Origin: Roseibium salinum
GTDB taxonomy: Bacteria; Pseudomonadota; Alphaproteobacteria; Rhizobiales; Stappiaceae
Assembly: GCF_026240905.1 (NCBI RefSeq)
Contig: NZ_JAPEVI010000003.1
Coordinates: 4,528,501-4,592,500, forward strand
Length of the DNA: 64,000 nt
Reading direction: 5' to 3'
A program made the translations under genes and the position numbers. The number at the start of each line of letters is the position of its first letter. Position 1 is the stretch's first letter. Positions 1 through 64,000 of this stretch are shown here, piece by piece. The notes under the pieces were generated by a model that was not told the origin of the DNA, did not search any database, and was given only the letters and a program-made list of their open reading frames with translations.

Positions 1-1712
1 CATCCAAGTTCGACCTGGAAAGCTTCAACCGGGGCGACTATCTGGCGGCGGGGCGCTCCGAAGCGCTGGCGCGGACCATTTCAAGGGTGCTTTATCCCGA
101 CGACACGACCGAGGCGGGCAAGGAACTGCGCCTCAAGCAGGAGTATTTCTTCACCGCGGCGTCCATCATGGACCTGCTGCGCCGTTTCCTCAGCGATCAT
201 GACGACATCCGCGAACTGCCGCAGTACGTGGCCATTCAGCTCAACGACACCCATCCGGCCATCGCCGGGCCGGAGCTTGTCCGGCTGATGAGCGACGAGC
301 ACAATCTGCCGATGGACGAAGCGATCGAACTGGCCCGGCGCTGCCTCGGCTATACCAATCACACGCTGTTGCCGGAGGCGCTGGAGCGCTGGCATGTCGG
401 TCTCCTGGGCCGTGTTCTGCCCCGGCACCTGGAAATCATCCGCGCCATCGATGAAGACCAGCAGGCCAGGCATCCCGGCAGTCCGCGCATTCTGGAGCAT
501 GACCATGTGCATATGGGGGAGCTTGCCTTCATCATGGCGCACAAGGTCAACGGCGTCTCGGCACTGCATACGGAGTTGGTCAAGAGCACGGTCTTTTCCG
601 ACCTGCACCGCATCCACCCGACACGGATCGTCAACCAGACGAACGGCATCACTCCGCGCCGCTGGCTTCACACCTGCAACGCACCCCTGAGCAACCTGAT
701 CACGCGCGAGATCGGCGATGGCTGGGTCGCGGATCTGGAAAAGCTCAAGGCGCTGAACCAGCGCACCGGCGACCGTGAGTTCCTTGACGCGTTCAGCGCG
801 GCCAAGCGGCAGAACAAGACGGAGCTGGCCGACTGGATCGCACAGACTTGCGGCATCGCGGTCGATCCCGATGCCATGTTCGACGTCCAGATCAAGCGCA
901 TCCATGAATACAAGCGCCAGCTGATGAACATCCTGGAAACGGTGGCGCTGTGGAACGAGATGCGCGATGCGCCGGATGCCGAATGGACGCCGCGGGTCAA
1001 GATCTTCGGCGGCAAGGCCGCGCCGGGCTATCACGTGGCCAAGCAGATCATCCACCTGATCAACGACGTCGCCCGGGTGATCAATAATGACCCGGTGACC
1101 GGCGACCTGCTGAAGGTGGTGTTTCCAGCGAACTACAATGTGACCATGGCCGAGCGCCTGATTCCCGCCGCTGACCTGTCGGAGCAGATTTCCACGGCCG
1201 GAAAGGAAGCCTCGGGCACCGGCAACATGAAATTCGCGCTCAACGGCGCGCTGACCATCGGCACGCTGGACGGAGCCAATGTGGAAATCCGCGAGCATGT
1301 GGGATCGGAGAATTTCTTCCTCTTCGGCCTCACCGCCCGCGAGGTTGTCGAACGGCGCCATGTCCACGGCTACGCAAGGGCCGCGATCGAGGCGAGCCCG
1401 CGTCTGTCGCGCGTTCTCGGCCAGATCGCCGACGGGCAGTTCTCGCCCGAGGATTCCTCGCGCTACCATGGGCTTGTCGGCGGCCTCTACGATCATGACT
1501 ATTTCCTCGTGACCTGCGATTTCGACAGCTATTTCGACACCCAGCGCCGCGCCGACCAGGTGTACCGCAATGGTTCGAACTGGGCGGCGATGGCGCTGCG
1601 CAATACCGCGAGCATGGGCTGGTTTTCCTCCGACCGGACGATCAGGGGCTATGCGCGCGATATCTGGCAAGTGGACGCCGTCGACAGGGCGGGCCTGGAG
1701 ATGACGGCATGA
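1..1712 (+). CDS. glgP: Glycogen/maltodextrin phosphorylase, 5' end outside window
   Basis: This is the C-terminal part (about 570 residues) of a GT35 alpha-glucan phosphorylase, which releases glucose-1-phosphate from alpha-1,4-glucan ends using pyridoxal phosphate. The frame is open from base 3, so the start lies upstream of the window. Visible family motifs are FNRGDY near the left edge, RIHEYKRQ near base 900, and the PLP-lysine motif [10 protein letters not shown] near 1210-1235 followed by LDGANVEI. The stop codon overlaps the glgB start (ATGA at 1709-1712), which indicates translational coupling. The role is glycogen breakdown within the glg operon. Confidence 0.96.
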
Positions 1713-3919
1713 GTGATGCTGCGCTGATCGATCCTGATGCTGCCCGCGCGATTGCCACCGGCGATCACGGTGATCCGTTTTCCGTACTCGGCATGCACGA
1801 GGACGGGGGCAATCTCGTCGTGCGCTGTTTCCATCCCGAGGCGGAGGCCGTGGACCTGCTGGATGCAGAGACCGGAAGTCTCGTGACCGCCTTGAAGCCG
1901 GTGGAAGGCGCCCCGGGTGTGTTTGCCGCGACTGTCCCGGAGCGCCGTAAACGCTTTGACTACCGGCTGCGCATGACGCGCGGGGGAGAGACATGGACGC
2001 AGGCGGATCCCTATGCCTTCGGACCCTGTCTGGGCGAGATCGATGAGTACCTTCTCGGCGAAGGTACCCATGGCCGGCTGTGGGAGGCCCTCGGAGCCCA
2101 TGTCATCACGCACGAGGGGGTTAAGGGCACGCATTTTGCCGTCTGGGCGCCCAACGCGCGGCGTGTTTCCGTCGTCGGCGACTTCAACGGCTGGGACGGG
2201 CGCCGGCATGTTATGCGGCGGCGCAGCGCCACGGGCGTGCATGAACTCTTCGTGCCGGGCGTCGGTGACGGCGTCGTCTACAAATACGAAATCCTGGGCA
2301 GCGGCGGCCAGCTGCTGCCGTTGAAGGCCGATCCGGTCGGGTTCGGCTCGGAGAAACCGCCGCAGACGGCCTCGGTCGTCCGTGATCTCGGCCGCCATGA
2401 ATGGACCGACGGGGAATGGATCGGCAAACGCTCCGACCTGCAGCGGATCGACCGGCCGATCTCCATCTACGAGGTCCACCTGGAATCCTGGCGGCGCGTG
2501 CCGGAAGAGGACGGCCGTCCGCTGACCTATCGCGAGTTCGCCACGCAGCTGGTGGCCTATGCGACAGATCTGGGCTTTACCCATATCGAGCTGACGCCGA
2601 TTTCCGAATATCCGTTCGGCGGTTCATGGGGGTATCAGCCGGTCGGGATGTTCACGCCCACGTCCCGGTTCGGCCAGCCGGATGACTTCCGCGTCCTGGT
2701 GGAGGCCTGTCATGACGCCGGTCTCGGCCTGATCGTCGACTGGGTGCCCGGGCATTTCCCGTCCGACGCTCACGGCCTGGCGCAGTTCGACGGAACCGCG
2801 CTTTATGAGCATGCCGACCCGAAGGAGGGCTATCATCCGGACTGGAACACGCTGGTTTACAACTACGGCCGCACCGAGGTTACCAACTATCTGATCGCCA
2901 ACGCGAAGTTCTGGTTCGAAGAGTACCATATCGACGGGCTGAGGGTGGATGCGGTGGCTTCGATGCTCTATCGCGACTATTCCCGCAAGGAAGGCGAATG
3001 GGTGCCCAATGTCCATGGCGGCCGGGAAAACCTCGAGGCGATTGCCTTTCTGCAGCACATGAACGAGGCGGTGTACGGCGAAAGTGCCGGGATCATGACG
3101 ATCGCCGAGGAGTCGACCGCGTATCCCGGCGTCAGCGCGCCCACCTCGAACGGCGGGCTCGGCTTCGGCTTCAAGTGGAACATGGGCTGGATGAACGACA
3201 CCCTGCGCTATATGGCCGAAGACCCGGTGTACCGGAAATATCACCATGACAAGATGAGTTTCAGCCTGCATTACGCCTTTTCGGAGAACTTCGTTCTTCC
3301 GCTGAGCCACGATGAAGTGGTGCACGGCAAGGGATCGCTTCTGGGACGCATGCCGGGGGACGAATGGCAGCGCTTTGCCAATCTCAGGGCCTATTACGGC
3401 TTCATGTGGGGCCATCCCGGCAAGAAGCTGCTGTTCATGGGCGGGGAATTCGCGCAGCGGGCCGAGTGGAACCATGAGCAGAGCCTCGACTGGCATCTGC
3501 TTGAAACGCCACCGCATGCGGGGATGCAGGCGCTGGTCCGGGACCTGAACGGGCTCTACCGGTCGGCGCCAGCGCTCTACGAACGGGACTGCAAGGCGGA
3601 AGGCTTCCGCTGGATCGACGGCGGCAATGCCGAGGAATCGATCTTTTCCTGGATCCGCTACGGCGCCGAGGGCAGCGCGCCTGTGCTGGTCATGTCGAAC
3701 TTCACGCCTGTCGCGCGCAGCGGTTACCGGGTCGGGGTGCCCGTGCCCGGCCACTGGGCCGAGCGCTTGAACACCGACTCGGCGATCTACGGCGGCAGCA
3801 ACCAGGGGAATGCCGGGGGCGTCAAGGCCGATGCCGTGGCCGCTCATGGCTGTGAACAGTCCATAGAAATCACAGTTCCGCCGCTGGCGACGGTGTTTTT
3901 TGAGCTTTCGGAAGTCTAA
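1709..3919 (+). CDS. glgB: 1,4-alpha-glucan branching enzyme
   Basis: This 736-residue cytosolic protein matches full-length GH13 branching enzymes, which introduce alpha-1,6 branches into glycogen. It has an N-terminal CBM48-type domain ([16 protein letters not shown]) before the barrel. The catalytic nucleophile is D414 in GLRVDAV, the general acid sits in TIAEEST, and [12 protein letters not shown] supplies the third acidic region. The start overlaps the glgP stop. Thirty bases separate its stop from glgC, and an AGGGAGGG ribosome site lies in that gap. Confidence 0.97.
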
Positions 3920-3949
3920 CGGCGATACAACCGGAAAAGGGAGGGCTCC

Positions 3950-5209
3950 ATGGAATATGACAGACACAGACTGGCCCAGCAGACGCTTGCCTATGTCCTG
4001 GCGGGCGGGCGGGGCAGCAGGCTGAAGGAAATGACCGATGTCCGGGCGAAACCGGCGGTCTATTTCGGAGGCAAGACGCGGATCATCGACTTTGCCCTGT
4101 CGAACGCGGTCAATTCCGGCATCCGCAGGATATGTGTCGCGACCCAGTACAAGGCGCACAGCCTGATCCGGCATATCCAGCGCGGATGGAGCTTCTTCCG
4201 GGCCGAGCGCAACGAGTCGCTCGACATCCTTCCGGCCTCTCAGCAGCTCGACGAGGAGAACTGGTACAAGGGAACCGCCGACGCGGTGAACCAGAACATC
4301 AAGATCATCCGCAGTTACGGGCCGAAATATATTCTCGTTCTGGCGGGCGATCACATCTACAAGCAGGACTACTCGATCATGATCGAGCAGCATGTGAGGA
4401 CCGGCGCCAGGGTGACCGTGGGCTGCATCGAGGTGCCGCGCGAAGAGGCCAAGGGCTTCGGTGTCATGGCAGTCGACGAGGCGGACAAGATCCTCGACTT
4501 CGTGGAAAAGCCGGCCGACCCGCCGGCAATGCCCGGCGATCCCGATCACTCGCTGGCCAGCATGGGCATCTATGTCTTCGATGCCGAAGATCTTTACGAT
4601 CTTCTGCAGAAGGACGCCGCCGATCCCGACTCGAGCCACGATTTCGGCAAGGACATCATTCCCCGGATCGTTGCCGAGGGCGGCGCGATAGCTCACCCCT
4701 TCAGGCGGTCCTGCGTGATGTCGGGTCTGGAGTCCGAGCCATACTGGCGCGACGTCGGGACAATCGACGCCTACTGGCAGGCCAATATCGACCTGACCGA
4801 TTTCGAGCCCGGGCTCGACATCTACGCGAATGACTGGCCGATCTGGACCTATTCGGAGCTGGCCCCGCCGGCCAAGTTCATTCACAACGAGGAAGGCCGG
4901 CGCGGGCAGGCGGTCTCGTCCATGGTCTCGGGCGGCTGCATCATTTCCGGCTCGTCCCTTTACCGCTGCCTGATGTTCACCGGGGTCAAGACCCACTCCT
5001 ATTCGCATCTGGAAGGGGTCGTTGCCCTGCCATACTGCGAGGTCGGCCGCCGCGCCTATCTGCGGGACGTCATCATCGACCGCGGCGTCAAGATCCCCAA
5101 CGGTCTTGTCGTCGGCGAAGACCCGGAGCTCGACGCCAAGCGCTTCCGGCGCACCGACGAGGGGGTATGTCTGATTACCCAATCCATGATCGACAGGCTG
5201 GATATGTGA
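3950..5209 (+). CDS. glgC: Glucose-1-phosphate adenylyltransferase (ADP-glucose pyrophosphorylase)
   Basis: This 419-residue enzyme makes ADP-glucose from ATP and glucose-1-phosphate, the committed step of bacterial glycogen synthesis. The N-terminal nucleotide-binding motif [12 protein letters not shown] and the substrate lysine region near FVEKPADPP are present, and the C-terminal half is the expected beta-helix region. The length is typical of proteobacterial GlgC. It follows glgB by 30 bases with a strong AGGGAGGG ribosome site, and the glgA start begins one base after its stop. Confidence 0.97.
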
Positions 5210-5210
5210 C

Positions 5211-6647
5211 ATGAAAGTGCTGATGGTGGCTTCGGAGTGCACCCCGTTCATCAAGACCGGGGGGCTGGCGGATGTTGTCGGCGCCTTGCCGCAGGCGCTG
5301 GCCCGGGCCGGTATCGATTGCCGCACGGTCCTGCCGGCCTATCCATCCCTGCAGCCGCTTGTCGCCAAGGGCAAGGAGGTCGCCGGTTTCAGCGACCTGC
5401 CCGGCGGTGCCGGGCGGCTGGTACAGGTTGCCGCCGCAGGCATGACGCTGCTGCTTCTCGATGCTCCGCAGCAATTCGACCGGCCGGGCCAGCCTTATAC
5501 GGGACAGGACGGCCTGGACTGGCCGGACAACCACCTGCGGTTTGCGGCTCTGGCGCAAGTCGCCGCCCGGATCGGCCTGGAGGGCATCGGGGACTGGAAG
5601 CCTGATATCGTGCATGTCCATGACTGGCAGGCGGCGCTGGCGCCGGTCTATCTGAAACAGGCCGGCGGCGCGGCGCCCAGGTCGGTGCTGACCGTCCACA
5701 ACATTGCCTTCCAGGGGCGGTTCGGACCGCACGTTGTGAAGGAACTCGGCCTGCGCAGCGACTGGTTTCATCCAGACGGTTTCGAATATTACGGCGATGT
5801 GAGTTTCCTGAAGGGCGGGCTCATGTTCGCCGACCGGATCACCACCGTCAGCCCGACCTATGCCCGCGAAATCCTGACACCGGAATTCGGCATGGGACTG
5901 GACGGTGTGCTGCGGGCGCGCGCCGACGCTCTGTCGGGCATCCTCAACGGGATCGATACGGAAATCTGGAACCCGGCGGAGGACAAGGCGTTGAAAAGCA
6001 GGTTCGACGCCCGCAGTCTCGGCCGCAAGCGCGACAACCGGGCACAGATCGCCGTCCGGCTCGGGCTCGACCCTGATAACACCGGGCCCCTGTTTTGTGT
6101 GATCAGCCGCCTGACCCATCAAAAGGGCCTGGACGCGCTGGCCGGGGCGGTGCCGCATATCGTGGCGCGCGGCGGGCAGCTGGCGGTGCTGGGCACCGGC
6201 GAACCGGGGCTCGAAAAGGCGTTCCTTGAAGCGGCGGACGCTCATCCGCACATGGTGGGCGTCCATATCGGCTTCGACGAGGGACTTGCGCATCTCCTGC
6301 AGGGCGGCAGCGACGCGATCCTCATTCCCTCGCGCTTTGAGCCCTGCGGACTGACACAGCTTTGCGCCCTGCGCTACGGCACCCTGCCGGTTGTCGCGCG
6401 CACCGGCGGTCTGGCAGACACGGTGATCGACGCCAATGCCGCCGCGGTTGCCGTCAAGTGCGCAACCGGTTTCGTCTTCGACGATGTCAGCGTTGCCGGG
6501 CTGGAGGCGGTCATCGACCGGGTCTGCGACCGTTACGCGGACAGACCTTCGTGGCAGGCAATGCAACGGTCCGCGTTGCGCCAGCCCGTCGGCTGGGAAC
6601 AGTCGGCCGAGGCCTATGCGGACTTGTACAGAGAGCTCGGCGAATGA
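5211..6647 (+). CDS. glgA: Glycogen synthase (ADP-glucose type, GT5)
   Basis: This 478-residue protein transfers glucose from ADP-glucose to the growing glucan. The N-terminal ADP-glucose motif KTGGLADVVGALP is intact, and the C-terminal GT-B motif SRFEPCGLTQL carries the conserved glutamates. Length and both Rossmann-type halves fit the GT5 family. Its TGA overlaps the glgX start (ATGA at 6644-6647), so the genes are coupled. Confidence 0.97.
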   Translation: MKVLMVASECTPFIKTGGLADVVGALPQALARAGIDCRTVLPAYPSLQPLVAKGKEVAGFSDLPGGAGRLVQVAAAGMTLLLLDAPQQFDRPGQPYTGQDGLDWPDNHLRFAALAQVAARIGLEGIGDWKPDIVHVHDWQAALAPVYLKQAGGAAPRSVLTVHNIAFQGRFGPHVVKELGLRSDWFHPDGFEYYGDVSFLKGGLMFADRITTVSPTYAREILTPEFGMGLDGVLRARADALSGILNGIDTEIWNPAEDKALKSRFDARSLGRKRDNRAQIAVRLGLDPDNTGPLFCVISRLTHQKGLDALAGAVPHIVARGGQLAVLGTGEPGLEKAFLEAADAHPHMVGVHIGFDEGLAHLLQGGSDAILIPSRFEPCGLTQLCALRYGTLPVVARTGGLADTVIDANAAAVAVKCATGFVFDDVSVAGLEAVIDRVCDRYADRPSWQAMQRSALRQPVGWEQSAEAYADLYRELGE

Positions 6648-8752
6648 ACGATCACTGCAGTGTCATGTCGGAAATCACAGCGGGCACCCCGTACCGCCTC
6701 GGGGCTCATTTCGACGGAGAGGGCACGAATTTCGCCCTGTTTTCCGAAAACGCGTCGCGGGTGATGCTCTGCCTTTTTTCGCCGGACGGCAAACACGAGC
6801 TGCAAAGGCTCGCCTTGCCCGAGCGCACCGGCTCCGTCTGGCATGGCCACGTTGCGGGCCTCAGGCCGGGCGCGCTCTACGGCTACCGGGTGGAAGGCAC
6901 GTACGCACCGGACAACGGCCACCGGTTCAATCCGAACAAACTGCTGATAGATCCGTACACACGCGAATTCCACGGCACGTTTGGCGAACATGGTTCCACA
7001 TTCGGCTATCAGATCGGTTCACAGCAGGGCGACCTGTCCTTCGACGAGTCTGACAGTGCGCCGCATGTGCCGAAATGCGTGGTCTCCGATCCTGCCAGCT
7101 TTCCGCTCGACGCGCAGACCCTCGGTCGGGGCTGGGACGGAACGCTCATCTACGAGGCCCATGTCAAAGGCACGACCATTCTGCATCCCGGCGTTCCGGA
7201 GGCCATGAGAGGCACATATGACGGGCTCGCGTCTCCGGCCATTCTGGATCACCTGACGCGTCTGGGGGTCACGACTGTCGAACTCCTGCCCGTCCATGCG
7301 ATCAAGTCGGAAGACGCGCTGCGGGCAAGGTCGATGGTCAATTACTGGGGCTACAACACGATCGGCTTCTTCACGCCCGAACCACGCTATTTCGGCCCGG
7401 CCGGTATCCTCGGTTTTCGCGCCATGGTCGAGCGTTTCCACGCAGCCGGCATCGAGGTCATTCTCGACGTCGTCTACAATCATTCGGCCGAAGGCAACCA
7501 CCTGGGACCGACGCTCAGCTTCCGCGGGCTCGACAATGCATCCTACTACCGGCTCATGGACGGCCAGCGGCGCTACTACGTCAATGACACGGGCTGCGGC
7601 AACACGCTGAACGTCGACCATCCCTACGTGCTGCGCATGATCATGGACAGTCTGCGTTTCTGGGTCCAGGCGATGGGCGTCGACGGCTTCCGCTTCGACC
7701 TTGCCGTGGGGCTGTGCCGCGAACGCCATGGTTTCGACAGCCAGGGCGGTTTCCTGGATGCGCTGCGGCAGGACCCTGTGCTGGCTGGCGTCAAGCTGAT
7801 CGCCGAGCCTTGGGACCTGGGGCCTGGAGGCTACCAGCTGGGCAAGTTCCCGCCGCCTTTCGCCGAATGGAACGACCGCTACCGCGACACGGTGCGGCGG
7901 TTCTGGCGGGGCGACGGACACAGCGCCCAGGACCTCGGCTCGGCGCTGCTCGGCTCGGCGGACCTTTTCGACAGCGCCGGCAGGCGCACCTGGTCCTCGG
8001 TCAACTTTGCCGCGGCCCATGATGGCTTCACGCTGGCCGACACCACGCGCTATGCCAAGCGGCACAACGAGGCCAACGGCGAAGGCAACCATGACGGCCA
8101 CCACAGCAATTACAGCGACAATTTCGGTGTGGAGGGCGACAGCGACGACCCGGTGATCATCGAGGCCCGGCGCCAGCGCATCCGCAACATTCTGGCCACC
8201 GTGCTCCTGTCCCAGGGAACCCCGATGATCCTTGCCGGAGACGAGGGCGGCAACAGCCAGAACGGCAACAACAACGTCTATTGCCAGGACAACGAAACGA
8301 GCTGGATCGACTGGCAGGCAATGGATGGCGGCCTGACCGAATTCACCGCAGCCGTCTCCCGGTTCCGGCGGGAACACGCGGCTGTGCGGCAGACCAGCTT
8401 CCTGCACGGTGCTGTGCGCGAGTCCGATGGCAAGCCGGACGTGGCGTGGCGCGATTTCGACGGCTCGGCTCTGAACTGGCGCGATCCCGGACTTTCCAGC
8501 CTGTGCCTGCTGCTGCGCGGCTGCGCGGAAAGCGCGGTGGGCGACCAATCCGAGGACGAGGTCCTGCTGGCTTTCAATCGCGAATCCCGCGAACTCGAGT
8601 TGGGCCTGCCCGATCCCGGTTCGCGGCAGTGGGTGCGGGAAATCGACAGTTCGCAGAACCACCAGTCACCTTGGCCGATCACCGATGGCAGCGTCCGGGT
8701 TGCGCCCCACTCGGTCTCTGCATTCGTATTGCGTTCGTTCGGAGCCGCGTGA
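6644..8752 (+). CDS. glgX: Glycogen debranching enzyme
   Basis: The 702-residue protein is an isoamylase-like GH13 enzyme that hydrolyses alpha-1,6 branches of phosphorylase-limited glycogen. A CBM48-like N-terminus (YRLGAHFDGEGTNFALF) precedes the barrel. Catalytic-region motifs include VVYNHSAEGN, the nucleophile in GFRFDLAVGL, and AHDGFTL. The frame stays open far upstream inside glgA, but the ATG at 6644 overlapping the glgA stop is the sensible start. A second ATG at 6665 (MSEITAGTPYRLG) is also possible and lies closer to the conserved sequence. Confidence 0.95.
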   Translation: MNDHCSVMSEITAGTPYRLGAHFDGEGTNFALFSENASRVMLCLFSPDGKHELQRLALPERTGSVWHGHVAGLRPGALYGYRVEGTYAPDNGHRFNPNKLLIDPYTREFHGTFGEHGSTFGYQIGSQQGDLSFDESDSAPHVPKCVVSDPASFPLDAQTLGRGWDGTLIYEAHVKGTTILHPGVPEAMRGTYDGLASPAILDHLTRLGVTTVELLPVHAIKSEDALRARSMVNYWGYNTIGFFTPEPRYFGPAGILGFRAMVERFHAAGIEVILDVVYNHSAEGNHLGPTLSFRGLDNASYYRLMDGQRRYYVNDTGCGNTLNVDHPYVLRMIMDSLRFWVQAMGVDGFRFDLAVGLCRERHGFDSQGGFLDALRQDPVLAGVKLIAEPWDLGPGGYQLGKFPPPFAEWNDRYRDTVRRFWRGDGHSAQDLGSALLGSADLFDSAGRRTWSSVNFAAAHDGFTLADTTRYAKRHNEANGEGNHDGHHSNYSDNFGVEGDSDDPVIIEARRQRIRNILATVLLSQGTPMILAGDEGGNSQNGNNNVYCQDNETSWIDWQAMDGGLTEFTAAVSRFRREHAAVRQTSFLHGAVRESDGKPDVAWRDFDGSALNWRDPGLSSLCLLLRGCAESAVGDQSEDEVLLAFNRESRELELGLPDPGSRQWVREIDSSQNHQSPWPITDGSVRVAPHSVSAFVLRSFGAA

Positions 8753-10755
8753 TGACTGCGGATGCGGCCCTCAGGGAACTCGCCCGCGAGAGCGGCGTGC
8801 ATCTGGAGTTCCAGAACATGGCCGGACAGCGGCAGGCCGCCGAGCCGCCGACCCTGCGTGCGCTGCTTGGCGGGCTGGGCGTCGCCGCGGATACGGATGC
8901 CGCCGTCGCCGATGCGCTGGCGGAGCGGCGCGCTGAAAGAATGACGCGCCGCTTGCCGCGCGAAGCCGTCCTGCCTGCCGGAAGGCCCGCGGAAATTGCC
9001 GTGCCCGGCCGCTGCGACTGGAGCCTCGTTGCAGAGGACGGCGCGGAAGTCCGTGTGGGCGCAAGCGACACTGGCATCACGCTTGCCGACCTGCCGGTCG
9101 GCTATTTCACGCTTCATGTGTCGGGTGATGGTTGGACGGAAGAGGTGTTCCTGCTCTGTCCGCCACACTGCGCGCCAAGCCTTTCACAGCGGACCGGGGC
9201 GGAGCGGAGCTGGGGGATCTGCGGCGCGCTTTACGGGCTGCGGTCGCAGACGAATGGCGGGCTCGGCAACTATTCTGATCTGGCCGTGGCTGCCGGGGCG
9301 CTTGGCCGCAGCGGAGCGCAGTTCTTCGGCATCAATCCCGTCCATGCCCTGGGGTGGGCCGCGGCGGAGACGATCAGCCCCTATTCGCCGACGCATCGCG
9401 GGTTCTTCAACACCGACCATATCTCGCCGGCCACCGGTCTCGGGCCTGGCCCGGCGGGCGATCTGATCGACTATGCGGACTTCCGCAAGCGCCATCGCGC
9501 GGCGCTGGAGGCCGAATTTGCCGGCTTCATCGACAGCGGTTCGGAAAAGGACCAGGCGGCCTTTCGCCGGTATTGCCGGGCCGCGGGCCGGCCCCTCGAC
9601 GATTTCGCTGCCTTCGAGGCCTTGAGCGAGCAGCACGGCGAGGCGTTTCAGAAATGGCCGGCGGCGTTCAGAAGCCCGGGCGAGGCGGCGGATCAGGCTG
9701 CCGGCGCAAGGGCGGGCTTCCATCGGTGGCTGCAGTGGCGGGCCGAACAGCAGATCGTCCGGGCACAGCATGGCGCACGGTCTTCCGGCATGAAGCTGGG
9801 GCTCTACCTCGACCTCGCGGTCGGCCCGCGCCGGGGCGGCGCCGAGGTGTGGATGAACCGGGACACGATCGCCGGCGGCATTTCCATCGGCGCGCCGCCC
9901 GATCACCTGAGCCCGGAAGGCCAGTCCTGGGACCTTGCGGCCCACGCGCCGACCAAGCTGGCGGCCAACCGGTACGAACCGCTCAGGACCATGCTGCGCA
10001 CGCTGATGGGAAAATGCGGCCTGTTGCGGATCGACCACGCCCTGGGGCTGTTGCGCAGCTACTGGCTGCCGGACGACGGCAGTCCGGGCGGCTATGTTTC
10101 CCAGCCCTTCGAGGCACTGCTGGCCGTGATCACCATCGAAGCCTGGCGCAGCGGATGCGTGGTGGTGGGCGAAGACCTGGGCCTTGTTCCCGCAGGCTTT
10201 CGCGAAGGCCTCAACGGCGCCGGGCTCTACAGCTATGCGGTGTGGCAATACGAGGCCGATGACGGCGGCTGGCTGAGCGCGCCGGAAGACCTGCGCCCCT
10301 TCAGTCTCGCCTGTTTCAGCACCCACGACACGCCCACCCTTGCCGGGTTCTGGCACGGGATCGACATCGAATGGTGGCAAAGGATCGGCTGGCTGCCGGC
10401 CGGGGAGGCCGAAAGCCGCCATGGCCTGCGCGCGCATCAGCGCAACAGCCTCCGCGCCCATTGCGGCATCGGGCAGGAAACCGATATCAGGCGGATCAGC
10501 GCCGCCATCCACAACAGACTTGCCCGCTCGCCCGCGGCGCTGGTGGCGCTCCAACTGGACGATCTCTTCGGCGTCATCGAGGCGCAGAACCTCCCCGGTA
10601 CGATCGACCAGCATCCGAACTGGCGCCGCCGGTTTCCGGTGGCGGTCGAGCAGTTCCCCGCAGCCGGACCTCTGGCGCGTATCCGCGATCTGATGCCCGA
10701 GCGAAATCCGACTGATGAAACAATGCAGAGAGGACTGGAAGCATGTCTGGAGTGA
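8752..10755 (+). CDS. malQ: 4-alpha-glucanotransferase (amylomaltase, GH77)
   Basis: This 667-residue GH77 enzyme disproportionates maltodextrins, feeding short glucans released by GlgX back to GlgP. Motifs include LGNYSDL, LGLYLDLAVGP, LLRIDHALGL with the nucleophile Asp, VVGEDLG with the acid Glu, and STHDTPTLAGFW. The open frame begins at 8281 inside glgX, but the ATG at 8752 overlaps the glgX stop and gives the family's N-terminus. Its 3' end overlaps pgm by 13 bases. The GC-rich N-terminal ~150 residues are less conserved. Confidence 0.95.
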   Translation: MTADAALRELARESGVHLEFQNMAGQRQAAEPPTLRALLGGLGVAADTDAAVADALAERRAERMTRRLPREAVLPAGRPAEIAVPGRCDWSLVAEDGAEVRVGASDTGITLADLPVGYFTLHVSGDGWTEEVFLLCPPHCAPSLSQRTGAERSWGICGALYGLRSQTNGGLGNYSDLAVAAGALGRSGAQFFGINPVHALGWAAAETISPYSPTHRGFFNTDHISPATGLGPGPAGDLIDYADFRKRHRAALEAEFAGFIDSGSEKDQAAFRRYCRAAGRPLDDFAAFEALSEQHGEAFQKWPAAFRSPGEAADQAAGARAGFHRWLQWRAEQQIVRAQHGARSSGMKLGLYLDLAVGPRRGGAEVWMNRDTIAGGISIGAPPDHLSPEGQSWDLAAHAPTKLAANRYEPLRTMLRTLMGKCGLLRIDHALGLLRSYWLPDDGSPGGYVSQPFEALLAVITIEAWRSGCVVVGEDLGLVPAGFREGLNGAGLYSYAVWQYEADDGGWLSAPEDLRPFSLACFSTHDTPTLAGFWHGIDIEWWQRIGWLPAGEAESRHGLRAHQRNSLRAHCGIGQETDIRRISAAIHNRLARSPAALVALQLDDLFGVIEAQNLPGTIDQHPNWRRRFPVAVEQFPAAGPLARIRDLMPERNPTDETMQRGLEACLE

Positions 10756-12374
10756 CTCGCAGCTGCACACCCTTTGAGGGCCAGAAGCCCGGAACCTCGG
10801 GACTGCGCAAGAAGACCCGCGTCTTCATGGAGCCCGGCTATGTCGAGACCTTTGTCCAGTCGATCTTCAACGCGATCGGCGGGGCCGGCGGCAAGACGTT
10901 CGTCGTCGGCGGCGACGGGCGGTATTTCAACGCCGAGGCCATTCAGACGATCCTGCGTATCGCCGCTGCCAATGGTGCGGCGCGGGCGATCGTCGGGCAG
11001 AACGGCCTCCTGTCGACGCCGGCTGCGTCCAACCTGATCCGCAAGCGCGAGGCCAATGGCGGGCTGGTCTTGTCGGCAAGCCACAACCCCGGTGGCATCG
11101 ACGAAGATTTCGGCCTGAAATACAACACCGCCAACGGCGGTCCCGCGCCGGAAAACGTCACGGCCGCGATCTACGAGGAGACCACGAGGATCGCGGAATA
11201 TCGCACGCTGGAGAGCGAGGACCTCGATCTTTCGGAGCTCGGCGAAAAAAGTCTCGGCGGCATGACCGTCGAAATCGTCGATCCGGTCACCGACTATGCC
11301 GCCCTGATGCGCGAGCTGTTCGACTTCGACAAGATCCGCGCGCTCATCTCAAGCGGCTTTACCCTGCGCTTCGACGCCATGCATGCGGTCACCGGTCCCT
11401 ATGCCAGGGCCATTCTGGAGGAAGAGCTCGGTGCGCCGGAAGGATCGGTGATGAATGCCGTCCCCTCGGTCGATTTCGGCAAGGGTCACCCGGACCCGAA
11501 CCCGATCTGGGCCAAGCCGCTGGTGGATCTGGTGATGTCAGACGACGGCCCGGACTTTGCCGCCGCGTCCGATGGCGACGGCGACCGCAACATGATCCTC
11601 GGCAGGGGCGTCTACGTGACGCCGTCCGACAGCCTTGCCGTACTCGCCGCCAATGCCCATTTCGCGCCGGGCTACGCCCACGGCCTGGCAGGCGTGGCGC
11701 GGTCGATGCCGACCAGCTCGGCCTGCGACCGGGTGGCCGAGAGGATGGGCATCGCCTGTTACGAAACGCCGACGGGCTGGAAATTCTTCGGCAACCTGCT
11801 CGACGCGGGCCGCGTCACCCTGTGCGGCGAGGAAAGCGCGGGAACCGGATCGGATCATGTGCGGGAAAAGGACGGGCTCTGGGCCGTGCTGCTCTGGCTC
11901 AACATCCTGGCGGAGCGCCGCCTGCCGGTGCGCGATATCCTGGCCGATCACTGGGTCACCTACGGCCGCAACTACTATTCGCGGCACGATTATGAGGCCG
12001 TGAACGCGGATGCCGCGCAGGACATGATGGCCGACCTGACCGAAAGGCTGCCGCAGCTTGCCGGAACACGGGCGGGCAATCTGGTCGTCTCGGCCGCCGA
12101 TCAGTTTTCCTACACCGACCCGGTGGACGGCTCCGTCAGCCGCAACCAGGGCATCCGGATCTGGCTCGAGGGCGGCGGCCGGGGTGTGCTGCGCCTGTCC
12201 GGCACCGGCACGGAAGGGGCAACGCTGCGCATCTACCTGGAACGCTACATGCCGGCGGACGGCGAACTTACCATCGAAACCCAGACGGCCCTGCGCGAGA
12301 TCGCCGAGGCGATCGCAGAAGTGAGCAAGCTGACCGAATACACCGGGCGCACGGCTCCCGATGTCATGACGTGA
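10743..12374 (+). CDS. pgm: Phosphoglucomutase (alpha-D-glucose specific)
   Basis: This 543-residue enzyme interconverts glucose-1-phosphate and glucose-6-phosphate. It thereby links glycogen synthesis (GlgC) and breakdown (GlgP) to central metabolism. The phosphoserine is S113 in SASHNPGG, the metal loop is SDGDGDRN, and the substrate loop is CGEESAGTGSDHVREKDG. The N-terminal PGTSGLRKK is typical. It starts inside the malQ 3' end and is the last gene of the glg operon. The next gene converges after 2 bases, and I see no hairpin terminator. Confidence 0.97.
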   Translation: MSGVTRSCTPFEGQKPGTSGLRKKTRVFMEPGYVETFVQSIFNAIGGAGGKTFVVGGDGRYFNAEAIQTILRIAAANGAARAIVGQNGLLSTPAASNLIRKREANGGLVLSASHNPGGIDEDFGLKYNTANGGPAPENVTAAIYEETTRIAEYRTLESEDLDLSELGEKSLGGMTVEIVDPVTDYAALMRELFDFDKIRALISSGFTLRFDAMHAVTGPYARAILEEELGAPEGSVMNAVPSVDFGKGHPDPNPIWAKPLVDLVMSDDGPDFAAASDGDGDRNMILGRGVYVTPSDSLAVLAANAHFAPGYAHGLAGVARSMPTSSACDRVAERMGIACYETPTGWKFFGNLLDAGRVTLCGEESAGTGSDHVREKDGLWAVLLWLNILAERRLPVRDILADHWVTYGRNYYSRHDYEAVNADAAQDMMADLTERLPQLAGTRAGNLVVSAADQFSYTDPVDGSVSRNQGIRIWLEGGGRGVLRLSGTGTEGATLRIYLERYMPADGELTIETQTALREIAEAIAEVSKLTEYTGRTAPDVMT

Positions 12375-12376
12375 CG

Positions 12377-13093
12377 CTATTCGCCGTCATAGATGTAGCC
12401 GATCCCGCGCACCGTGCGGATGACTGCCGGCTTTTGCGGATTGGTTTCGATCTTGCGGCGGATCCGGGAAATGCGGATGTCGATGCTGCGGTCGAACGGG
12501 TCCCATGACCGGTCATGCGCCCCTTCGAGGATCTGGTCGCGGTTCAGGACGCGGCCGCGGTTGGTCGCGAAGAGCTTGAGCAGGTTGAACTCCATCGCGG
12601 TGAGGGGGATTTCCGTACCGTCCTCGTCGGAAAGTTTGGCAGCGCCAAGGTCCAGCCAGTACTTGCCGAAGCGGAAACGCTGGCGGGCGTCCTCGGCGGA
12701 TGGCTTGCCTTCGGGCGACGGCAACGCCTTGCGGCGCAGCACCGCCTTGATGCGGGCCTCCAGTTCGCGCAGGTCGACGGGCTTGCCGAGATAATCGTCG
12801 GCGCCCATTTCCAGGCCGATGATCCTGTCGACCACGTCGCCGGCGGCGGTCAGCATGATGACCGGCGGGTTCTGATCCGCCTCCAGGCTCCTGAGGACCG
12901 ACAGGCCGCTTTCGCCAGGCATGTTGATGTCGAGCAGGATCAGGTCTGGCATCCCGCCTTCCAGCGAGGCGCGCAGCTCGTCGGCATTGGCCGCCTGCGA
13001 AATCCGGAAGCCCCGCCGTGACAGATATTCCGCCACCATGCCGCGGACTTCCGGTTCGTCGTCACAGACCAGGATGTGTTGTTGCTCGCTCAT
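12377..13093 (-). CDS. OmpR-family response regulator
   Basis: This 238-residue regulator has a receiver domain (about 1-120; acidic pair DDE near 11-13, phospho-acceptor D55 in LILLDINMP, K in GKPV) and a winged-helix DNA-binding domain (about 135-235, ending GIGYIYDGE). Its start overlaps the kinase stop (ATGA at 13090-13093), so it is the cognate output of the hybrid kinase upstream in transcription. It is the last gene of the globin-cyclase-kinase-regulator operon. The target promoters cannot be read from the sequence. Confidence 0.93.
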   Translation of the reverse strand: MSEQQHILVCDDEPEVRGMVAEYLSRRGFRISQAANADELRASLEGGMPDLILLDINMPGESGLSVLRSLEADQNPPVIMLTAAGDVVDRIIGLEMGADDYLGKPVDLRELEARIKAVLRRKALPSPEGKPSAEDARQRFRFGKYWLDLGAAKLSDEDGTEIPLTAMEFNLLKLFATNRGRVLNRDQILEGAHDRSWDPFDRSIDIRISRIRRKIETNPQKPAVIRTVRGIGYIYDGE

Positions 13094-15027
13094 TTGTGCC
13101 CCCCGCCGCGTGCATGCTCCAGCATTCGCTGCGCCAGGGCGCGCAGTTCGGACGGGGCGATCGGTTTTTCAAGGTAAGGCCTGTCGGCACTGTCGAGGAA
13201 ACCGCGTGCGGACGGGCTCATCGTGTCGCCGGTGACGAAGCCGACCCTGTCGGCCATCTCGGGCAGGTCCCGTGCGATGATCTCGTAGAACCCGCGGCCG
13301 CCGATCCCGGGCATGTTGAGGTCGCTCAGGATCAGGGCATACGCCTGCTTGCGGGCGAGCGACAGGGCGGTTTCCACCGATTGGGCATAATCGACCCGGT
13401 ATCCGTCACGTTGCAGGATTTCCCGGATCAGGTCAGCGACATCGGCCTCGTCGTCGACGACGAGGACGCGCGTGGCAGATACTGCGCCGGCTTCGGACTG
13501 GCTCAGGCTGTCCGCAGCAGTTTGCAGCGACGATACCGGTAGCCGCAGCACGAATGTCGCGCCCTTGCCGGGCGCGGACTCCAAGCGGATCTGGCCGTTA
13601 TGCGACGTGATCACGCGGTGGCAGAATGCGAGGCCGATTCCGGTACCCTGGCCGACCTCCTTGGTGGTGAACAGCGGGTCGAAGATACGGCTGCGGATAG
13701 ATGAGGGCACACCAGGACCGTTGTCGCTGACGCGCAGCTCGATCATGCCCGCCGCCTTGTCGAACGTCGATGATATGGTGATCCGGTCGCCGGTTCCCGA
13801 TGCGGCGATCGCCTGATCGGCATTGGTGATGAGATTGATCAGCACCTGGACGAGCTGGTCCGCATCGCCCTGGATCGACGGAAGGTTGCGCGCAAGGTCG
13901 ATCTCGACGGAAGCCTTCAGGCCGCTTGCACCGTTGCGCAGCGCTTCGATCGCGATCTCGATGGTTTCCTCAAGGTCCATCGGCGCGAGCCGCGCCGGCT
14001 GCTGCCGTGCCATTGCAAGAAACGACTTCACGATCCGCGCACAGCGTTCGGCGGCTTCGGAGATCTTCTCGAGCCGGCGCAGGACCTCGGGATCCGCCGT
14101 CTCCTCGCGCATCATCAGCGCGTGGCCGACAACGACCGACAGCGGATTGTTGAGTTCGTGCGCGACGCCGGCGAGTAGCTCGCCGAGCGCGGACATCTTC
14201 TCGGCCTGGAAGATCTGCTCGCGCTGTTCGGCGAGCTTCTTCTGCATCTCCACTTCCCGGGACATGTCGACCGTACTGGAGACCACGACCTCCTCGCCGC
14301 GATAGTCGATCACCCTTGCCGAGACGGCGCAGGGGAAGGTCGATCCGTTCGGCCGTACGCCGGTCACCAGCATGTCGTCGACCCTGCCGTCCGGCAGAAG
14401 CGCGGTGACGAAATCCGCCCGTTCCTCCCGGCTGGCGAAATGCTCCTGCGAATTGTGCGTGGTGCCGAGAAGCTCTGTGGCGGCGGGCGAGCGATAGATG
14501 ATGTGCCCGTCGCCGATCCGCGACATGACGACATTGGCCGGGCAGGCCTCCAGCACCTTGCGCAGGAGGATGTCCGCCTGGCGTTCGTGCTCCTCGTACT
14601 GACGCTTGTCGGTGAGGTCCGACTGGGTGACGACGAAACCGCCGACCGGGGTCTGGCGCATGGCGATTTCATGCATGGCGCCGTTGGAAAGTTCGATCTC
14701 CAGGAGCGCTGAGGTGTCGGCGCCGGTCGCAAGCCGGTTTTCCATCCAGCGCAGGCGATCCAGCGTTTCTGAGGAAAGGGCGCCGCGCAGACCGCATTCA
14801 CGCAGGATGAGTTCCCACCCGATTCCCGGTTCCAGCAGGTCGGCAATCAGCGGATTGAGCTCGCGGTAGCCGGCGTTGCAGCGCACCAGCCGCGCTTCCT
14901 CGTCGAAGAGCGCCAAACCTTCCGACATCGCCTCGATGACTTCGCGGAGCATGTCCGGCGAGCTGTCGCCTTGGCGAGGCGGCGTACCGTCCGCCCTGTC
15001 CGCCGGCATGTCGGAACGAAGGATCAT
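13090..15027 (-). CDS. Hybrid sensor histidine kinase, PAS-PAS-HisKA-HATPase-REC
   Basis: This 645-residue protein has no membrane segment and so appears cytosolic. Two PAS-like regions (about 28-145 and 152-265) precede the dimerisation helix, with the phosphorylated H290 in GVAHELNNPLS. The ATPase domain follows (N-box NLITNADQA, DNGPGVP, GTGIGLAF), and a C-terminal receiver carries D569 in LILSDLNMP. A cytosolic PAS sensor fits detection of redox state, a gas or a small ligand. It overlaps both neighbours by 4 bases. The C-terminal receiver may be a phosphate sink or feed the OmpR-type regulator next door. Confidence 0.93.
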   Translation of the reverse strand: MILRSDMPADRADGTPPRQGDSSPDMLREVIEAMSEGLALFDEEARLVRCNAGYRELNPLIADLLEPGIGWELILRECGLRGALSSETLDRLRWMENRLATGADTSALLEIELSNGAMHEIAMRQTPVGGFVVTQSDLTDKRQYEEHERQADILLRKVLEACPANVVMSRIGDGHIIYRSPAATELLGTTHNSQEHFASREERADFVTALLPDGRVDDMLVTGVRPNGSTFPCAVSARVIDYRGEEVVVSSTVDMSREVEMQKKLAEQREQIFQAEKMSALGELLAGVAHELNNPLSVVVGHALMMREETADPEVLRRLEKISEAAERCARIVKSFLAMARQQPARLAPMDLEETIEIAIEALRNGASGLKASVEIDLARNLPSIQGDADQLVQVLINLITNADQAIAASGTGDRITISSTFDKAAGMIELRVSDNGPGVPSSIRSRIFDPLFTTKEVGQGTGIGLAFCHRVITSHNGQIRLESAPGKGATFVLRLPVSSLQTAADSLSQSEAGAVSATRVLVVDDEADVADLIREILQRDGYRVDYAQSVETALSLARKQAYALILSDLNMPGIGGRGFYEIIARDLPEMADRVGFVTGDTMSPSARGFLDSADRPYLEKPIAPSELRALAQRMLEHARGGGHK

Positions 15028-16085
15028 GACTGCGACCCGTAGGTTTGCGGCTGGTCGGCGACGGCCTCCATGCGGAAGATCTCGGTTTCAGTGCCGCCGA
15101 CAAGCTCACGTGGGCCCATCGATATGCGATTGAACTTCGCTTCGACCAGTTGAGCGATCTCGCCGTCAGCGGCAACACTCATCGGTCCGGCGTGTCCGCG
15201 AATGCGCAGGGCCCGCGTCACGGCCGGGCCGAAGACGTCGTAGATGTATTTCTGCACGCCGACCACGGAGCCGATCACCGCTCCGGTGGAGATGCCGATG
15301 CGGCACTGCCACTGGACCGGATGGCTGCCATTGCGTTGCTTGAGGTAGCGCAGGAAACGGATGGCGGCGTTCGCCACGGACATGGCGTGATCGGGAGCGG
15401 CATCCGGCATGCCGGAGACGGTGATATAGGCATCGCCGATCGTCTTGATGCGTTCGCAGCCGAACTGTTCGCCGATCCGGTCGAAGGCGCTGTAGATGTC
15501 GTTGAGTTCGCTGACGATGACGCCCGGATCGAGTGTGGCGACCATGTCGCCGAAGCCGCAGAAATCGAGCGTGAGGACCGACACAGGGTCGTAGAGTCGG
15601 GGCGTGACCACGCCGAAGGTCTTGTATTCCTCGTAGACCGACCGCGGCATCATGTTGAGCAGGAGCTTTTCCACCTGCTCCTTTTCCCGCTTGAGCTCGC
15701 GGGTGTTGCGTTCGACCATCATGGAATAGGAATCGATCATCGACTCAAGTTCCTTGATACGGGTGATGTTCTGGCACACCAGCACCGCGATGCGCTCGCC
15801 GCCGTCGAGGGCGCGGTTGAAGTCCATCGCCACCGTCATCGTGCGGCGCTTGACCTTGAAGGTCGTCTCGGTCGCAAACCGTCCCCCGTCGGAGAGGGCC
15901 TCGCGCAGCGCCTCCGGGTCCAGGGAGCTGAAGAAATCCGTGAGCCGGGCATCGGCATCCGGTTCGCCGAACCATTCCGCGAAGGTGTCGTTGTGAAAGC
16001 GGAACTTGAATTCCTTCAGATCAAGCAGGGCGACACCGACGCCGATGGCGCGCAACAGTTGTTCGTTGATGGCTTCAATCGACAT
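15024..16085 (-). CDS. PAS-linked class III adenylate/guanylate cyclase
   Basis: This 353-residue cytosolic protein has an N-terminal PAS-like domain (about 8-108), a charged coiled-coil helix (about 110-150, ending LLLNMMPRSV) and a class III cyclase domain (about 165-345). The PAS plus signalling helix resembles the HNOBA segment of soluble guanylate cyclase. Metal aspartates D174 and D218 are present, and K214 and D283 occupy the positions that specify ATP. The transition-state Asn is replaced by T290, while R294 is kept. It sits between a truncated globin gene and a histidine kinase gene, so haem-based control of cyclic nucleotide synthesis is inferred. Confidence 0.9.
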   Translation of the reverse strand: MSIEAINEQLLRAIGVGVALLDLKEFKFRFHNDTFAEWFGEPDADARLTDFFSSLDPEALREALSDGGRFATETTFKVKRRTMTVAMDFNRALDGGERIAVLVCQNITRIKELESMIDSYSMMVERNTRELKREKEQVEKLLLNMMPRSVYEEYKTFGVVTPRLYDPVSVLTLDFCGFGDMVATLDPGVIVSELNDIYSAFDRIGEQFGCERIKTIGDAYITVSGMPDAAPDHAMSVANAAIRFLRYLKQRNGSHPVQWQCRIGISTGAVIGSVVGVQKYIYDVFGPAVTRALRIRGHAGPMSVAADGEIAQLVEAKFNRISMGPRELVGGTETEIFRMEAVADQPQTYGSQS

Positions 16086-16088
16086 GAT

Positions 16089-16445
16089 CTACACCACGAT
16101 CAGCTTGCGGCGTTGTTCGAAACCCTGCACGACCGTCTCGACATCCTGAGGCGTCATTCCATGGTCGGTCAGCGTTTCGGCGAGGATCTCCGACAGCCTG
16201 TCGAAGTGACGGGTATGTATCTCCAGGTGATGGTGCATCCTGGAAATTTGTTCGTCCGTGTACGAGGCGGGACCGCCGAGCAGCGAGGAGATGAATTTTG
16301 TCTGGTGATCGACGATGCGTGCCATGTCGACATCGTCGAAGAACGGACCGATGTCGTCGTCGTCAAGCAGCCGGTTATAAAGATCGAGTACGATGCGGCT
16401 GACTTTCGAGAAGCCGCCATACTTCTGGAAAAGCGTCTGTTCCAT
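16089..16445 (-). CDS. Group I truncated haemoglobin
   Basis: This 118-residue protein has the two-over-two globin pattern: the N-terminal KYGGFSKVSRIV helix, a distal B10 tyrosine (Y23), CD1 phenylalanine (F35/F36), and a proximal histidine in the MHHHLEIH stretch (about H71). Such globins bind O2 or NO. The open frame extends upstream to 16625, but that extension is low-complexity. The ATG at 16445 with AGGAA just before it gives the family start. It is the first gene of an operon with the cyclase (3-base gap), kinase and regulator, which suggests a sensor rather than a storage role. Confidence 0.9.
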   Translation of the reverse strand: MEQTLFQKYGGFSKVSRIVLDLYNRLLDDDDIGPFFDDVDMARIVDHQTKFISSLLGGPASYTDEQISRMHHHLEIHTRHFDRLSEILAETLTDHGMTPQDVETVVQGFEQRRKLIVV

Positions 16446-16683
16446 TTCCTGTACCTGCCTAGCCCGGACCGGTGCACTGAGGCTGCCCCGGTCTCCCCTC
16501 TCCAATGCAGGAAAATCTTGCCCCACGCGTGCGGTGGGAGGCAAGCGGAAAGCGGAGAAATCCGGGATTCTGGCTCCGTCCTGGCGATGATGAGGGTAAT
16601 TGAATTGATGCCCCACGACCCGCATCGGTCCTGCCCCTTGAGAACATGTGCGTTCTTCGATCGCTCATGACTAATATCGCCAC

Positions 16684-16798
16684 GTTTCAGGTGCGTTTCG
16701 CAGGGAGGAGGGGAGTGTTTCAAATGTTTCAATCCGGCTGAGGCCCGCGCCGAAACAAATGAAACGCAGCGGGCGGCGCCGCGAAATCCGCCTGAAAC
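16684..16798. repeat. Large imperfect dyad of GTTTC/GAAAC pairs
   Basis: Four paired elements occur: GTTTC at 16684 and 16695 (starts 11 apart), GTTTC at 16717 and 16726 (9 apart), GAAAC at 16752 and 16761 (9 apart), and GAAAT/GAAAC at 16783 and 16794 (11 apart). The outer two pairs and the inner two pairs are mirror images about the same centre, base 16741. Reverse-complementing 16741-16800 aligns well over much of 16682-16741. It lies 50-164 bases upstream of the DUF1127 start, so an operator cluster or a large RNA hairpin is possible. Confidence 0.7.
16751..16766 (+). promoter_or_regulatory. Tandem GAAAC-N4-GAAAC element, DUF1127 gene
   Basis: CGAAACAAATGAAACG lies 81 bases before the ATG at 16848. 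The identical 16-mer occurs in the same orientation relative to the flavin monooxygenase gene (19741-19756, minus strand). Related copies precede the OsmC gene and the MFS gene. Direct repeats at 9-base spacing suggest an activator bound to one face of the DNA. Confidence 0.55.
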
Positions 16799-16847
16799 GC
16801 AAGCTTGCGATCGTCTTGCCATCGGAAAACGAACTTTGGAGAAGACG

Positions 16848-17009
16848 ATGTTGAGTACAGTCAGGAATGTCATACAACGCCAGGTGAAACGGTCCCGTGA
16901 CCGGCGCGCCTACGAAATGTTGCTGATGAGCGAGGATCGGCTGTTCGCCGATATCGGCGTGAGCCGCGACGAGGTGGCAAGGTGCATCCGCAATTCACGC
17001 TACCTGTAA
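16848..17009 (+). CDS. DUF1127 small protein
   Basis: This 53-residue basic protein is too short for many gene finders. It begins MLSTVRNVIQRQVKRSRD and carries the DUF1127 core (LLMSEDRLFADIGVSRDEVARC). Small DUF1127 proteins in alphaproteobacteria are linked to RNA-binding and to phosphate, carbon and stress responses; a role here is inference. A GGAGAAG ribosome site precedes the ATG, and a strong hairpin terminator follows at 17038. It stands alone behind a complex promoter with tandem GAAAC elements. Confidence 0.85.
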   Translation: MLSTVRNVIQRQVKRSRDRRAYEMLLMSEDRLFADIGVSRDEVARCIRNSRYL

Positions 17010-17037
17010 CGAGGGGGTTTCCTCCCGTTCATCAACG

Positions 17038-17061
17038 GCCCGCCGGCAACGGCGGGCTTTT
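17038..17061 (+). terminator. Rho-independent terminator after DUF1127 gene
   Basis: GCCCGCCG and CGGCGGGC form a perfect 8-base stem with a GCAA tetraloop, followed by TTTT. It starts 28 bases after the stop codon. Confidence 0.85.
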
Positions 17062-17070
17062 GTCGTTGTC

Positions 17071-17145
17071 AGGGTATGGTCCTGTAATATTGAACGCGCA
17101 GCCGTTTTGGCGTCCAGTGCATTCAATTTTACGGGGCCATACCCT
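17071..17145. repeat. Inverted copies of a 24-bp repeat
   Basis: An arm at 17071-17094 (AGGGTATGGTCCTGTAATAT plus TGAA) is inverted at 17122-17145 (TTCAATTTTACGGGGCCATA plus CCCT) with a few mismatches. The right arm recurs with 23 of 24 identities and the same orientation at 43781-43804. No gene covers this stretch. It could be a regulator binding site pair, a bidirectional terminator or a mobile-repeat relic. Confidence 0.65.
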
Positions 17146-17210
17146 CGGGCGCTTGCCGGTGCCATTCCTGCATCCGTCGGAACGCATCCCGGAACTGCCC
17201 GCCTGCCTCC

Positions 17211-18371
17211 TCACGCGGCCTGTAGGCCGCGTTCGAAGGCGGACTGCATCCACTCCTGCTCCTGCTTCATGACGGCGTTGAGCCGCTTGTGCAGGGTCTT
17301 CAACTCTTCAAGGCTCCAGCTGAGCGAGGCAATCGTGTCGGTGACCTCGAACAGCTCCCGTGCGAGTACGTCGCGTGCTTCCTGGTAGCGGTCGAGCGTG
17401 CCGCCGGCGATTGCGCGCGCAAGGATTTCGGCGTCCCGCAAGGCATCCGTCATGCCGTGGGCCGTCAGAGGATCCTTGAAATGGCTCGCGTCGCCGACCA
17501 GGGTCCAGCCGGGACCGGTGGCCCGGCGCATGTGACCTTTCTGGCCGGGAAAGCCGATCGGCCGCGAGGAAAGCGTTGCGCCGGCAAGCGCCTCGCGAAG
17601 CTCCGGGAAGCTGGCCGCCACGGCGAGCAGCCCTTCTTCCAGCGAACCGCGCATGCCGGAAAGATAACGCTCGCGCGGGACCCCGACAAAGACGCATGTC
17701 TGGCCGTCATTGGTCGGTATGACGCCGGCCGCTAGGCCCGGTACGAAATACGAGCGGTTGCCGCGATGTTCCATGCCGTCGAAATAGCCGTAGACGAACG
17801 ACGTCGCGTTGCGGGAATGTCGTTGGATCTCGGCATCGGCAAAACGTGCCACGGACGAGCGCCGCCCGTCGGCACCGATCACGATATCGCCCGTCACGGA
17901 GAACGTTCCCCCGCCTCCAGCGCCGGCGAGGATGCCGCGTACCCGGTCGTCGGGGCCATGTAGCAGTCCCCGGCAGGACAGGCCGTAGCGTGCGTCGACA
18001 CCTGCCTCGATGGCCGCGTCCGCGAGGACGCGGTCGATGACATAGCGGCGGGGTGCATAGAGCGCGTCGACGCCGTGCAGCGGCTTGATTTCGAATTCGA
18101 TCGCCTCGTCTCCATAGAGATAGGCAGCGGTGCGGATGGGCGGCGTGCCGGCGTGCCTGATCCGGTCGAGCACGCCCCATGAACCGAGCTGCATCACGGC
18201 GCCGCGCATCAGCGCGTGCGTGGAGAGCGTGTCGCTTCCATGCGCGCTGCTGTCGATCATCAATACCCGCGCGCCCTGACGGGCGAGCAGCATGGCGGTG
18301 GCAGCGCCTGCGCAGCGCGCGCCGACGACGATGGCGTCATAGTGCTTGGAGAATGTCCCATTGAGCGGCAT
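17211..18371 (-). CDS. FAD-dependent oxidoreductase (geranylgeranyl reductase/monooxygenase-like)
   Basis: The 386-residue protein has an N-terminal FAD-binding Rossmann motif (VVGARCAGAATAMLLARQGA), a central IGADGRRSSVARF segment matching the DG motif of group A flavoprotein monooxygenases, and GDASHFKDPLTAHGMTDAL, which binds the FAD phosphate. The substrate cannot be predicted. It overlaps the upstream flavin monooxygenase gene by 35 bases, so the pair is one transcription unit probably acting in a shared pathway. The GAAAC-type promoter in front of the pair would control both. Confidence 0.85.
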   Translation of the reverse strand: MPLNGTFSKHYDAIVVGARCAGAATAMLLARQGARVLMIDSSAHGSDTLSTHALMRGAVMQLGSWGVLDRIRHAGTPPIRTAAYLYGDEAIEFEIKPLHGVDALYAPRRYVIDRVLADAAIEAGVDARYGLSCRGLLHGPDDRVRGILAGAGGGGTFSVTGDIVIGADGRRSSVARFADAEIQRHSRNATSFVYGYFDGMEHRGNRSYFVPGLAAGVIPTNDGQTCVFVGVPRERYLSGMRGSLEEGLLAVAASFPELREALAGATLSSRPIGFPGQKGHMRRATGPGWTLVGDASHFKDPLTAHGMTDALRDAEILARAIAGGTLDRYQEARDVLARELFEVTDTIASLSWSLEELKTLHKRLNAVMKQEQEWMQSAFERGLQAA

Positions 18372-19635
18372 GGCGGGTTCCTTTCAGGCAATCTGTTTCG
18401 GGGATGTGGTTCAGGTGGCGGGCAATATCGGCGAGGAGCTCCTCGGCATCCCGGCCGACACCGTCGATGAAGGTGGAGGACCGGCGGCGCATGAACGGCA
18501 GGCCGAGGACGAAAAGCCCCGGCACGTCGCTGACGCCGCCGATGTTGCGGATCTCGCCTGTTTCGTCGACGACCGGCAGTTGCAGCCACGGATAGCTGCG
18601 CCGGTATCCGGTCGCCCAGACGACGGTGCGTATGCCCGCCGCGCGCAGGTCCAGGCGGGTGATCTTGCTGCCCATCGCTCCGGGCCAGGCCCAGGCGAGC
18701 GGGTCCTGCGGCGCATTCAGCCCGTGGCCTTCGATGAAAGTGTCGATGCGCGCCAGCAGCTTGCGCCGCCGCTCTTCCGCGGCCATGCATTCGTGCGAAA
18801 GGTCGGGCGCGACGCCGAGAAGATCGCCATCGGCGCCGATGGCATGACCGACAATGCGCACCCCGCGTTCCGCAAGCCGAGGAAGATCGAGCGCGTGCCG
18901 GCCGGGATGACCGATCAACTGCAGGGACGGCTGCCGGATCAGCTGCCGTGCGTCCGCATCGGGCGAGCGGCCTTCGTCCAGGAAACCGCAGGCGTCGAGC
19001 CAGGCCATGATGTCCCTGCCGCGATAACAGCGGGGAACGCGCACGTGCCGGCCGGCAGCGACCGTCACCTGATGGCCGGCCCGGTGGATTTCGTCGGCAA
19101 GCTGGATGCCGGTGGCGGACGCGCCGACCACCAGGACGCCGCCGGCCGGAAGGTCGCGGGGCGACCGATAGCGTTCGGGGACGATCTGCTCGATGTCATG
19201 GGAGAGGCCGGAGGCCCAGGCCGGCACATTCGGCCGGTCGCAGGCACCGGTTGCCACCACGACGCTTCTTGCGTTCCAGACGCCGCCGTCGGTCGTGACC
19301 CGGAAACCCGAGCCCTCGGTTGAGAGATCTATAACGCGGGTACGCGTTTCCACCGGCGCATCGAAGGACGAGCGGTAAGCTTCGAGGAAGCGGACGACAT
19401 CCGTGCGCCGCATGAAGCCGTCCGGATCGTTTCCCTGATAGGCGTAGCCGGGAAGCCGGGTCATCCAGTTGGGTGTGAGGAGGCGCAGGGAATCCCAGCG
19501 TTCGGAGTGCCAGCGTTCGCCGACATTGCCGCGCTCGATCAGGACATGATCGATGTCGGCGTCCGTGAGGCAGCGGCTCATGGCAAGTCCCGCCTGGCCG
19601 GCGCCGATGATCAGCACATCCGTTTGCTGGGGCAC
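18337..19635 (-). CDS. Flavin-containing monooxygenase (TrkA/YUCCA-like)
   Basis: This 432-residue protein shows the FAD motif GAGQAG (11-16), a second NADP-type Rossmann motif (VVGASATGIQLADE, about residue 168), and the ATGYR segment near VVWATGYRRSYPW. It therefore fits class B flavoprotein monooxygenases. FAD and NADPH dependence is known for the family; the substrate is unknown. It is the first gene of the pair with the reductase-like flavoprotein and lies downstream of a 16-base GAAAC tandem motif. Confidence 0.85.
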   Translation of the reverse strand: MPQQTDVLIIGAGQAGLAMSRCLTDADIDHVLIERGNVGERWHSERWDSLRLLTPNWMTRLPGYAYQGNDPDGFMRRTDVVRFLEAYRSSFDAPVETRTRVIDLSTEGSGFRVTTDGGVWNARSVVVATGACDRPNVPAWASGLSHDIEQIVPERYRSPRDLPAGGVLVVGASATGIQLADEIHRAGHQVTVAAGRHVRVPRCYRGRDIMAWLDACGFLDEGRSPDADARQLIRQPSLQLIGHPGRHALDLPRLAERGVRIVGHAIGADGDLLGVAPDLSHECMAAEERRRKLLARIDTFIEGHGLNAPQDPLAWAWPGAMGSKITRLDLRAAGIRTVVWATGYRRSYPWLQLPVVDETGEIRNIGGVSDVPGLFVLGLPFMRRRSSTFIDGVGRDAEELLADIARHLNHIPETDCLKGTRHAAQWDILQAL

Positions 19636-19740
19636 GATGCATCTCCATCAGTGAGGTGGATGGATCCGATGGCGGATCCGTGAACGGGCTCAGGAGTAGC
19701 AAGTGCTTGTTTCAGCACGACTTCTTTGCTGAAGTTCCAC

Positions 19741-19756
19741 GTTTCATTTGTTTCGA
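19741..19756 (-). promoter_or_regulatory. Tandem GAAAC-N4-GAAAC element, flavin monooxygenase operon
   Basis: On the minus strand this reads CGAAACAAATGAAACG, identical over 16 bases to 16751-16766 and in the same orientation relative to the downstream gene, 105 bases before the start at 19635. A further GTTTC lies at 19709-19713 within a small inverted repeat (GTGCT/AGCAC). Confidence 0.55.
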
Positions 19757-19774
19757 AAGGGACCGCCCGGCAGC

Positions 19775-19808
19775 AAAAGGCCCGCCGGGAGGTTTCCGGG
19801 CGGGCCTT
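19775..19808 (-). terminator. Rho-independent terminator after OsmC/peptide unit
   Basis: Read on the minus strand, AAGGCCCGCC and GGCGGGCCTT pair around an unpaired centre and run into TTTT. It lies about 30 bases beyond the stop of the 42-residue peptide gene and ends that transcript. Confidence 0.85.
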
Positions 19809-19837
19809 GCGGTAATGGTTCCGGGCTGAGCTGCGGG

Positions 19838-19966
19838 TCAGCGGCGGCCGGGAACATGATAGACCGAGCTCTTGTCGGTGCCGTTCAGGAAGGGGAAGTG
19901 CAGGCGCTCGAACTGGGTCCGGATCTGCGTCTTCTTCTTCGGAAAGTGGTTTGAAACGATGGTCAT
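19838..19966 (-). CDS. Conserved-looking 42-residue peptide downstream of OsmC gene
   Basis: The open frame reads MTIVSNHFPKKKTQIRTQ and ends SSVYHVPGRR, 42 residues without a signal peptide or membrane segment. It starts at an ATG preceded by an AAAGAGAT purine stretch, lies 64 bases after the osmC stop, and is followed closely by a terminator. Basic and aromatic residues predominate. I do not recognise the family. Its place as the last gene of an osmC transcript suggests a stress-related role, which is inference. Confidence 0.6.
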   Translation of the reverse strand: MTIVSNHFPKKKTQIRTQFERLHFPFLNGTDKSSVYHVPGRR

Positions 19967-20030
19967 GGTTCTATCTCTTTGTGAGGGAGAGGGGAGGAGG
20001 CGGGCGTCGTTCACGCCCGCCGGCATGAAA

Positions 20031-20612
20031 TCAGGCTGTCTTGATGTCGATCGAAACCGGCACGCCGTTGGTGAGCACGTCGAAGACCGCGGAACGGGCA
20101 ACGGACTGCTGGACGATCTGCTGCAGCTTTTCGGCCGGAGCGTCGCCCTTTATCTTGAAGGTCGCGCGGATGCCGTTGAAGCCGTTGCGGACTTGGTCGC
20201 TGAGGCCCAGGATGCCGAGAAGGTTGATATCGCCTTCGACGGTGGTCTCCACGGATTCCAGCTTCACCTGGCGGGCCGACGCGATGTTGCCGATGCCGGC
20301 AGTGATGCAGGCCGAGAGCGCGGCGAGCAGGAATTCGACCGGGGTCGGCGCCTTGTCGGTGCCGCACAGGACGCCGGGGTGATCGCCTTCCATCATGAGG
20401 TCGGTGTCGCGGGTCTGTTCGCCGCCGGCGCCGAAGTAACCGTTGATGTTGATGCGGCTGTGGGTGCCGCTCAGCCACGCGCCGTTGGCGCGGAAGGTGA
20501 ACCTGGCGAGATCGCGCTGTTCGTTGACGGCGCCGATCGTGGCCATGAGCGTCGGTACGTCGATGCCGTTCATTGCCATCTTCTCGGATTTCATCGGAGC
20601 GTTCATGTTCAT
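20031..20612 (-). CDS. OsmC/Ohr-family peroxiredoxin-like protein
   Basis: This 193-residue cytosolic protein has the OsmC fold signature TPVEFLLAALSACITAGI with C102, and a second cysteine C83 in GVLCGTD. These fit the two redox cysteines that reduce organic hydroperoxides in this family. An N-terminal extension of about 30 residues precedes the domain. The promoter region holds a GAAAC tandem element at 20766-20781. A small peptide gene follows in the same unit. Confidence 0.88.
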   Translation of the reverse strand: MNMNAPMKSEKMAMNGIDVPTLMATIGAVNEQRDLARFTFRANGAWLSGTHSRININGYFGAGGEQTRDTDLMMEGDHPGVLCGTDKAPTPVEFLLAALSACITAGIGNIASARQVKLESVETTVEGDINLLGILGLSDQVRNGFNGIRATFKIKGDAPAEKLQQIVQQSVARSAVFDVLTNGVPVSIDIKTA

Positions 20613-20765
20613 TTCCTTTCAAGCGTTCGCGGCGGCTAACCGGGCCGGCGCGGCGGGTCTGTTTGGAGGTCACGGCGGGACAGGATCTGACGGCCCTGTC
20701 GTTCTCGCCTGGTGACAGTTCTAGAAGGCCCATGTTTCAGTCCGATGCCGTCGCGGCAGGGGCTG

Positions 20766-20781
20766 CGTTTCGATTGTTTCG
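20766..20781 (-). promoter_or_regulatory. Tandem GAAAC-N4-GAAAC element, OsmC gene
   Basis: Minus-strand reading is CGAAACAATCGAAACG, matching the 16-mer upstream of the DUF1127 and flavin monooxygenase genes except in the four spacer bases and one adjacent position. It is about 153 bases before the start at 20612. An extra GTTTC lies at 20734-20738. Confidence 0.5.
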
Positions 20782-20821
20782 GATTGTGCTTCGGTTCGGT
20801 TTCCCTGCGGCGTGCACGCAT

Positions 20822-20851
20822 GAAAAAGCCCCGGTCGCATGAACCGGGGCC
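20822..20851 (-). terminator. Terminator after CysK-glutaredoxin gene
   Basis: On the minus strand, GCCCCGGTTC and GACCGGGGC form a stem with a short loop followed by TTTTT. It begins about 27 bases downstream of the stop at 20878. Confidence 0.85.
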
Positions 20852-20877
20852 GAAGTTCAGACGGGCAAACTGCACAT

Positions 20878-22374
20878 CTAGCGCGGGTGCACCCATTTCG
20901 GCAGGAAGTCGTAGGGGTCGCCGGCGACATCGTCCCGGAAGGCGACACGGTTTTCGGCAAGCATCCGCTGGAGACGCCCTTCCCGGAAATAGTCGAATGT
21001 CTCGGTGCATCCGCCGACATGCCTGCCGCCGATGAAGACCTGCGGGATCGTCGGTGATCCGGTTCGTGCATGGAGCGCCACGCGCAGGTCGCCGCCGAGA
21101 TTGTCCTTCTGCCAGGCGACGGAGTCGAGATCGACCGAGCGGTACGGGATATTGCGGCCGTCGAAGAACTTGCGCAGAGCCCAGCAGAATTCGCACCATT
21201 CGAGCGCGAACATCACCACCGGTTCCTCGTCGTCGCAGATGATCGCATCCAGCCGTTCGACGGCCTCCGGTTCCGGTTCCGGTGCTTCCACGGGTGCGAG
21301 CTTTGCGGCCTGCGGAGAGGGGGCCGGAGCGCCGATCCGGTATCCGGGTGTCGACGCGGCGATGGCCTGCTCTTCGTCATCCATGATTTCCGGCACATGC
21401 TCGAAAAGCGGCGTGGAGAGATAGCGTTCGCCGGTATCCGGGATCATGCACAGTATGGTCGAGCCGGGCTCCGCCACCTCGGCCACCTGGAGCGCACCGG
21501 CAAGCGTCGCGCCGCCGGAGATGCCGCAGAAGATGCCTTCCTGCCTGGCAAGTTCGCGCGAGAGGCGCAGGGCTTCCATGCCGCTGATCGGCATGACGCG
21601 GTCGACATGGCCCGCGGCGAACGCATCGTTCGTCAGTTTCGGAATGAAGTCCGGTGCCCAGCCCTGCATGAGATGCGGCCGGAACATCGGATGGCTCGCG
21701 GCCGCTGACCCGTCGCCGTTATAGGACTGGCCGATGCCGCTCGCGATCAAGGGGGCATTGTCTGGCTCGCAGGCGATGATCTGCGTCTCGGGACGGTGGC
21801 TCTTCAGGATGCGCGAGACACCCCGCAAGGTGCCGCCCGTGCCGAAGCCGGAAACCCAGTAGTCGAGACGCCTGCCTTCGAAATCGGCGAGGATTTCCTG
21901 CGCTGTGGTGCGCGAATGATAGTCGGGGTTCGCCTCGTTCTCGAACTGGCGGCAGAAGAACCAGCCATGCCTGTCGGCCAGCTCCCTTGCCTTGGCGACC
22001 ATTCCGGTGCCCTTTGCGGCGGCAGGTGTCAGCACCACGCGCGCGCCTAGAAAGCGCATCAGTTTGCGGCGTTCGACGCTGAAGCTCTCGGCCATGACGA
22101 CGACCAGCGGATAGCCCTTGCGGGCACAGACCATGGCAAGGCCGATGCCGGTGTTGCCGCTGGTCGCCTCGACGACGGTCTGGCCGGGCTTCAGCGCGCC
22201 GGACTTCTCGGCCGCCTCGATGATGCCGAGCGCCAGCCGGTCCTTCACCGATCCGAGCGGATTGAAGGCTTCCAGCTTGGCGTAGAGATTGATGCCCGCC
22301 GGGGCGAGCTTGCTGATGCGGACGACCGGCGTCCGGCCGATCGTGTCCAAGATGCTGTCATACGGTCCGGCCAT
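20878..22374 (-). CDS. Cysteine synthase-glutaredoxin fusion protein
   Basis: The 498-residue protein joins a PLP-dependent O-acetylserine sulfhydrylase-type domain (about 1-340) to a glutaredoxin-like domain (about 370-498). K44 in GSVKDR binds PLP, and ATSGNTGIG and GFGTGGTLRG bind substrate and phosphate. The glutaredoxin part has a C394-x-x-C397 site (WCEFCW) and a cis-proline loop GSPTIPQVFIGG. A Pro/Glu-rich linker joins them. The frame continues upstream to 22743 inside the MFS gene, but the ATG at 22374 gives the usual CysK N-terminus. A role in thiol synthesis under oxidative stress is inferred. Confidence 0.92.
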   Translation of the reverse strand: MAGPYDSILDTIGRTPVVRISKLAPAGINLYAKLEAFNPLGSVKDRLALGIIEAAEKSGALKPGQTVVEATSGNTGIGLAMVCARKGYPLVVVMAESFSVERRKLMRFLGARVVLTPAAAKGTGMVAKARELADRHGWFFCRQFENEANPDYHSRTTAQEILADFEGRRLDYWVSGFGTGGTLRGVSRILKSHRPETQIIACEPDNAPLIASGIGQSYNGDGSAAASHPMFRPHLMQGWAPDFIPKLTNDAFAAGHVDRVMPISGMEALRLSRELARQEGIFCGISGGATLAGALQVAEVAEPGSTILCMIPDTGERYLSTPLFEHVPEIMDDEEQAIAASTPGYRIGAPAPSPQAAKLAPVEAPEPEPEAVERLDAIICDDEEPVVMFALEWCEFCWALRKFFDGRNIPYRSVDLDSVAWQKDNLGGDLRVALHARTGSPTIPQVFIGGRHVGGCTETFDYFREGRLQRMLAENRVAFRDDVAGDPYDFLPKWVHPR

Positions 22375-22454
22375 GGCGGATCTCCGATAGTGCGGTTTCA
22401 ACGATGTCCGGATTTTATCGGGCGGGCGCCGTGCCCAATAGGCGCATTCAAGTT

Positions 22455-22472
22455 GCAATTGTAGCAATTGTA
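22455..22472. promoter_or_regulatory. Tandem GCAATTGTA direct repeat in divergent promoter
   Basis: Two adjacent copies of GCAATTGTA (22455-22463 and 22464-22472) form an AT-rich island in the 241-base space between the cysteine synthase-glutaredoxin gene and the MFS gene. Each copy contains the palindrome CAATTG. It looks like an operator, but I cannot name the regulator. Confidence 0.4.
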
Positions 22473-22491
22473 AGCGCCCGAACCGTTCGCC

Positions 22492-22507
22492 TGAAGCAAT
22501 CGAAACA
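22492..22507 (+). promoter_or_regulatory. GAAGC-N4-GAAAC element, MFS gene
   Basis: TGAAGCAATCGAAACA resembles the tandem GAAAC elements at 16751, 19741 and 20766 and is oriented toward the MFS gene, 108 bases before its ATG. One half-site has a G in place of A, so support is weaker than for the other copies. Confidence 0.35.
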
Positions 22508-22615
22508 CGTGTCGCCGGCCAGGGAAATCGTGCGGAAACGTGCGCCCGGCAGTCTCCCTCCATACTGATAAACGGCGCGGGAATTTCCTCGCCTCTGTCC
22601 CCGGAGGGGAAATCG

Positions 22616-23848
22616 ATGACACTGGAATCATTTGCCGCCCGGCCGCTCGCAGCGAGCGACCATGGCGGCGTCAAGGCGGCGCTTGGCGCCACACTCGGCA
22701 TGGCAACCGGCTTCGGCTCGCTGGCCCTGACCTCGGTCTTCATCGGGCCGCTGGGAACCGAATTCGGATGGTCGAAATCCGAATTGAGCCTGTGCTACAC
22801 GCTCGCGGCCGTCGGCATGGCCATCGGGGGTGTCGTCTGGGGACGTATTTCGGATCGCACCGACATCCGCTACCTGCTCTACATCGGTGGGGCCTTCATC
22901 GTCCTGCCGTTGCTGATCATGTCGCAGGCGACGGACCTCTGGCAGTTCTATGCCGCGAACCTGATGCTCGGCGTTGCGGGGTTCGGCTGCCTCTATGCGC
23001 CGCTGGTCTCGGCGGCGGGCGAATGGTTCGAGAGCCGGCGCGGGCTGGTGATGGGGATCGTCACCGCCGGCGGCGCGCTCGGACAGGGCGTGATGCCCTA
23101 TGCCGCGGAGAGCTTCATCTCGGCTGTCGGCTGGCGGGAGGCTTTCTTTCTCGTCGCCGTTGGCGTGCTCGTCCTGCAGTTGCTCGTCGGCGTGCTGGTA
23201 AGGCGGCGGGGCCCGGCTGCCGTCGCCGCGTGCCACAATGCCGTCGGCCGCGGCCGGTCCGGCACCTTGCAGCGCCCCCGGCTGATGCTGCTCGCGCTTG
23301 CCGCCTTCCTGTGCTGCGCCTGCATGGGCACGCCGCTGGTCCATCTTGCCGGTTTCGTGACGTCGGTCTGCGGTTCCTCGGCTTTCGGCGCGACGAGCCT
23401 GCTTGTGGCGATGATCTTCGGGGCGATCGGCCGGGTCTGTTTCGGCATGATCGCCGACCGGTACGGGAACCTATTCAGCTACGGCAGCGCGTCGCTGCTG
23501 CAGACCCTGTGCATTCCGGTCTTTCCGCTGCTGCAGTTCGAACTGCCGATACTGGCCCTGTCGGCCGTCTTCGGCTTCGGTTTTGCCGGCAACATGACGT
23601 GCCTGATCCTGTGCGTGCGGGACGAGGCGCCTGCGGAGGCGTTCGGCGGCGCGATCGGACTGGTGATGTTCATCGCCTGGGCCGGCATGGGTGTCGGCGG
23701 CTACCTGGGCGGCGCGCTGTTCGACCTTTCCGGCGCCTACGGCCTGCCGTTCCTCGTGGCAGCGCTCTTCGGTGTCGCCAATCTTCTGGTCCTGGCCGTC
23801 CTGGGCCTTTTGCGCAGGACGGCCAGGCAGACCGGAAGGAGCACATGA
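22616..23848 (+). CDS. MFS transporter (oxalate/formate antiporter or monocarboxylate type)
   Basis: This 410-residue integral membrane protein has about twelve hydrophobic segments. It shows the MFS loop-2 pattern GRISDRTDIRYLL and a matching central motif FGMIADRYGNLFSYG. The overall pattern resembles the oxalate:formate antiporter/monocarboxylate group, and the substrate is unknown. It is divergent from the cysteine synthase-glutaredoxin gene, so sulfur compounds or organic acids are candidates (inference). The gene is followed by the convergent malonate operon after 9 bases. Confidence 0.85.
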   Translation: MTLESFAARPLAASDHGGVKAALGATLGMATGFGSLALTSVFIGPLGTEFGWSKSELSLCYTLAAVGMAIGGVVWGRISDRTDIRYLLYIGGAFIVLPLLIMSQATDLWQFYAANLMLGVAGFGCLYAPLVSAAGEWFESRRGLVMGIVTAGGALGQGVMPYAAESFISAVGWREAFFLVAVGVLVLQLLVGVLVRRRGPAAVAACHNAVGRGRSGTLQRPRLMLLALAAFLCCACMGTPLVHLAGFVTSVCGSSAFGATSLLVAMIFGAIGRVCFGMIADRYGNLFSYGSASLLQTLCIPVFPLLQFELPILALSAVFGFGFAGNMTCLILCVRDEAPAEAFGGAIGLVMFIAWAGMGVGGYLGGALFDLSGAYGLPFLVAALFGVANLLVLAVLGLLRRTARQTGRST

Positions 23849-23857
23849 GGCGAGCGG

Positions 23858-25375
23858 TCACGCGCTGGCGAACGCGTCCTTGTACCGCTCGCGCAGGACG
23901 TTCTTCTGCACCTTGCCCATGGTGTTGCGCGGCAGGCTGTCGACGAGGACGAGTTTGCGCGGGTGTTTGAAGCGTGCCAGCGAGGAGCCGGCCGCCTTCA
24001 GGATGGCCTCAAGATCCGGATCCACATCGGGATCCGGGACCAGAACGCCGAGAACGGTTTCCCCGAAATCCGCGTGGGGCACGCCGATCACCGCGCTTTC
24101 CGACACGCCCGGCTGGGCGTCCAGGACAAGCTCGATCTCCTTGGGATAGATGTTGTAGCCGCCGGAGATGATCAGGTCCTTGTTGCGGCCGACGATGTGG
24201 ACATAACCGTCCTCGTCGATCTTGCCGAGATCTCCGGTGATGAAGAAACCGTCCTCGCGCAGTTCCGCCGCGGTCTTGTCGGGCATCTGCCAATAGCCCT
24301 TGAAGACGTTCGGGCCCCGCACCTCGATCTGGCCCACCGTGCCGTCGGGCAGTGTCGTGCCCGTGTCCGGATCCGTGATCTTCAGCTCCACGCCCGGCAG
24401 CGGAAAGCCGACGGTTCCGGCCCGCCGTTCACCGTCATATGGGTTGGAGGTGTTCATGTTGGTCTCGGTCATTCCGTACCGTTCCAGAATGCGGTGGCCG
24501 GTGCGTTCCTCGAACTCGCGATGGGTATCTGCCAGGAGTGGCGCGCTTCCGGAAATGAAGAGCCGCATGTGGCTGGTAAGCTCCCTGGTGAACCTGGGGT
24601 CCTGCAAGAGCCGAGTGTAAAAGGTCGGCACGCCCATCATCGTCGTCGCCCGCGGCATCCAGTCGATCATCGCGTCCTGGTCGAACCTGGGCAGGAAGAT
24701 CATCGAGGACCCGGCTGCCAGCGTGACATTGGTGGCGACGAACAGTCCATGGGTATGGAAGATCGGCAGCGCGTGCAGCAGGACGTCCCGGGGCGTGAAG
24801 TGCCAGTGCGCCGCAAGCGTCACGGCGTTGGACAGCAGGTTGCCCTGGGTCAGCATCGCGCCCTTGGAGCGCCCGGTGGTGCCGGAGGTATAGAGGAAGG
24901 CGGCAAGGTCGTCTTCGGTACGTTCCACGGTCGGATAGATCGCCGGCATGACGTCGGCAAGATCGCTGAGCGTACCGGACCCGTCCGCGTTCAGGGTTTC
25001 GAGCCGGGCGCCCGAGCGCGCGGCGACCGGGGCAAGCAGTGCCTGGCTGCCGGCGTCGCAAATGACGGTTTTCGCACCGCTGTTTTCGATGAAATAGCTC
25101 AGCTCGTCGACGGTATAGGCGGTGTTCAGCGGCAGAAAGACTATGCCGGCCTGGACGCAGGCGGCATAGAGCGCCAGCGCCGTCGGCGACTTCTGGACCT
25201 GGGCGGCAAGACGGTCTCCAGGTTGCAGTCCGCCGCCGGTCAGCACGTGTGCGATCCGGGCCGCCGTTCGCAGGAAGTCAGCATGGGTGAGAATGGTGCC
25301 GTCCGGAAGATGCAGGAACGGGGTATCCTTGCCCGCGTGCTTTCCGAAAAACCGGTCATAGAGTGGGTTGGTCAT
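23858..25375 (-). CDS. matB: Malonyl-CoA synthetase
   Basis: The 505-residue acyl-adenylate-forming enzyme activates malonate to malonyl-CoA with ATP. The P-loop YTSGTTGRSKGAM, the YGMTETNM motif and the C-terminal GRNKDLIISGGYNIYPKEIE hinge are intact. The C-terminal lysine region NTMGKVQKN supplies the adenylation lysine. The frame opens at 25411, but the ATG at 25375 (MTNPLYDRFF) gives the family start. It is the last gene of the malonate operon, 66 bases after the decarboxylase. Confidence 0.92.
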   Translation of the reverse strand: MTNPLYDRFFGKHAGKDTPFLHLPDGTILTHADFLRTAARIAHVLTGGGLQPGDRLAAQVQKSPTALALYAACVQAGIVFLPLNTAYTVDELSYFIENSGAKTVICDAGSQALLAPVAARSGARLETLNADGSGTLSDLADVMPAIYPTVERTEDDLAAFLYTSGTTGRSKGAMLTQGNLLSNAVTLAAHWHFTPRDVLLHALPIFHTHGLFVATNVTLAAGSSMIFLPRFDQDAMIDWMPRATTMMGVPTFYTRLLQDPRFTRELTSHMRLFISGSAPLLADTHREFEERTGHRILERYGMTETNMNTSNPYDGERRAGTVGFPLPGVELKITDPDTGTTLPDGTVGQIEVRGPNVFKGYWQMPDKTAAELREDGFFITGDLGKIDEDGYVHIVGRNKDLIISGGYNIYPKEIELVLDAQPGVSESAVIGVPHADFGETVLGVLVPDPDVDPDLEAILKAAGSSLARFKHPRKLVLVDSLPRNTMGKVQKNVLRERYKDAFASA

Positions 25376-25441
25376 GGTCACAGTTCCCCTGATCAACCTG
25401 CCGGCATGCACTCCTGCATGGCGACAGAAAGCCGATCGATG

Positions 25442-26692
25442 TCAAGATGTCAGAGCTTCTTCGGCGGCCGCGCTCAGCGACCGGATTTCCGGGGAGGCGG
25501 CTATATTTCGGGTGGAGACGAAACGCTCGTGGTTCTGGGCCACCTTTGCCGGATCGTATAGATAATTGACCATCACGCCGGCGGACTGCTCCAGCCCCTT
25601 TTTCGAAACGTCCGCGCGGGCATGAACCCGGTGCACCACGGCGCCATTGCCGAGATGAAAGCGGGCGACGGGATCATACGGCATCCCGTCCTCACGCTTG
25701 GCGGTCAGCAGGTAGTTTGCCGCGAGCCTGCGCATCTGCTCGTCGTCCTGCGGATCGAACGGGCGCCCGTCCGCCGTCAGCTTGCGGACAAGGCCGGGGA
25801 TCGGTGAGAGGGTGACGAAGGTCTTCAGGCCCGGCAGTTCCATCGAGAGGTCGGTAACCACCTGCTTGATCAGCGAATTACCGAAGGAAATGCCCGCAAG
25901 GCCCGACTGACAGTTCGAGATCGAATAGAAGACCGCCGTGTCGGCGGTGTCCGCGTCGATCATGTCGCGGCTTTCCGCCAAAAGGTTCTGGATCGATCCG
26001 GGAACGCCCTTGGTCAGCGCCACTTCCACGAAGATCAGCGGTTCGTCCGGCATGGCGGGATGCAGGAAGGCGAAGCAGCGCCTGTCGGCCGGCTCCAGCC
26101 TGCGGCGCAGATCGTCCCAGCTGTCGATGGCGTGCACGGCTTCGTAATTGATGATCTTTTCCAGGAGCTGGGCCGGGCTCTCCCAGCTGATCGGCCGCAG
26201 CACCAGAAAGCCGCGATTGAACCAGCTCGCGAAGAGGTGACGGAAATCGATGTCGAGCGCCTGCAGCGCGTCGTCCTGCCGTCCGAGCCGCAAGAGATCC
26301 TGACGCATGGCGACCAACAGCCGCGTTGCACCGGGCACCTGGTTGAGCCGGCGGATCAGTTCCTGCCGGGGCGGCTCGGCGGCTTCCATGAACGCCCGGT
26401 AGCTGGCCTTTGACTGGCCTTCCTCGTAAGCCTCCAGGGCGGCGCGGACCTTGGGCGCGGAAATGCTCAGGTCCTCGGCCAGATGGTGGAAAAAGGCCCG
26501 CTTCCCCTCGTCGTCCAGCCCCCCATAGCGGTTCAGGATCTGTTGTGCCAGGGCAACGCCCGAAACCTCGCCGGCGCCGCCGATCAGGTCGGCGATCAGG
26601 GCCTCGAGCGGACGGTTGTCGACATTGCCGGCGGATCTGAAGCGGTATCGCCTCTCGAACACGGTTGAGAGAATATCGGCCAGGAATGTCAT
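25442..26692 (-). CDS. matA: Malonyl-CoA decarboxylase
   Basis: This 416-residue protein converts malonyl-CoA to acetyl-CoA and CO2. It has the N-terminal helical domain followed by the GNAT-like catalytic domain with WESPAQLLEKII, the catalytic serine region YSISNCQSGLAGISFGN, and the catalytic histidine stretch HLGNGAVVHRVHARAD. The long open frame to 28186 is a read-through of the adjoining transporter region. The ATG at 26692 overlaps the dctM stop and is the real start. Together with MatB it feeds malonate into acetyl-CoA. Confidence 0.93.
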   Translation of the reverse strand: MTFLADILSTVFERRYRFRSAGNVDNRPLEALIADLIGGAGEVSGVALAQQILNRYGGLDDEGKRAFFHHLAEDLSISAPKVRAALEAYEEGQSKASYRAFMEAAEPPRQELIRRLNQVPGATRLLVAMRQDLLRLGRQDDALQALDIDFRHLFASWFNRGFLVLRPISWESPAQLLEKIINYEAVHAIDSWDDLRRRLEPADRRCFAFLHPAMPDEPLIFVEVALTKGVPGSIQNLLAESRDMIDADTADTAVFYSISNCQSGLAGISFGNSLIKQVVTDLSMELPGLKTFVTLSPIPGLVRKLTADGRPFDPQDDEQMRRLAANYLLTAKREDGMPYDPVARFHLGNGAVVHRVHARADVSKKGLEQSAGVMVNYLYDPAKVAQNHERFVSTRNIAASPEIRSLSAAAEEALTS

Positions 26693-28005
26693 CGGCTTGC
26701 TCCCATGACGGCATCGGGCAGCCAGGTGGCCAGATCCGGGAACAGGCACAGCAGAATGATCGCAAGGACCATGCAGGCCACATAGGGCAGGGAGCCTGTC
26801 AGGATCGTCTTCAGCGAGATATCGGGTGCGATTCCGTTGATGACGTAGAGGTTCAGGCCGACCGGCGGCGAAATCAGGCCGATTTCCATGTTGATGGTCA
26901 GCACGACCGCGAACCAGATCGGATCGAACCCGGCGGTCGTGATGATCGGCAGCAGGATCGGCGCGGCCATCAGGATAACAGCGACGGGAGGCAGGAAAAA
27001 GCCGGCAATCAGCAGGAAGATATTGATCGTCCCCATCAGGATCCAGCGGTTGACGTCCAGCGTACCGATCCATTCCGCGATGGCCTGGGTGATGAACAGC
27101 GAGGAAAGCATGTAGGAAAAGACGCCGGCGGCGGCGATGATGAAGAGGATCATCACGCTTTCCCTGGTGCTGTCGCGCAGGACGACCCAAAGGTCTGCCG
27201 GATTCCAGAGCTTGTAGATTATGACCGCGATCAGCAGGCACAGCAGCGCGCCGACGGCCGCGGTCTCCGAGGGCGTCGCGATGCCGCCATACATGGCGTA
27301 AAGGACGCCGGCGATGATGGCGAGGAACGGCAGGACGCGCGGCAGGATCTCGAATTTCTGGGTCCAGGAATAGGAACCGGCGCCGAGGACCGCGGCGTTG
27401 CCGCTGCGCCAGGTCGAATAAAGCGACCAGGCCATGAAGAGGCCGACGAGTAGCAGGCCGGGGACGACACCGGCCAGGAACAGCCGGCCGATCGAGGATT
27501 CCGTGGCGATGCCGTAGACGATCATGGTGACGGAGGGCGGAATCAGGATGCCGAGCGTTCCGCCGGCCGCGATCGAGCCCGCGGCGACACCGTCCGGATA
27601 GCCGCGCTTGCGCATTTCCGGAATGCCCATCTTGCCGATCGCGGCACAGGTGGCCGGCGAGGAGCCGGACATGGCCGCGAACAGGGCGCAGGCACCCAGA
27701 TTGGAGACCACGAGCCCGCCGGGAACCCGCGTCAGCCAGCGCTCGAGGGCTTCGTAAAGGTCGGCGCCGGCACGCGTCGAGGCGATCGATGCTCCCATGA
27801 TGATGAACATCGGGATCGAGAGCAGGGCGAAATTGTCGAGCTTGCCGAACAGGATTTCGGGCATCAGCTCCAGCGAGCGGAAGCCGTCGAAGACGAGCAG
27901 GAAGCCCGCGGAGACGATCAGAAGGCCAAGGGCGACGGAGACCCCCGAAAACAGGACGAAGATGGTGGCGAGCGCCACCAGAAGGCCGAGCAGCAGCGGA
28001 TCCAT
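26689..28005 (-). CDS. TRAP transporter large permease (DctM family), malonate operon
   Basis: The 438-residue membrane protein has about twelve hydrophobic segments and typical DctM sequences: FALLSIPMFIIMG, GSSPATCAAIGKMGIPEM, GGTLGILIPPSV and PPVGLNLYVING. It uses a sodium gradient to import the substrate delivered by the binding protein. The start chosen is MDPLLLGLL at 28005; it overlaps the dctQ stop by one base (TAATG). Its 3' end overlaps the decarboxylase start, which links transport and metabolism. Malonate as substrate follows from the operon and from MatPQM of Sinorhizobium. Confidence 0.93.
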   Translation of the reverse strand: MDPLLLGLLVALATIFVLFSGVSVALGLLIVSAGFLLVFDGFRSLELMPEILFGKLDNFALLSIPMFIIMGASIASTRAGADLYEALERWLTRVPGGLVVSNLGACALFAAMSGSSPATCAAIGKMGIPEMRKRGYPDGVAAGSIAAGGTLGILIPPSVTMIVYGIATESSIGRLFLAGVVPGLLLVGLFMAWSLYSTWRSGNAAVLGAGSYSWTQKFEILPRVLPFLAIIAGVLYAMYGGIATPSETAAVGALLCLLIAVIIYKLWNPADLWVVLRDSTRESVMILFIIAAAGVFSYMLSSLFITQAIAEWIGTLDVNRWILMGTINIFLLIAGFFLPPVAVILMAAPILLPIITTAGFDPIWFAVVLTINMEIGLISPPVGLNLYVINGIAPDISLKTILTGSLPYVACMVLAIILLCLFPDLATWLPDAVMGASR

Positions 28006-28553
28006 TATGCGTCCTCCAGTCCGAAGGGCTTGTCGGCGCCGGTGACGACGGCGACCAGGTCGGCAATGAGCTGAAGCAGAAGCAGGCCGAAGCCGACGGG
28101 GATGGAGAGATAGGGAATCCACAGCCTGACGCCCCAGACCGTGTCGGAGGTCCAGCCGCGCGACCAGGCGAAGTGCCAGAATTCAAAGCCGTAGTAGAGC
28201 ATCATGGCGATGATCAGGATCGATGCGCTGAGCGTGATCAGGGCCATCACGAACCTTGCCCGCGGCTTGAGCCACAAGGGAAACAGGTCGACATTCACAT
28301 GGCCGCGCAGGCGCTGGACATAGGACAGTCCGATGAGCGTGGCGGCAATGGCCAGATAGATGACCGCCTCGGTCTGCCAGACGGTGGAGGCGTTGAGCAC
28401 CAGGCGCACGAAGATCATCTGACACGTGATAAGGACCGCGGCGACGATCATGGCCGCCGAACACCAGCCTGCAAAGGTCGAGAGCGCGGCGACGATGCGC
28501 AAGAAGGGATTGCTCCCGGCACGTGCGGCCACGGCCGTACTGTAGCCCGCCAT
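28005..28553 (-). CDS. TRAP transporter small permease (DctQ family), malonate operon
   Basis: The 182-residue protein has four hydrophobic segments and the DctQ signature around VWQTEAVIYLAIAATLIGL and HVNVDLFP. It pairs with DctM in the membrane. It lies between the binding-protein gene (73-base gap with a stable hairpin) and dctM. The longer N-terminus, about 20 residues before the first helix, is within the usual range. Confidence 0.9.
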   Translation of the reverse strand: MAGYSTAVAARAGSNPFLRIVAALSTFAGWCSAAMIVAAVLITCQMIFVRLVLNASTVWQTEAVIYLAIAATLIGLSYVQRLRGHVNVDLFPLWLKPRARFVMALITLSASILIIAMMLYYGFEFWHFAWSRGWTSDTVWGVRLWIPYLSIPVGFGLLLLQLIADLVAVVTGADKPFGLEDA

Positions 28554-28591
28554 GGGTTACTCCTGGAAAAGGTGGTTCGTTCAAGCGAAGT

Positions 28592-28616
28592 GCAGGGCGG
28601 TCCGATGCCGCCCCGC
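28592..28616 (-). terminator. Intergenic hairpin between dctP and dctQ
   Basis: Read on the minus strand, GCGGGGCGG and CCGCCCTGC form a 9-base stem (one G-U pair) around a 7-base loop, without a U-run. It sits right after the binding-protein stop. Such hairpins stabilise the upstream mRNA or partly stop transcription, giving more binding protein than permease; that role is inferred. Confidence 0.55.
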
Positions 28617-28625
28617 AGTGAACCG

Positions 28626-29612
28626 TCACTCGACTGAGAGCGCCAAGTCGAGGAGCTGCTGACCGTTCGGGGTTTCCTCCACGAAGGCCTTGTAGGAGGT
28701 TTCCCTGGCAAGCGTGCGCCAGGCTTCGAAATCCTCGGCCGTCATCTGGGCAATCTCGACGCCGTTCTCGCTGAAGACTTCCGCGGATACGGCATCCTCC
28801 TTCTTGGCTTCGTCGAGATAGAAAGCCTCCGCCTTTTCGGCGCCGGCCAGCAGGGCCTTCTGCTGGTCCTCGGTCAGGCTTTCGAACTTCGACTTGCTCA
28901 TCAGGAGCGGCTGATACATGAACCAGAGCGCATATTCACCGGCCGGCGTATAGCAGGAGACCTGCTCGTAGATCCGGTAGCTGACAAAGGACGAGGACGA
29001 GGTGTTGACCGCGTCCAGGACGCCGGACTGCATGGCGTTGTAGACTTCCGAGGAGGCCATGGAGGCGATCGATGCGCCGGCGCCGGCAAGCATCTGCTCG
29101 AAGGCCTTGCCGGCGGCGCGCGTCTGCAGGCCCGGCATGTCTTCCGGCTTGGTGATGCACTTGTCCTTGGCCGCAAAGCCGCCGGCCAGATAGCCGTGAA
29201 CCAGCACCATCACGTCGTCCCCGGCCATGATCTCCTCGATGGCTTCCATGAAGGGACTTTCGTTCATGCGCGCCGCGTGATCGTGGTTCTTCACAAGACC
29301 GGGCATCAGCGTCAGGTTATAGGCGGGCTGCTGGCCGCCCGCATAGCTGAGCGGCAGCACCGTCATGTCCAGGAGACCGCGGGTCAGCGGCTTGTACTGT
29401 TCACGGGCCTTCAGGAGCGACTGCGACGGGAAAATCTTGATTTCGAGATCGACATCGGCGGCGGCGACCTCGTCGGCAACGATCTGCGCCACCTTGTGGC
29501 GGACATCGCCGGTGGACCATTGATGCGACAGGCGGAGCTCGGCGGCGTTGGCCGCAAATGCGCTTGCAATAAGCGCCGCGGCGGCAACCGAGGCTGTGAG
29601 CGTGAATTTCAT
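28626..29612 (-). CDS. TRAP periplasmic substrate-binding protein (DctP), malonate operon
   Basis: The 328-residue protein has a clear signal peptide (MKFTLTASVAAAALIASAFA, then ANAAEL cleavage region) and the DctP fold: LRLSHQWSTGDVRHK at the mature N-terminus and the conserved region KPEDMPGLQTRAAGKAFEQM. The start at 29612 is chosen because GGGAGGAAG precedes it and the signal peptide begins there. The binding protein delivers the substrate, probably malonate, to DctQM. Transcription starts in the divergent region containing a TTGTATACAA operator. Confidence 0.92.
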   Translation of the reverse strand: MKFTLTASVAAAALIASAFAANAAELRLSHQWSTGDVRHKVAQIVADEVAAADVDLEIKIFPSQSLLKAREQYKPLTRGLLDMTVLPLSYAGGQQPAYNLTLMPGLVKNHDHAARMNESPFMEAIEEIMAGDDVMVLVHGYLAGGFAAKDKCITKPEDMPGLQTRAAGKAFEQMLAGAGASIASMASSEVYNAMQSGVLDAVNTSSSSFVSYRIYEQVSCYTPAGEYALWFMYQPLLMSKSKFESLTEDQQKALLAGAEKAEAFYLDEAKKEDAVSAEVFSENGVEIAQMTAEDFEAWRTLARETSYKAFVEETPNGQQLLDLALSVE

Positions 29613-29677
29613 TTTCTTCCTCCCTGGGTTTCCGGCTCGGGTCCGGATTTCGATCTTACCCTCATGTGATGTTTTTT

Positions 29678-29699
29678 TGTCAAGCATTTTTGTATACAA
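29678..29699. promoter_or_regulatory. MatR-type operator TTGTATACAA and adjoining -35 box
   Basis: A perfect 10-base palindrome TTGTATACAA occupies 29690-29699. Next to it, TTGACA reads on the minus strand at 29678-29683, followed by a weak TAAGAT about 19 bases on toward dctP. The palindrome matches the reported target of MatR, the malonate repressor of Rhizobium leguminosarum. It lies between the transport operon and the divergent GntR gene and could control both. Confidence 0.75.
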
Positions 29700-29746
29700 G
29701 AATGGTAATATTGCGCGCGATGATCGCTTGTGCTAGAGGCTGAAAC

Positions 29747-30403
29747 ATGGAACGCAAACGCTCGGACCGCATCGCGGACGACTTGGAAAGCCTGATTTTT
29801 GAGGGAACTTTCGCCGATGGCGACAGGCTGGACGAAGTGCAGCTGGCCAGCCGTTTCTCGGTATCCAGGACGCCGGTTCGCGAAGCATTACAGCGCCTTG
29901 GGCAGTCGGGACTGGTCGTTCATGTCCCGCGCAGGGGGGCGTTCGTGCGCCAGCCCGGACCGGTCGAACTGCTCGAGATGTTCGAGGTGATGGCCGAGCT
30001 TGAAGCCGTGTGCGCCAAGCTTGCCGCCTCGCGCATCACGGAAAAGGCGCTGCAGGACCTCCACGCTGCAAATATGCGCTGCAAGGCCGCCGTCGAGGCG
30101 AGGGACAGCGATGAGTATTACCGCGAGAACGAGCTTTTCCACGCGATCATCTACCGCCAGTCGGGCAACAGCTTCCTGGAACAGGAGTGCCTTCGCCTGC
30201 AGCGCCGCCTTCAGCCTTTCCGCAGAGTGCAGCTGCGCGTGCGCGGGCGCATGACGCAGTCGATGGCCGAACATGAAGCGATTGTCGCCGCCATCGAGGA
30301 AGCCGACGGCGAAAAGGCCGCCGACGCGATCCGCCGGCACGTGTCCGTGCAGGGCGAGAAATTCCACCACCTGATGGCAAGCCTCAAACCTGCGGCCGAA
30401 TAA
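29747..30403 (+). CDS. matR: GntR-family (FCD) regulator of malonate genes
   Basis: This 218-residue protein has an N-terminal winged helix (about 5-70, with [19 protein letters not shown]) and a C-terminal FCD ligand domain (about 80-210, with the metal/ligand histidines in ELFHAIIY and EHEAIVAAI). It is divergent from the TRAP/malonate operon, and the TTGTATACAA palindrome lies 48 bases before its start. The arrangement is that of MatR, a repressor relieved by malonate. The name rests on context and operator, not on a comparison I could run. Confidence 0.85.
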
Positions 30404-30626
30404 GCAGCGCCCGTCCACGCCCATTCCCGCCGCTCGAAGATGCGGCCCCGGCCATGGCTCACATTGGCGGGGAGAGCGATGCCGTGCCGGGCGGGACGCG
30501 GCCGATGAGAGTGAATCCGGCCGCCGGCACTGGAAAATCCGTTCATATTCCGGCATTACCACAAAGACCACAGTGATCCGCTCCCCGGATCGGATCGCGG
30601 ACCGACGGCGAAGCAGGAGTAACGGC

Positions 30627-31568
30627 ATGAAGAGCGTACTGGATCAACTGAGACAAATGACTGTCGTCGTCGCGGATACCGGCGAAATCGAAGCCGTGAA
30701 GCGCTATCAGCCGATCGACTGCACGACCAACCCGTCCCTGGTTCTGGGCGCGTTGAAGGATCCGGCATCGGAAGAGCTTGTGGCGCGTGAGTTGGAAGCG
30801 GGCCGCCGCGCCGGCAAAAGCGCCGAGGCGGTGACCGAGGCGCTGACGGTGGCGGTCGGCGCGGAACTGACTGAACTGGTGCCGGGGCGGGTGTCGACCG
30901 AAGTCGACGCATGTCTTTCCTTCGACACGGAAGCATCGATAAAACGCGCCCGCGCGATCATTGCCGAATATGCGGCACGGGGGATCGACAAGGACCGGAT
31001 CCTGATCAAGCTCGCCTCGACGTGGGAGGGGATCCGGGCCGCCGAGCGGCTCCAGGGCGAAGGCGTCGACTGCAATCTCACGCTGCTCTTCTCCATGGCG
31101 CAGGCGGTTGCCTGTGCCGACGCAGGCGCGTTCCTCATCTCGCCCTTCGTCGGGCGGATCACCGACTGGCACAAGAAGGCGGAAGGACGCGACGGGTACG
31201 CTCCAGAAGAAGATCCGGGGGTTCTGTCGGTGAGGCGGATCTACGACTATTACAAGTCGAACGGCATCCCGACGGTGGTGATGGGGGCATCGTTCCGCAA
31301 CACGGGACAGATCAAGGCGCTCGCGGGATGCGACAATCTGACGATCGCGCCGAAGCTGCTAGATGAACTGGCCAATGACACGGACACGCTGACCCGCGCA
31401 TTGTCGGCGGACCAGGCGAGCGGTGTTGCCCCGATGAAAATGGACGAAGCAACCTTCCGCTGGGAAATGAATGCGGATGCGATGGCGACGGAAAAGCTCG
31501 CAGAGGGCATCCGCAACTTCGACCAGGACCACAGGAAGCTGATCGCGCTCGTTTCTGAAAGAATGTAA
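30627..31568 (+). CDS. tal: Transaldolase (TalB type)
   Basis: The 313-residue enzyme moves a dihydroxyacetone unit between sedoheptulose-7-phosphate and glyceraldehyde-3-phosphate in the pentose phosphate pathway. The Schiff-base lysine lies in [13 protein letters not shown], and DCTTNPSL and [11 protein letters not shown] are family signatures. The ATG at 30627, with AGGAG eight bases before it, is chosen over an earlier in-frame codon at 30573. A perfect 22-base palindromic terminator follows. Confidence 0.95.
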
Positions 31569-31578
31569 GGGGAGAGGG

Positions 31579-31606
31579 GCTCCGGACCGGTCCGGAGCCG
31601 CTTTTC
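31579..31606 (+). terminator. Terminator after transaldolase gene
   Basis: GGCTCCGGACC and GGTCCGGAGCC form a perfect 22-base palindrome followed by GCTTTT, starting 11 bases after the stop. The convergent VOC gene ends at 31630, so it may act in both directions. Confidence 0.75.
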
Positions 31607-31629
31607 ATGATCGCGGTCGCGGCTTCCGC

Positions 31630-32115
31630 CTATGAACGGTTCGCGGTGGCTGCCTCGAGGGTGGCAATGTCGATCTTCGCCATGGTCATCATCGCGTCGA
31701 AGGCGCGCTTTGCCTCGTCAGGGTCGGAACTCGTCGTCAGTTCGAGGAGGCGCCTCGGCGTGATCTGCCAGGAGAAGCCCCAACGGTCCTTGCACCAGCC
31801 GCAGGCGCTTTCGGCGCCCCCATTGCCGACAATGGCGTTCCAGTAGCGGTCGGTCTCTTCCTGGTTTTCGGTCACGACCATGAAGCTCACCGCTTCGTTC
31901 GGCTTGAAATTCGGTCCGCCGTTCAGACCGACAAACGGCCGTCCGAGTACGGTGAATTCGACCGTCAATTCACTTCCTTCGTGCCCGCCGGGGAAATCGC
32001 CGGGCGCCTTGTTCACCCGCTGGACGCGGCTGTCCGGAAAAGTGGCGGCGTAGAATTCAGCAGCCTTGCTTGCTTCTCCGTGGTCGAACCAAACGCAGGT
32101 TACGAAATCGGTCAT
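31630..32115 (-). CDS. VOC-superfamily protein (PhnB/3-demethylubiquinone methyltransferase-like)
   Basis: The 161-residue protein matches the PhnB-like branch of the VOC fold: [34 protein letters not shown], and the C-terminal [16 protein letters not shown]. The enzymatic activity is unknown. The start at 32115 is supported by GAAGGAG 9 bases upstream; the open frame to 32208 is an unconserved extension. It is divergent from a GST gene, and each has a TetR-type operator. Confidence 0.88.
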
Positions 32116-32179
32116 GTCGATGTCTCCTTCAATGCTGGTGTGATCGTTTCTGGCAGGGACGAACACGTCCTCCTTTAGA

Positions 32180-32208
32180 TGCATACCAACTAGTCGGTAT
32201 GTTGTCAA
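32180..32208 (-). promoter_or_regulatory. Promoter with TetR-type operator, VOC gene
   Basis: On the minus strand, TTGACA (32203-32208) and TATGCA (32180-32185) are separated by exactly 17 bases. The spacer is filled by the palindrome CATACCAACTAGTCGGTATG (32182-32201, one mismatch). A repressor bound here would occlude RNA polymerase. The same palindrome recurs at 32346. Confidence 0.75.
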
Positions 32209-32338
32209 CGCGTGATACCCGGCGGCGAGGACGGTGTCGATCCGGCTTCGGTCTCACTGCATTTGGTCATTCGTTTGTGGAGAAAGCGCGACACTCGTGA
32301 ACAGATGTGAGACGGCCCGGTCGAACAAGTCATGGGAC

Positions 32339-32367
32339 TTGACTACATACCGACTGGTCGGTATTGT
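32339..32367 (+). promoter_or_regulatory. Promoter with TetR-type operator, GST gene
   Basis: TTGACT (32339-32344) and TATTGT (32362-32367) are 17 bases apart, and the spacer holds CATACCGACTGGTCGGTATT (32346-32365), whose 8-base arms ATACCGAC/GTCGGTAT are perfect. It lies 48 bases before the GST start. Two matching operators in both divergent promoters point to one TetR-type repressor, which is not encoded in this window. Confidence 0.75.
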
Positions 32368-32414
32368 CGCTGTCACCAAACCCGAGATGGTGTCATGCAA
32401 CCAGGAGCATTCCA

Positions 32415-33068
32415 ATGAAGCCCACCATAACAGCCTTTGAACGCTCGCCCGATGGCGGAAAAGGACTGGCGCGTGACATGCGGGTTCGCTGGGCGCTGGA
32501 GGAAACGGGCCAGGACTACGAGGTTCGGCTGCGGTCTTTCAGCGCGCTGAACGAACCTGCACATCTCGCGCTTCATCCCTTTGGACAGATCCCGACCTAT
32601 GAAGAGGGCGATCTCACCTTGTTCGAGTCAGGGGCGATCGTTCTCCACATCGCGGAGCGCCATCAGGGCCTGCTGCCGGTCGATGCCAATGCCCGGGCGC
32701 GCGCGATCACATGGATGTTTGGCGCGCTCAACACGGTGGAACCGCCGGTCTTCGACCGCGACCTCGCCATGATCCTCGAACGTGAGGAACCCTGGTACGA
32801 GCAGCGCATGCGTGTCCTTGAGGACAGCATCCGCAAACGGCTGGGTGCCCTTTCCACCCGCCTTGGCGATGCCGAGTGGCTCGATGGCCGTTTCAGTGCC
32901 GGCGATCTTCTGATGGTGACGGTTCTGCGCAGGCTGAAGGGCTCGGGAATGCTTGAGGAAACGCCGAACCTGGCGGCCTATGTCGCCCGCGGCGAAGCAA
33001 GGCCCGCCTTCAAGCGTGCTTTCGACGCTCAATTGGCGGTTTTCAAATCCGCATCGACCGGTGGATGA
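32415..33068 (+). CDS. Glutathione S-transferase family protein
   Basis: This 217-residue protein has a thioredoxin-like N-terminal domain (HPFGQIPTYEEGDLTLFESGAIVLHIAE) with the glutathione-binding ES pair, and an all-helical C-terminal domain (FSAGDLLMVTVLRRL). The ATG at 32415 with AGGAG upstream is chosen over the frame start at 32364. Its paired operator with the VOC gene suggests a joint response to an electrophile. Confidence 0.9.
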   Translation: MKPTITAFERSPDGGKGLARDMRVRWALEETGQDYEVRLRSFSALNEPAHLALHPFGQIPTYEEGDLTLFESGAIVLHIAERHQGLLPVDANARARAITWMFGALNTVEPPVFDRDLAMILEREEPWYEQRMRVLEDSIRKRLGALSTRLGDAEWLDGRFSAGDLLMVTVLRRLKGSGMLEETPNLAAYVARGEARPAFKRAFDAQLAVFKSASTGG

Positions 33069-33272
33069 CGGCCGATCAGGGATCTTCCGAAATGCGAATG
33101 GTGACGCGGCTGCTTGACGTCAAGCTCTGCCTGGCTACGCTTGGCAGCGTCTGAAACAGGTTAGGTTCGGGAAGGTTGGCCCGGCCCCCGCATCAGCGGG
33201 TCCTTCTGTTACCGTGGTAACGGCCCAAGACTATCAAGGAGCATGCATCGTGCATGCGCCGGTAGAAAGGGT

Positions 33273-33701
33273 ATGACCATGCAACAGCAGATTTCCGTCG
33301 TCACACTCGGCATCGCGGATCTTTCCCGCTCGCGCCGTTTCTATACCGAAGGCTTTGGCTGGGTGCCGGTCTTCGAAAATCCCGAGATCATCTTCTACCA
33401 GATGAACGGGTTCGTTCTCGGCACATTCCTGAAGTCTTCCCTCGAAAAAGACATGAACAGGCCCGGTCTCATTCAGCCCGGCGCTTTTTCTCTCGCGCAC
33501 AACGTGGCCAGCCGCGCGGACGTGGACGCCGTCATCGCGCGTCTGGCTGATCACGGCGGCCGGGTTCTTCGGCCCGCGGACGCACCGCCGCATGGCGGGT
33601 TCAGGGGATATGTGACCGATCCTGATGACCACGCATGGGAAATCGCCTGGAACCCGGCATGGACGATTGACGAAAACGGCCACATAACTTTCGGACTGTA
33701 A
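33273..33701 (+). CDS. VOC-family (glyoxalase/bleomycin-resistance-like) protein
   Basis: The 142-residue protein has the two beta-alpha-beta modules of VOC proteins: VTLGIADLSRSRRFYTEGFGW and the C-terminal GFRGYVTDPDDHAWEIAWNP, whose D and E residues fit metal-ligand positions. The activity is unknown. The ATG at 33273 follows AAAGG, and a second ATG lies two codons on. It is a single gene ending at a large bidirectional hairpin. Confidence 0.85.
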   Translation: MTMQQQISVVTLGIADLSRSRRFYTEGFGWVPVFENPEIIFYQMNGFVLGTFLKSSLEKDMNRPGLIQPGAFSLAHNVASRADVDAVIARLADHGGRVLRPADAPPHGGFRGYVTDPDDHAWEIAWNPAWTIDENGHITFGL

Positions 33702-33727
33702 CCCACCGGGAACGGCCTCGGCGGGTT

Positions 33728-33762
33728 CTGCTCCGCACGTTGCCCGGCAGCGTGCGGAGCAG
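33728..33762. terminator. Bidirectional hairpin between convergent genes
   Basis: CTGCTCCGCACG and CGTGCGGAGCAG are perfect 12-base inverted arms around an 11-base loop, located between the convergent VOC and hydrolase genes. There is no long U-run, so it may act as a transcript-end stabiliser as much as a terminator. Confidence 0.6.
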
Positions 33763-33778
33763 CAGCAATGCCGGAGTT

Positions 33779-34645
33779 TCAGTCAGCGGTATGATCGGCG
33801 ATGGCCCTCACCATGTCGTCAATGTCCCGGTCGTGGATTTCATGCCCCCCGCCTTCGACCCGGTGCAGTTTTGCAGTGCGGACGATCTTTGTGAAGGCGT
33901 CGCCGTGGCCGATCGGAAACAGCGGATCGGCCGTGCCGTGGATGGCAAGAACCGGCATCCTGAGATCGGAGGCGCGCAGCTTGTCCGGCTCTGCCCCGCC
34001 CGGCAGCACGAAATGATTGGTGGCACTGGCAAAGGAGGGCGAGCGGGCCATGTCACGTGCGATCAGGCCGCTTGCAGCCTCGGCGTCGTGCGGATGCCGG
34101 GTGCCGGCAAGCATGGCGCAATCGCGGCGCAGGAAATCGGCAATCGTCCCCGGGTCCGACCAGTCGAGCCCGTCGGCCGCCGCGGAGTGGTCCTGATAGG
34201 CCCTGGCCGGAGACGGCAGGCCTTCGGCCCCGAACGGCGACGTGCTGATCAGCGCGAGCGTCCGCACTCGGCCCGGATGGCGCAATGCGGCATCCTGCGC
34301 GACGAAGCCGCCCATCGACATGCCGGCCAGATGCGCCGAGTCCAGGCCGTAAGCGTCGAGAATGGCTATGGCGTCGTCGGCGAGGTCGCCAAACGAGTAG
34401 CCGGGTTCGCCTTGCGGATAGTGGGTGGAAAGGCCGGTATCGCGCTGATCGTAGCGGATCACGTAGCGCGCCCGGGCGGCCAGTTGTTCACAGAACCTGT
34501 CGGGCCACCACAGCATCGAAGACATCATTCCCATGATCAGCAGCACGGGCGGGCCGGACGGGTCGCCGAACGCCTCGGTCTGGAGTTTCGCCCCTGTGAC
34601 GTCGACGCTTTTTTCGGTGACGCGGGATGATCCGACCGGGTTCAT
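33779..34645 (-). CDS. Alpha/beta-fold hydrolase
   Basis: The 288-residue protein has the oxyanion region LLIMGMMSS, the nucleophile elbow GMSMGGF with its serine, and the catalytic His in VEGGGHEIHD near the C-terminus, with an Asp in HGTADPLFP. Substrate prediction is not possible. The start at 34645 is chosen over 34711 because the conserved sequence begins soon after it. It is divergent from an HxlR-type regulator, which probably controls it. Confidence 0.87.
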   Translation of the reverse strand: MNPVGSSRVTEKSVDVTGAKLQTEAFGDPSGPPVLLIMGMMSSMLWWPDRFCEQLAARARYVIRYDQRDTGLSTHYPQGEPGYSFGDLADDAIAILDAYGLDSAHLAGMSMGGFVAQDAALRHPGRVRTLALISTSPFGAEGLPSPARAYQDHSAAADGLDWSDPGTIADFLRRDCAMLAGTRHPHDAEAASGLIARDMARSPSFASATNHFVLPGGAEPDKLRASDLRMPVLAIHGTADPLFPIGHGDAFTKIVRTAKLHRVEGGGHEIHDRDIDDMVRAIADHTAD

Positions 34646-34669
34646 GACGCAATCCTTCTGATTCCAAAA

Positions 34670-34720
34670 TGCAACCAGTTTACGTTTCCCATATCCGATC
34701 CTATTATGCAATCAGTTTTA
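34670..34720. promoter_or_regulatory. TGCAAYCAGTTT direct repeats in hydrolase/HxlR promoter
   Basis: TGCAACCAGTTTA (34670-34682) and TGCAATCAGTTTTA (34707-34720) are direct repeats starting 37 bases apart in the 90-base divergent region. They are good candidates for the binding sites of the adjacent HxlR-type regulator. Confidence 0.55.
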
Positions 34721-34735
34721 TCAAGGAGATTCTGC

Positions 34736-35284
34736 ATGCGCGGCAATCGCTCGGGCTGTCCCATCAACATGACCATGGAAATCATCGGAGACCGCTGGAG
34801 CCTCGTGGTCCTGCGGGACATCATGTTCGGCAACCGCCGCCACTTCCGGGAATTGCTCGAGAACTCGATGGAAGGCATCGCGTCGAATGTTCTTGCCGCA
34901 CGGATGAAGCGCCTCGTCGAGGTCGGCCTGCTCAGCCGCAGCGACGATGCAAGCCACAAGCAGAAGGTGATCTATTCCCTGACGGAGCCGGCGATCCAAC
35001 TGGTTCCGGTCATGGCAGTCATCGGCGGCTGGGGGTGCCGGCACCTGCCGGCGACCCGGGAACTCAGCGTCCGGGCGCAATTGCTGGAAGAGGGCGGACC
35101 GGAATTGTGGGAGGAATTCATGGACGAACTGCGCGTCCTGCATCTCGGAGCACAGCCTAAGAACGAAGCTTCTGTGCTGCAAAAGCTGACAAGGGCATAT
35201 CAGGCCGCCGTGGAGTCGGCACCAGTGGCGTCCCTGTCAGAGCAAAGTGTAAAACATCATAGAAACGAAGAACGCCAGGGTTAG
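34736..35284 (+). CDS. HxlR-family transcriptional regulator
   Basis: The 182-residue protein has the HxlR/MarR-like winged helix: CPINMTMEIIGDRWSLVVLRDIMFG, then HFRELLENSMEGIASNVLAARMKRL. C8 lies in the CPI motif, which serves as a redox or electrophile sensor in some relatives. The ATG at 34736 follows AAGGAG. The C-terminal extension of about 70 residues exceeds the minimal family domain. It faces the hydrolase gene across repeated motifs. Confidence 0.88.
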   Translation: MRGNRSGCPINMTMEIIGDRWSLVVLRDIMFGNRRHFRELLENSMEGIASNVLAARMKRLVEVGLLSRSDDASHKQKVIYSLTEPAIQLVPVMAVIGGWGCRHLPATRELSVRAQLLEEGGPELWEEFMDELRVLHLGAQPKNEASVLQKLTRAYQAAVESAPVASLSEQSVKHHRNEERQG

Positions 35285-35416
35285 AACGATCAATCCCAAA
35301 CCCGCAAATATCAGCGGTGCGGAGTATTTGCTTCCGATGAGCCTGCCCGCGACGACCAGGAACATGCCCGTGAGCAGGACAATTATCGCGCCGCGCTGGT
35401 AGAGTATCGGATCCAT
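35237..35416 (-). CDS. Small two-helix membrane protein, unknown function
   Basis: This 59-residue open frame (MDPILYQRGAIIVLL...) has two strongly hydrophobic segments separated by GRLIGSKYSAP. It overlaps the 3' end of the convergent HxlR gene by 48 bases. The membrane pattern is more regular than chance would give, but I do not recognise a family and the ribosome site is weak. Confidence 0.45.
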   Translation of the reverse strand: MDPILYQRGAIIVLLTGMFLVVAGRLIGSKYSAPLIFAGLGLIVLTLAFFVSMMFYTLL

Positions 35417-35800
35417 TGTTTTCGACCTCGCCGGTACTGTCCTGGTGCTCAAGATCAGCAACGAGCGGCACCGGTCATCTGCGCGGCACAAGCCAGATTT
35501 TGATTTGAACGTTGCTGACCATCCACGATACAGGAATTGCCCAACCGGCCAAATACGGGCCAACTCAACTGGCTTGGCGAGAGCTTCGAGGCAAGCTCCG
35601 GCCCGACTACCACCGGTTCGACCATTCTCTCCGGCCCGGACCCTCTTCCTGAGGCTATCCTCGCATGGCGGTCGTTGCTGCGATGGCTGGCGATCGTGCC
35701 GCCTTAACTGAGGGTCAATCCATCGTGATCAATCGTCAGCCGTGGTGATGGTCCCGACTGTTACGATTCCTCTTCAACTCAAAAGAACAGGGAGGAAGCC
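35417..35800. other. Gene-free region before cytochrome P460-like gene
   Basis: About 380 bases without a supportable gene. It must contain the cytochrome promoter. I see a half-site TGATCAA near 35730 but no full FNR-geometry box, and no terminator or repeat. Confidence 0.5.
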
Positions 35801-36355
35801 GTGAAACGAATTGTTACATACGGATTATTGGCAGCGACCGGTGGGTTGTTCGCAGCGGTCGCGATCGGAACATCTGCGCTGAACGCGCAGGATGCGCCGT
35901 TTGGTGACCCCGACAGCATCAGCTATGCCGAAACACTCTGGAGTGAAATGGAGGAAGCGCGGCTGGTCGGCGATAACTCGATCAAGGTGCGTCCCTTCGA
36001 AGGCAACGAACCCCATGGAACGATCCAGGAGGTTCTTGCGACCATCGCCACGGTCGACGATCACACCGGCCGCCTGGTTGTCAAGCGCAACCATGCCAGC
36101 GACAACATCGATGCCGTCTATGACGACCCGACCGGCAACCTTGCCGCGATCACCATAATGTTCGAGCGCGAAGAGGGGTATGACCCGGAGAACCGGAACT
36201 GGTTCTGGGCCAAGTACCTCCCGGATGGCACATTGGACACGAACCCCAACGGCATGCAATTGGCCGGACGGGTGGCAAAAGGTATGGATGCCGGGTGCAT
36301 CGCCTGCCATTCCGCAAGGGGCGGCGACGATTTGGAAGTATTGACCAGCAGATAG
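35801..36355 (+). CDS. Cytochrome P460-like periplasmic c-type cytochrome
   Basis: The 184-residue protein has a signal peptide (about 1-30) and one haem c site, C166-I-A-C169-H170, close to the C-terminus. The segment ITIMFEREEGYDPENRNWFWAKY followed by NPNGMQLAGRVAKG is typical of the cytochrome P460/c'-beta family, whose members oxidise hydroxylamine or bind NO. K95 in LVVKRN is a candidate for the lysine that crosslinks to haem in true P460; this is inference. A hairpin follows the stop. Confidence 0.85.
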   Translation: MKRIVTYGLLAATGGLFAAVAIGTSALNAQDAPFGDPDSISYAETLWSEMEEARLVGDNSIKVRPFEGNEPHGTIQEVLATIATVDDHTGRLVVKRNHASDNIDAVYDDPTGNLAAITIMFEREEGYDPENRNWFWAKYLPDGTLDTNPNGMQLAGRVAKGMDAGCIACHSARGGDDLEVLTSR

Positions 36356-36358
36356 AGA

Positions 36359-36379
36359 CCCCAGGCAAACACCCTGGGG
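36359..36379. terminator. Bidirectional hairpin between cytochrome and DUF302 genes
   Basis: CCCCAGG and CCTGGGG pair around a 7-base loop in the 36-base gap between two convergent genes. No U-run follows. Confidence 0.5.
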
Positions 36380-36391
36380 CCGGCCCATCGG

Positions 36392-36778
36392 TCAGATGGC
36401 GTCGACCGCCTTGCTGAGCTGTGCCCGGACGTCTCTCGCGACCGTCTTGAGGTCATCGTTTTCGACGGCTGTCATCGAAGCGACCGGGTCGACCGCGCTC
36501 ACTTCCACACCGTCATCCACCTTGCGCAGGATCACGTTGCAGGGCAGCATGGCGCCGATCCGCGGTTCCAGTTGCATCGCTTGGTGCGCCATGCCGGGAT
36601 TACACGCGCCAAGGATCAGGTAGTCGTCGACCTCGGCGCCGATTTTCTTTTTCAGCGTCGATTTGACATCGATTTCCGTAAGCACCCCGAAGCCCTGATC
36701 GGCCAGGGCCTTGCGCGTGCGTGCGACGACATCGTCGAAGGACGAAGCGGGGAAATTGCGATCGAGCGTGTAGGACAC
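36392..36778 (-). CDS. DUF302 family protein
   Basis: The 128-residue cytosolic protein has the DUF302 pattern: an N-terminal strand-helix unit, KKIGAEVDDYLILGACNPGMAHQAM, and GAMLPCNVILRK with two conserved cysteines. The function is unknown; the family often lies near sulfur, copper or nitrogen-oxide genes. A GTG start at 36778 is chosen because GGAGG stands six bases before it; the ATG at 36832 has its purines directly abutting the start. Confidence 0.85.
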   Translation of the reverse strand: MSYTLDRNFPASSFDDVVARTRKALADQGFGVLTEIDVKSTLKKKIGAEVDDYLILGACNPGMAHQAMQLEPRIGAMLPCNVILRKVDDGVEVSAVDPVASMTAVENDDLKTVARDVRAQLSKAVDAI

Positions 36779-37023
36779 GAGAACCTCCGTATGTTGTGGC
36801 TGATTGCCGGATGCGCGGACATCTCCCGACAAACGCGGCCGGGAGACACTTCAGGCAATGGTGCGAAATACCCGGACCACCCGATTCGACGCGCTGTCGG
36901 TCATCGCCGTCGTCTGCCGACACCGATGATACCCATACTAAGGACTCCGGCGCGACAGGGTTCCATCACGAAGTCAGGCGTCGCCGGTTCCGGTGCGGCT
37001 TTCGTAGCGCTGCGGCCTGTCTT

Positions 37024-37041
37024 CTTTGTCCGGCGACAAAG
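37024..37041 (+). promoter_or_regulatory. FNR-geometry box, DUF1858 gene
   Basis: CTTTGTC-CGGC-GACAAAG is a perfect 18-base palindrome with FNR spacing (TTGTC-N4-GACAA). A -10 box TAGAAT at 37061-37066 places the transcription start near 37073, so the box centre is at about -41, the class II activator position. Confidence 0.7.
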
Positions 37042-37093
37042 ACGAATGATGGCGTCAGAGTAGAATATCCGCTCGCTGAGTGGAGTGAAACCA

Positions 37094-37303
37094 ATGGCAG
37101 AAGCGGAGGGCATTCGGCTGGACATGCCGGTTGACGAGGTCATGCGGCGCTGGCCGGCAACGATCCGGGTGATGATCCGTCACAAGATGCTGTGCATCGG
37201 GTGTGCGGCCGCCCCGTTTCACAGCGTTTCGGAAGCCTGCGCCGAACATGGCGTTCCGGAAGCGGCGTTCATGGCGGTGCTGGAAGCTGCCGCCAACGAA
37301 TAG
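37094..37303 (+). CDS. DUF1858 domain protein (hybrid-cluster-protein-associated redox disulfide type)
   Basis: The 69-residue protein is a single DUF1858 domain: DMPVDEVMRRWPATIRVMIRHKMLCIGCAAAPF with a C-x-x-C pair. Related domains are found in ScdA/YtfE-like proteins and near hybrid-cluster proteins under nitrosative or anaerobic conditions. The ATG at 37094 with GGAG upstream is preferred over a GTG nine bases earlier. An FNR-type box precedes it. Confidence 0.85.
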   Translation: MAEAEGIRLDMPVDEVMRRWPATIRVMIRHKMLCIGCAAAPFHSVSEACAEHGVPEAAFMAVLEAAANE

Positions 37304-37320
37304 GGTCCATGCCCTGAAAC

Positions 37321-38022
37321 TCACCTGGTCTTTTGATGTTCGGCAATCAGCATCAGGCCATGGGGATCGGTCACGGTGACCCTTTGCCGCCCTCCCTTCA
37401 CCAGTCCCTTGTTTTCCCATGCGCTCAGCAGGCGGCTGACCGTGTGCAGGGTGGAGCCGGTCATTTCCGCGATCTCCTGGCGTGTGATCGGAAAATCGAT
37501 TTCGATTCCATCCTCGGTCTTGCGCCCCGACTGCTGCACAAGCCGTAAGACGGTGCGTGCAATGCGTTGCTCCACCTGTTCGGTTGCCATTTCCATGACC
37601 TGGTCCTGCGTCTCCTGAAGGCGGGACCCGATTGTCTGATAGGCGGCGGCGCCAAAACGCGGAGCCTTTTGCACAAGGTCGGTCCAGGCGCTGTTCGGCC
37701 AGGTCAGGACGACGCAGTCCACTGCCGCGACGGCGCTTGCCGGATAGGTGTCCCGGTTCAGGGCGACTGCTACGCCGAAGAGTTCGCCTTCGTTGATGTA
37801 GCGTGCGACGACCTGGTGGCCCTCGGGCGAGGTGCGCACGACGCGGATATGTCCGGACAGCAGCAGGTGAAAAGCGGTCGCCCGTTCAGCCTGCGAAAAG
37901 ACTTCGGCGCCCTTTTCGTAGCGGGAGGACTTCGCCTCCTTCAGGATCTCGCGAAGCGCGTCCGCCGAGAGCTCCTCGAAGGCGGGCAGATCCGCGATCA
38001 CCGAACCGTCCAGTCGTGCCAT
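37321..38022 (-). CDS. Crp/Fnr-family regulator without Fe-S cysteines
   Basis: This 233-residue protein has a cyclic-nucleotide-type beta-barrel (about 15-130), a dimer helix and a winged helix ([25 protein letters not shown]). It lacks the N-terminal cysteine cluster of FNR, so it resembles the Dnr/NnrR type that answers to NO. In the recognition helix the SR pair is kept, but the FNR glutamate position is histidine, in line with TTGTC rather than TTGAT half-sites. Two such sites flank this gene. The regulator name is not assignable by eye. Confidence 0.87.
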
Positions 38023-38070
38023 GCCGCGTTTCCCCGTTTCGCGTGGTTGCCGATCGCCAACCTAACCGTT

Positions 38071-38088
38071 CTTTGTCCCAGCACAAAG
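38071..38088 (+). promoter_or_regulatory. FNR-geometry box, pseudoazurin gene
   Basis: CTTTGTC-CCAG-CACAAAG has one mismatched pair relative to the box at 37024. A TATCTT -10 candidate at 38109-38114 implies a start near 38121, putting the box centre at -41.5, the same class II geometry. It also lies 49 bases before the Crp/Fnr gene start, so autoregulation is possible. Confidence 0.65.
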
Positions 38089-38156
38089 AAGCGTGCCGGC
38101 GCCGGGCCTATCTTTCCCGCAGTGCAACAGCACTGTGCACGAAGAAAGGAAAGATC

Positions 38157-38600
38157 ATGAAAAAGTTTCTCTCCACCCTTGCCCTGGGTTGCGCGATGGC
38201 CGTTTCCACCTCCGCAATGGCCGACGAAGTTCAGGTGAAGATGCTGAACCGGGGCGAAGCCGGCGCCATGGTGTTCGAGCCGAGCCTCATCGAGATCAAG
38301 CCCGGCGATACGGTTCGCTTCCTGCCGACGGACAAGGGCCACAATGCCGAGACGATCAAGGGAATGATCCCGGACGGGGCCGAGCCGTTCAAAAGCAAGT
38401 ACAACGAAGAATTCGTGGTCACCTTTGATCAGGAAGGCGTCTATGGCGTCAGGTGCAAGCCTCACTATGCCATGGGGATGGTCGCTCTGATCAAGGTCGG
38501 CGAGCCGGTGAACCTCGATGCGGCCCAGACCGTGAAGCAGCCGGGCAAGGCCAAGACCGCCTTCGCAGATCTTTTCGGGCTGGTCGTCGCCTCCAGGTAA
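38157..38600 (+). CDS. Pseudoazurin (type 1 copper protein)
   Basis: The 147-residue protein has a signal peptide (about 1-22) and a cupredoxin domain. Copper ligands are H62 (KGHNAE), C100, H103 and M108 ([11 protein letters not shown]), exactly the pseudoazurin spacing. Pseudoazurin carries electrons to nitrite and nitrous oxide reductases; neither enzyme is in the window. The ATG at 38157 follows AAAGGAAAG. An FNR-type box upstream fits low-oxygen or NO control. Confidence 0.95.
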
Positions 38601-39206
38601 GGATTGGAAACGCAGGCTGTGGGCCCGCTCACGTCGCAGGGTATGGACCGTATCCACCAGTCCATGCGTCGAGACGGGCCTTCGGCCCGCCTCCGCAGGA
38701 GGGGGCGAGGCAAACAAGTCGGCAGAGGACGGTTCTTCGGCAGGCCGGGATTCACGCACCGCGCGAAGGTGTTGCCCTTTTTGCCGGCGCGCATCTCTTC
38801 ATCCGCCAGGCAGCGGATCGGGTCACCGCCTGTCCGCCCATGCCGGCACACGACCGTTCGGGTGCCTTGGACCGGCATCGTGGCGGCGCATTTTCCCCGT
38901 TCAGAGCTCCCGGTCCGACCGCGACTCTTCTTGGTTTTCCGCCGGGAATACTGGTTTCCCGGTCGCGGAAGGCAGGTCTTTTCTCTTGTTCATGAATCGA
39001 TTAAGCAAAAAGCGAAAAATGTTTTGCGAGCGGCCTTGTTTTGGACAAGGTCTTATACTATTTACCGATCATCGATATTGTTTGACGAACTTTGTGACTG
39101 CGCTACCGCGTTCTCAACGATTTTCCCTATCAACGTCGACCTAACCGCTTCGCCCCACACAGTGTCTGGCGGGCACTCTCTCATGACCGATTGAAAGGAA
39201 ATCGTT
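38601..39206. other. Gene-free region between pseudoazurin and cold-shock genes
   Basis: About 600 bases with no supportable gene; the frame covering it has no family features. A GC-rich hairpin (CGGGCC/GGCCCG near 38675-38689) lacks a U-run. An inverted repeat CCTTGT-N5-ACAAGG is at 39034-39050, followed by a TATACT at 39054-39059. If that is a -10 box, the cold-shock gene has a leader of about 140 bases, as cspA-type genes usually do. Confidence 0.5.
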
Positions 39207-39416
39207 ATGACCATTGGAACCGTAAAGTTCTTCAACGCCAACAAAGGCTTTGGCTTCATTCAACCTGAAGACGGCGCTGCTGACGTATTCGTTCACATTT
39301 CCGCTGTTGAACGCGCAGGCATGCGCTCGCTGGTCGAAGGCCAGAAGGTCAGCTTTGAAGTTGTCCAGGACCGTCGTTCTGGCAAGTCCAGCGCGGACAA
39401 CCTTCAGGAAGCGTAA
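39207..39416 (+). CDS. Cold-shock domain protein (CspA family)
   Basis: The 69-residue protein is a single cold-shock domain with both RNA-binding motifs: KGFGFI and VFVHIS. Such proteins bind single-stranded RNA and melt structure. AAAGGAAATCG precedes the ATG. A long leader, a 53-base stem-loop after the stop and a strong terminator frame the gene. Confidence 0.95.
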
Positions 39417-39419
39417 GTT

Positions 39420-39472
39420 TCTCATCCCGGTCCGTGACCACGGATGTACTGGCATGGACCCACGGGATGAGA
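39420..39472 (+). repeat. Long stem-loop after cold-shock gene containing a repeated 19-mer
   Basis: TCTCATCCCG (39420-39429) and CGGGATGAGA (39463-39472) pair perfectly over 10 bases, with an inner GGTCC/GGACC stem. The apex contains TGACCACGGATGTACTGGC (39435-39453), which recurs exactly at 57074-57092 in another gene-free region. It sits in the 3' untranslated part of the cspA transcript. Confidence 0.6.
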
Positions 39473-39474
39473 GG

Positions 39475-39502
39475 AAAGGTCGGGAGTTTCCCGGCCTTTT
39501 TT
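39475..39502 (+). terminator. Rho-independent terminator after cold-shock gene
   Basis: AAAGGTCGGGA pairs with TCCCGGCCTTT around a 3-base loop and is followed by further T residues (six in a row, 39497-39502). It ends the cold-shock transcript just before the next small gene. Confidence 0.85.
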
Positions 39503-39532
39503 GCTTTCAGCAGCTTGAAAGGAGCGACTGTC

Positions 39533-39760
39533 ATGTCTTCCGACAAATCCATCCGCCCGCGGCGGGAAACTGCGGAATCCAAGGCTGAGACAACCAAGCG
39601 CATTTCGCAGGAGCTTCAGCAGACCGAAGCTGACATCCGCGATGCCAAGACGCAGAGGCTGAGAGCCGCGCGCCTTGCGATGGAAGATACCCAGCCGGAG
39701 CCGGCGCCCGCGAAACGCGCTGCCCGCAAGACGAAAACCGCCACGAGATCGAAAATCTGA
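39533..39760 (+). CDS. Small basic helical protein, unknown function
   Basis: The 75-residue open frame (MSSDKSIRPRRETAESKAET...) is rich in Lys, Arg, Ala and Glu. It has a helical amphipathic middle (ISQELQQTEADIRDAKTQRL) and an alanine/lysine-rich tail (KRAARKTKTATRSK) like that of histone-like or nucleic-acid-binding proteins. GAAAGGAG precedes the ATG. The frame begins earlier at 39434 but that part lies within the terminator region. Function unknown. Confidence 0.65.
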   Translation: MSSDKSIRPRRETAESKAETTKRISQELQQTEADIRDAKTQRLRAARLAMEDTQPEPAPAKRAARKTKTATRSKI

Positions 39761-39825
39761 ATCCGCACTGGCTGACAGGCTGCTCTCAAATATCTGAACC
39801 GACTACTCTTCATACTGGAACGAAT

Positions 39826-40854
39826 GTGACAACTCATGCGGCTACCAACGCTCAGGTAGTGAACGATACGCGGTCCTGGACACAGGCACTCGCACAGTAC
39901 CGACAGCCGAATCCGGTGCGCAGCACCATCGAAATCGCGGCAACAGTTCTCCCGTTCGTCTTCTTGTGGGCCGCTTCCGCGGCCGCTGTCCTGTATGGAG
40001 AATACTGGGGGCTTGTGCTGACAATCCCCGCGGCAGGCTTTCTGGTTCGCCTGTTCATCCTGCAGCATGACTGCGGCCACGGGACGCTTTTTGCCCATCG
40101 CCGTCTCAATGACTGGATCGGCCGTGTCCTCGGGGTCATCACGCTGACGCCCTACGACTACTGGCGCCGCACCCATGCCGTCCATCACGCCTCTGCGGGC
40201 AATCTGGACCGGCGGGGCATCGGCGACGTCGATACGCTCACGGTTTCCGAATACCGCGCCCTGTCGCGCTGGGGGCGCATCCGCTACCGGCTCTACCGTC
40301 ATCCGCTGATCATGTTCGGCGTCGGGCCGGCCTGGCTGTTCCTCTGCCAGTACCGCTTGCCCTTCGGTCTCATGCGGGCCGGAGCTCAGCCCTGGGTCTC
40401 GACGATCGCCACCAATATCGGCATCGTTCTGCCGGTAGCCGCCATGATCTGGCTCGTCGGCCTCGTGCCGTTCCTGCTGGTGCAGGTGCCGATCACCTTG
40501 ATGGCGGCAACGGCCGGGGTCTGGCTTTTCTACGTGCAGCATCAGTTCGAAGACACACATTGGTCGACGGCCGACGACTGGAGTTTTCAGCATGCCGCGC
40601 TTCACGGCAGTTCACACTATGACCTGCCGCTGCCGCTCCGCTGGCTGTCCGGGAATATCGGCATCCACCACGTACATCACCTGGCGGCCAAGATCCCGTT
40701 CTACCGTTTGCCTGAAGTGCTCAGGGACTATCCGGAACTGAAACACACCAGCCGCATCACGCTGCTGGAAAGCCTGAAATGCGTGAAGCTCGTTCTGTGG
40801 GACGAGGGCGACAGGCGCCTCATCTCGTTCCGCGAGGAACTGGCGACCAGGTAA
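39826..40854 (+). CDS. Membrane fatty-acid desaturase
   Basis: The 342-residue membrane protein has the three histidine boxes that bind the di-iron centre: HDCGH (81-85), HAVHH (117-121) and HHVHH near residue 275, with four or more hydrophobic segments between them. The pattern fits acyl-lipid delta-12/omega-3-type desaturases. The start is a GTG, since the overlapping ATG two bases earlier meets an immediate stop. Its location downstream of a cold-shock gene suggests membrane adaptation to cold, but separate terminators show separate transcripts. Confidence 0.9.
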   Translation: MTTHAATNAQVVNDTRSWTQALAQYRQPNPVRSTIEIAATVLPFVFLWAASAAAVLYGEYWGLVLTIPAAGFLVRLFILQHDCGHGTLFAHRRLNDWIGRVLGVITLTPYDYWRRTHAVHHASAGNLDRRGIGDVDTLTVSEYRALSRWGRIRYRLYRHPLIMFGVGPAWLFLCQYRLPFGLMRAGAQPWVSTIATNIGIVLPVAAMIWLVGLVPFLLVQVPITLMAATAGVWLFYVQHQFEDTHWSTADDWSFQHAALHGSSHYDLPLPLRWLSGNIGIHHVHHLAAKIPFYRLPEVLRDYPELKHTSRITLLESLKCVKLVLWDEGDRRLISFREELATR

Positions 40855-40894
40855 CCCGGGCCTCCTGTCTCGCGGGTGACCCCGCCTCACGAGG

Positions 40895-41671
40895 TCACGC
40901 GGGCTTCTTGCCGGGTTTGCGGGTTGCATCCGGCAAAAGGTCGAGCGGCAGGGGAAACACGATCGTATTGGTCTTGTCGGTTGCAATGTCGCTGAGCGCC
41001 GTGAAGTAGCGCAGCTTCATCGCATTCGGCTGATGGGAAAGCATCTCGCCGGCCTCCACCAGCTTGGCCGCGGCCTGCTGCTCGCCTTCCGCGTTGATCA
41101 CGCGGGCCCGCCGCAACCGCTCGGCCTCGGCCTGCTTGGCGATCGCCCGGACCATGCTTTCATCGATGTCGACGTGCTTGATTTCCACATTGGCGACCTT
41201 GATGCCCCAGGCGTCGGTCTGACGGTCGAGGATCTCCTGAATATCGGCATTCAGCTTGTCGCGCTCGGCCAGCATCTCGTCCAGCTCATGCTTTCCGAGC
41301 ACCGAGCGAAGTGTCGTCTGCGACAACTGGCTGACTGCTGCGGCGAAGTCCGCGACATTGATGATCGCACGCTGGGGATCGATGATGCGGAAGTAGATCA
41401 CCGCATTGACCTTCACCGAGACGTTGTCGCGGCTGATCACGTCCTGGCTGGGAACGTCCTCGACGAACATGCGCAGATCGGTCCGCACGACCTGCTGGAC
41501 GAATGGAATCAGCAGCACGAAGCCCGGCCCGCTCACCCGCGTGAACCGGCCGAGCGTGAAGACCACCCCACGTTCATATTCACGGAAGATGTATATGGCG
41601 TAGAAAAGCACGAAGATCACGAACGCCGCGGCAAGCAGCGGGATGATCGAGTTGAAGATCAGTGGTTGCAT
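40895..41671 (-). CDS. Slipin/stomatin-like SPFH (band 7) protein
   Basis: The 258-residue protein has one N-terminal membrane helix (about 5-30) and a band-7 domain with the slipin sequence EYERGVVFTLGRFTRVSGPGFVLLIPFVQ and DRQTDAWGIKVANVEIKHVDI. The ATG at 41671 is chosen; the frame to 41971 is the NfeD gene in another frame. It lies 2 bases after the NfeD gene, the conserved partnership in which the NfeD protease cleaves stomatin. A membrane microdomain role is family knowledge. Confidence 0.93.
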   Translation of the reverse strand: MQPLIFNSIIPLLAAAFVIFVLFYAIYIFREYERGVVFTLGRFTRVSGPGFVLLIPFVQQVVRTDLRMFVEDVPSQDVISRDNVSVKVNAVIYFRIIDPQRAIINVADFAAAVSQLSQTTLRSVLGKHELDEMLAERDKLNADIQEILDRQTDAWGIKVANVEIKHVDIDESMVRAIAKQAEAERLRRARVINAEGEQQAAAKLVEAGEMLSHQPNAMKLRYFTALSDIATDKTNTIVFPLPLDLLPDATRKPGKKPA

Positions 41672-41673
41672 GG

Positions 41674-43122
41674 CTAGTGCTCTCTTTCTGGCTGTGCGTC
41701 GTGATCGGCGTTGACGACCAACGTGAGCCCGTTGACGTTGCGAACCTGCACTGTCTGGCCGGCGCACAGGTCTTCGGCACCTGCCGCGTGCCACCGCTCG
41801 CCTTCCGCCCAGACATAGCCCTCGCTTCCCTGCCATTCGAGCACGTCCGCCGGTGCGCCGATCATCCGCGCCTGTCCGCTGACCGGTTTGTGGCGATATG
41901 AGCGCAGGGCTGCTCCCAGCACCAGCACCAGCACCGCGCCGCTGATGACGGCCAGCGTGCCGATCAGCCACCAGGAGATCTGGAAACCCGGCGCGTCGGT
42001 GTCGACGAGCATAGAAGCTCCGATTATGAAGGCCACCAGACCGCCGATGCCGACCACGCCGACCGTCGGTGTCAGTGCCTCTACGACCATGAAGGCGACG
42101 CCGAGCCCGATCAGGGCAAGTCCGGCATAGCTGAAGGGCAGCATGTTGAGTGCGTATAGGCCGAGCGTCAGGCTGATTGCGCCGATCACGCCGGGGCCTA
42201 CGGAGCCCGGGTTCCAGAATTCGAAGATCAGCCCGTAGACGCCGATCATCATCAGGATCAGCGCAACGTTCGGATTGGAGAGCAAGCTCAGGATCTGCGT
42301 GGTCGTGGTCATGTCGATGCGCTCGACCGGCAGGCCCGCGACTGTGAGCTTATGGCTGGTTCGGCCGATCTCCACCATCCGTCCGTCGGCAGCGTCCAGG
42401 AGTTCGTCGACGTCGCGGGCGACGACGTCGATGACATCCATTTCCAGCGCTTCAGTGGCCGGGAGGCTGGCAGCCTCGCGGACCGCGCGCTCGGCCCAAT
42501 CGGCATTGCGGCCGCGCAACCTGGCCAGACTTCGGATCAGCGCCACGGAATCGTTGGTCATCTTGGCCGACATGGCCTGTTCAGACCCCATCAGGTCCGT
42601 GTTGCGCCCGGAGCCTCCCTTGTCCGGGGACCGGTCCCCCGCCGGTCTGTCGTTTTTATCGCCGTCCCCGCCGGGAACCGTGTCCGGCGAGCCGCCGAGT
42701 TGCACCGGTGTGGCGGCGCCCAGGTTCGTGGCCGGAGCCATGGCCGCAACATGCGTGGCATAGAGAATGTAAGTCCCCGCGCTGGCGGCGTGTGCACCGG
42801 CCGGGGCGACATATCCGATCACCGGAACGGGGGAGGCGAGCACCTGCGAGATGATCTCGCGCATGGAGTCCGCGAGACCGCCGGGAGTGTTGAGCCGCAG
42901 CACGAGGGCGGGGGCACCGCGCTCTTCGGCCAGGCCGATAGCCCTGCCGACATGCCTCACCGTCGCAGGACCGATAGGCCCTTCGATCGCCGCCATAAGC
43001 ACGACCGAACCTTTTCCGGAAATGTCGGTCTTCTGCGCCGCCGCCGGCAGCCCGACCGCAGTAGTCAGGGCCACGGCCGCCGCAACGAGACGGCGCAATC
43101 GGTTGAGAACTCTCACATTCAT
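41674..43122 (-). CDS. NfeD-family membrane serine protease (ClpP class)
   Basis: The 482-residue protein has a signal peptide, a ClpP-like protease domain (about 38-240) with catalytic serine S114 in AGAHAASAGTYIL and a candidate lysine in AMSAKMTND, then four to five membrane helices and a C-terminal OB-fold NfeD domain (about 415-475). It is the long form. It forms a two-gene unit with the slipin gene, its presumed substrate. A Gly/Asp-rich insertion at about 143-170 is unusual. Confidence 0.92.
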   Translation of the reverse strand: MNVRVLNRLRRLVAAAVALTTAVGLPAAAQKTDISGKGSVVLMAAIEGPIGPATVRHVGRAIGLAEERGAPALVLRLNTPGGLADSMREIISQVLASPVPVIGYVAPAGAHAASAGTYILYATHVAAMAPATNLGAATPVQLGGSPDTVPGGDGDKNDRPAGDRSPDKGGSGRNTDLMGSEQAMSAKMTNDSVALIRSLARLRGRNADWAERAVREAASLPATEALEMDVIDVVARDVDELLDAADGRMVEIGRTSHKLTVAGLPVERIDMTTTTQILSLLSNPNVALILMMIGVYGLIFEFWNPGSVGPGVIGAISLTLGLYALNMLPFSYAGLALIGLGVAFMVVEALTPTVGVVGIGGLVAFIIGASMLVDTDAPGFQISWWLIGTLAVISGAVLVLVLGAALRSYRHKPVSGQARMIGAPADVLEWQGSEGYVWAEGERWHAAGAEDLCAGQTVQVRNVNGLTLVVNADHDAQPEREH

Positions 43123-43428
43123 CTCCCTGAGGGAATTATAGGGCTCCGGGAGCGGCGTTCAACAACCCAGCCGCTCGCCGCTGCCCCGAGCAGGCGGCAA
43201 CGTTGCATCCGGCAAAGGGATCCGGCCGGCTCGATCCACCGGGCCGACGCGAACCCGCGACGGAACCCGACCTGACAAGCCGCGTTCCTTGTGTCAGGAT
43301 CGATCGACACCCCTGCCGCGAGTTGAACGGGCAATCGTCAACTTCCACGGACGGGAGATCTGCACGACCATCCTGCAGACCCTCGCCGGGAGAGGTGGAG
43401 AGAACGCAGACGCGCAAGGGAGACAAAA
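43123..43428. other. Divergent intergenic region, nfeD / dodecin
   Basis: About 300 bases containing the promoters of both neighbours. I see a partial dyad around TGTCAGGATCGATCGACA (near 43290-43310) but no clear promoter boxes and no gene. Confidence 0.4.
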
Positions 43429-43650
43429 ATGGATCACGTCTATCCGGTTACGGAAATCTATGGCTCGTCGACGGAATCGATCGACGACGCGATCCGGAAC
43501 GCCGTCAGCACCGCCAGCAAGAGCATTCGCAAGCTCGAATGGTTCGAGGTGACGGAAATTCGCGGCCACGTGAACAGTGACGGCTCGGTCGGTCACTTCC
43601 AGGTCGGCGTCAAGCTCGGCTTCCGCCTCGACAGGGGCTCATCGGACTGA
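43429..43650 (+). CDS. Dodecin-family flavin-binding protein
   Basis: The 73-residue protein matches dodecins, small dodecameric flavin-storage proteins: YPVTEIYGSSTESIDDAIRN, then the flavin-stacking tryptophan in KLEWFEV, and FQVGVKLGFRLD at the C-terminus. AAGGGAGAC precedes the ATG. It stands alone. Confidence 0.92.
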   Translation: MDHVYPVTEIYGSSTESIDDAIRNAVSTASKSIRKLEWFEVTEIRGHVNSDGSVGHFQVGVKLGFRLDRGSSD

Positions 43651-43780
43651 CTGCCGGCCGATTGGGCCGTATATGGCCGGGCGGTGGTGCCGCCACGGTC
43701 CGTCGGACTCCGCGGCCCAGGAGGCGAGCCATGCGGAGCGGCATCCGTGACGCCGGCCTAGCGATCCAGGGCTCAAGCCG

Positions 43781-43804
43781 TTCAATTTTATGGGGCCATA
43801 CCCT
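43781..43804 (+). repeat. Third copy of the 24-bp intergenic repeat
   Basis: TTCAATTTTATGGGGCCATA plus CCCT differs by one base from 17122-17145 and is in the same orientation. It abuts the stop codon of the LysR gene, whereas the other pair lies 66 bases beyond the stop of a minus-strand flavoprotein gene. Confidence 0.65.
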
Positions 43805-44690
43805 AGGCGCCGGTGTTCGTTTCGCTGAAAAGCCAGTCTCGAACTGCCCGGATGCCGGGGTTGCCGGTGGCGGTTTTCGGGAAAACGAAATGATAGCCGA
43901 GCCCCTCCAGGGCGGGCCCGAAGGGTTGAACAAGCAGGCCGCGGCGCAGTTCGTCCTGCACAAGAACCGTGCTCAGCAGCGCGATCCCCTGTCCGGCGAT
44001 CGTGGCCTGGATGACGTGGCTCTCGTCCGTGAGCACAGTGCCGGCGCGGGTGTCGACGTCCCTCACGCCGGCGATCTTGCACCATTTCCGCCAGGACGGC
44101 GTGAACTCGTTCTGCAGGCGCCACTCCGAGTGCAGCAGCGTGTGGTGCTTCAGGTCCTCCGGCATCCGGATGTTGAGGCCCGGGCTGCAGATCGGGGCGA
44201 AGCTGTCATCGAACAGGGGTTCGGCGACCAGGCCGGCAAAGGGTGCGCCGCCATAGCGAATGGCGCAATCCGCCACGCCCCGCTGCAAGTCGACCACCGT
44301 TTCGCAAGGATGAATCCTCAAGGTGATGCCGGGGTTGGCCGCGGTGAAGCGGCCGATACGGGGCACGAGCCATCCGGCCGAGAAGGCCGTGGTCGACGTC
44401 ACCGTCACGGCGCGTTGCTGCGTCTTTCCCATCACGGCGGCGACGGCATCACTCATTGACGAAAATGCCTCACGGCACACCGGATAGAGCTGCAATCCGA
44501 TTTCCGTCAAAGCCACCTTGCGCGGCTGCCGTTCAAACAGCTTCCCGCCGAGCGTCTCTTCCAGAAGCCTGATCTGGTGACTGATCGCGGTCGGCGTGAC
44601 GCCGAGTTCGTCGGCGGCGCGTTTGAAACTCAGGTGGCGTGCCGCGGATTCGAACGCACGGAGGGAGGTGAGGGGAGGGAGTTGGAGCAT
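43803..44690 (-). CDS. LysR-family regulator (GcvA-like)
   Basis: The 295-residue protein has an N-terminal winged helix (LRAFESAARHLSFKRAADELGVTPTAISHQIRLLEETLG) typical of the GcvA subgroup, and a type-2 periplasmic-binding-like effector domain. The ATG at 44690 follows GGGAGG and replaces the frame start at 44771. It is divergent from the azoreductase gene and probably controls it. Confidence 0.9.
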   Translation of the reverse strand: MLQLPPLTSLRAFESAARHLSFKRAADELGVTPTAISHQIRLLEETLGGKLFERQPRKVALTEIGLQLYPVCREAFSSMSDAVAAVMGKTQQRAVTVTSTTAFSAGWLVPRIGRFTAANPGITLRIHPCETVVDLQRGVADCAIRYGGAPFAGLVAEPLFDDSFAPICSPGLNIRMPEDLKHHTLLHSEWRLQNEFTPSWRKWCKIAGVRDVDTRAGTVLTDESHVIQATIAGQGIALLSTVLVQDELRRGLLVQPFGPALEGLGYHFVFPKTATGNPGIRAVRDWLFSETNTGA

Positions 44691-44838
44691 GGATGAATTC
44701 TGGTCATCTGTCAGTTGAGGAATTCGATTTTGAATGGCTGCATAGGCGGCTCTAAATTTACCTAACGACAACGGCGCCGATTGTCGACAAATGAATATGA
44801 ATCATCTCAATTTACGACAGAAATGACGGAGACAATCT

Positions 44839-45522
44839 GTGGCAACCATCCTTCACATCGATTCCAGTGCCCGTTCCGGCGGGTCCGACGAGCATCGTTT
44901 CGGTTCCCACAGCCGTAGGCTGACGAGAACCTTCGTGGACAAGTGGAGATCCATCCGTCCGGATGATGAGATCATCTACCGGGATGTGGGGATCAATCCT
45001 CCCAAGCCGGTGACCGGGGAGTGGATCCACGCGGCTTTTACCAAGCCGGAGGAGCGCGAACCCTGGATGAACGCGGAGCTTGAAGAGAGCGACAGGCTGG
45101 TCGACGAACTGTTGAGAGCCGACGTCATTGTGGCGGGGGTGCCCATGTACAACTTCGGACCGCCCGCCCAGTTCAAGGCCTATATCGACAACATCGTCCG
45201 GGTCGGGCGAACCTTCGGCTTCGACCGCAATCGCCAGGGCGTTCCCTACTGGCCGATGGTGCCCGCCGGCAAGACGCTGGTCATCCTGTCCGCGCGCGGC
45301 GACTACGGTTACGGTCCCGGAGAACGTCTGGAAGACCAGAACCATGTCGAGCCGGGCGTCAGGACGCCCTTCGCCTATCTCGGCGTCACGGACGTTCATT
45401 CCGTCGCGATCGAGTATGACGAGTTCGCGGACGAACGCCTGCAGGCCTCGATCAGGTCGGCCGAGCGGGACGTTGAAGCCCTGGTGCAACACCTGGGAAG
45501 TGGGTTGTCGAAGGCAGCCTGA
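44839..45522 (+). CDS. FMN-dependent NADH:quinone/azo oxidoreductase (AzoR-like)
   Basis: The 227-residue flavodoxin-like protein has the N-terminal phosphate-binding stretch ILHIDSSARSGGSDEHRFGSHSR, longer than the usual SxxxxxS loop. It also carries VPMYNFGPPAQFKAYIDNIVRVGRTF and the GDYGYG region of FMN azoreductases. It starts at a GTG with GGAG nearby. It detoxifies quinones or azo compounds in the family. The divergent LysR gene is the likely regulator. Confidence 0.9.
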   Translation: MATILHIDSSARSGGSDEHRFGSHSRRLTRTFVDKWRSIRPDDEIIYRDVGINPPKPVTGEWIHAAFTKPEEREPWMNAELEESDRLVDELLRADVIVAGVPMYNFGPPAQFKAYIDNIVRVGRTFGFDRNRQGVPYWPMVPAGKTLVILSARGDYGYGPGERLEDQNHVEPGVRTPFAYLGVTDVHSVAIEYDEFADERLQASIRSAERDVEALVQHLGSGLSKAA

Positions 45523-45552
45523 GCACGCCGGCCGTCGCGGCGGCTGCGGTGC

Positions 45553-45575
45553 TGGTCCGCTGGCTCGGCGGACCA
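45553..45575 (+). terminator. Hairpin after azoreductase gene
   Basis: TGGTCCGC and GCGGACCA form a perfect 8-base stem with a 7-base loop about 30 bases after the stop. There is no U-run, so termination is uncertain. Confidence 0.4.
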
Positions 45576-45727
45576 TGCATCCGGCCGCATCGCTCCTGCC
45601 GCCTTCGGGGGCCCGCCGCAAGTGTTGCGCCGGCACTCGATGCAGGGAAATGGCGAAATTTCAGATACCCACGTTTCCGTCACAAAGTCCGGTTAATTCT
45701 CCGCGAAATATGCAGTAGGGTTTGCTT

Positions 45728-46051
45728 ATGATTCGTATTGTCAGACTGCTGGCATATCTTTCGGTTTTCATGCTTGTGCTGTCCGGCGGCATATATACAC
45801 ATGCCGACGATATGCATGTTCATGCCGCCGCGAGTTCCAAACCTGCGCAGGGTTCGCACGTGCATGCCGACGGCACTGCCGATACGGTCGACAAGGCGGA
45901 CCTTCACTGCGGCGCTTCGATCCTGTCCCTGGCGATGGAATGCCGTTTGCCTCTCCGCCGTAAGACGCTGGAAGTCTCGCCGGGCGAAGACGGCACGATA
46001 AGGCAGGCCGACGCCCCCTTCGAGTTGCCACCTCCCAAGACGACCTCTTGA
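45728..46051 (+). CDS. Small exported His/Cys protein A (CopL/DUF2946-like leader)
   Basis: The 107-residue protein has a signal/anchor helix (about 5-25), a histidine-rich mature start (THADDMHVHAAA, GSHVHADG), HCGAS with a cysteine, a second cysteine in AMECRLP, and a proline-rich end (LPPPKTTS). It resembles the small CopL/DUF2946-type metal-responsive proteins in design; sequence identity cannot be tested here. It begins the first block of the copper/redox cluster, 53 bases before the cytochrome c' gene. Confidence 0.6.
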   Translation: MIRIVRLLAYLSVFMLVLSGGIYTHADDMHVHAAASSKPAQGSHVHADGTADTVDKADLHCGASILSLAMECRLPLRRKTLEVSPGEDGTIRQADAPFELPPPKTTS

Positions 46052-46104
46052 GCTTCGCATGAGGCGGCATGCCGCCCTTCACCGAAATCAAGAGGATAAA
46101 CTGC

Positions 46105-46710
46105 ATGAAGAAAACAGCATTCATTGCCGGAATTGCGCTTGGCATTTCCGGTCTCTCGACCTTTGCGGTCGCCCATTCCGGTGCCACAGGTGTCGTGATG
46201 GAGCGCATGGAAAAGATGAAGATGATGGGGGACGTCGTCAAAAGCCTGTCGGCCATGATGCGCGGCGAAACCACCTATGACCCGGCGGCTGTCCGCAAGG
46301 GCGCCGCGGTTATTCGCTCTCATTCGGGAGATGCCCTGACCGACCTTTTTCCCGAAGGCAGCCTTCAGGAGGTCTCCGAGGCCAAACCGGCTATCTGGAG
46401 CGACTGGCAGACGTTTTCGAACCTGGCGGACCAACTGGGCACCTTCGCCGAAGGCCTGGAGGCGGCTGCGGACAATGGCCTGATGGCCGGCGGCACTCCC
46501 GGGGCCCCGGACGGCCAAGCCGATATGATGACCGGTTCCGGCACGATGATGGGCGGCGGCATGACGGGTAACGGCTCCATGATGATGGGCAACGCCCCGG
46601 CTGAAATGGATGTTGCCGATCTCGCCCAAATGCCTGCCGATGCCGTCTTCAACATGACGGTGCAGACCTGTTCGGCATGTCACACGAAGTTCCGGATCGA
46701 GAAGCAGTGA
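46105..46710 (+). CDS. Cytochrome c' (class II) with Met-rich insertion
   Basis: The 201-residue exported protein has a signal peptide (about 1-23), a four-helix-bundle pattern and a C-terminal haem site C189-S-A-C192-H193, which are class II cytochrome c features. Between about residues 131 and 162 a Gly/Met-rich loop carries eight methionines in 21 residues, absent from ordinary cytochromes c' and typical of Cu(I)-binding segments. The ATG at 46105 follows AGAGGA. It is followed after 4 bases by a dihaem cytochrome gene. Confidence 0.88.
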   Translation: MKKTAFIAGIALGISGLSTFAVAHSGATGVVMERMEKMKMMGDVVKSLSAMMRGETTYDPAAVRKGAAVIRSHSGDALTDLFPEGSLQEVSEAKPAIWSDWQTFSNLADQLGTFAEGLEAAADNGLMAGGTPGAPDGQADMMTGSGTMMGGGMTGNGSMMMGNAPAEMDVADLAQMPADAVFNMTVQTCSACHTKFRIEKQ

Positions 46711-46714
46711 CGGC

Positions 46715-47605
46715 ATGAAAAAACTGTTGCTGTTCCTTTGTCTCGCCGTTGTTGTCGCATCGGCGAGCGGCGCGGCTGTGATGTACCAGCCGATCGATCT
46801 TGAAACGGACATGCCGTCGCTGACCGGTGATCCGGGCCGCGGCGCGTATCTGGCCCGTATGGCTGGATGCATCGGTTGCCACACCAATGGAGAGCAAGGC
46901 GGCGCGCCCCTGGCGGGCGGTCTTGCGCTCGATACCGGATTTGGCACCTTTTATTCGCCAAATCTGACGACCGATCCGGAAAAGGGCATAGGCGACTGGT
47001 CGCTCGACGACTTTGCCAGGGCCGTGCGCCATGGCATCTCCCCGGACGGCAAGCCGTACTATCCGGCCTTTCCCTATCCGTTCTACGCAAAGCTGTCCGA
47101 CCAGGACATCGCCGACCTCTGGGCCGCATTCCAGACGGTGCCGCCGGCCGGAGAACCGTCGGTGGACCATGACCTCAGCTTTCCGTTCGGGATCCGGGAA
47201 GGGCTGAAACTCTGGCGGGCGGCCTATCTCGAGGAAACGCCGTTTGTTCCCGATCCCGAAAAATCGGAGAAATGGAACCGCGGCAAGTTCATTGTGGAAG
47301 GTCCCGCCCATTGCGGCGCGTGCCACACGCCGCGCAATGCCCTGGGAGCCCGGCAGGTGCAATTCGCGTTTCACGGGGCCGAGGGTCTGCCCGACGGCGG
47401 CAAGTCACCACCGATCACCAGCGAAACCCTGAAGCAAAACGGCTGGACCATCGCGTCGCTGAAATACGCACTGCAGACCGGCATCACGCCGGATGGCGAC
47501 GTTTTCGGCGGGACGATGGGGGAAGTGGTGCGTGACGGCACCGCGTTTCTGTCAGACGAAGACCGGGAAGCCGTTGCGACGTTCCTGCTGGAGAATGGCG
47601 GATAA
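46715..47605 (+). CDS. Dihaem c-type cytochrome
   Basis: The 296-residue protein has a signal peptide (about 1-20) and two haem sites, C52-I-G-C55-H56 and C200-G-A-C203-H204. Sequences such as TFYSPNLTTDPEKGIGDWS and FPYPFYAKLSDQDIADLWA belong to the cytochrome subunits of periplasmic alcohol/gluconate-type dehydrogenases and related electron carriers. No dehydrogenase is nearby, so it may serve the cytochrome c' and copper functions. A strong terminator follows. Confidence 0.88.
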   Translation: MKKLLLFLCLAVVVASASGAAVMYQPIDLETDMPSLTGDPGRGAYLARMAGCIGCHTNGEQGGAPLAGGLALDTGFGTFYSPNLTTDPEKGIGDWSLDDFARAVRHGISPDGKPYYPAFPYPFYAKLSDQDIADLWAAFQTVPPAGEPSVDHDLSFPFGIREGLKLWRAAYLEETPFVPDPEKSEKWNRGKFIVEGPAHCGACHTPRNALGARQVQFAFHGAEGLPDGGKSPPITSETLKQNGWTIASLKYALQTGITPDGDVFGGTMGEVVRDGTAFLSDEDREAVATFLLENGG

Positions 47606-47635
47606 CGCCGAGACCGCCGGAGGCCGAATGACGGC

Positions 47636-47668
47636 AACCGGCGCCGCAAGTTCTGTGGCGCCGGTTTT
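47636..47668 (+). terminator. Rho-independent terminator after dihaem cytochrome gene
   Basis: AACCGGCGCC and GGCGCCGGTT form a perfect 10-base stem with an 11-base loop and end in TTTT. It divides the copper/redox cluster into at least two transcripts. Confidence 0.85.
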
Positions 47669-47774
47669 GCTTCGGGAGCGGGGCGCTGCCGAGGGAAGAA
47701 ACCGGTTGGACGATCACGTGCCTGTGTAGTTTCCGGTATGGATTTGCCAAAGATTGTAAGGTACTGAAGCTTTC

Positions 47775-48128
47775 ATGCGCAGCCTGTTCATCGCATTTCT
47801 GATTGTCCTGTTTGCAGGGGTCCAAACGGCCGCTGCGTTCAGCAATGCGCATAAAGACACCACCGTGAGCGAGCAGGCGATGTCGGTTGGCCAGGGCGCG
47901 CCAGATATGGTGGACGCCGCCTTTTCGCATCATGCCAAATGCTGCGAGAAGTCCGGCAAGGCGGGTTCGATTGCAAAAACATTCTCCTGTAGCGCCGACT
48001 GTCTTTCCTATTATGTCGACAGCGTCGCCCATCAGGTCCTGGTCGGGACAACGCTCGAAACGCTGCCGCTGCACGTTCGTACCTCTGTGAAAACGGCCCC
48101 GCACGTTCGCCCTCCAAAACACGTCTGA
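47775..48128 (+). CDS. Small exported His/Cys protein B (CopL/DUF2946-like leader)
   Basis: The 117-residue protein has a signal peptide (about 1-21), then SHHAKCCEKSGKAG and FSCSADCLSYY with four cysteines in two groups, and a basic proline-containing end (RPPKHV). The design is the same as that of protein A (45728) and protein C (50425). It is the first gene after the terminator at 47668 and precedes DUF2933 and DUF411 genes. Metal sensing or binding is inferred. Confidence 0.62.
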   Translation: MRSLFIAFLIVLFAGVQTAAAFSNAHKDTTVSEQAMSVGQGAPDMVDAAFSHHAKCCEKSGKAGSIAKTFSCSADCLSYYVDSVAHQVLVGTTLETLPLHVRTSVKTAPHVRPPKHV

Positions 48129-48260
48129 TCCGCCTCGCCGGAACTTCGCCTCGAAGGCTCCGGTTCGATCAGTGATTTGGACAGGATGAACGGTGTTATC
48201 CAGCAATTGCCGCCTGGCGGTTCCAGGATCGTTCATCTCGAAACGGAAGGTGAACGCTCA

Positions 48261-48566
48261 ATGAGCCTCCATGAAAGTACAACTCCTATCCGGGCTTCGG
48301 TACCGGACATCCAGCCGGACCGGACCACCGGTCCGGCAATTCGAAAACCGGTAACCGGGCACAATCTGTTCATGATGGCCTGCTGCGCCCTCATGGTGGT
48401 CGGCACGGGCATCCTGATCGCCAGCGCGCCGGCTGGACAATCCCTTGCCGATACGCTTCTGCTGGCCGTTCCGATGCTCGGCTGCGTCGGCCTGCATTTC
48501 GTCATGCACCGCTTCATGGGCAAGTCGTGCCACTCCCATACAAAACAGGATCAGAAAAATGACTAA
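48261..48566 (+). CDS. DUF2933-like small membrane protein
   Basis: The 101-residue protein has a polar N-terminus, two membrane helices (about 38-58 and 62-83) and a C-terminal metal-like tail (HRFMGKSCHSHTKQD). DUF2933 proteins with this tail are common next to copper genes. The ATG at 48261 is used; the open frame to 48177 has no ribosome site. The 3' end overlaps the DUF411 start by 8 bases. Confidence 0.7.
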   Translation: MSLHESTTPIRASVPDIQPDRTTGPAIRKPVTGHNLFMMACCALMVVGTGILIASAPAGQSLADTLLLAVPMLGCVGLHFVMHRFMGKSCHSHTKQDQKND

Positions 48567-49023
48567 CCGGACTATGGCGCTGATCGCGCTTGGCGGCTTT
48601 CTGTCGCTGTCATCGGCCACGTTTGCCGAAGAGGACAAGACCGTCACCGTCTACAAGTCGCCCTTGTGCGGCTGTTGCGAAGTGTGGACCCAAGCCGTCG
48701 AAGCGGCCGGATACAAGGTCGTTGTCGAAGACATGGAAGACCTTTCGGCCATCAAGACACAGGCCGGTGTCCCCGACGACATGCAGGCCTGCCATACGGC
48801 GGTGATCGGCGATGACCGGAAATACATCATCGAGGGCCATGTGCCGCTGGAGGCCATCGACAAGATGATGTCCGAACGTCCGGACATTCACGGCATTGCC
48901 GTTCCTGGAATGCCGATGGGCTCCCTGGGCATGGGAGAGGATCCGGATGCCGAATATACGGTCTATGCCCTCGGCTCAAAGCCGGGCGACACTCCCCAGC
49001 CGTACATGACGAAGGGTCAATAA
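48559..49023 (+). CDS. DUF411 metal-binding protein
   Basis: The 154-residue protein has a signal peptide (about 1-22) and the DUF411 motif VYKSPLCGCCEVW with C37, C39 and C40, plus a further cysteine in MQACHTAV and the GHVPLEAI region. The family is a periplasmic thioredoxin-like protein found with copper-resistance genes. It overlaps the DUF2933 gene and is followed after 7 bases by an L,D-transpeptidase gene. Confidence 0.9.
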   Translation: MTNRTMALIALGGFLSLSSATFAEEDKTVTVYKSPLCGCCEVWTQAVEAAGYKVVVEDMEDLSAIKTQAGVPDDMQACHTAVIGDDRKYIIEGHVPLEAIDKMMSERPDIHGIAVPGMPMGSLGMGEDPDAEYTVYALGSKPGDTPQPYMTKGQ

Positions 49024-49030
49024 CCGTTCG

Positions 49031-49699
49031 ATGACTGACTTTACAAGAAGAACCTTTCTTGCCGGGACGGCGAGCCTTGCGGGGCTCGCCGTCAGCGGTT
49101 GCGTTACCGGCAACACAGCCCCCGAGCCGCTTCCGCCTTCTCAGGATCCGGCCTATCTCGCCATGTACCGGGCGATGCCGGAAGAGCGCTTTCCGCTTCC
49201 GGCGATCAACCTGAAAAAGGTGCCGCCGCGGTTTTATCGCCAGCAGGTGGACTATCCGACACCCGAACCGGTCGGCACGCTGGTGGTCGATACCCCGAAC
49301 TACTACCTCTACCTCGTTCAGGAGAACGGCAGGGCCATGCGCTACGGCGTCGGGCTCGGACGTGCCGGCTTCGAGTGGTCGGGCCGGGCACGGATCGCCC
49401 GCAAGGCTGCGTGGCCCAAATGGACCCCGCCGGACGAAATGATCGAGCGTCAGCCCGAACTCGAAAAGTGGAGCTGGCGGAACGGCGGAATGCCGCCGGG
49501 GCTGGACAACCCGCTCGGGGCCAGGGCGCTCTATATCTTCCAGGGAAGCAAGGACACCCTCTACCGGGTCCACGGCACCGGCGAATACTGGACGATCGGC
49601 AGCGCCGTCTCCAGTGGCTGCGTGCGGCTGATGAACCAGGACATCATCGATTTATACGGACGGGTGCCTGCCGGCTCGCCGATTGTCGTCCTGTCATGA
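49031..49699 (+). CDS. L,D-transpeptidase (YkuD), Tat lipoprotein
   Basis: The 222-residue protein has a Tat-type N-terminus (TRRTFLAGTAS) and a lipobox-like SGC at about residue 24. Its catalytic YkuD motif HGTGEYWTIGSAVSSGCVRL contains the active cysteine and histidine. It makes 3-3 crosslinks in peptidoglycan or attaches proteins to it. Its place inside a copper cluster is consistent with copper inhibition of L,D-transpeptidases, but that link is inference. It overlaps the following cytochrome gene by 4 bases. Confidence 0.92.
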   Translation: MTDFTRRTFLAGTASLAGLAVSGCVTGNTAPEPLPPSQDPAYLAMYRAMPEERFPLPAINLKKVPPRFYRQQVDYPTPEPVGTLVVDTPNYYLYLVQENGRAMRYGVGLGRAGFEWSGRARIARKAAWPKWTPPDEMIERQPELEKWSWRNGGMPPGLDNPLGARALYIFQGSKDTLYRVHGTGEYWTIGSAVSSGCVRLMNQDIIDLYGRVPAGSPIVVLS

Positions 49700-50196
49700 C
49701 CAGGGCGCGCAAGACCGGACTGCTGACTGCCGGTGCGCTTGTGGTCGTGGCCGCTGGCCTGGGTTTCTATGTTGCCGACAGGAACATAGTCCCGGACCAG
49801 CCTATCGGCATGGTTCTTCGCCCGGACGATGCGGAACTCGTCAGGCAGGGGGCGGCGGTCTACGCTCAAAACTGCGCCTCGTGCCACGGTGCCGACCTGC
49901 AGGGCGAACCGGATTGGCAGTCGGCCAATCCGGATGGCACCCTGCCGGCACCGCCTCACGATGAAACCGGCCACACCTGGCACCATCCGGATGAACTGCT
50001 CTTCCGGATCACCAAGTTCGGTACGGCCAGGGCTGTGGGCCTCCAAGACTTCAAGTCCAACATGCCTGCCTTCGAGGGCACACTATCGGATGACGACATC
50101 GCCGCCGCCCTTTCCTGGATCAAGGCCCAGTGGCCGGACGAGATCCGTGAGCGGCACGATATGATGAACGCCCGGGCACGGAACAAGGGGCAGTGA
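49696..50196 (+). CDS. Monohaem c-type cytochrome, membrane-anchored
   Basis: The 166-residue protein has an N-terminal signal/anchor helix (about 7-26) and one haem site CASCH in AAVYAQNCASCHGADLQGEPDWQ. The sequence NMPAFEGTLSDDDIAAALSWIKAQWP provides the axial methionine region of class I cytochromes. The ATG at 49696 overlaps the transpeptidase stop. A longer frame from 49099 is a shadow of the transpeptidase gene. Similar cytochromes accompany copper oxidases. Confidence 0.88.
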   Translation: MTRARKTGLLTAGALVVVAAGLGFYVADRNIVPDQPIGMVLRPDDAELVRQGAAVYAQNCASCHGADLQGEPDWQSANPDGTLPAPPHDETGHTWHHPDELLFRITKFGTARAVGLQDFKSNMPAFEGTLSDDDIAAALSWIKAQWPDEIRERHDMMNARARNKGQ

Positions 50197-50348
50197 GCGA
50201 GACGGGGCCGCCGGCACGAGGCGGTTTCGATCCGGCAGCAACGGCTGACAAAGCTGATGGTAAAAGATCGCGAGAGCGAATGCCGAGTTCCAGGGGGCCG
50301 ATGGGCCTGATATTCGCCACAGTGTTCGGCTGATCATAGCGCTCAGTA

Positions 50349-50377
50349 TTGACAAAATTTCTGGCGATCACACATAC
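50349..50377 (+). promoter_or_regulatory. Possible promoter before third small His/Cys protein
   Basis: TTGACA at 50349-50354 is followed 17 bases later by ACATAC. The -10 box is poor. It is the only promoter-like pair in the 228-base gap that divides the cytochrome gene from the last block of the cluster. Confidence 0.35.
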
Positions 50378-50424
50378 GTCACTTGCCGGCAACGGCGCGC
50401 ATAGGCACAGAAATCCGTTGCTTC

Positions 50425-50814
50425 TTGAAAGGTTGCCCCCTGCGTAATCTGCTCCAGGTTATTTTTGCCGCGGTTTTTCTGCTCGGAAGCGTTCTGCCGG
50501 GAACGACGGCGCTCGCGCATACCCTCGTTCTGGCGGAAAACACATCCGTGGAAACCGGTGAAATGTCGGCGCATCCGGCGCATCATATGGAATTCGAAGC
50601 GGGAGCCGCGGCACCCGATTGCCAGCGCAACGCAAACAAGTCACTCGCGCATGCGGCGGTGGACAATTGTTGTCCACCCTCGTGTTTCGCCGACCTGGCG
50701 ATGCTTCATCAGCCCGACGTTCGCGGGTGGAATGTTTCCCCTTTCTACAGCATGGCTGCAGACGCTCTGTTGAGCGCGGCGACCGTTCGCCTCGAGCATC
50801 CACCCGAACATTGA
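50425..50814 (+). CDS. Small exported His/Cys protein C (CopL/DUF2946-like leader)
   Basis: The protein (about 124-143 residues) has a signal helix (NLLQVIFAAVFLLGSVLPG), then ETGEMSAHPAHHMEF, a CQRNANKS segment, VDNCCPPSCFADL with three cysteines, and the end RLEHPPEH. It shares its design with proteins A and B. The start is unclear: the frame opens at a TTG (50383), another TTG is at 50425, and a CTG at 50440 has GAAAGG seven bases before it. It leads the lipoprotein-TolC-oxidase-CusF block. Confidence 0.6.
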   Translation: MKGCPLRNLLQVIFAAVFLLGSVLPGTTALAHTLVLAENTSVETGEMSAHPAHHMEFEAGAAAPDCQRNANKSLAHAAVDNCCPPSCFADLAMLHQPDVRGWNVSPFYSMAADALLSAATVRLEHPPEH

Positions 50815-50899
50815 TCTGACCCCGGCTGCCTTGCAGCGCATCACCGCATATCGCACAGGCATGCGATGTGTTCGAGCATGTTCAGATCAGTGAGATTCA

Positions 50900-51133
50900 A
50901 TGAAAATCCGGCTTCTTGCGGCCCTTGCACCCCTGGTGCTTGGCGCTTGCACCTCGGCGACTCCCTTGCCGACGCTCGGGCTTGCGCCCGCGCCTGACGA
51001 CCCGTCCGTTGCGGTACGCGCGCTTCATCCTGCCCCGGTAACGGATGGCTACAAAGCGAGGCTTGCGGTCGATCCCCAGTCATGGCGGCAACTGAATGAC
51101 GACCGCGCACCAGCAAACGGAGGCGGCTCATGA
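50900..51133 (+). CDS. Small lipoprotein, unknown function
   Basis: The 77-residue protein has a lipoprotein signal (LAALAPLVLGAC, Cys about 17) and a short proline-rich mature part ending WRQLNDDRAPANGGGS. I do not recognise a family. Its stop overlaps the start of the TolC-like gene by 4 bases, so it is probably made with that outer-membrane factor. Confidence 0.7.
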   Translation: MKIRLLAALAPLVLGACTSATPLPTLGLAPAPDDPSVAVRALHPAPVTDGYKARLAVDPQSWRQLNDDRAPANGGGS

Positions 51134-52650
51134 GGAAACTTCGCGCTATCGGCGTTGTTCTGACCACGGCCGTGCTGCTGGCCGGTTGTGTGTCGCAGGA
51201 ACAGATCGCCGCCTATTCCGATCAGTATCCGGGCTTTCAGACGGTCGCGAGCGGCACCGCAGCGGCGTCGGGCCAAAAGGAAACGGTGTGGATACAGAAC
51301 GCCGAACAAGCACGGCAGACGGCCGACCGCGTGCAGTCCCTCGTGCACAAGAAGGTCATCAGTGCCGATACAGCGGTTCAGGTGGCGCTTCTGAACAATC
51401 GCGGCCTGCAGGCCTCCTATGCGGGGCTGGGACTGAGCGCGGCGGAAGCCTGGCAGCAGACAATGCTGGAAAACCCGGTCGTGTCGGTCGGCCTTCTCGG
51501 TCTTGCTCACCCGGAAGTGGGGGCCTTGCGGGCCGTGGAAAGCATAATCGTCGCCAATATCCTGTCCCTGATGACGCAGAAACGGCGGGTCGATATTGCC
51601 GATACACGGTTCCGTCAGGCCCAGGCAACGGCGATCGAAGACACGCTGGCGCTGGCCGCGCAGACGCGCCGTGCCTGGATCGATGCCGTGTCGGCCTTCG
51701 AGACCGTCGCCTATCTCAACCAGGCCCAGGCAGCTGCCGATGCCGCGTCCGAGCTTGCACAGAAACTCGGGGAAACCGGGGCTCTGCCGAAGGCCGGGCA
51801 GGCGCGCGAGCATGCGTTCTTTGCCGAACTCACCGGTCAGAAGGCAGAAGCGCGGCTGCAAGCGCGCCTGGCCAAGGAAAGGCTCACGCGGCTGATGGGC
51901 CTGTGGGGCCAGGATGTGGATTATTTCGTCCCCGACAGTCTTCCCCCGCTTCCCGGAGCGCTTCGCAACTTGCCTGGAATCGAGACGGATGCCCTGCGCA
52001 GCCGGATCGACCTGCAGGTCGCCCGGCTGGAACTGGAGGCAGTCGCAAGACAGTACCGGCTGACCGAGGCGACCCGCTACGTGTCCGACCTGGAACTGAC
52101 TGTCGGGATCGAGGCGGAACGGGAAATCGAGACCGAATACGAGCTGGACGGCTCGGAACTGCATGAAGAGAAATCGGAAAAGACCATCGCCACGCCGCAG
52201 ATCGAGCTGGAATTCGCCATTCCGATTTTCGACAGCGGCAGGGCCAGGATGCGAAAGGGCGAATTCGCCTACCTGCAGGCGGCTAACCGGCTGGCGGAAA
52301 AGGCGGTCAACATCCGCTCCGAGGCCCGTTCGGCCTATACCGCATACAGGTCGACCCACGAAATCGCCCGCCATTACCGCGACGCCGTGTTGCCGCTGCG
52401 CAAGGCGATCGAGGAGGAATCCCTCCTGACCTACAACGGCATGATCACCAGCACATTCGACCTGCTCGCCGATACCAGGGCGAGGATCAACACGCTGCTG
52501 ATGGCGGCAAACGCCAGGAAGAACTTCTGGGTCGCGGAAGCGGACCTGGCAGCGGCCATCCATGGCGGCGGCGCACGGAACAGCGCCAGTCCCGGCGGGC
52601 CGGCAATGATGGCCGACGCGGGCGGGGAGGCCACTGATGACTTCTTTTGA
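51130..52650 (+). CDS. TolC-family outer-membrane efflux lipoprotein
   Basis: The 506-residue protein has a lipobox (VLLAGC, Cys about 20) and the long helical repeats of outer-membrane factors (AVQVALLNNRGLQASYAGLG, LEFAIPIFDSGRARMRKGEFAYLQAANRLAEKAV). The C-terminal half includes the family's LLTYNGMITSTFDLLADTRARI. It should form the outer-membrane channel of a tripartite pump, but no RND or membrane-fusion gene is in the window. It overlaps both the lipoprotein gene and the oxidase region. Confidence 0.9.
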   Translation: MRKLRAIGVVLTTAVLLAGCVSQEQIAAYSDQYPGFQTVASGTAAASGQKETVWIQNAEQARQTADRVQSLVHKKVISADTAVQVALLNNRGLQASYAGLGLSAAEAWQQTMLENPVVSVGLLGLAHPEVGALRAVESIIVANILSLMTQKRRVDIADTRFRQAQATAIEDTLALAAQTRRAWIDAVSAFETVAYLNQAQAAADAASELAQKLGETGALPKAGQAREHAFFAELTGQKAEARLQARLAKERLTRLMGLWGQDVDYFVPDSLPPLPGALRNLPGIETDALRSRIDLQVARLELEAVARQYRLTEATRYVSDLELTVGIEAEREIETEYELDGSELHEEKSEKTIATPQIELEFAIPIFDSGRARMRKGEFAYLQAANRLAEKAVNIRSEARSAYTAYRSTHEIARHYRDAVLPLRKAIEEESLLTYNGMITSTFDLLADTRARINTLLMAANARKNFWVAEADLAAAIHGGGARNSASPGGPAMMADAGGEATDDFF

Positions 52651-52663
52651 AGGAAACCGACCG

Positions 52664-54058
52664 ATGATGAACAGACGCCAGTTGTTGGGTGCCGGGGCGG
52701 CCGGCGGTGCCGCGCTCGTCTCCACGGGAGCCTGGTCGAAGACCGCCAATATGGGCTTGCCGGAGGCGGCCGTGATGGACAGTCCTGCCACGCAGGCTCC
52801 TTCCGCGCCGGCAACGGGCGCGCCGTACAATCCCGTCGTGACCCTCAACGGCTGGACCCTTCCGTTCCGGATGAACAACGGCGTGAAGGAGTTTCACCTG
52901 GTGGCCGAACCGGTGGAACGCGCACTTGCCGACGACATGACCGCCTATTTGTGGGGCTATAACGGCCAGTCGATCGGACCCACGATCGAGGCCGTCGAAG
53001 GCGACCGCGTCCGTGTCTTCGTGACCAACAAGTTACCGGAGCACACCTCCGTTCACTGGCACGGTCTGATCCTGCCCTCGGGCATGGACGGTGTCGGCGG
53101 TCTGTCCCATCCGGGCATCCCGCCCGGCAAGACCTATGTCTACGAGTTCGATCTCGTGAAGTCGGGCACCTTCATGTATCACCCGCATGCCGATGAGATG
53201 GTCCAGATGGCAATGGGCATGATGGGCTTCTTCATCGTGCATCCCAGGGATTCGGCCTTCATGCCGGTCGACCGAGACTTCCTCATCATGCTCAATGCGT
53301 TCGACATAGATCCCGGCTCCTATGTGCCGAAGATCATGACCATGACCGATTTCAACCTCTGGACGTGGAACAGCCGGATCTTTCCGAGTATCGACCCGCT
53401 GGTCGTCTCGAAGAACGACCGGGTGCGGGTGCGGGTGGGAAACCTGACCATGACCAATCATCCCATCCACATGCACGGGTACGACTTCGAGGTGACCTGC
53501 ACCGATGGCGGCTGGGTGCGTCCGGAAGCGCGCTGGCCGGAAGTGACCATCGACATTCCGGTCGGCGCGATGCGGGCCTACGAATTCGACGCCGTCCATG
53601 TCGGCGACTGGGCGATCCATTGCCACAAGTCCCATCACACGATGAATGCCATGGGCCACGACGTGCCGACCTTTATCGGCGTCGACAAATCCGCGGTGAC
53701 CCGAAAGATCCGTCTCCTGCAGCCGGAATTCATGCCCATGGGCAGCACGGGCATGGCGGAGATGGCGGAAATGTCGATGCCGCTTCCCGACAACACCGTT
53801 CCCATGATGGCCGGATGGGGGCCGCACGGCCCGCTGGAAATGGGCGGCATGTTCTCGGTGGTGAAGGTGCGCGAGGGGATTTCGGCCGGCGATTACAGCG
53901 ACCCGGGCTGGTACGAAAACCCGCCCGGCACACAGGCCTGGGAATGGACCGGGGAACTGCCGGATTTCAGCCGGGCGAGTGGGCCCGGAACGGACGTCCC
54001 TTCGTCAGGCAGTTCTGCGCGAAGCAGCGGCCATGACGGTCATTCCGGACACAAATAA
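52664..54058 (+). CDS. Multicopper oxidase (Tat-exported, CopA/CueO-like)
   Basis: The 464-residue protein has a Tat signal (NRRQLLGAGAAGG) and a complete set of copper sites: HWH (131-133), HPH (173-175), HPIHMH (266-271) and HCH-x3-H-x4-M (319-330). It probably oxidises Cu(I) in the periplasm. It is short for the family and has two cupredoxin-like parts. A Met-rich stretch (FMPMGSTGMAEMAEMSMPLP, from residue 356) and a Ser/His tail (HDGHSGHK) may bind copper. The ATG at 52664 with AAGGA is chosen over one at 52637 inside the previous gene. Confidence 0.92.
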   Translation: MMNRRQLLGAGAAGGAALVSTGAWSKTANMGLPEAAVMDSPATQAPSAPATGAPYNPVVTLNGWTLPFRMNNGVKEFHLVAEPVERALADDMTAYLWGYNGQSIGPTIEAVEGDRVRVFVTNKLPEHTSVHWHGLILPSGMDGVGGLSHPGIPPGKTYVYEFDLVKSGTFMYHPHADEMVQMAMGMMGFFIVHPRDSAFMPVDRDFLIMLNAFDIDPGSYVPKIMTMTDFNLWTWNSRIFPSIDPLVVSKNDRVRVRVGNLTMTNHPIHMHGYDFEVTCTDGGWVRPEARWPEVTIDIPVGAMRAYEFDAVHVGDWAIHCHKSHHTMNAMGHDVPTFIGVDKSAVTRKIRLLQPEFMPMGSTGMAEMAEMSMPLPDNTVPMMAGWGPHGPLEMGGMFSVVKVREGISAGDYSDPGWYENPPGTQAWEWTGELPDFSRASGPGTDVPSSGSSARSSGHDGHSGHK

Positions 54059-54097
54059 CTCAAACCCAAGCGAAAAACTGAAAGCAAGGAGTGAAAG

Positions 54098-54385
54098 ATG
54101 AACAAGTTTGCAGGACTGATGGCTGCCGCCATCCTGAGCATTTCAATCCCGGCCGTCGCCGTCGCGGCGGACCTTACCAAGGGCACGGTGAAGAAGATCG
54201 ACCTTAAGAGCAAAAAGGTCACCATCATCCATGAAGAGCTCAAGAATCTCGACATGCCGGCCATGACCATGGTCTTCCGCGTCGCGGATGAGGCCATGCT
54301 GGAGAGCGTTCAGGAAGGACAGGAAATCGAGTTTGCGGCCGATCGCGTCAACGGCAATCTGACCGTGATCGAAATCAACGAGTAA
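54098..54385 (+). CDS. CusF-like periplasmic copper-binding protein
   Basis: The 95-residue protein has a signal peptide (about 1-24) and a single CusF/CusB-C domain. The metal site reads HEELKNLDMPAMTMVF, so the tryptophan that caps Cu(I) in CusF is replaced by Met, as in the domains fused to some CusB proteins. It follows the oxidase by 39 bases and shares its transcript. It likely carries copper to the oxidase or to a pump encoded elsewhere. Confidence 0.92.
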   Translation: MNKFAGLMAAAILSISIPAVAVAADLTKGTVKKIDLKSKKVTIIHEELKNLDMPAMTMVFRVADEAMLESVQEGQEIEFAADRVNGNLTVIEINE

Positions 54386-54399
54386 CCCGCCGGGACGCG

Positions 54400-54615
54400 A
54401 TGTTTCCCCGCACCTGGTACCGGGAAGCCTTGGAATTGGCGGCGGCGTTCATGTTCGCCGCCGCCATGTACTTCAAGTTCGGCCGCGAGCGTCTCGGCCT
54501 GGCCGGCCCCTCAGTTGGACAGCCAGGCCGGCAAGGCGCTGCTGATCATTCCGCGGACGGCAGCATCATCCGCACGACCAGCCTGCCGGAAATGTTCCAT
54601 CCAGGTTGCCGTTGA
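54400..54615 (+). CDS. Doubtful 71-residue ORF after CusF-like gene
   Basis: The frame starts MFPRTWYREALELAAAFMF, which could be a single membrane helix, but the second half is low-complexity and no good ribosome site precedes it. It may be a remnant of a longer gene or chance. The gap to the convergent groEL gene (54616-54660) holds no clear terminator. Confidence 0.25.
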   Translation: MFPRTWYREALELAAAFMFAAAMYFKFGRERLGLAGPSVGQPGRQGAADHSADGSIIRTTSLPEMFHPGCR

Positions 54616-54660
54616 AGATCGGCTTTTCGTCCGCGGGCAAACTAATGGCCGCGGGATTGC

Positions 54661-56660
<2,000 letters not shown>

Positions 56661-56715
56661 GAATGTTCTTTCTGAGGTCGGCGTGTAGGGCGACCACATT
56701 GAGAATATAGCGTCT

Positions 56716-56742
56716 TTGGCAGTCGAATGATAGGACTGCCAA
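56716..56742 (-). promoter_or_regulatory. CIRCE-like inverted repeat with altered arms, groESL promoter
   Basis: TTGGCAGTC-N9-GACTGCCAA is a perfect 9-9-9 inverted repeat. The consensus HrcA operator CIRCE is TTAGCACTC-N9-GAGTGCTAA, so geometry is kept but two positions per arm differ. A TATATT (minus strand, 56704-56709) between it and groES may be the -10 box, which would put the repeat over the core promoter. The neighbouring DNA is AT-rich. Confidence 0.75.
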
Positions 56743-57431
56743 AATAAATTATCGGCTGCTAAAAATATAAATTCCGGCCGTATTCCGCCGATCTCCCGTA
56801 TTTCCCCTACCGGCCGGGTTGTTTTTCTCGCGGCTCGACCTTTTCCTCTCAAATAATCCAGCGGATTTTTCCTGGCTTAATAAATAAAGCGGGAACGTGC
56901 CTTGTTTCGATCAAGTTTGAAGCGTATATGTAGTCAACGTTGATTTGGCCGATTTGGCTTTCGCGGTGTCAGAGACTTCGACCCGCCATTCTCCACCGAA
57001 TTCTCGATAACGAATGCATCGCCCCGATTCGTCGTGCATGCAGCCCGTTCGAACACTGGATTGAGCCCGGCGCTGACCACGGATGTACTGGCGGCCTGGG
57101 AATTCGTGCAGGTTCGGATGCAGCCCATGCGAGAAACGCATCCGCGTGCTCCTGCGGAGACATCTTGTCAGTGACAACACGCACCACGCAGACCTTACTG
57201 GTTGGATCTCCTCAGTATTACGGAACCTTGGCTTCGACGCCGCGCAGCCTGACGGCGACGATCGCGTCGACCGGAACGGGGAACCGACCGGGGGCTTCTC
57301 CCGCCGTGCGCGGCGACGGCCTGGCGCCTTTATTCACCTGCCGGTCACCGGCTTGAACATTCACACACATCAGATGGCGCCGATCGATCCGACCGATCTC
57401 TAAGCCACACATTGGAAGGACTACCGCAGCC
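56743..57431. other. Gene-poor region upstream of groESL
   Basis: About 690 bases with only short frames on both strands. None shows family features; a minus-strand frame (57180-56911) contains RCIRYREFGGEWRVEVSDTA, which could be the remnant of a small gene. The left part is AT-rich. The 19-mer TGACCACGGATGTACTGGC at 57074-57092 repeats the one at 39435. Confidence 0.45.
57074..57092 (+). repeat. Second copy of 19-mer shared with cspA 3' stem-loop
   Basis: TGACCACGGATGTACTGGC is identical to 39435-39453 and in the same orientation. Here it is not enclosed by the 10-base stem seen at the first copy. Confidence 0.6.
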
Positions 57432-57752
57432 ATGATTTCTACAAGCTCTCTCAGACGCAGCGCCCGCCCGCCCCGGCAGGAAGCACCGACGCATCTCTTC
57501 ACGGTCGGGCAGGCTGTCCGGCTGAAGGGTGGATTTGGAAGACCGGCTCTGACGGCGGACGTCTTTCACGTCACCGGCACGCTCCCGCCGAAGGACGGTT
57601 CTCCTCAATACCGCATCCGCAACGACGACGAACGTCATGAGCGGGTGACGACGGAAGACAATCTCGAGCCGGTCAGCATGCCGCAGACTGGTGACGGCGA
57701 AGCCCTCATTGAAAGGACGTTCGGCAATGGCCAAAGGACAGAAACGAAGTAA
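57432..57752 (+). CDS. Conserved hypothetical protein
   Basis: The 106-residue protein has a basic N-terminus and a compact domain (LFTVGQAVRLKGGFG, then VFHVTGTLPPKDGSPQYRIRNDDERHERVTTEDNLEPV) that I recall as a common rhizobial hypothetical, perhaps an SH3-like beta-barrel. The function is unknown. Its 3' end overlaps the next small gene by 26 bases, so both are made from one transcript. Confidence 0.75.
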   Translation: MISTSSLRRSARPPRQEAPTHLFTVGQAVRLKGGFGRPALTADVFHVTGTLPPKDGSPQYRIRNDDERHERVTTEDNLEPVSMPQTGDGEALIERTFGNGQRTETK

Positions 57753-57870
57753 TAAAGAGATTAGAAAACAGAAGCAGGAAAAGGCGCCGCCCAAGGCGGA
57801 AAGCACCTTCGGCAACCAGATCAAGCTTGCCGCGAATGCCAACGCCCCGCGCGGCAAGGTCAAGAACTGA
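57727..57870 (+). CDS. Small Lys-rich protein, unknown function
   Basis: The 47-residue protein (MAKGQKRSNKEIRKQKQEK... ending APRGKVKN) is too short for most gene calls. It is extremely basic, probably disordered or helical, and resembles small conserved rhizobial proteins that may bind nucleic acid. It overlaps the preceding gene by 26 bases in a different frame. Confidence 0.65.
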   Translation: MAKGQKRSNKEIRKQKQEKAPPKAESTFGNQIKLAANANAPRGKVKN

Positions 57871-58153
57871 GGCAGTGATGCCTCCGCGGATGGAACGGGA
57901 TGGCGGCGCAGGTCGCAATCGAATTCCGCCGCTCCGGGAACACGGCCGACGCGCATTCCGTCGTCGGTCGCGATGCCGCTGATGCCGGTATTCCCGCGCA
58001 TGCGGGTCGTCAGGCCATGACCTGGCTCAGCCGGCCGGACGCAACCGATGGCATGTCGTCCCTTGCCCGCCGCCGGGACAGACGCCACAATGATCGGGCA
58101 GCCTCTCACCACGCGCCCGTCTCGCACAAGCGCCCAATAAAGGACTGCCTATC

Positions 58154-58417
58154 GTGACACTGGAGTTTTCCGACCGGAGCCGCAGCTTCGACGAAGCGCG
58201 CAATGCCGTTCGCTTCATCGGCCATGACGGCACGGTCGAGATACCGTTTTTCGTCGCGGCGGCCGCACTGACACGGCCCGGCAGTAACGAACTTTCCCAA
58301 ACCGACTTCCTCACCGCTTTCAATGCAGCGCGCGGTTCCATCCACGATGTGGCGTGCGAAGCTTACTCTCATGGGCGGCGCACGTCTTACACCCTGACCG
58401 CCGCAGATTTCCGATAG
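58154..58417 (+). CDS. DUF1488 family protein
   Basis: The 87-residue protein begins MTLEFSDRSRSFDEARNAVRFIGHDG and carries EIPFFVAAAAL, both DUF1488 features. The function is unknown. It starts from a GTG. The transglutaminase gene follows after 10 bases and is probably in the same transcript. Confidence 0.85.
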   Translation: MTLEFSDRSRSFDEARNAVRFIGHDGTVEIPFFVAAAALTRPGSNELSQTDFLTAFNAARGSIHDVACEAYSHGRRTSYTLTAADFR

Positions 58418-58427
58418 GTTGACCCAG

Positions 58428-59228
58428 ATGCTGATCCGCTACGGCTATGAAATTACGATGACCTTTCAGCAACCGACCGCGCTGGTCTGCCTGCTGTCGG
58501 CCCACGAGGACCACGACCCGGCAATCCGGAGTCCGGAATCCGTATTCACCAATCCGGACGTACCGACCTCGACTTATCGCGATCTATTCGGCAACCGGTG
58601 CCGCCGGCTCGTTGCGCCCGCCGGCGACCTGACCTTGTGGGGCGACGCGACGATCGAGGATGACGGCGAACTGGACAAGGTGGTGCCCGACGCACAGGAA
58701 GTCGCCGTACCTGATCTGCCGGACGACTGCCTCGTCTACCTCATGGGCAGCCGCTATTGCGAAACCGACCATCTCAGTCAGATTGCGTGGGACCTTTTCG
58801 GCACGGTGCCGCCCGGCTGGGGGCGCGTGCAGGCGATCTGCGACTTCGTTCACAACCATATAAGCTTCGACTACATGCAGGCACGGGCGACCCGGACGGC
58901 CTTCGAAGCGTTCAACGAGCGCGTCGGTGTCTGTCGCGACTTCGCGCATCTGGCGGTCGCCTTTTGCCGCTGCCTCAACATCCCCGCCCGCTACGTCAAC
59001 GGTCATCTCGGCGACATCGGCGTGCCGGTTGTCGATCCGATGGATTTCAGCGCCTGGATGGAGGTCTTCCTCGATGGCGAATGGTACACGTTCGATCCGC
59101 GCAACAACGTTCCCCGGATCGGCCGGATCGTGGTGGCGCGCGGCCGCGATGCAACCGACATTCCGCTCATCAATTCCTTCGGGCCGCACCTGCTGAAGTC
59201 GTTTCGTGTCTGGACCTACGAGGTGTGA
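58428..59228 (+). CDS. Transglutaminase-like cysteine protease-fold protein
   Basis: The 266-residue cytosolic protein has an N-terminal beta domain (IRYGYEITMTFQQPT) and a transglutaminase core. The catalytic cysteine lies in ERVGVCRDFAHLAVAFCRCL, the histidine is probably replaced in context by FSAWMEVFLDGEW, where the usual pattern has HAW, and the Asp is in WYTFDPRNN. The S-A-W at the histidine position is unusual and may mean loss of activity or a shifted histidine. An ATG at 58428 is used rather than a TTG three codons earlier. Confidence 0.85.
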   Translation: MLIRYGYEITMTFQQPTALVCLLSAHEDHDPAIRSPESVFTNPDVPTSTYRDLFGNRCRRLVAPAGDLTLWGDATIEDDGELDKVVPDAQEVAVPDLPDDCLVYLMGSRYCETDHLSQIAWDLFGTVPPGWGRVQAICDFVHNHISFDYMQARATRTAFEAFNERVGVCRDFAHLAVAFCRCLNIPARYVNGHLGDIGVPVVDPMDFSAWMEVFLDGEWYTFDPRNNVPRIGRIVVARGRDATDIPLINSFGPHLLKSFRVWTYEV

Positions 59229-59684
59229 ACCTGCACTGGACGCCGGGCAAAACGGACGAGGCCAGGTGAACCAAACAAGCGCATGGGCGGTCGGCCTCGA
59301 TAGCGGCGCGCGCATTTGCCGACACTCCGCCTCTGGCTTCGTATGATACAAAAAGCCTGAAATTCTGCCTGAATGCGGGAGACTCCCGAGTTCGCCACCA
59401 TTTGCGGGCAATCCTGGCAAGTTGGATAGGCAGGGAATTTAGCAAAAATTATCTATATCTCCTGTCATTATTGCTAATGACAGAGTCTAGCTGTAGTGAA
59501 CTCTACATATTAGCGTAATTCTCCAGCAACCATCCCGATGAATGTTTTGGTAACCCCAGATCGCTAGGCTCGCCGTGATGCAACGTCAGCGGTGCGTAAC
59601 CGTGTCCGGCCCGATGCAGTTCATAACCGCCAGCTTTGCGCCTGGCGGGCACAAATAGTGTATCAGCCCAAAAAAAGGATCGGC
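59229..59684. other. Gene-free region before TRAP binding protein
   Basis: About 450 bases, AT-rich from 59430 on, with no supportable gene. It holds a 9-base perfect inverted repeat at 59462-59483, listed separately, and must contain the promoter of the binding-protein/GGDEF-EAL pair. Confidence 0.5.
59462..59483. promoter_or_regulatory. Inverted repeat CTGTCATTA-N4-TAATGACAG
   Basis: Perfect 9-base arms with a 4-base spacer in AT-rich DNA, about 200 bases before the binding-protein gene. It may be an operator or a hairpin; no regulator is encoded next to it. Confidence 0.5.
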
Positions 59685-60728
59685 ATGTTTCAGAAAAAGC
59701 TTCTCCTCCTGACCGCCTGCCTGGTGCTGTGGCAGGCGCCAGCCGCCGTTGCGGAAGAAGATGCGAAGGTCAAACTCGACCTTGCAAGCACGTTCCCCGG
59801 AACAATGCCGATCCTTGGGCTGGCGGCACACGATCTTGCCGAGCGGGTAAGCCGGGCAACCGCGGGCGAGGTGGAGATCGCCTTTCACGAACCCGGCGTT
59901 TTGGTGCCAGGGGCCGATACCGTGAATGCGGTCGCGGACGGCAGGGTGGAAGCGGCCTGGGCCGGTGCCGGCTGGTTTGCCGGGCATGACAGCGCATTCA
60001 ACTTCTTCTCGGCCGTTCCATTCGGTCCCGGCGTTGCCGAATACCTCGGGTGGATGTACCAGGGCGGGGGGCTCGAAATGGCACGCGACATGTTCCGCGA
60101 GCACGGCGTCTACAACATCCCGTGCGGCATGATTCCGCCCGAAGCTTCAGGCTGGTTCCGCCGCGAGATCAGGTCGCCGGAGGACCTGAAGGGGCTCAAG
60201 ATGCGGTTTTTCGGTCTCGGGGCGCTGGTAATGGAGAAGCTCGGGGTCGTCACGGAACAGATCCCTCCAGGCGAGGTGCTGGAAAAGCTCAAGGACGGGT
60301 CGCTCGATGCGACCGAGTTTTCGTTGCCGGCCATGGACAAGCCGCTCGGGTTTCACACGCTCGCCAAATACTATTACTTTCCCGGCTGGCACCAGCAGGC
60401 TACCTTCTTCGACCTCTACATCAATCTCGAAACCTGGGACGAACTGGCGGATCATCACAAGGCGACGATCGAGCTCGCTTGTGGCGACATCATGCGCGAA
60501 ATGATCGCCAAGGGCGAGGCTGCCCAAGGTGAAGCCCTCGCGGACCTTCAGGCACAGGGCGTCGAGTTGAGGCGCTGGCCCGCGCCAATGCTCGTGGCGC
60601 TCGAAGACGCATGGGCGGAGGTCGCAGCCGAAGAATCCGCCAAGAGCGAAAATTTCTGGAAGGTGTACGAGTCCTACGCGCAATTCCGGAAGAAGCAGGA
60701 AACCTGGCGATACCTCAGTGAACTTTAG
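59685..60728 (+). CDS. Orphan TRAP-type periplasmic binding protein (DctP family)
   Basis: The 347-residue protein has a signal peptide (about 1-23) and a DctP-type fold: VKLDLASTFPGTMPILG at the mature N-terminus and the conserved arginine region IRSPEDLKGLKMRFFGLGALVMEKLG. No DctQ or DctM gene is adjacent. Instead, 11 bases separate it from a membrane GGDEF-EAL protein, so it may be the ligand-binding partner of that sensor. The ATG at 59685 follows AAAAAAGG. Confidence 0.88.
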   Translation: MFQKKLLLLTACLVLWQAPAAVAEEDAKVKLDLASTFPGTMPILGLAAHDLAERVSRATAGEVEIAFHEPGVLVPGADTVNAVADGRVEAAWAGAGWFAGHDSAFNFFSAVPFGPGVAEYLGWMYQGGGLEMARDMFREHGVYNIPCGMIPPEASGWFRREIRSPEDLKGLKMRFFGLGALVMEKLGVVTEQIPPGEVLEKLKDGSLDATEFSLPAMDKPLGFHTLAKYYYFPGWHQQATFFDLYINLETWDELADHHKATIELACGDIMREMIAKGEAAQGEALADLQAQGVELRRWPAPMLVALEDAWAEVAAEESAKSENFWKVYESYAQFRKKQETWRYLSEL

Positions 60729-60739
60729 GCAAAATCCAA

Positions 60740-63274
60740 GTGCAACCTCTGCGTAGCCGTCTCGCCGGCATCACCATTCGGACCAAGCTGACGGTCGGCT
60801 TTGGACTGGCGCTTGTTCTTGTTCTTCTGACCGGCGCCTTCTCCGTCGGCCAGATAAGCAAGCTCAATCGCTTTGCCGCCGACATCACTGCCCGCTGGCT
60901 GCCCGAGATGGAGGCGCTCGGGGACTTGCGGCACGCCCTGGCCGAACACCGCATTCTTGCGACGGGGCGCATGCAGACGACAAACTACCGCCAGCTTGCA
61001 GCAATCGTCGATGCCATGCGCCTCGTCAACGACGAGCTTGCGGTGGCCGCCGAGGCCTATCTGAAGGTCGCCCACACCCAGGCCGAGCGCGACGGTCTTG
61101 CGACCTTCATGGCGCGCTTTGACGCTTACAGGGACTCGCTGAACCAGGCTTTTGCGCGACTGGACAGCGGAAATCCCTCGGATGGTCAGGACATCTTCGA
61201 AGCCGAGACGATCCCGCTTCACGAGCATGCCGCCTCGCAACTTGAGGAACTGGTCGCCGCCTCCAGGCAGGAGGGGCTGAATGCCAGCGCCGAAGCGAAG
61301 AGGCTCTATAACACGTCGCTTGCGGTCATGCTCGCCGTCGTCGGAGCTGGGGTCGCGCTGGTTCTGGTGGCCACCTTCTGGATTTCGCGCAGAATCAGCA
61401 CGCCAATCCTGAAGATCAGCGCCGCCATGGACCGGCTGAGTGCAGGTGAGAATGCCGTGGAACTGCCGGAAGAGGGCGATCGCACCGATGAAATCGGTAC
61501 GCTTGTCGCTGCCGCTGCCGCCTATCGGGACAGTTTGCGCCGGTCAAGGTTGCTGACAGCCGAAACCGAAGCCCACCGGGTCCGCTTTGCCGCGGCCATC
61601 GACAACATGCCGGTCGGCCTGTCCATGTTCGACGCAAAGGGCGCGCTGATCGTCAGCAACGGGCGATACGGCGCCATGTATGGCCTTCCCCCTGAACTAA
61701 CGGAGCCCGGGACGCTCTATCGCGGAATAAGCTCGAAACAGGTCGACCTCGGCTTCAGGACGACAAGCGGCAACGCAAGTGGCAGCAAGGAAGCGGCACG
61801 TTCCGTTCCGGGTGAACGGACCGTCAGCCTCATTGAGGCTGCAGACGGACGCACGTTCTCCGTCGTCGACCAGCCGATGACCGGCGGAGGCTGGGTTTCA
61901 ACGCACGAGGACATTACCGACCGACGCCGGGATGAAGCGCGCATCGCCCATATGGCCCGCCACGATGCACTCACGGACCTGCCCAACCGTGCTGCATTCA
62001 AGGATCGGCTGGAAGAGGCGCTTCTTGTTGCACCGGGCAACGATCACTCGGCGATACTGTGCCTGGATCTGGACCGGTTCAAGACGGTCAATGACACGCT
62101 TGGCCATCCGATCGGTGATGGTCTGCTGAAGCTTGTGTCCCGGCGGCTTCTGTCGTGCATCGGCGAGGCCGACATGGTCAGCCGGCTGGGAGGCGACGAG
62201 TTTGCCATCATCCAGGTCGGCGGAAAGCAACCAGATGCCGCGCGGGCTCTTGCGCAACAGGTTCTCGACGCCCTGTGCGAGCCCTATGTCGTTGACGGTC
62301 ATCAACTCGTCATCGGCACGAGCATCGGCATTGCAATCGCCCCGGGCGACGGCAACCGGGGGGAAACCCTCATGAAAAACGCGGACATGGCGCTCTACCG
62401 CGCAAAAAGCGACGGAAAGGGCGTGTTCCGCTTTTTCGAACCGGAGATGGACGCTGCCATGCAGCAGCGGCGCGAACTCGAACTCGACCTTCGCATGGCC
62501 CTCCGGCGCGGTGAGTTCGAGTTGCACTATCAGCCGCTCGCTTCGATCTCCACCGGCGACATCAAGGGCTTTGAGGCGCTCCTGCGCTGGCAGCACCCTG
62601 CGCGAGGACTGCTCCTGCCGGGCGAATTCATTCCGACCGCGGAAGAAATCGGCTTGATCGTGCCGATCGGCGAGTGGGTTCTCAAGGAAGCCTGCCGTGA
62701 GGCGGCAACCTGGCCGGACAATATCCGACTGGCCGTCAATCTCTCGCCGATCCAATTCCGCAGCGACAGGCTGGTCGACGCTGTTTCGGAAGCTCTCGAT
62801 GCTTCGGGCATCGGTCCGGACCGGCTGGAGCTCGAAATCACCGAAACGCTGTTCCTGGCCGACAGCGACAGTGTTCTTGCCCTCCTGCACCGGCTCAAGG
62901 CCCTTGGCGTCCATATCTCCATGGACGATTTTGGAACCGGCTATTCCAGCCTGAACTATCTTCGCAGTTTTCCGTTCGACAAGATCAAGATCGACCGTTC
63001 CTTCATTCGCGACATGGTGGATTGCGCCGGTGCCATGTCCATCATCCGTGCCGTAGGCGGGCTGGGGACGAGCCTCGGCATGCAAACCGTGGCCGAGGGC
63101 GTGGAGACTTCCGTTCAGCTGGAAAGCCTGCGGATGGAAGGTTACAACGAAGTCCAGGGGTTCCTGATCAGCAGACCGCTGCCGGCCGCTGCCGCCAGGG
63201 ACCTGCTCGCAAGCAGAACCCCTCGCGAAACCGCGCCCGACATGCGCACGCGGCCATACATATCTGCCTGTTGA
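60740..63274 (+). CDS. Membrane sensor with HAMP, PAS, GGDEF and EAL domains
   Basis: The 844-residue protein has two membrane helices (about 14-36 and 193-216) around a mainly helical periplasmic domain, then HAMP (about 215-270), PAS (about 285-400), GGDEF (about 410-565) and EAL (about 580-830). The diguanylate cyclase motif GGDEF (484-488) and the phosphodiesterase motif EAL (612-614) are intact, so it can in principle make and break c-di-GMP. It starts with a GTG directly after the binding-protein gene, and the periplasmic domain may read that protein. Confidence 0.92.
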   Translation: MQPLRSRLAGITIRTKLTVGFGLALVLVLLTGAFSVGQISKLNRFAADITARWLPEMEALGDLRHALAEHRILATGRMQTTNYRQLAAIVDAMRLVNDELAVAAEAYLKVAHTQAERDGLATFMARFDAYRDSLNQAFARLDSGNPSDGQDIFEAETIPLHEHAASQLEELVAASRQEGLNASAEAKRLYNTSLAVMLAVVGAGVALVLVATFWISRRISTPILKISAAMDRLSAGENAVELPEEGDRTDEIGTLVAAAAAYRDSLRRSRLLTAETEAHRVRFAAAIDNMPVGLSMFDAKGALIVSNGRYGAMYGLPPELTEPGTLYRGISSKQVDLGFRTTSGNASGSKEAARSVPGERTVSLIEAADGRTFSVVDQPMTGGGWVSTHEDITDRRRDEARIAHMARHDALTDLPNRAAFKDRLEEALLVAPGNDHSAILCLDLDRFKTVNDTLGHPIGDGLLKLVSRRLLSCIGEADMVSRLGGDEFAIIQVGGKQPDAARALAQQVLDALCEPYVVDGHQLVIGTSIGIAIAPGDGNRGETLMKNADMALYRAKSDGKGVFRFFEPEMDAAMQQRRELELDLRMALRRGEFELHYQPLASISTGDIKGFEALLRWQHPARGLLLPGEFIPTAEEIGLIVPIGEWVLKEACREAATWPDNIRLAVNLSPIQFRSDRLVDAVSEALDASGIGPDRLELEITETLFLADSDSVLALLHRLKALGVHISMDDFGTGYSSLNYLRSFPFDKIKIDRSFIRDMVDCAGAMSIIRAVGGLGTSLGMQTVAEGVETSVQLESLRMEGYNEVQGFLISRPLPAAAARDLLASRTPRETAPDMRTRPYISAC

Positions 63275-63364
63275 CGAAGCGCGGCCTCGCCATTGCCTTC
63301 ATACGAACCGATCGCCTCCCGGGCACAGGATTGACCCCGTGAACATCGTCGTTGGAGCCCACAC

Positions 63365-63709
63365 CTAGAGTTCAAGCGCGTCCAGGCAGGCCGCGGCCAG
63401 GTCCCGGCTGGGGGCGTCGGCGCCCGGGGCGGTCGCCCATCCCGTTTCCATGAGAGCATTTCGCCGCTGATAAGCCGAGGCATCGCGGATAGTCGCGAGC
63501 TTGTCGGTGCGGTTCACGTCGGCACGGGAAGTGTTGACACAGACCGGCACCAACGCCGCGGTCACGCTGTCACGCGACATGGCATTCGCCATCTTGGTCG
63601 CGGTTCCGCCGGTCACCCAGCCACCCCAGGAAAATCCGATGATGCCAACGGCAATCGCGCCGGCCGCTGCGCCAAGGATGGCAGGTTTCAGCCATTCGGG
63701 AGTATTCAT
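63365..63709 (-). CDS. Hypothetical protein with one membrane helix
   Basis: The 114-residue protein has a short polar start (MNTPEWLKP), one hydrophobic segment with small residues (AILGAAAGAIAVGIIGFSWGG) and a soluble part containing two cysteines (VCVNTSR and AACLDAL). I do not know a family. GGAGG precedes the start at 63709. It follows the next listed gene in transcription with a 38-base gap. Confidence 0.75.
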   Translation of the reverse strand: MNTPEWLKPAILGAAAGAIAVGIIGFSWGGWVTGGTATKMANAMSRDSVTAALVPVCVNTSRADVNRTDKLATIRDASAYQRRNALMETGWATAPGADAPSRDLAAACLDALEL

Positions 63710-63747
63710 TTCAAGTCCTCCTGCGGAGAAAGCGCCGCCTCGCTGTT

Positions 63748-63984
63748 TCAATTGTCTTCGACGGTGGCCTGATCCTGGCTGAGCACCGCCTCCAGGTCAT
63801 TCCATGAAATCTTCCGCCTTTCGGTCCTGCCCTTGCTGGCGACGATCAGATAGGTCGCCGTCTTTCGGTAGGCGAGGAAGCTCAGCCCCTGGAGAAGCTC
63901 TTCTTCCACGACGACCTCGTAGGTGCCGGCCGGAAGCACGTCAGGATCGCCTGACAGGGTGAACGGATTGAAAAATGTCACCAT
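63748..63984 (-). CDS. Hypothetical 78-residue protein
   Basis: The open frame MVTFFNPFTLSGDPDVLPAGTYEVVVEEELL begins with a segment suggesting a small beta-rich domain, followed by a basic stretch (KGRTERRKISWNDLEAVL). Similar short proteins accompany stress genes in this order, but I cannot name the family. The sequence upstream of the start lies at the window edge. Confidence 0.7.
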   Translation of the reverse strand: MVTFFNPFTLSGDPDVLPAGTYEVVVEEELLQGLSFLAYRKTATYLIVASKGRTERRKISWNDLEAVLSQDQATVEDN

Positions 63985-64000
63985 CGACCTGGACGAGCGT

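Follow-up and report, generated by a model that had tools for sequence, protein, structure and literature searches.

A truncated globin and a cyclase-like protein at the head of a histidine kinase operon in Roseibium salinum: candidate subunits of a split haem sensor

The operon and its proteins

The window, a stretch of 64,000 nucleotides from Roseibium salinum (assembly GCF_026240905.1, contig NZ_JAPEVI010000003.1, positions 4,528,501-4,592,500 of the forward strand), contains a minus-strand operon. In it a globin gene is followed by genes for a PAS-coiled-coil-class III cyclase, a hybrid histidine kinase and an OmpR-type regulator. The globin (16089..16445, ATG at 16445, TAG at 16089, 118 aa) is separated by a 3-base gap (ATC) from the cyclase (15024..16085, ATG at 16085, TGA at 15024, 353 aa). 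The kinase (13090..15027, ATG at 15027, TGA at 13090, 645 aa) and the regulator (12377..13093, ATG at 13093, TAG at 12377, 238 aa) each start within one ATGA overlap with the preceding gene. The reading frames and junctions confirm the gene order, the gap and the two overlaps described in the first-pass annotation.

The globin matches Bac_globin in Pfam (55 bits), and its residues 3-114 align with its best PDB relative, 3aq5 (E 4e-15), so that the earlier assignment to group 1 of the truncated globins is borne out. Its haem-pocket residues are B10 Tyr23, CD1 Phe36, E10 His47, E11 Gln48 and F8 His71, and all five are invariant across the 110 aligned globins; by its sequence the protein is a predicted haem-binding globin of group 1. 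The E10 His aligns with a His of Synechocystis cyanoglobin (1s69), described as six-coordinate in PMC7082302, and is thus, judged by the alignment, of the type found in six-coordinate cyanobacterial globin. The protein is not a globin-coupled sensor, as it is encoded by a separate gene and belongs to Bac_globin, with Protoglobin below the Pfam cut-off.

The cyclase-like protein consists of a PAS domain (residues ~16-106), a coiled coil (107-145) and a class III cyclase domain (162-341). Pfam matches are PAS_8 and Guanylate_cyc (116 bits), while the HNOBA tail over the coiled coil is sub-threshold (19.8 vs 23.4); the motif LLLNMMPRSV occupies residues 141-150. No H-NOX domain is found by Pfam in the 353-aa protein, which begins with the PAS domain. 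Structurally, the AlphaFold2 model (pLDDT 84) has human soluble guanylate cyclase alpha as its top Foldseek match, over 382 columns that cover PAS, coiled coil and catalytic domain, without the H-NOX domain. The likeness to soluble guanylate cyclase proposed in the first-pass annotation therefore holds for the layout, with chains of that enzyme as the top matches over nearly the full length.

Five of the six canonical catalytic residues are retained (D174, K214, D218, D283 and R294), and N290 is replaced by Thr. Because of this replacement the protein, which has the Guanylate_cyc domain and the class III fold, is filed here under that fold and not as an enzyme. At the purine site K214 and D283 are the residues of adenylate cyclases. 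The pair that specifies GTP in guanylate cyclases is Glu/Cys; the Glu/Cys pair of soluble guanylate cyclase is absent from the window, which has Lys/Asp.

The kinase contains PAS_7, PAS, HisKA (H290), HATPase_c and a Response_reg receiver (D569), and the regulator a Response_reg receiver (D55) followed by a Trans_reg_C winged helix (domains from Pfam; H-box and receiver motif located in the kinase). The HisKA His, the ATPase domain, the receiver Asp and the adjoining regulator gene together define a hybrid two-component system. Pfam finds no Hpt phosphotransfer domain in the four operon proteins, which weakens the earlier proposal of a phosphorelay.

Upstream of the globin lie a FAD_binding_3 flavoprotein (17211..18371), a Pyr_redox_3 flavin oxidoreductase (18337..19635), an OsmC-like protein (20031..20612) and a fusion of a cysteine-synthase-like PALP domain with glutaredoxin (20878..22743, longest reading frame, start approximate), all on the minus strand. 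These families recur in 28, 36, 36 and 35 of 81 loci, respectively. A plus-strand frame resembling MFS transporters (22616..23848; family named from the homologue in L067) recurs in 14 of the 81. The Pyr_redox_3 homologue in L031 scores 334 with TIGR04046, below the cut-off of 498, and the homologue of the fusion in L045 passes the cysK cut-off.

Conservation of the globin-cyclase pair

Conserved globin-cyclase adjacency in related genomes, which the first-pass annotation had suggested looking for, is found in all 113 related loci examined. The globin is always directly upstream of the cyclase on the same strand, with a gap of at most 10 bases in 104 loci. The loci were pooled from several homologue searches, one of which listed 80 of 219 genome loci. 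None of 22 control cyclases has a globin within ~1.5 kb, so the adjacency is not due to chance. The 110-row counts leave out four loci: L072 (frame extending to 722 aa, no kinase in the locus; D174, R214, D218, D283, I290 and R294), L085 (globin cut by the contig end, kinase downstream; A290 and T294), and L119 and L124 (broken reading frames). In a sample of 398 genomes of the phylum three match at E 1e-60, one being the window's own genome; all belong to the same class, and outside it this sample gives no match at that threshold.

The adjacency could be a relic of an ancestral operon, in a loose neighbourhood spread by horizontal transfer and with no functional contact between the products. 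Among the matches listed, the window's closest relatives (77-86% identity) are MAGs that carry the names of three different families, other rows from the window's own family share 44-56% identity, and there is one plasmid record, Novosphingobium pLA3, as such a history would predict. However, the pair spans at least five orders and is never split in the 113 loci although its other neighbours are reshuffled, and the globin has a dN/dS of 0.08 against L031. We consider this explanation very improbable.

The two genes also share their history. The same 41 rows split off in both trees (branch support 100 for the cyclase and 98 for the globin), and in four two-copy genomes both globins and cyclases sort by copy. 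All three parts of the cyclase-like protein (PAS, coiled coil and catalytic domain) give a high tree-distance correlation with the globin, which therefore does not single out the PAS domain. In L172 a related globin gene overlaps one that encodes a PAS-like segment (called by eye) and a helix without the cyclase domain, which indicates the PAS part as the partner of the globin. A tethered globin-cyclase model is of low confidence (pLDDT 69, pTM 0.51, linker below 50), with no interface visible. Among the best 120 of 2294 homologues no fusion appears, as none is listed with a Bac_globin domain.

Truncated globins that stand alone occur commonly among bacteria, to our knowledge mostly without an assigned partner; a whole globin family with a nearly fixed partner makes a role directly testable. 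Among the 16 closest globins of the class sample two have no cyclase partner. One close globin (L153) adjoins a Rieske oxygenase. A second Bac_globin gene of the window's own genome (G000:C3:861166-861504) lies ~1-2 kb from two other cyclases; it was set aside, as it is on the strand opposite to both, with other genes between.

The globin might instead be an enzyme or a handler of O2 or NO (NO dioxygenase, peroxidase or O2 supply to flavoproteins) that is merely co-regulated with the cyclase. The globin of the window shares Tyr at B10, Gln at E11 and His at F8 with M. tuberculosis HbN. HbN is described as a highly active NO dioxygenase (PMC7082302). Such a role fits the flavoprotein and OsmC families, present at 28-36 of the 81 loci, and the Rieske neighbour in L153; Rieske genes are reported often to flank rhizobial truncated globins (PMC4648194). 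We nevertheless find it unlikely: the cyclase adjoins the globin in all loci examined and the flavoprotein families in less than half, the E10 His is of the six-coordinate type, and relatives of the globin are built into CheA kinases. Group 1 globin domains are embedded in CheA in five of five long reading frames scanned, so globins of this group do serve as domains of signalling proteins. Taken together, the comparisons lend good support to the first-pass idea that the globin would act in trans as a haem sensor.

Catalytic drift in the kinase-linked clade

The 41 rows that split off in both trees, the window included, have a kinase gene directly downstream of the cyclase; the remaining 69 do not. 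In this kinase-linked clade the transition-state residue N290 is lost in 40 rows and kept in one, R294 is lost in 24 and kept in 17, and K214 is kept in 10. The metal and purine Asp residues are retained (D218 and D283 in 41/41, D174 in 40/41). N290 and R294 are both kept in 67 of the 69 rows without a downstream kinase. In all, 11 otherwise nearly fixed positions, including K214, N290 and R294, are kept by less than half of the clade. Compared with the other rows, the clade varies less in PAS and coiled coil and more in the catalytic domain, and close pairs within the clade have a cyclase dN/dS of 0.02-0.12. The catalytic centre of the window's cyclase seems, from these comparisons, to be undergoing erosion.

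Residues are also lost where no kinase lies directly downstream, N290 and R294 in L035 and L037 and N290 in L072. The tree shows a single change in kinase linkage, so that the association with drift is one event and not a repeated one; an independent-pairs test of linkage against catalytic loss had one pair and hence no power. The tree is unrooted, and that the kinase was gained rather than lost elsewhere is the midpoint-root reading.

Closest to the first-pass annotation is the view that the window, too, encodes a functional adenylate cyclase gated by the globin and that the kinase belongs to a separate, merely co-expressed pathway. Both metal Asp residues, K214, D283 and R294 are retained in the window, and the intact N290 and R294 of nearly all rows without a downstream kinase are as this view expects. 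Ma1120 of Mycobacterium avium, a class III adenylate cyclase with Ala at the transition-state Asn position, is described as active (PMC4215837), and by analogy loss of the Asn need not by itself abolish catalysis. Against this stand the losses of N290, R294 and the other nearly fixed positions across the clade, and the presence of the Asn in all 21 control cyclases that could be scored. We regard this view as rather improbable. Of the globin-sensed cyclic-nucleotide switch proposed earlier, the sensor side gains from the adjacency and from the layout shared with soluble guanylate cyclase, while the enzymatic side, and with it such a switch in the window, looks doubtful from sequence, as N290 is replaced by Thr and the whole clade has drifted.

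A split receptor and its possible output

We suggest that the globin joins the cyclase-like protein in a split haem sensor resembling soluble guanylate cyclase, each forming one subunit, and that the cyclase half is drifting from an enzyme to a regulator of the kinase; we put the chances of this reading at about even. The free group 1 globin would take the role of the H-NOX domain in a haem-based gas (or redox) sensor. Binding of a ligand could displace the E10 His from the haem iron, the globin would then change the way it touches the N-terminal PAS domain, and, going by the architecture, the dimeric coiled coil would relay the change to the cyclase domain. The output is probably cAMP in other lineages. 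Where the kinase lies directly downstream and the catalytic centre has drifted, as in the window's clade, it is probably mainly control of the histidine kinase and then of the OmpR-type regulator; the cyclase domain would either retain weak activity or act as a relay that binds nucleotide. The direct globin-cyclase contact, the ligand, the direction of the signal and the targets of the regulator are all inferred. It can be speculated further, and as a tentative possibility, that a group 1 truncated globin serves a bacterial cyclase akin to soluble guanylate cyclase as its dedicated haem subunit, encoded separately, and that in one widespread clade this receptor has gone from a cyclic-nucleotide enzyme to a pseudocyclase that binds nucleotide and controls a histidine kinase. 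Nature would then have replaced second-messenger output by phosphotransfer inside one receptor family. As intact and eroded forms occur in related genomes, the change of output is testable pair against pair.

The split pair, which occurs in many alphaproteobacteria, looks like a two-piece version of the animal nitric-oxide receptor. Both run from PAS through coiled coil to a class III catalytic domain, matching over ~380 Foldseek columns, with a haem sensor upstream of the PAS domain. However, in the window the putative sensor is a separate globin in place of H-NOX, the purine-site residues are of the adenylate type, the catalytic Asn is lost, and the cyclase comes from a single gene and is presumably a homodimer. 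The pair offers a separable bacterial model for how a haem domain signals to a PAS-coiled-coil-cyclase.

Bacterial H-NOX or NosP proteins are also stand-alone haem sensors, encoded beside a partner histidine kinase or cyclase and acting in trans. The arrangement is similar, but here the putative sensor belongs to the group 1 truncated globins, its partner a PAS-cyclase and the kinase a third gene. Globin-coupled sensors (HemAT, globin-DGC and Leishmania HemAC) have a globin of the sensor family fused in one chain; they share the proposed globin control of a signalling output, which in HemAC is an adenylate cyclase, whereas the globin of the window is unfused and of the T family. Cyanobacterial GlbN, with E10 His as its sixth haem ligand, and Chlamydomonas THB1 are group 1 globins like that of the window, and we know of no cyclase partner for either. 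THB1 is described as using LysE10 as sixth ligand, and cyanobacterial group 1 globins as six-coordinate (PMC7082302). Ma1120 shares the missing Asn but is active, and no globin partner is mentioned in the available part of that account (PMC4215837). Among the literature matches listed, with subscription journals and preprints outside the scope, no title or abstract opening dealt with a truncated globin paired with a cyclase or built into CheA.

The flavoprotein, OsmC and cysteine-synthase genes nearby are plausible targets of the regulator. Of 80 loci, 69 contain kinase and regulator matches together. Regulator orthologues of at least 64% identity are present in four of 337 genomes of the class (the window's own, G421, G108 and G343), and since G108 and G343 have no strong relative of the cyclase, the regulator can occur without the pair. 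In the distant locus L188 kinase, regulator, globin and cyclase are colinear in that order.

Conserved pairing of the globin and cyclase genes

The four genes of the operon, all on the minus strand, stand in the order described by the first-pass annotation: globin (16089..16445), cyclase-like protein (15024..16085), kinase (13090..15027) and OmpR-type regulator (12377..13093). The globin is a group 1 truncated globin of 118 aa. In an AlphaFold2 model (mean pLDDT 84, pTM 0.55), the 353-aa cyclase-like protein is predicted to consist of a PAS domain (approximately residues 16-106), a single long helix (107-145) and a cyclase domain (162-341). On the plus strand, a 57-aa ORF ending in RNSRYL (16836-17009), which presumably resembles DUF1127/YjiS, is divergent from the operon, and an ORF that by eye is phosphoglucomutase-like (10743-12374) converges on the regulator gene, the ends being 2 bases apart.

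Adjacency was followed in three surveys, each queried with the window cyclase. At a threshold of E 1e-40, 16 of 87 genomes of the same family contain a relative (20 loci, counting the window's own), and the globin lies immediately upstream in all 19 non-self loci. Among named species, the best 80 of 219 confirmed loci all have the globin upstream (cut by the contig end in locus L085); their NCBI orders are Rhodobacterales (52), Hyphomicrobiales (17), Sphingomonadales (4), Rhodospirillales (3), Sneathiellales (2) and unassigned (2). In a class sample of 337 genomes, 15 strong relatives, the window's own among them, stand out at E under 1e-100. Cyclases whose similarity is confined to the catalytic part score distinctly lower (E 1e-50 or weaker). 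A globin stands beside all 15 strong relatives, a broken one in locus L124. Pooled, 113/113 non-self loci carry the pair, always on the same strand, versus 0/22 control cyclases (0/15 of the fetched catalytic-only cyclases of the class sample and 0/7 own-genome paralogues), and the predicted conservation in related genomes is thus confirmed. The intergenic gap ranges from -11 to 65 bases and is 10 or less in 104 loci, the exact count varying with the start codon chosen. The pairs in L119 and L124 have broken reading frames. Across a phylum-wide sample of 398 genomes, three have a match to the cyclase at E 1e-60, all from the same class and one being the window's own genome.

When the globin is taken as the starting point, the link is strong, not absolute: 14 of the 16 top-scoring globins of the class sample (E under 1e-30) are cyclase-linked. 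At one locus (L153, genome G125), a family globin with the E10 His adjoins a Rieske ring-hydroxylating oxygenase, without a cyclase. The globin of L156/L172 also has the E10 His and shares an ATGA overlap with a 146-aa gene that lacks a cyclase domain (pair at L172:2126-2937, genome G396); a PAS-like segment and a helix were recognised in it by eye, and Pfam finds no family in the protein. A second globin gene lies near the pair in 10 loci, e.g. L075:3731-4195; the single example scanned matches Pfam Globin (PF00042).

The two genes also appear to be inherited together. A quick cyclase tree, built without eight catalytic columns, places the 41 cyclases with a kinase gene directly downstream on one side of a branch with support 100. 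The globin tree, built from separate data with few columns, groups the identical 41 rows with support 98. Four genomes carry two copies each (L010/L026, L011/L027, L017/L025 and L020/L028), and in these both globins and cyclases sort by copy.

The globin haem pocket

Helix positions were assigned by alignment to known structures. Tyr, Phe, Gln and His at positions B10, CD1, E11 and F8 are identical in 110/110 aligned globins, and position E10 likewise holds a His in every row. In the cyanobacterial globin the sixth ligand is the E10 His, and in a profile alignment the invariant E10 His aligns with a His in 1s69, the cyanoglobin of Synechocystis. At 13 other fetched loci, whose group 1 globins are more distantly related, E10 is Lys, Arg, Met or Ser. 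Excerpts of one paper (PMC7082302) describe cyanobacterial group 1 globins as six-coordinate, with Lys E10 as sixth ligand in THB1. We infer that the haem is six-coordinate here too, and that the sixth ligand would have to leave before O2, NO, CO or cyanide binds.

Group 1 globins serve as built-in domains of signalling proteins elsewhere in the class, as a Bac_globin domain is found by Pfam inside CheA in 5/5 long ORFs scanned from the class sample. It sits between the Hpt and dimerisation domains in four loci (L158, L163, L164 and L167), while the CheA of L161, which begins outside the fetched locus, has two Bac_globin stretches, the better one between the ATPase and CheW parts. Among the papers listed by a literature search, none has a title on a truncated-globin CheA.

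Catalytic drift in the kinase-linked cyclases

In rows without a directly downstream kinase, N290 and R294 are both kept in 67/69 (exceptions L035 and L037). Among the 41 kinase-linked rows, N290 is kept in one, R294 in 17 and K214 in 10 (Arg in 31). D174, by contrast, persists in 40 of them, and all 41 retain D218 and D283; both N290 and R294 are lost in 23 rows. The control cyclases have N290 in 21/21 scorable cases and R294 in 19; the 22nd, L008, gave no alignment. Locus L072, which was excluded from the tree because its reading frame is odd, carries I290, and its 21 kb contain no kinase match.

The flat reading would be that the kinase-linked protein is a pseudocyclase; judging by the title of a 1997 study by Yan, Asn and Arg are reportedly essential for mammalian adenylyl cyclase. 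However, the window cyclase lacks the Asn only, kinase linkage changes just once on the unrooted tree, and Ma1120, according to excerpts of its description (PMC4215837), works with Ala in place of the Asn. The other rows are nearly invariant at 101 positions. At least 90% of the kinase-linked rows retain 81 of these, and fewer than half retain 11 of them, including K214, N290 and R294. Mean column entropy from other to kinase-linked rows rises from 0.75 to 0.97 in the catalytic domain and falls from 1.75 to 1.08 in the PAS domain and from 0.57 to 0.17 in the coiled coil, a fall that is expected because the kinase-linked clade is narrower. Against the related locus L031, dN/dS is 0.08 for the globin, 0.12 for the cyclase, 0.13 for the kinase and 0.16 for the regulator. 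The cyclase-like protein is thus being maintained although its catalytic centre has loosened, and its gene is not decaying.

The first-pass annotation saw the globin as a haem sensor acting in trans on the PAS-cyclase, a putative role well supported by comparison. The cyclic-nucleotide switch it proposed probably holds for the family as a whole and is doubtful in this operon, where the Asn is lost and the clade has drifted. We suggest that the globin binds the PAS part of the cyclase-like protein, that ligand binding at the six-coordinate haem would change this contact and that the coiled coil would pass the change on. The intact cyclase type probably makes cAMP; in the clade of the window, the main role of the altered cyclase domain is probably to steer the kinase.

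Two-component genes, neighbours and transfer

By Pfam, the kinase has the domain order PAS_7-PAS-HisKA-HATPase-receiver and the regulator is of OmpR type. Phospho-acceptor residues are present in both, but no Hpt domain was found by Pfam in the four operon proteins, so the earlier term phosphorelay is overstated; direct transfer from kinase to regulator would be equally probable.

By BLAST, kinase and regulator matches are both present in 69/80 loci; three of the 11 loci without a regulator match are under 15 kb long. A kinase that is not downstream usually lies about 3-9 kb upstream on the opposite strand, followed by the regulator, and both are present in 34/39 such loci. Some Roseovarius-type loci have a downstream kinase without a receiver domain plus an upstream hybrid kinase. 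Among 14 wider regions fetched, both matches occur in L188 alone (G367), a distant locus where histidine kinase, OmpR-type regulator, globin and intact-type cyclase are colinear on one strand. Three others (L191, L195 and L198) have weaker kinase matches, and the remaining ten lack both; the association with two-component genes therefore does not hold everywhere.

Neighbouring genes were clustered over 80 loci and the window, and each family was named after scanning one or a few of its members. The families are kinase (76 of 81 loci), regulator (68), alpha/beta hydrolase (40), OsmC-like (36), Pyr_redox_3 flavoprotein (36), cysteine-synthase-like PALP protein (35), SAM methyltransferase (29), FAD_binding_3 flavoprotein (28), MFS (14) and PLP decarboxylase (13). 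Of the four PALP proteins scanned, those of the window, L044 and L045 carry a glutaredoxin domain and that of L061 does not. Since cysteine synthase, glutaredoxin, OsmC and flavoproteins lie nearby, sulfide, cyanide, peroxide and NO stress are all thinkable, none being preferred.

Among the best 80 loci, the closest relatives of the window come from MAGs that bear the names Notoacmeibacter, Oricola and Nitratireductor (77-86% identity), while relatives in its own genome family reach 44-56%. Nearer matches under other genus names suggest that the cassette may have moved as a block. By annotation, plasmid pLA3 of Novosphingobium pentaromativorans carries a full cassette around a "group 1 truncated hemoglobin": OsmC, two FAD oxidoreductases, globin, cyclase, ATP-binding protein (the kinase), regulator, PLP enzyme and decarboxylase. 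At 17211-22743 of the window, two flavoproteins, an OsmC-like protein and a cysteine-synthase-glutaredoxin fusion form a recurrent, pathway-like set travelling with the sensor genes, joined at other loci by a PLP decarboxylase.
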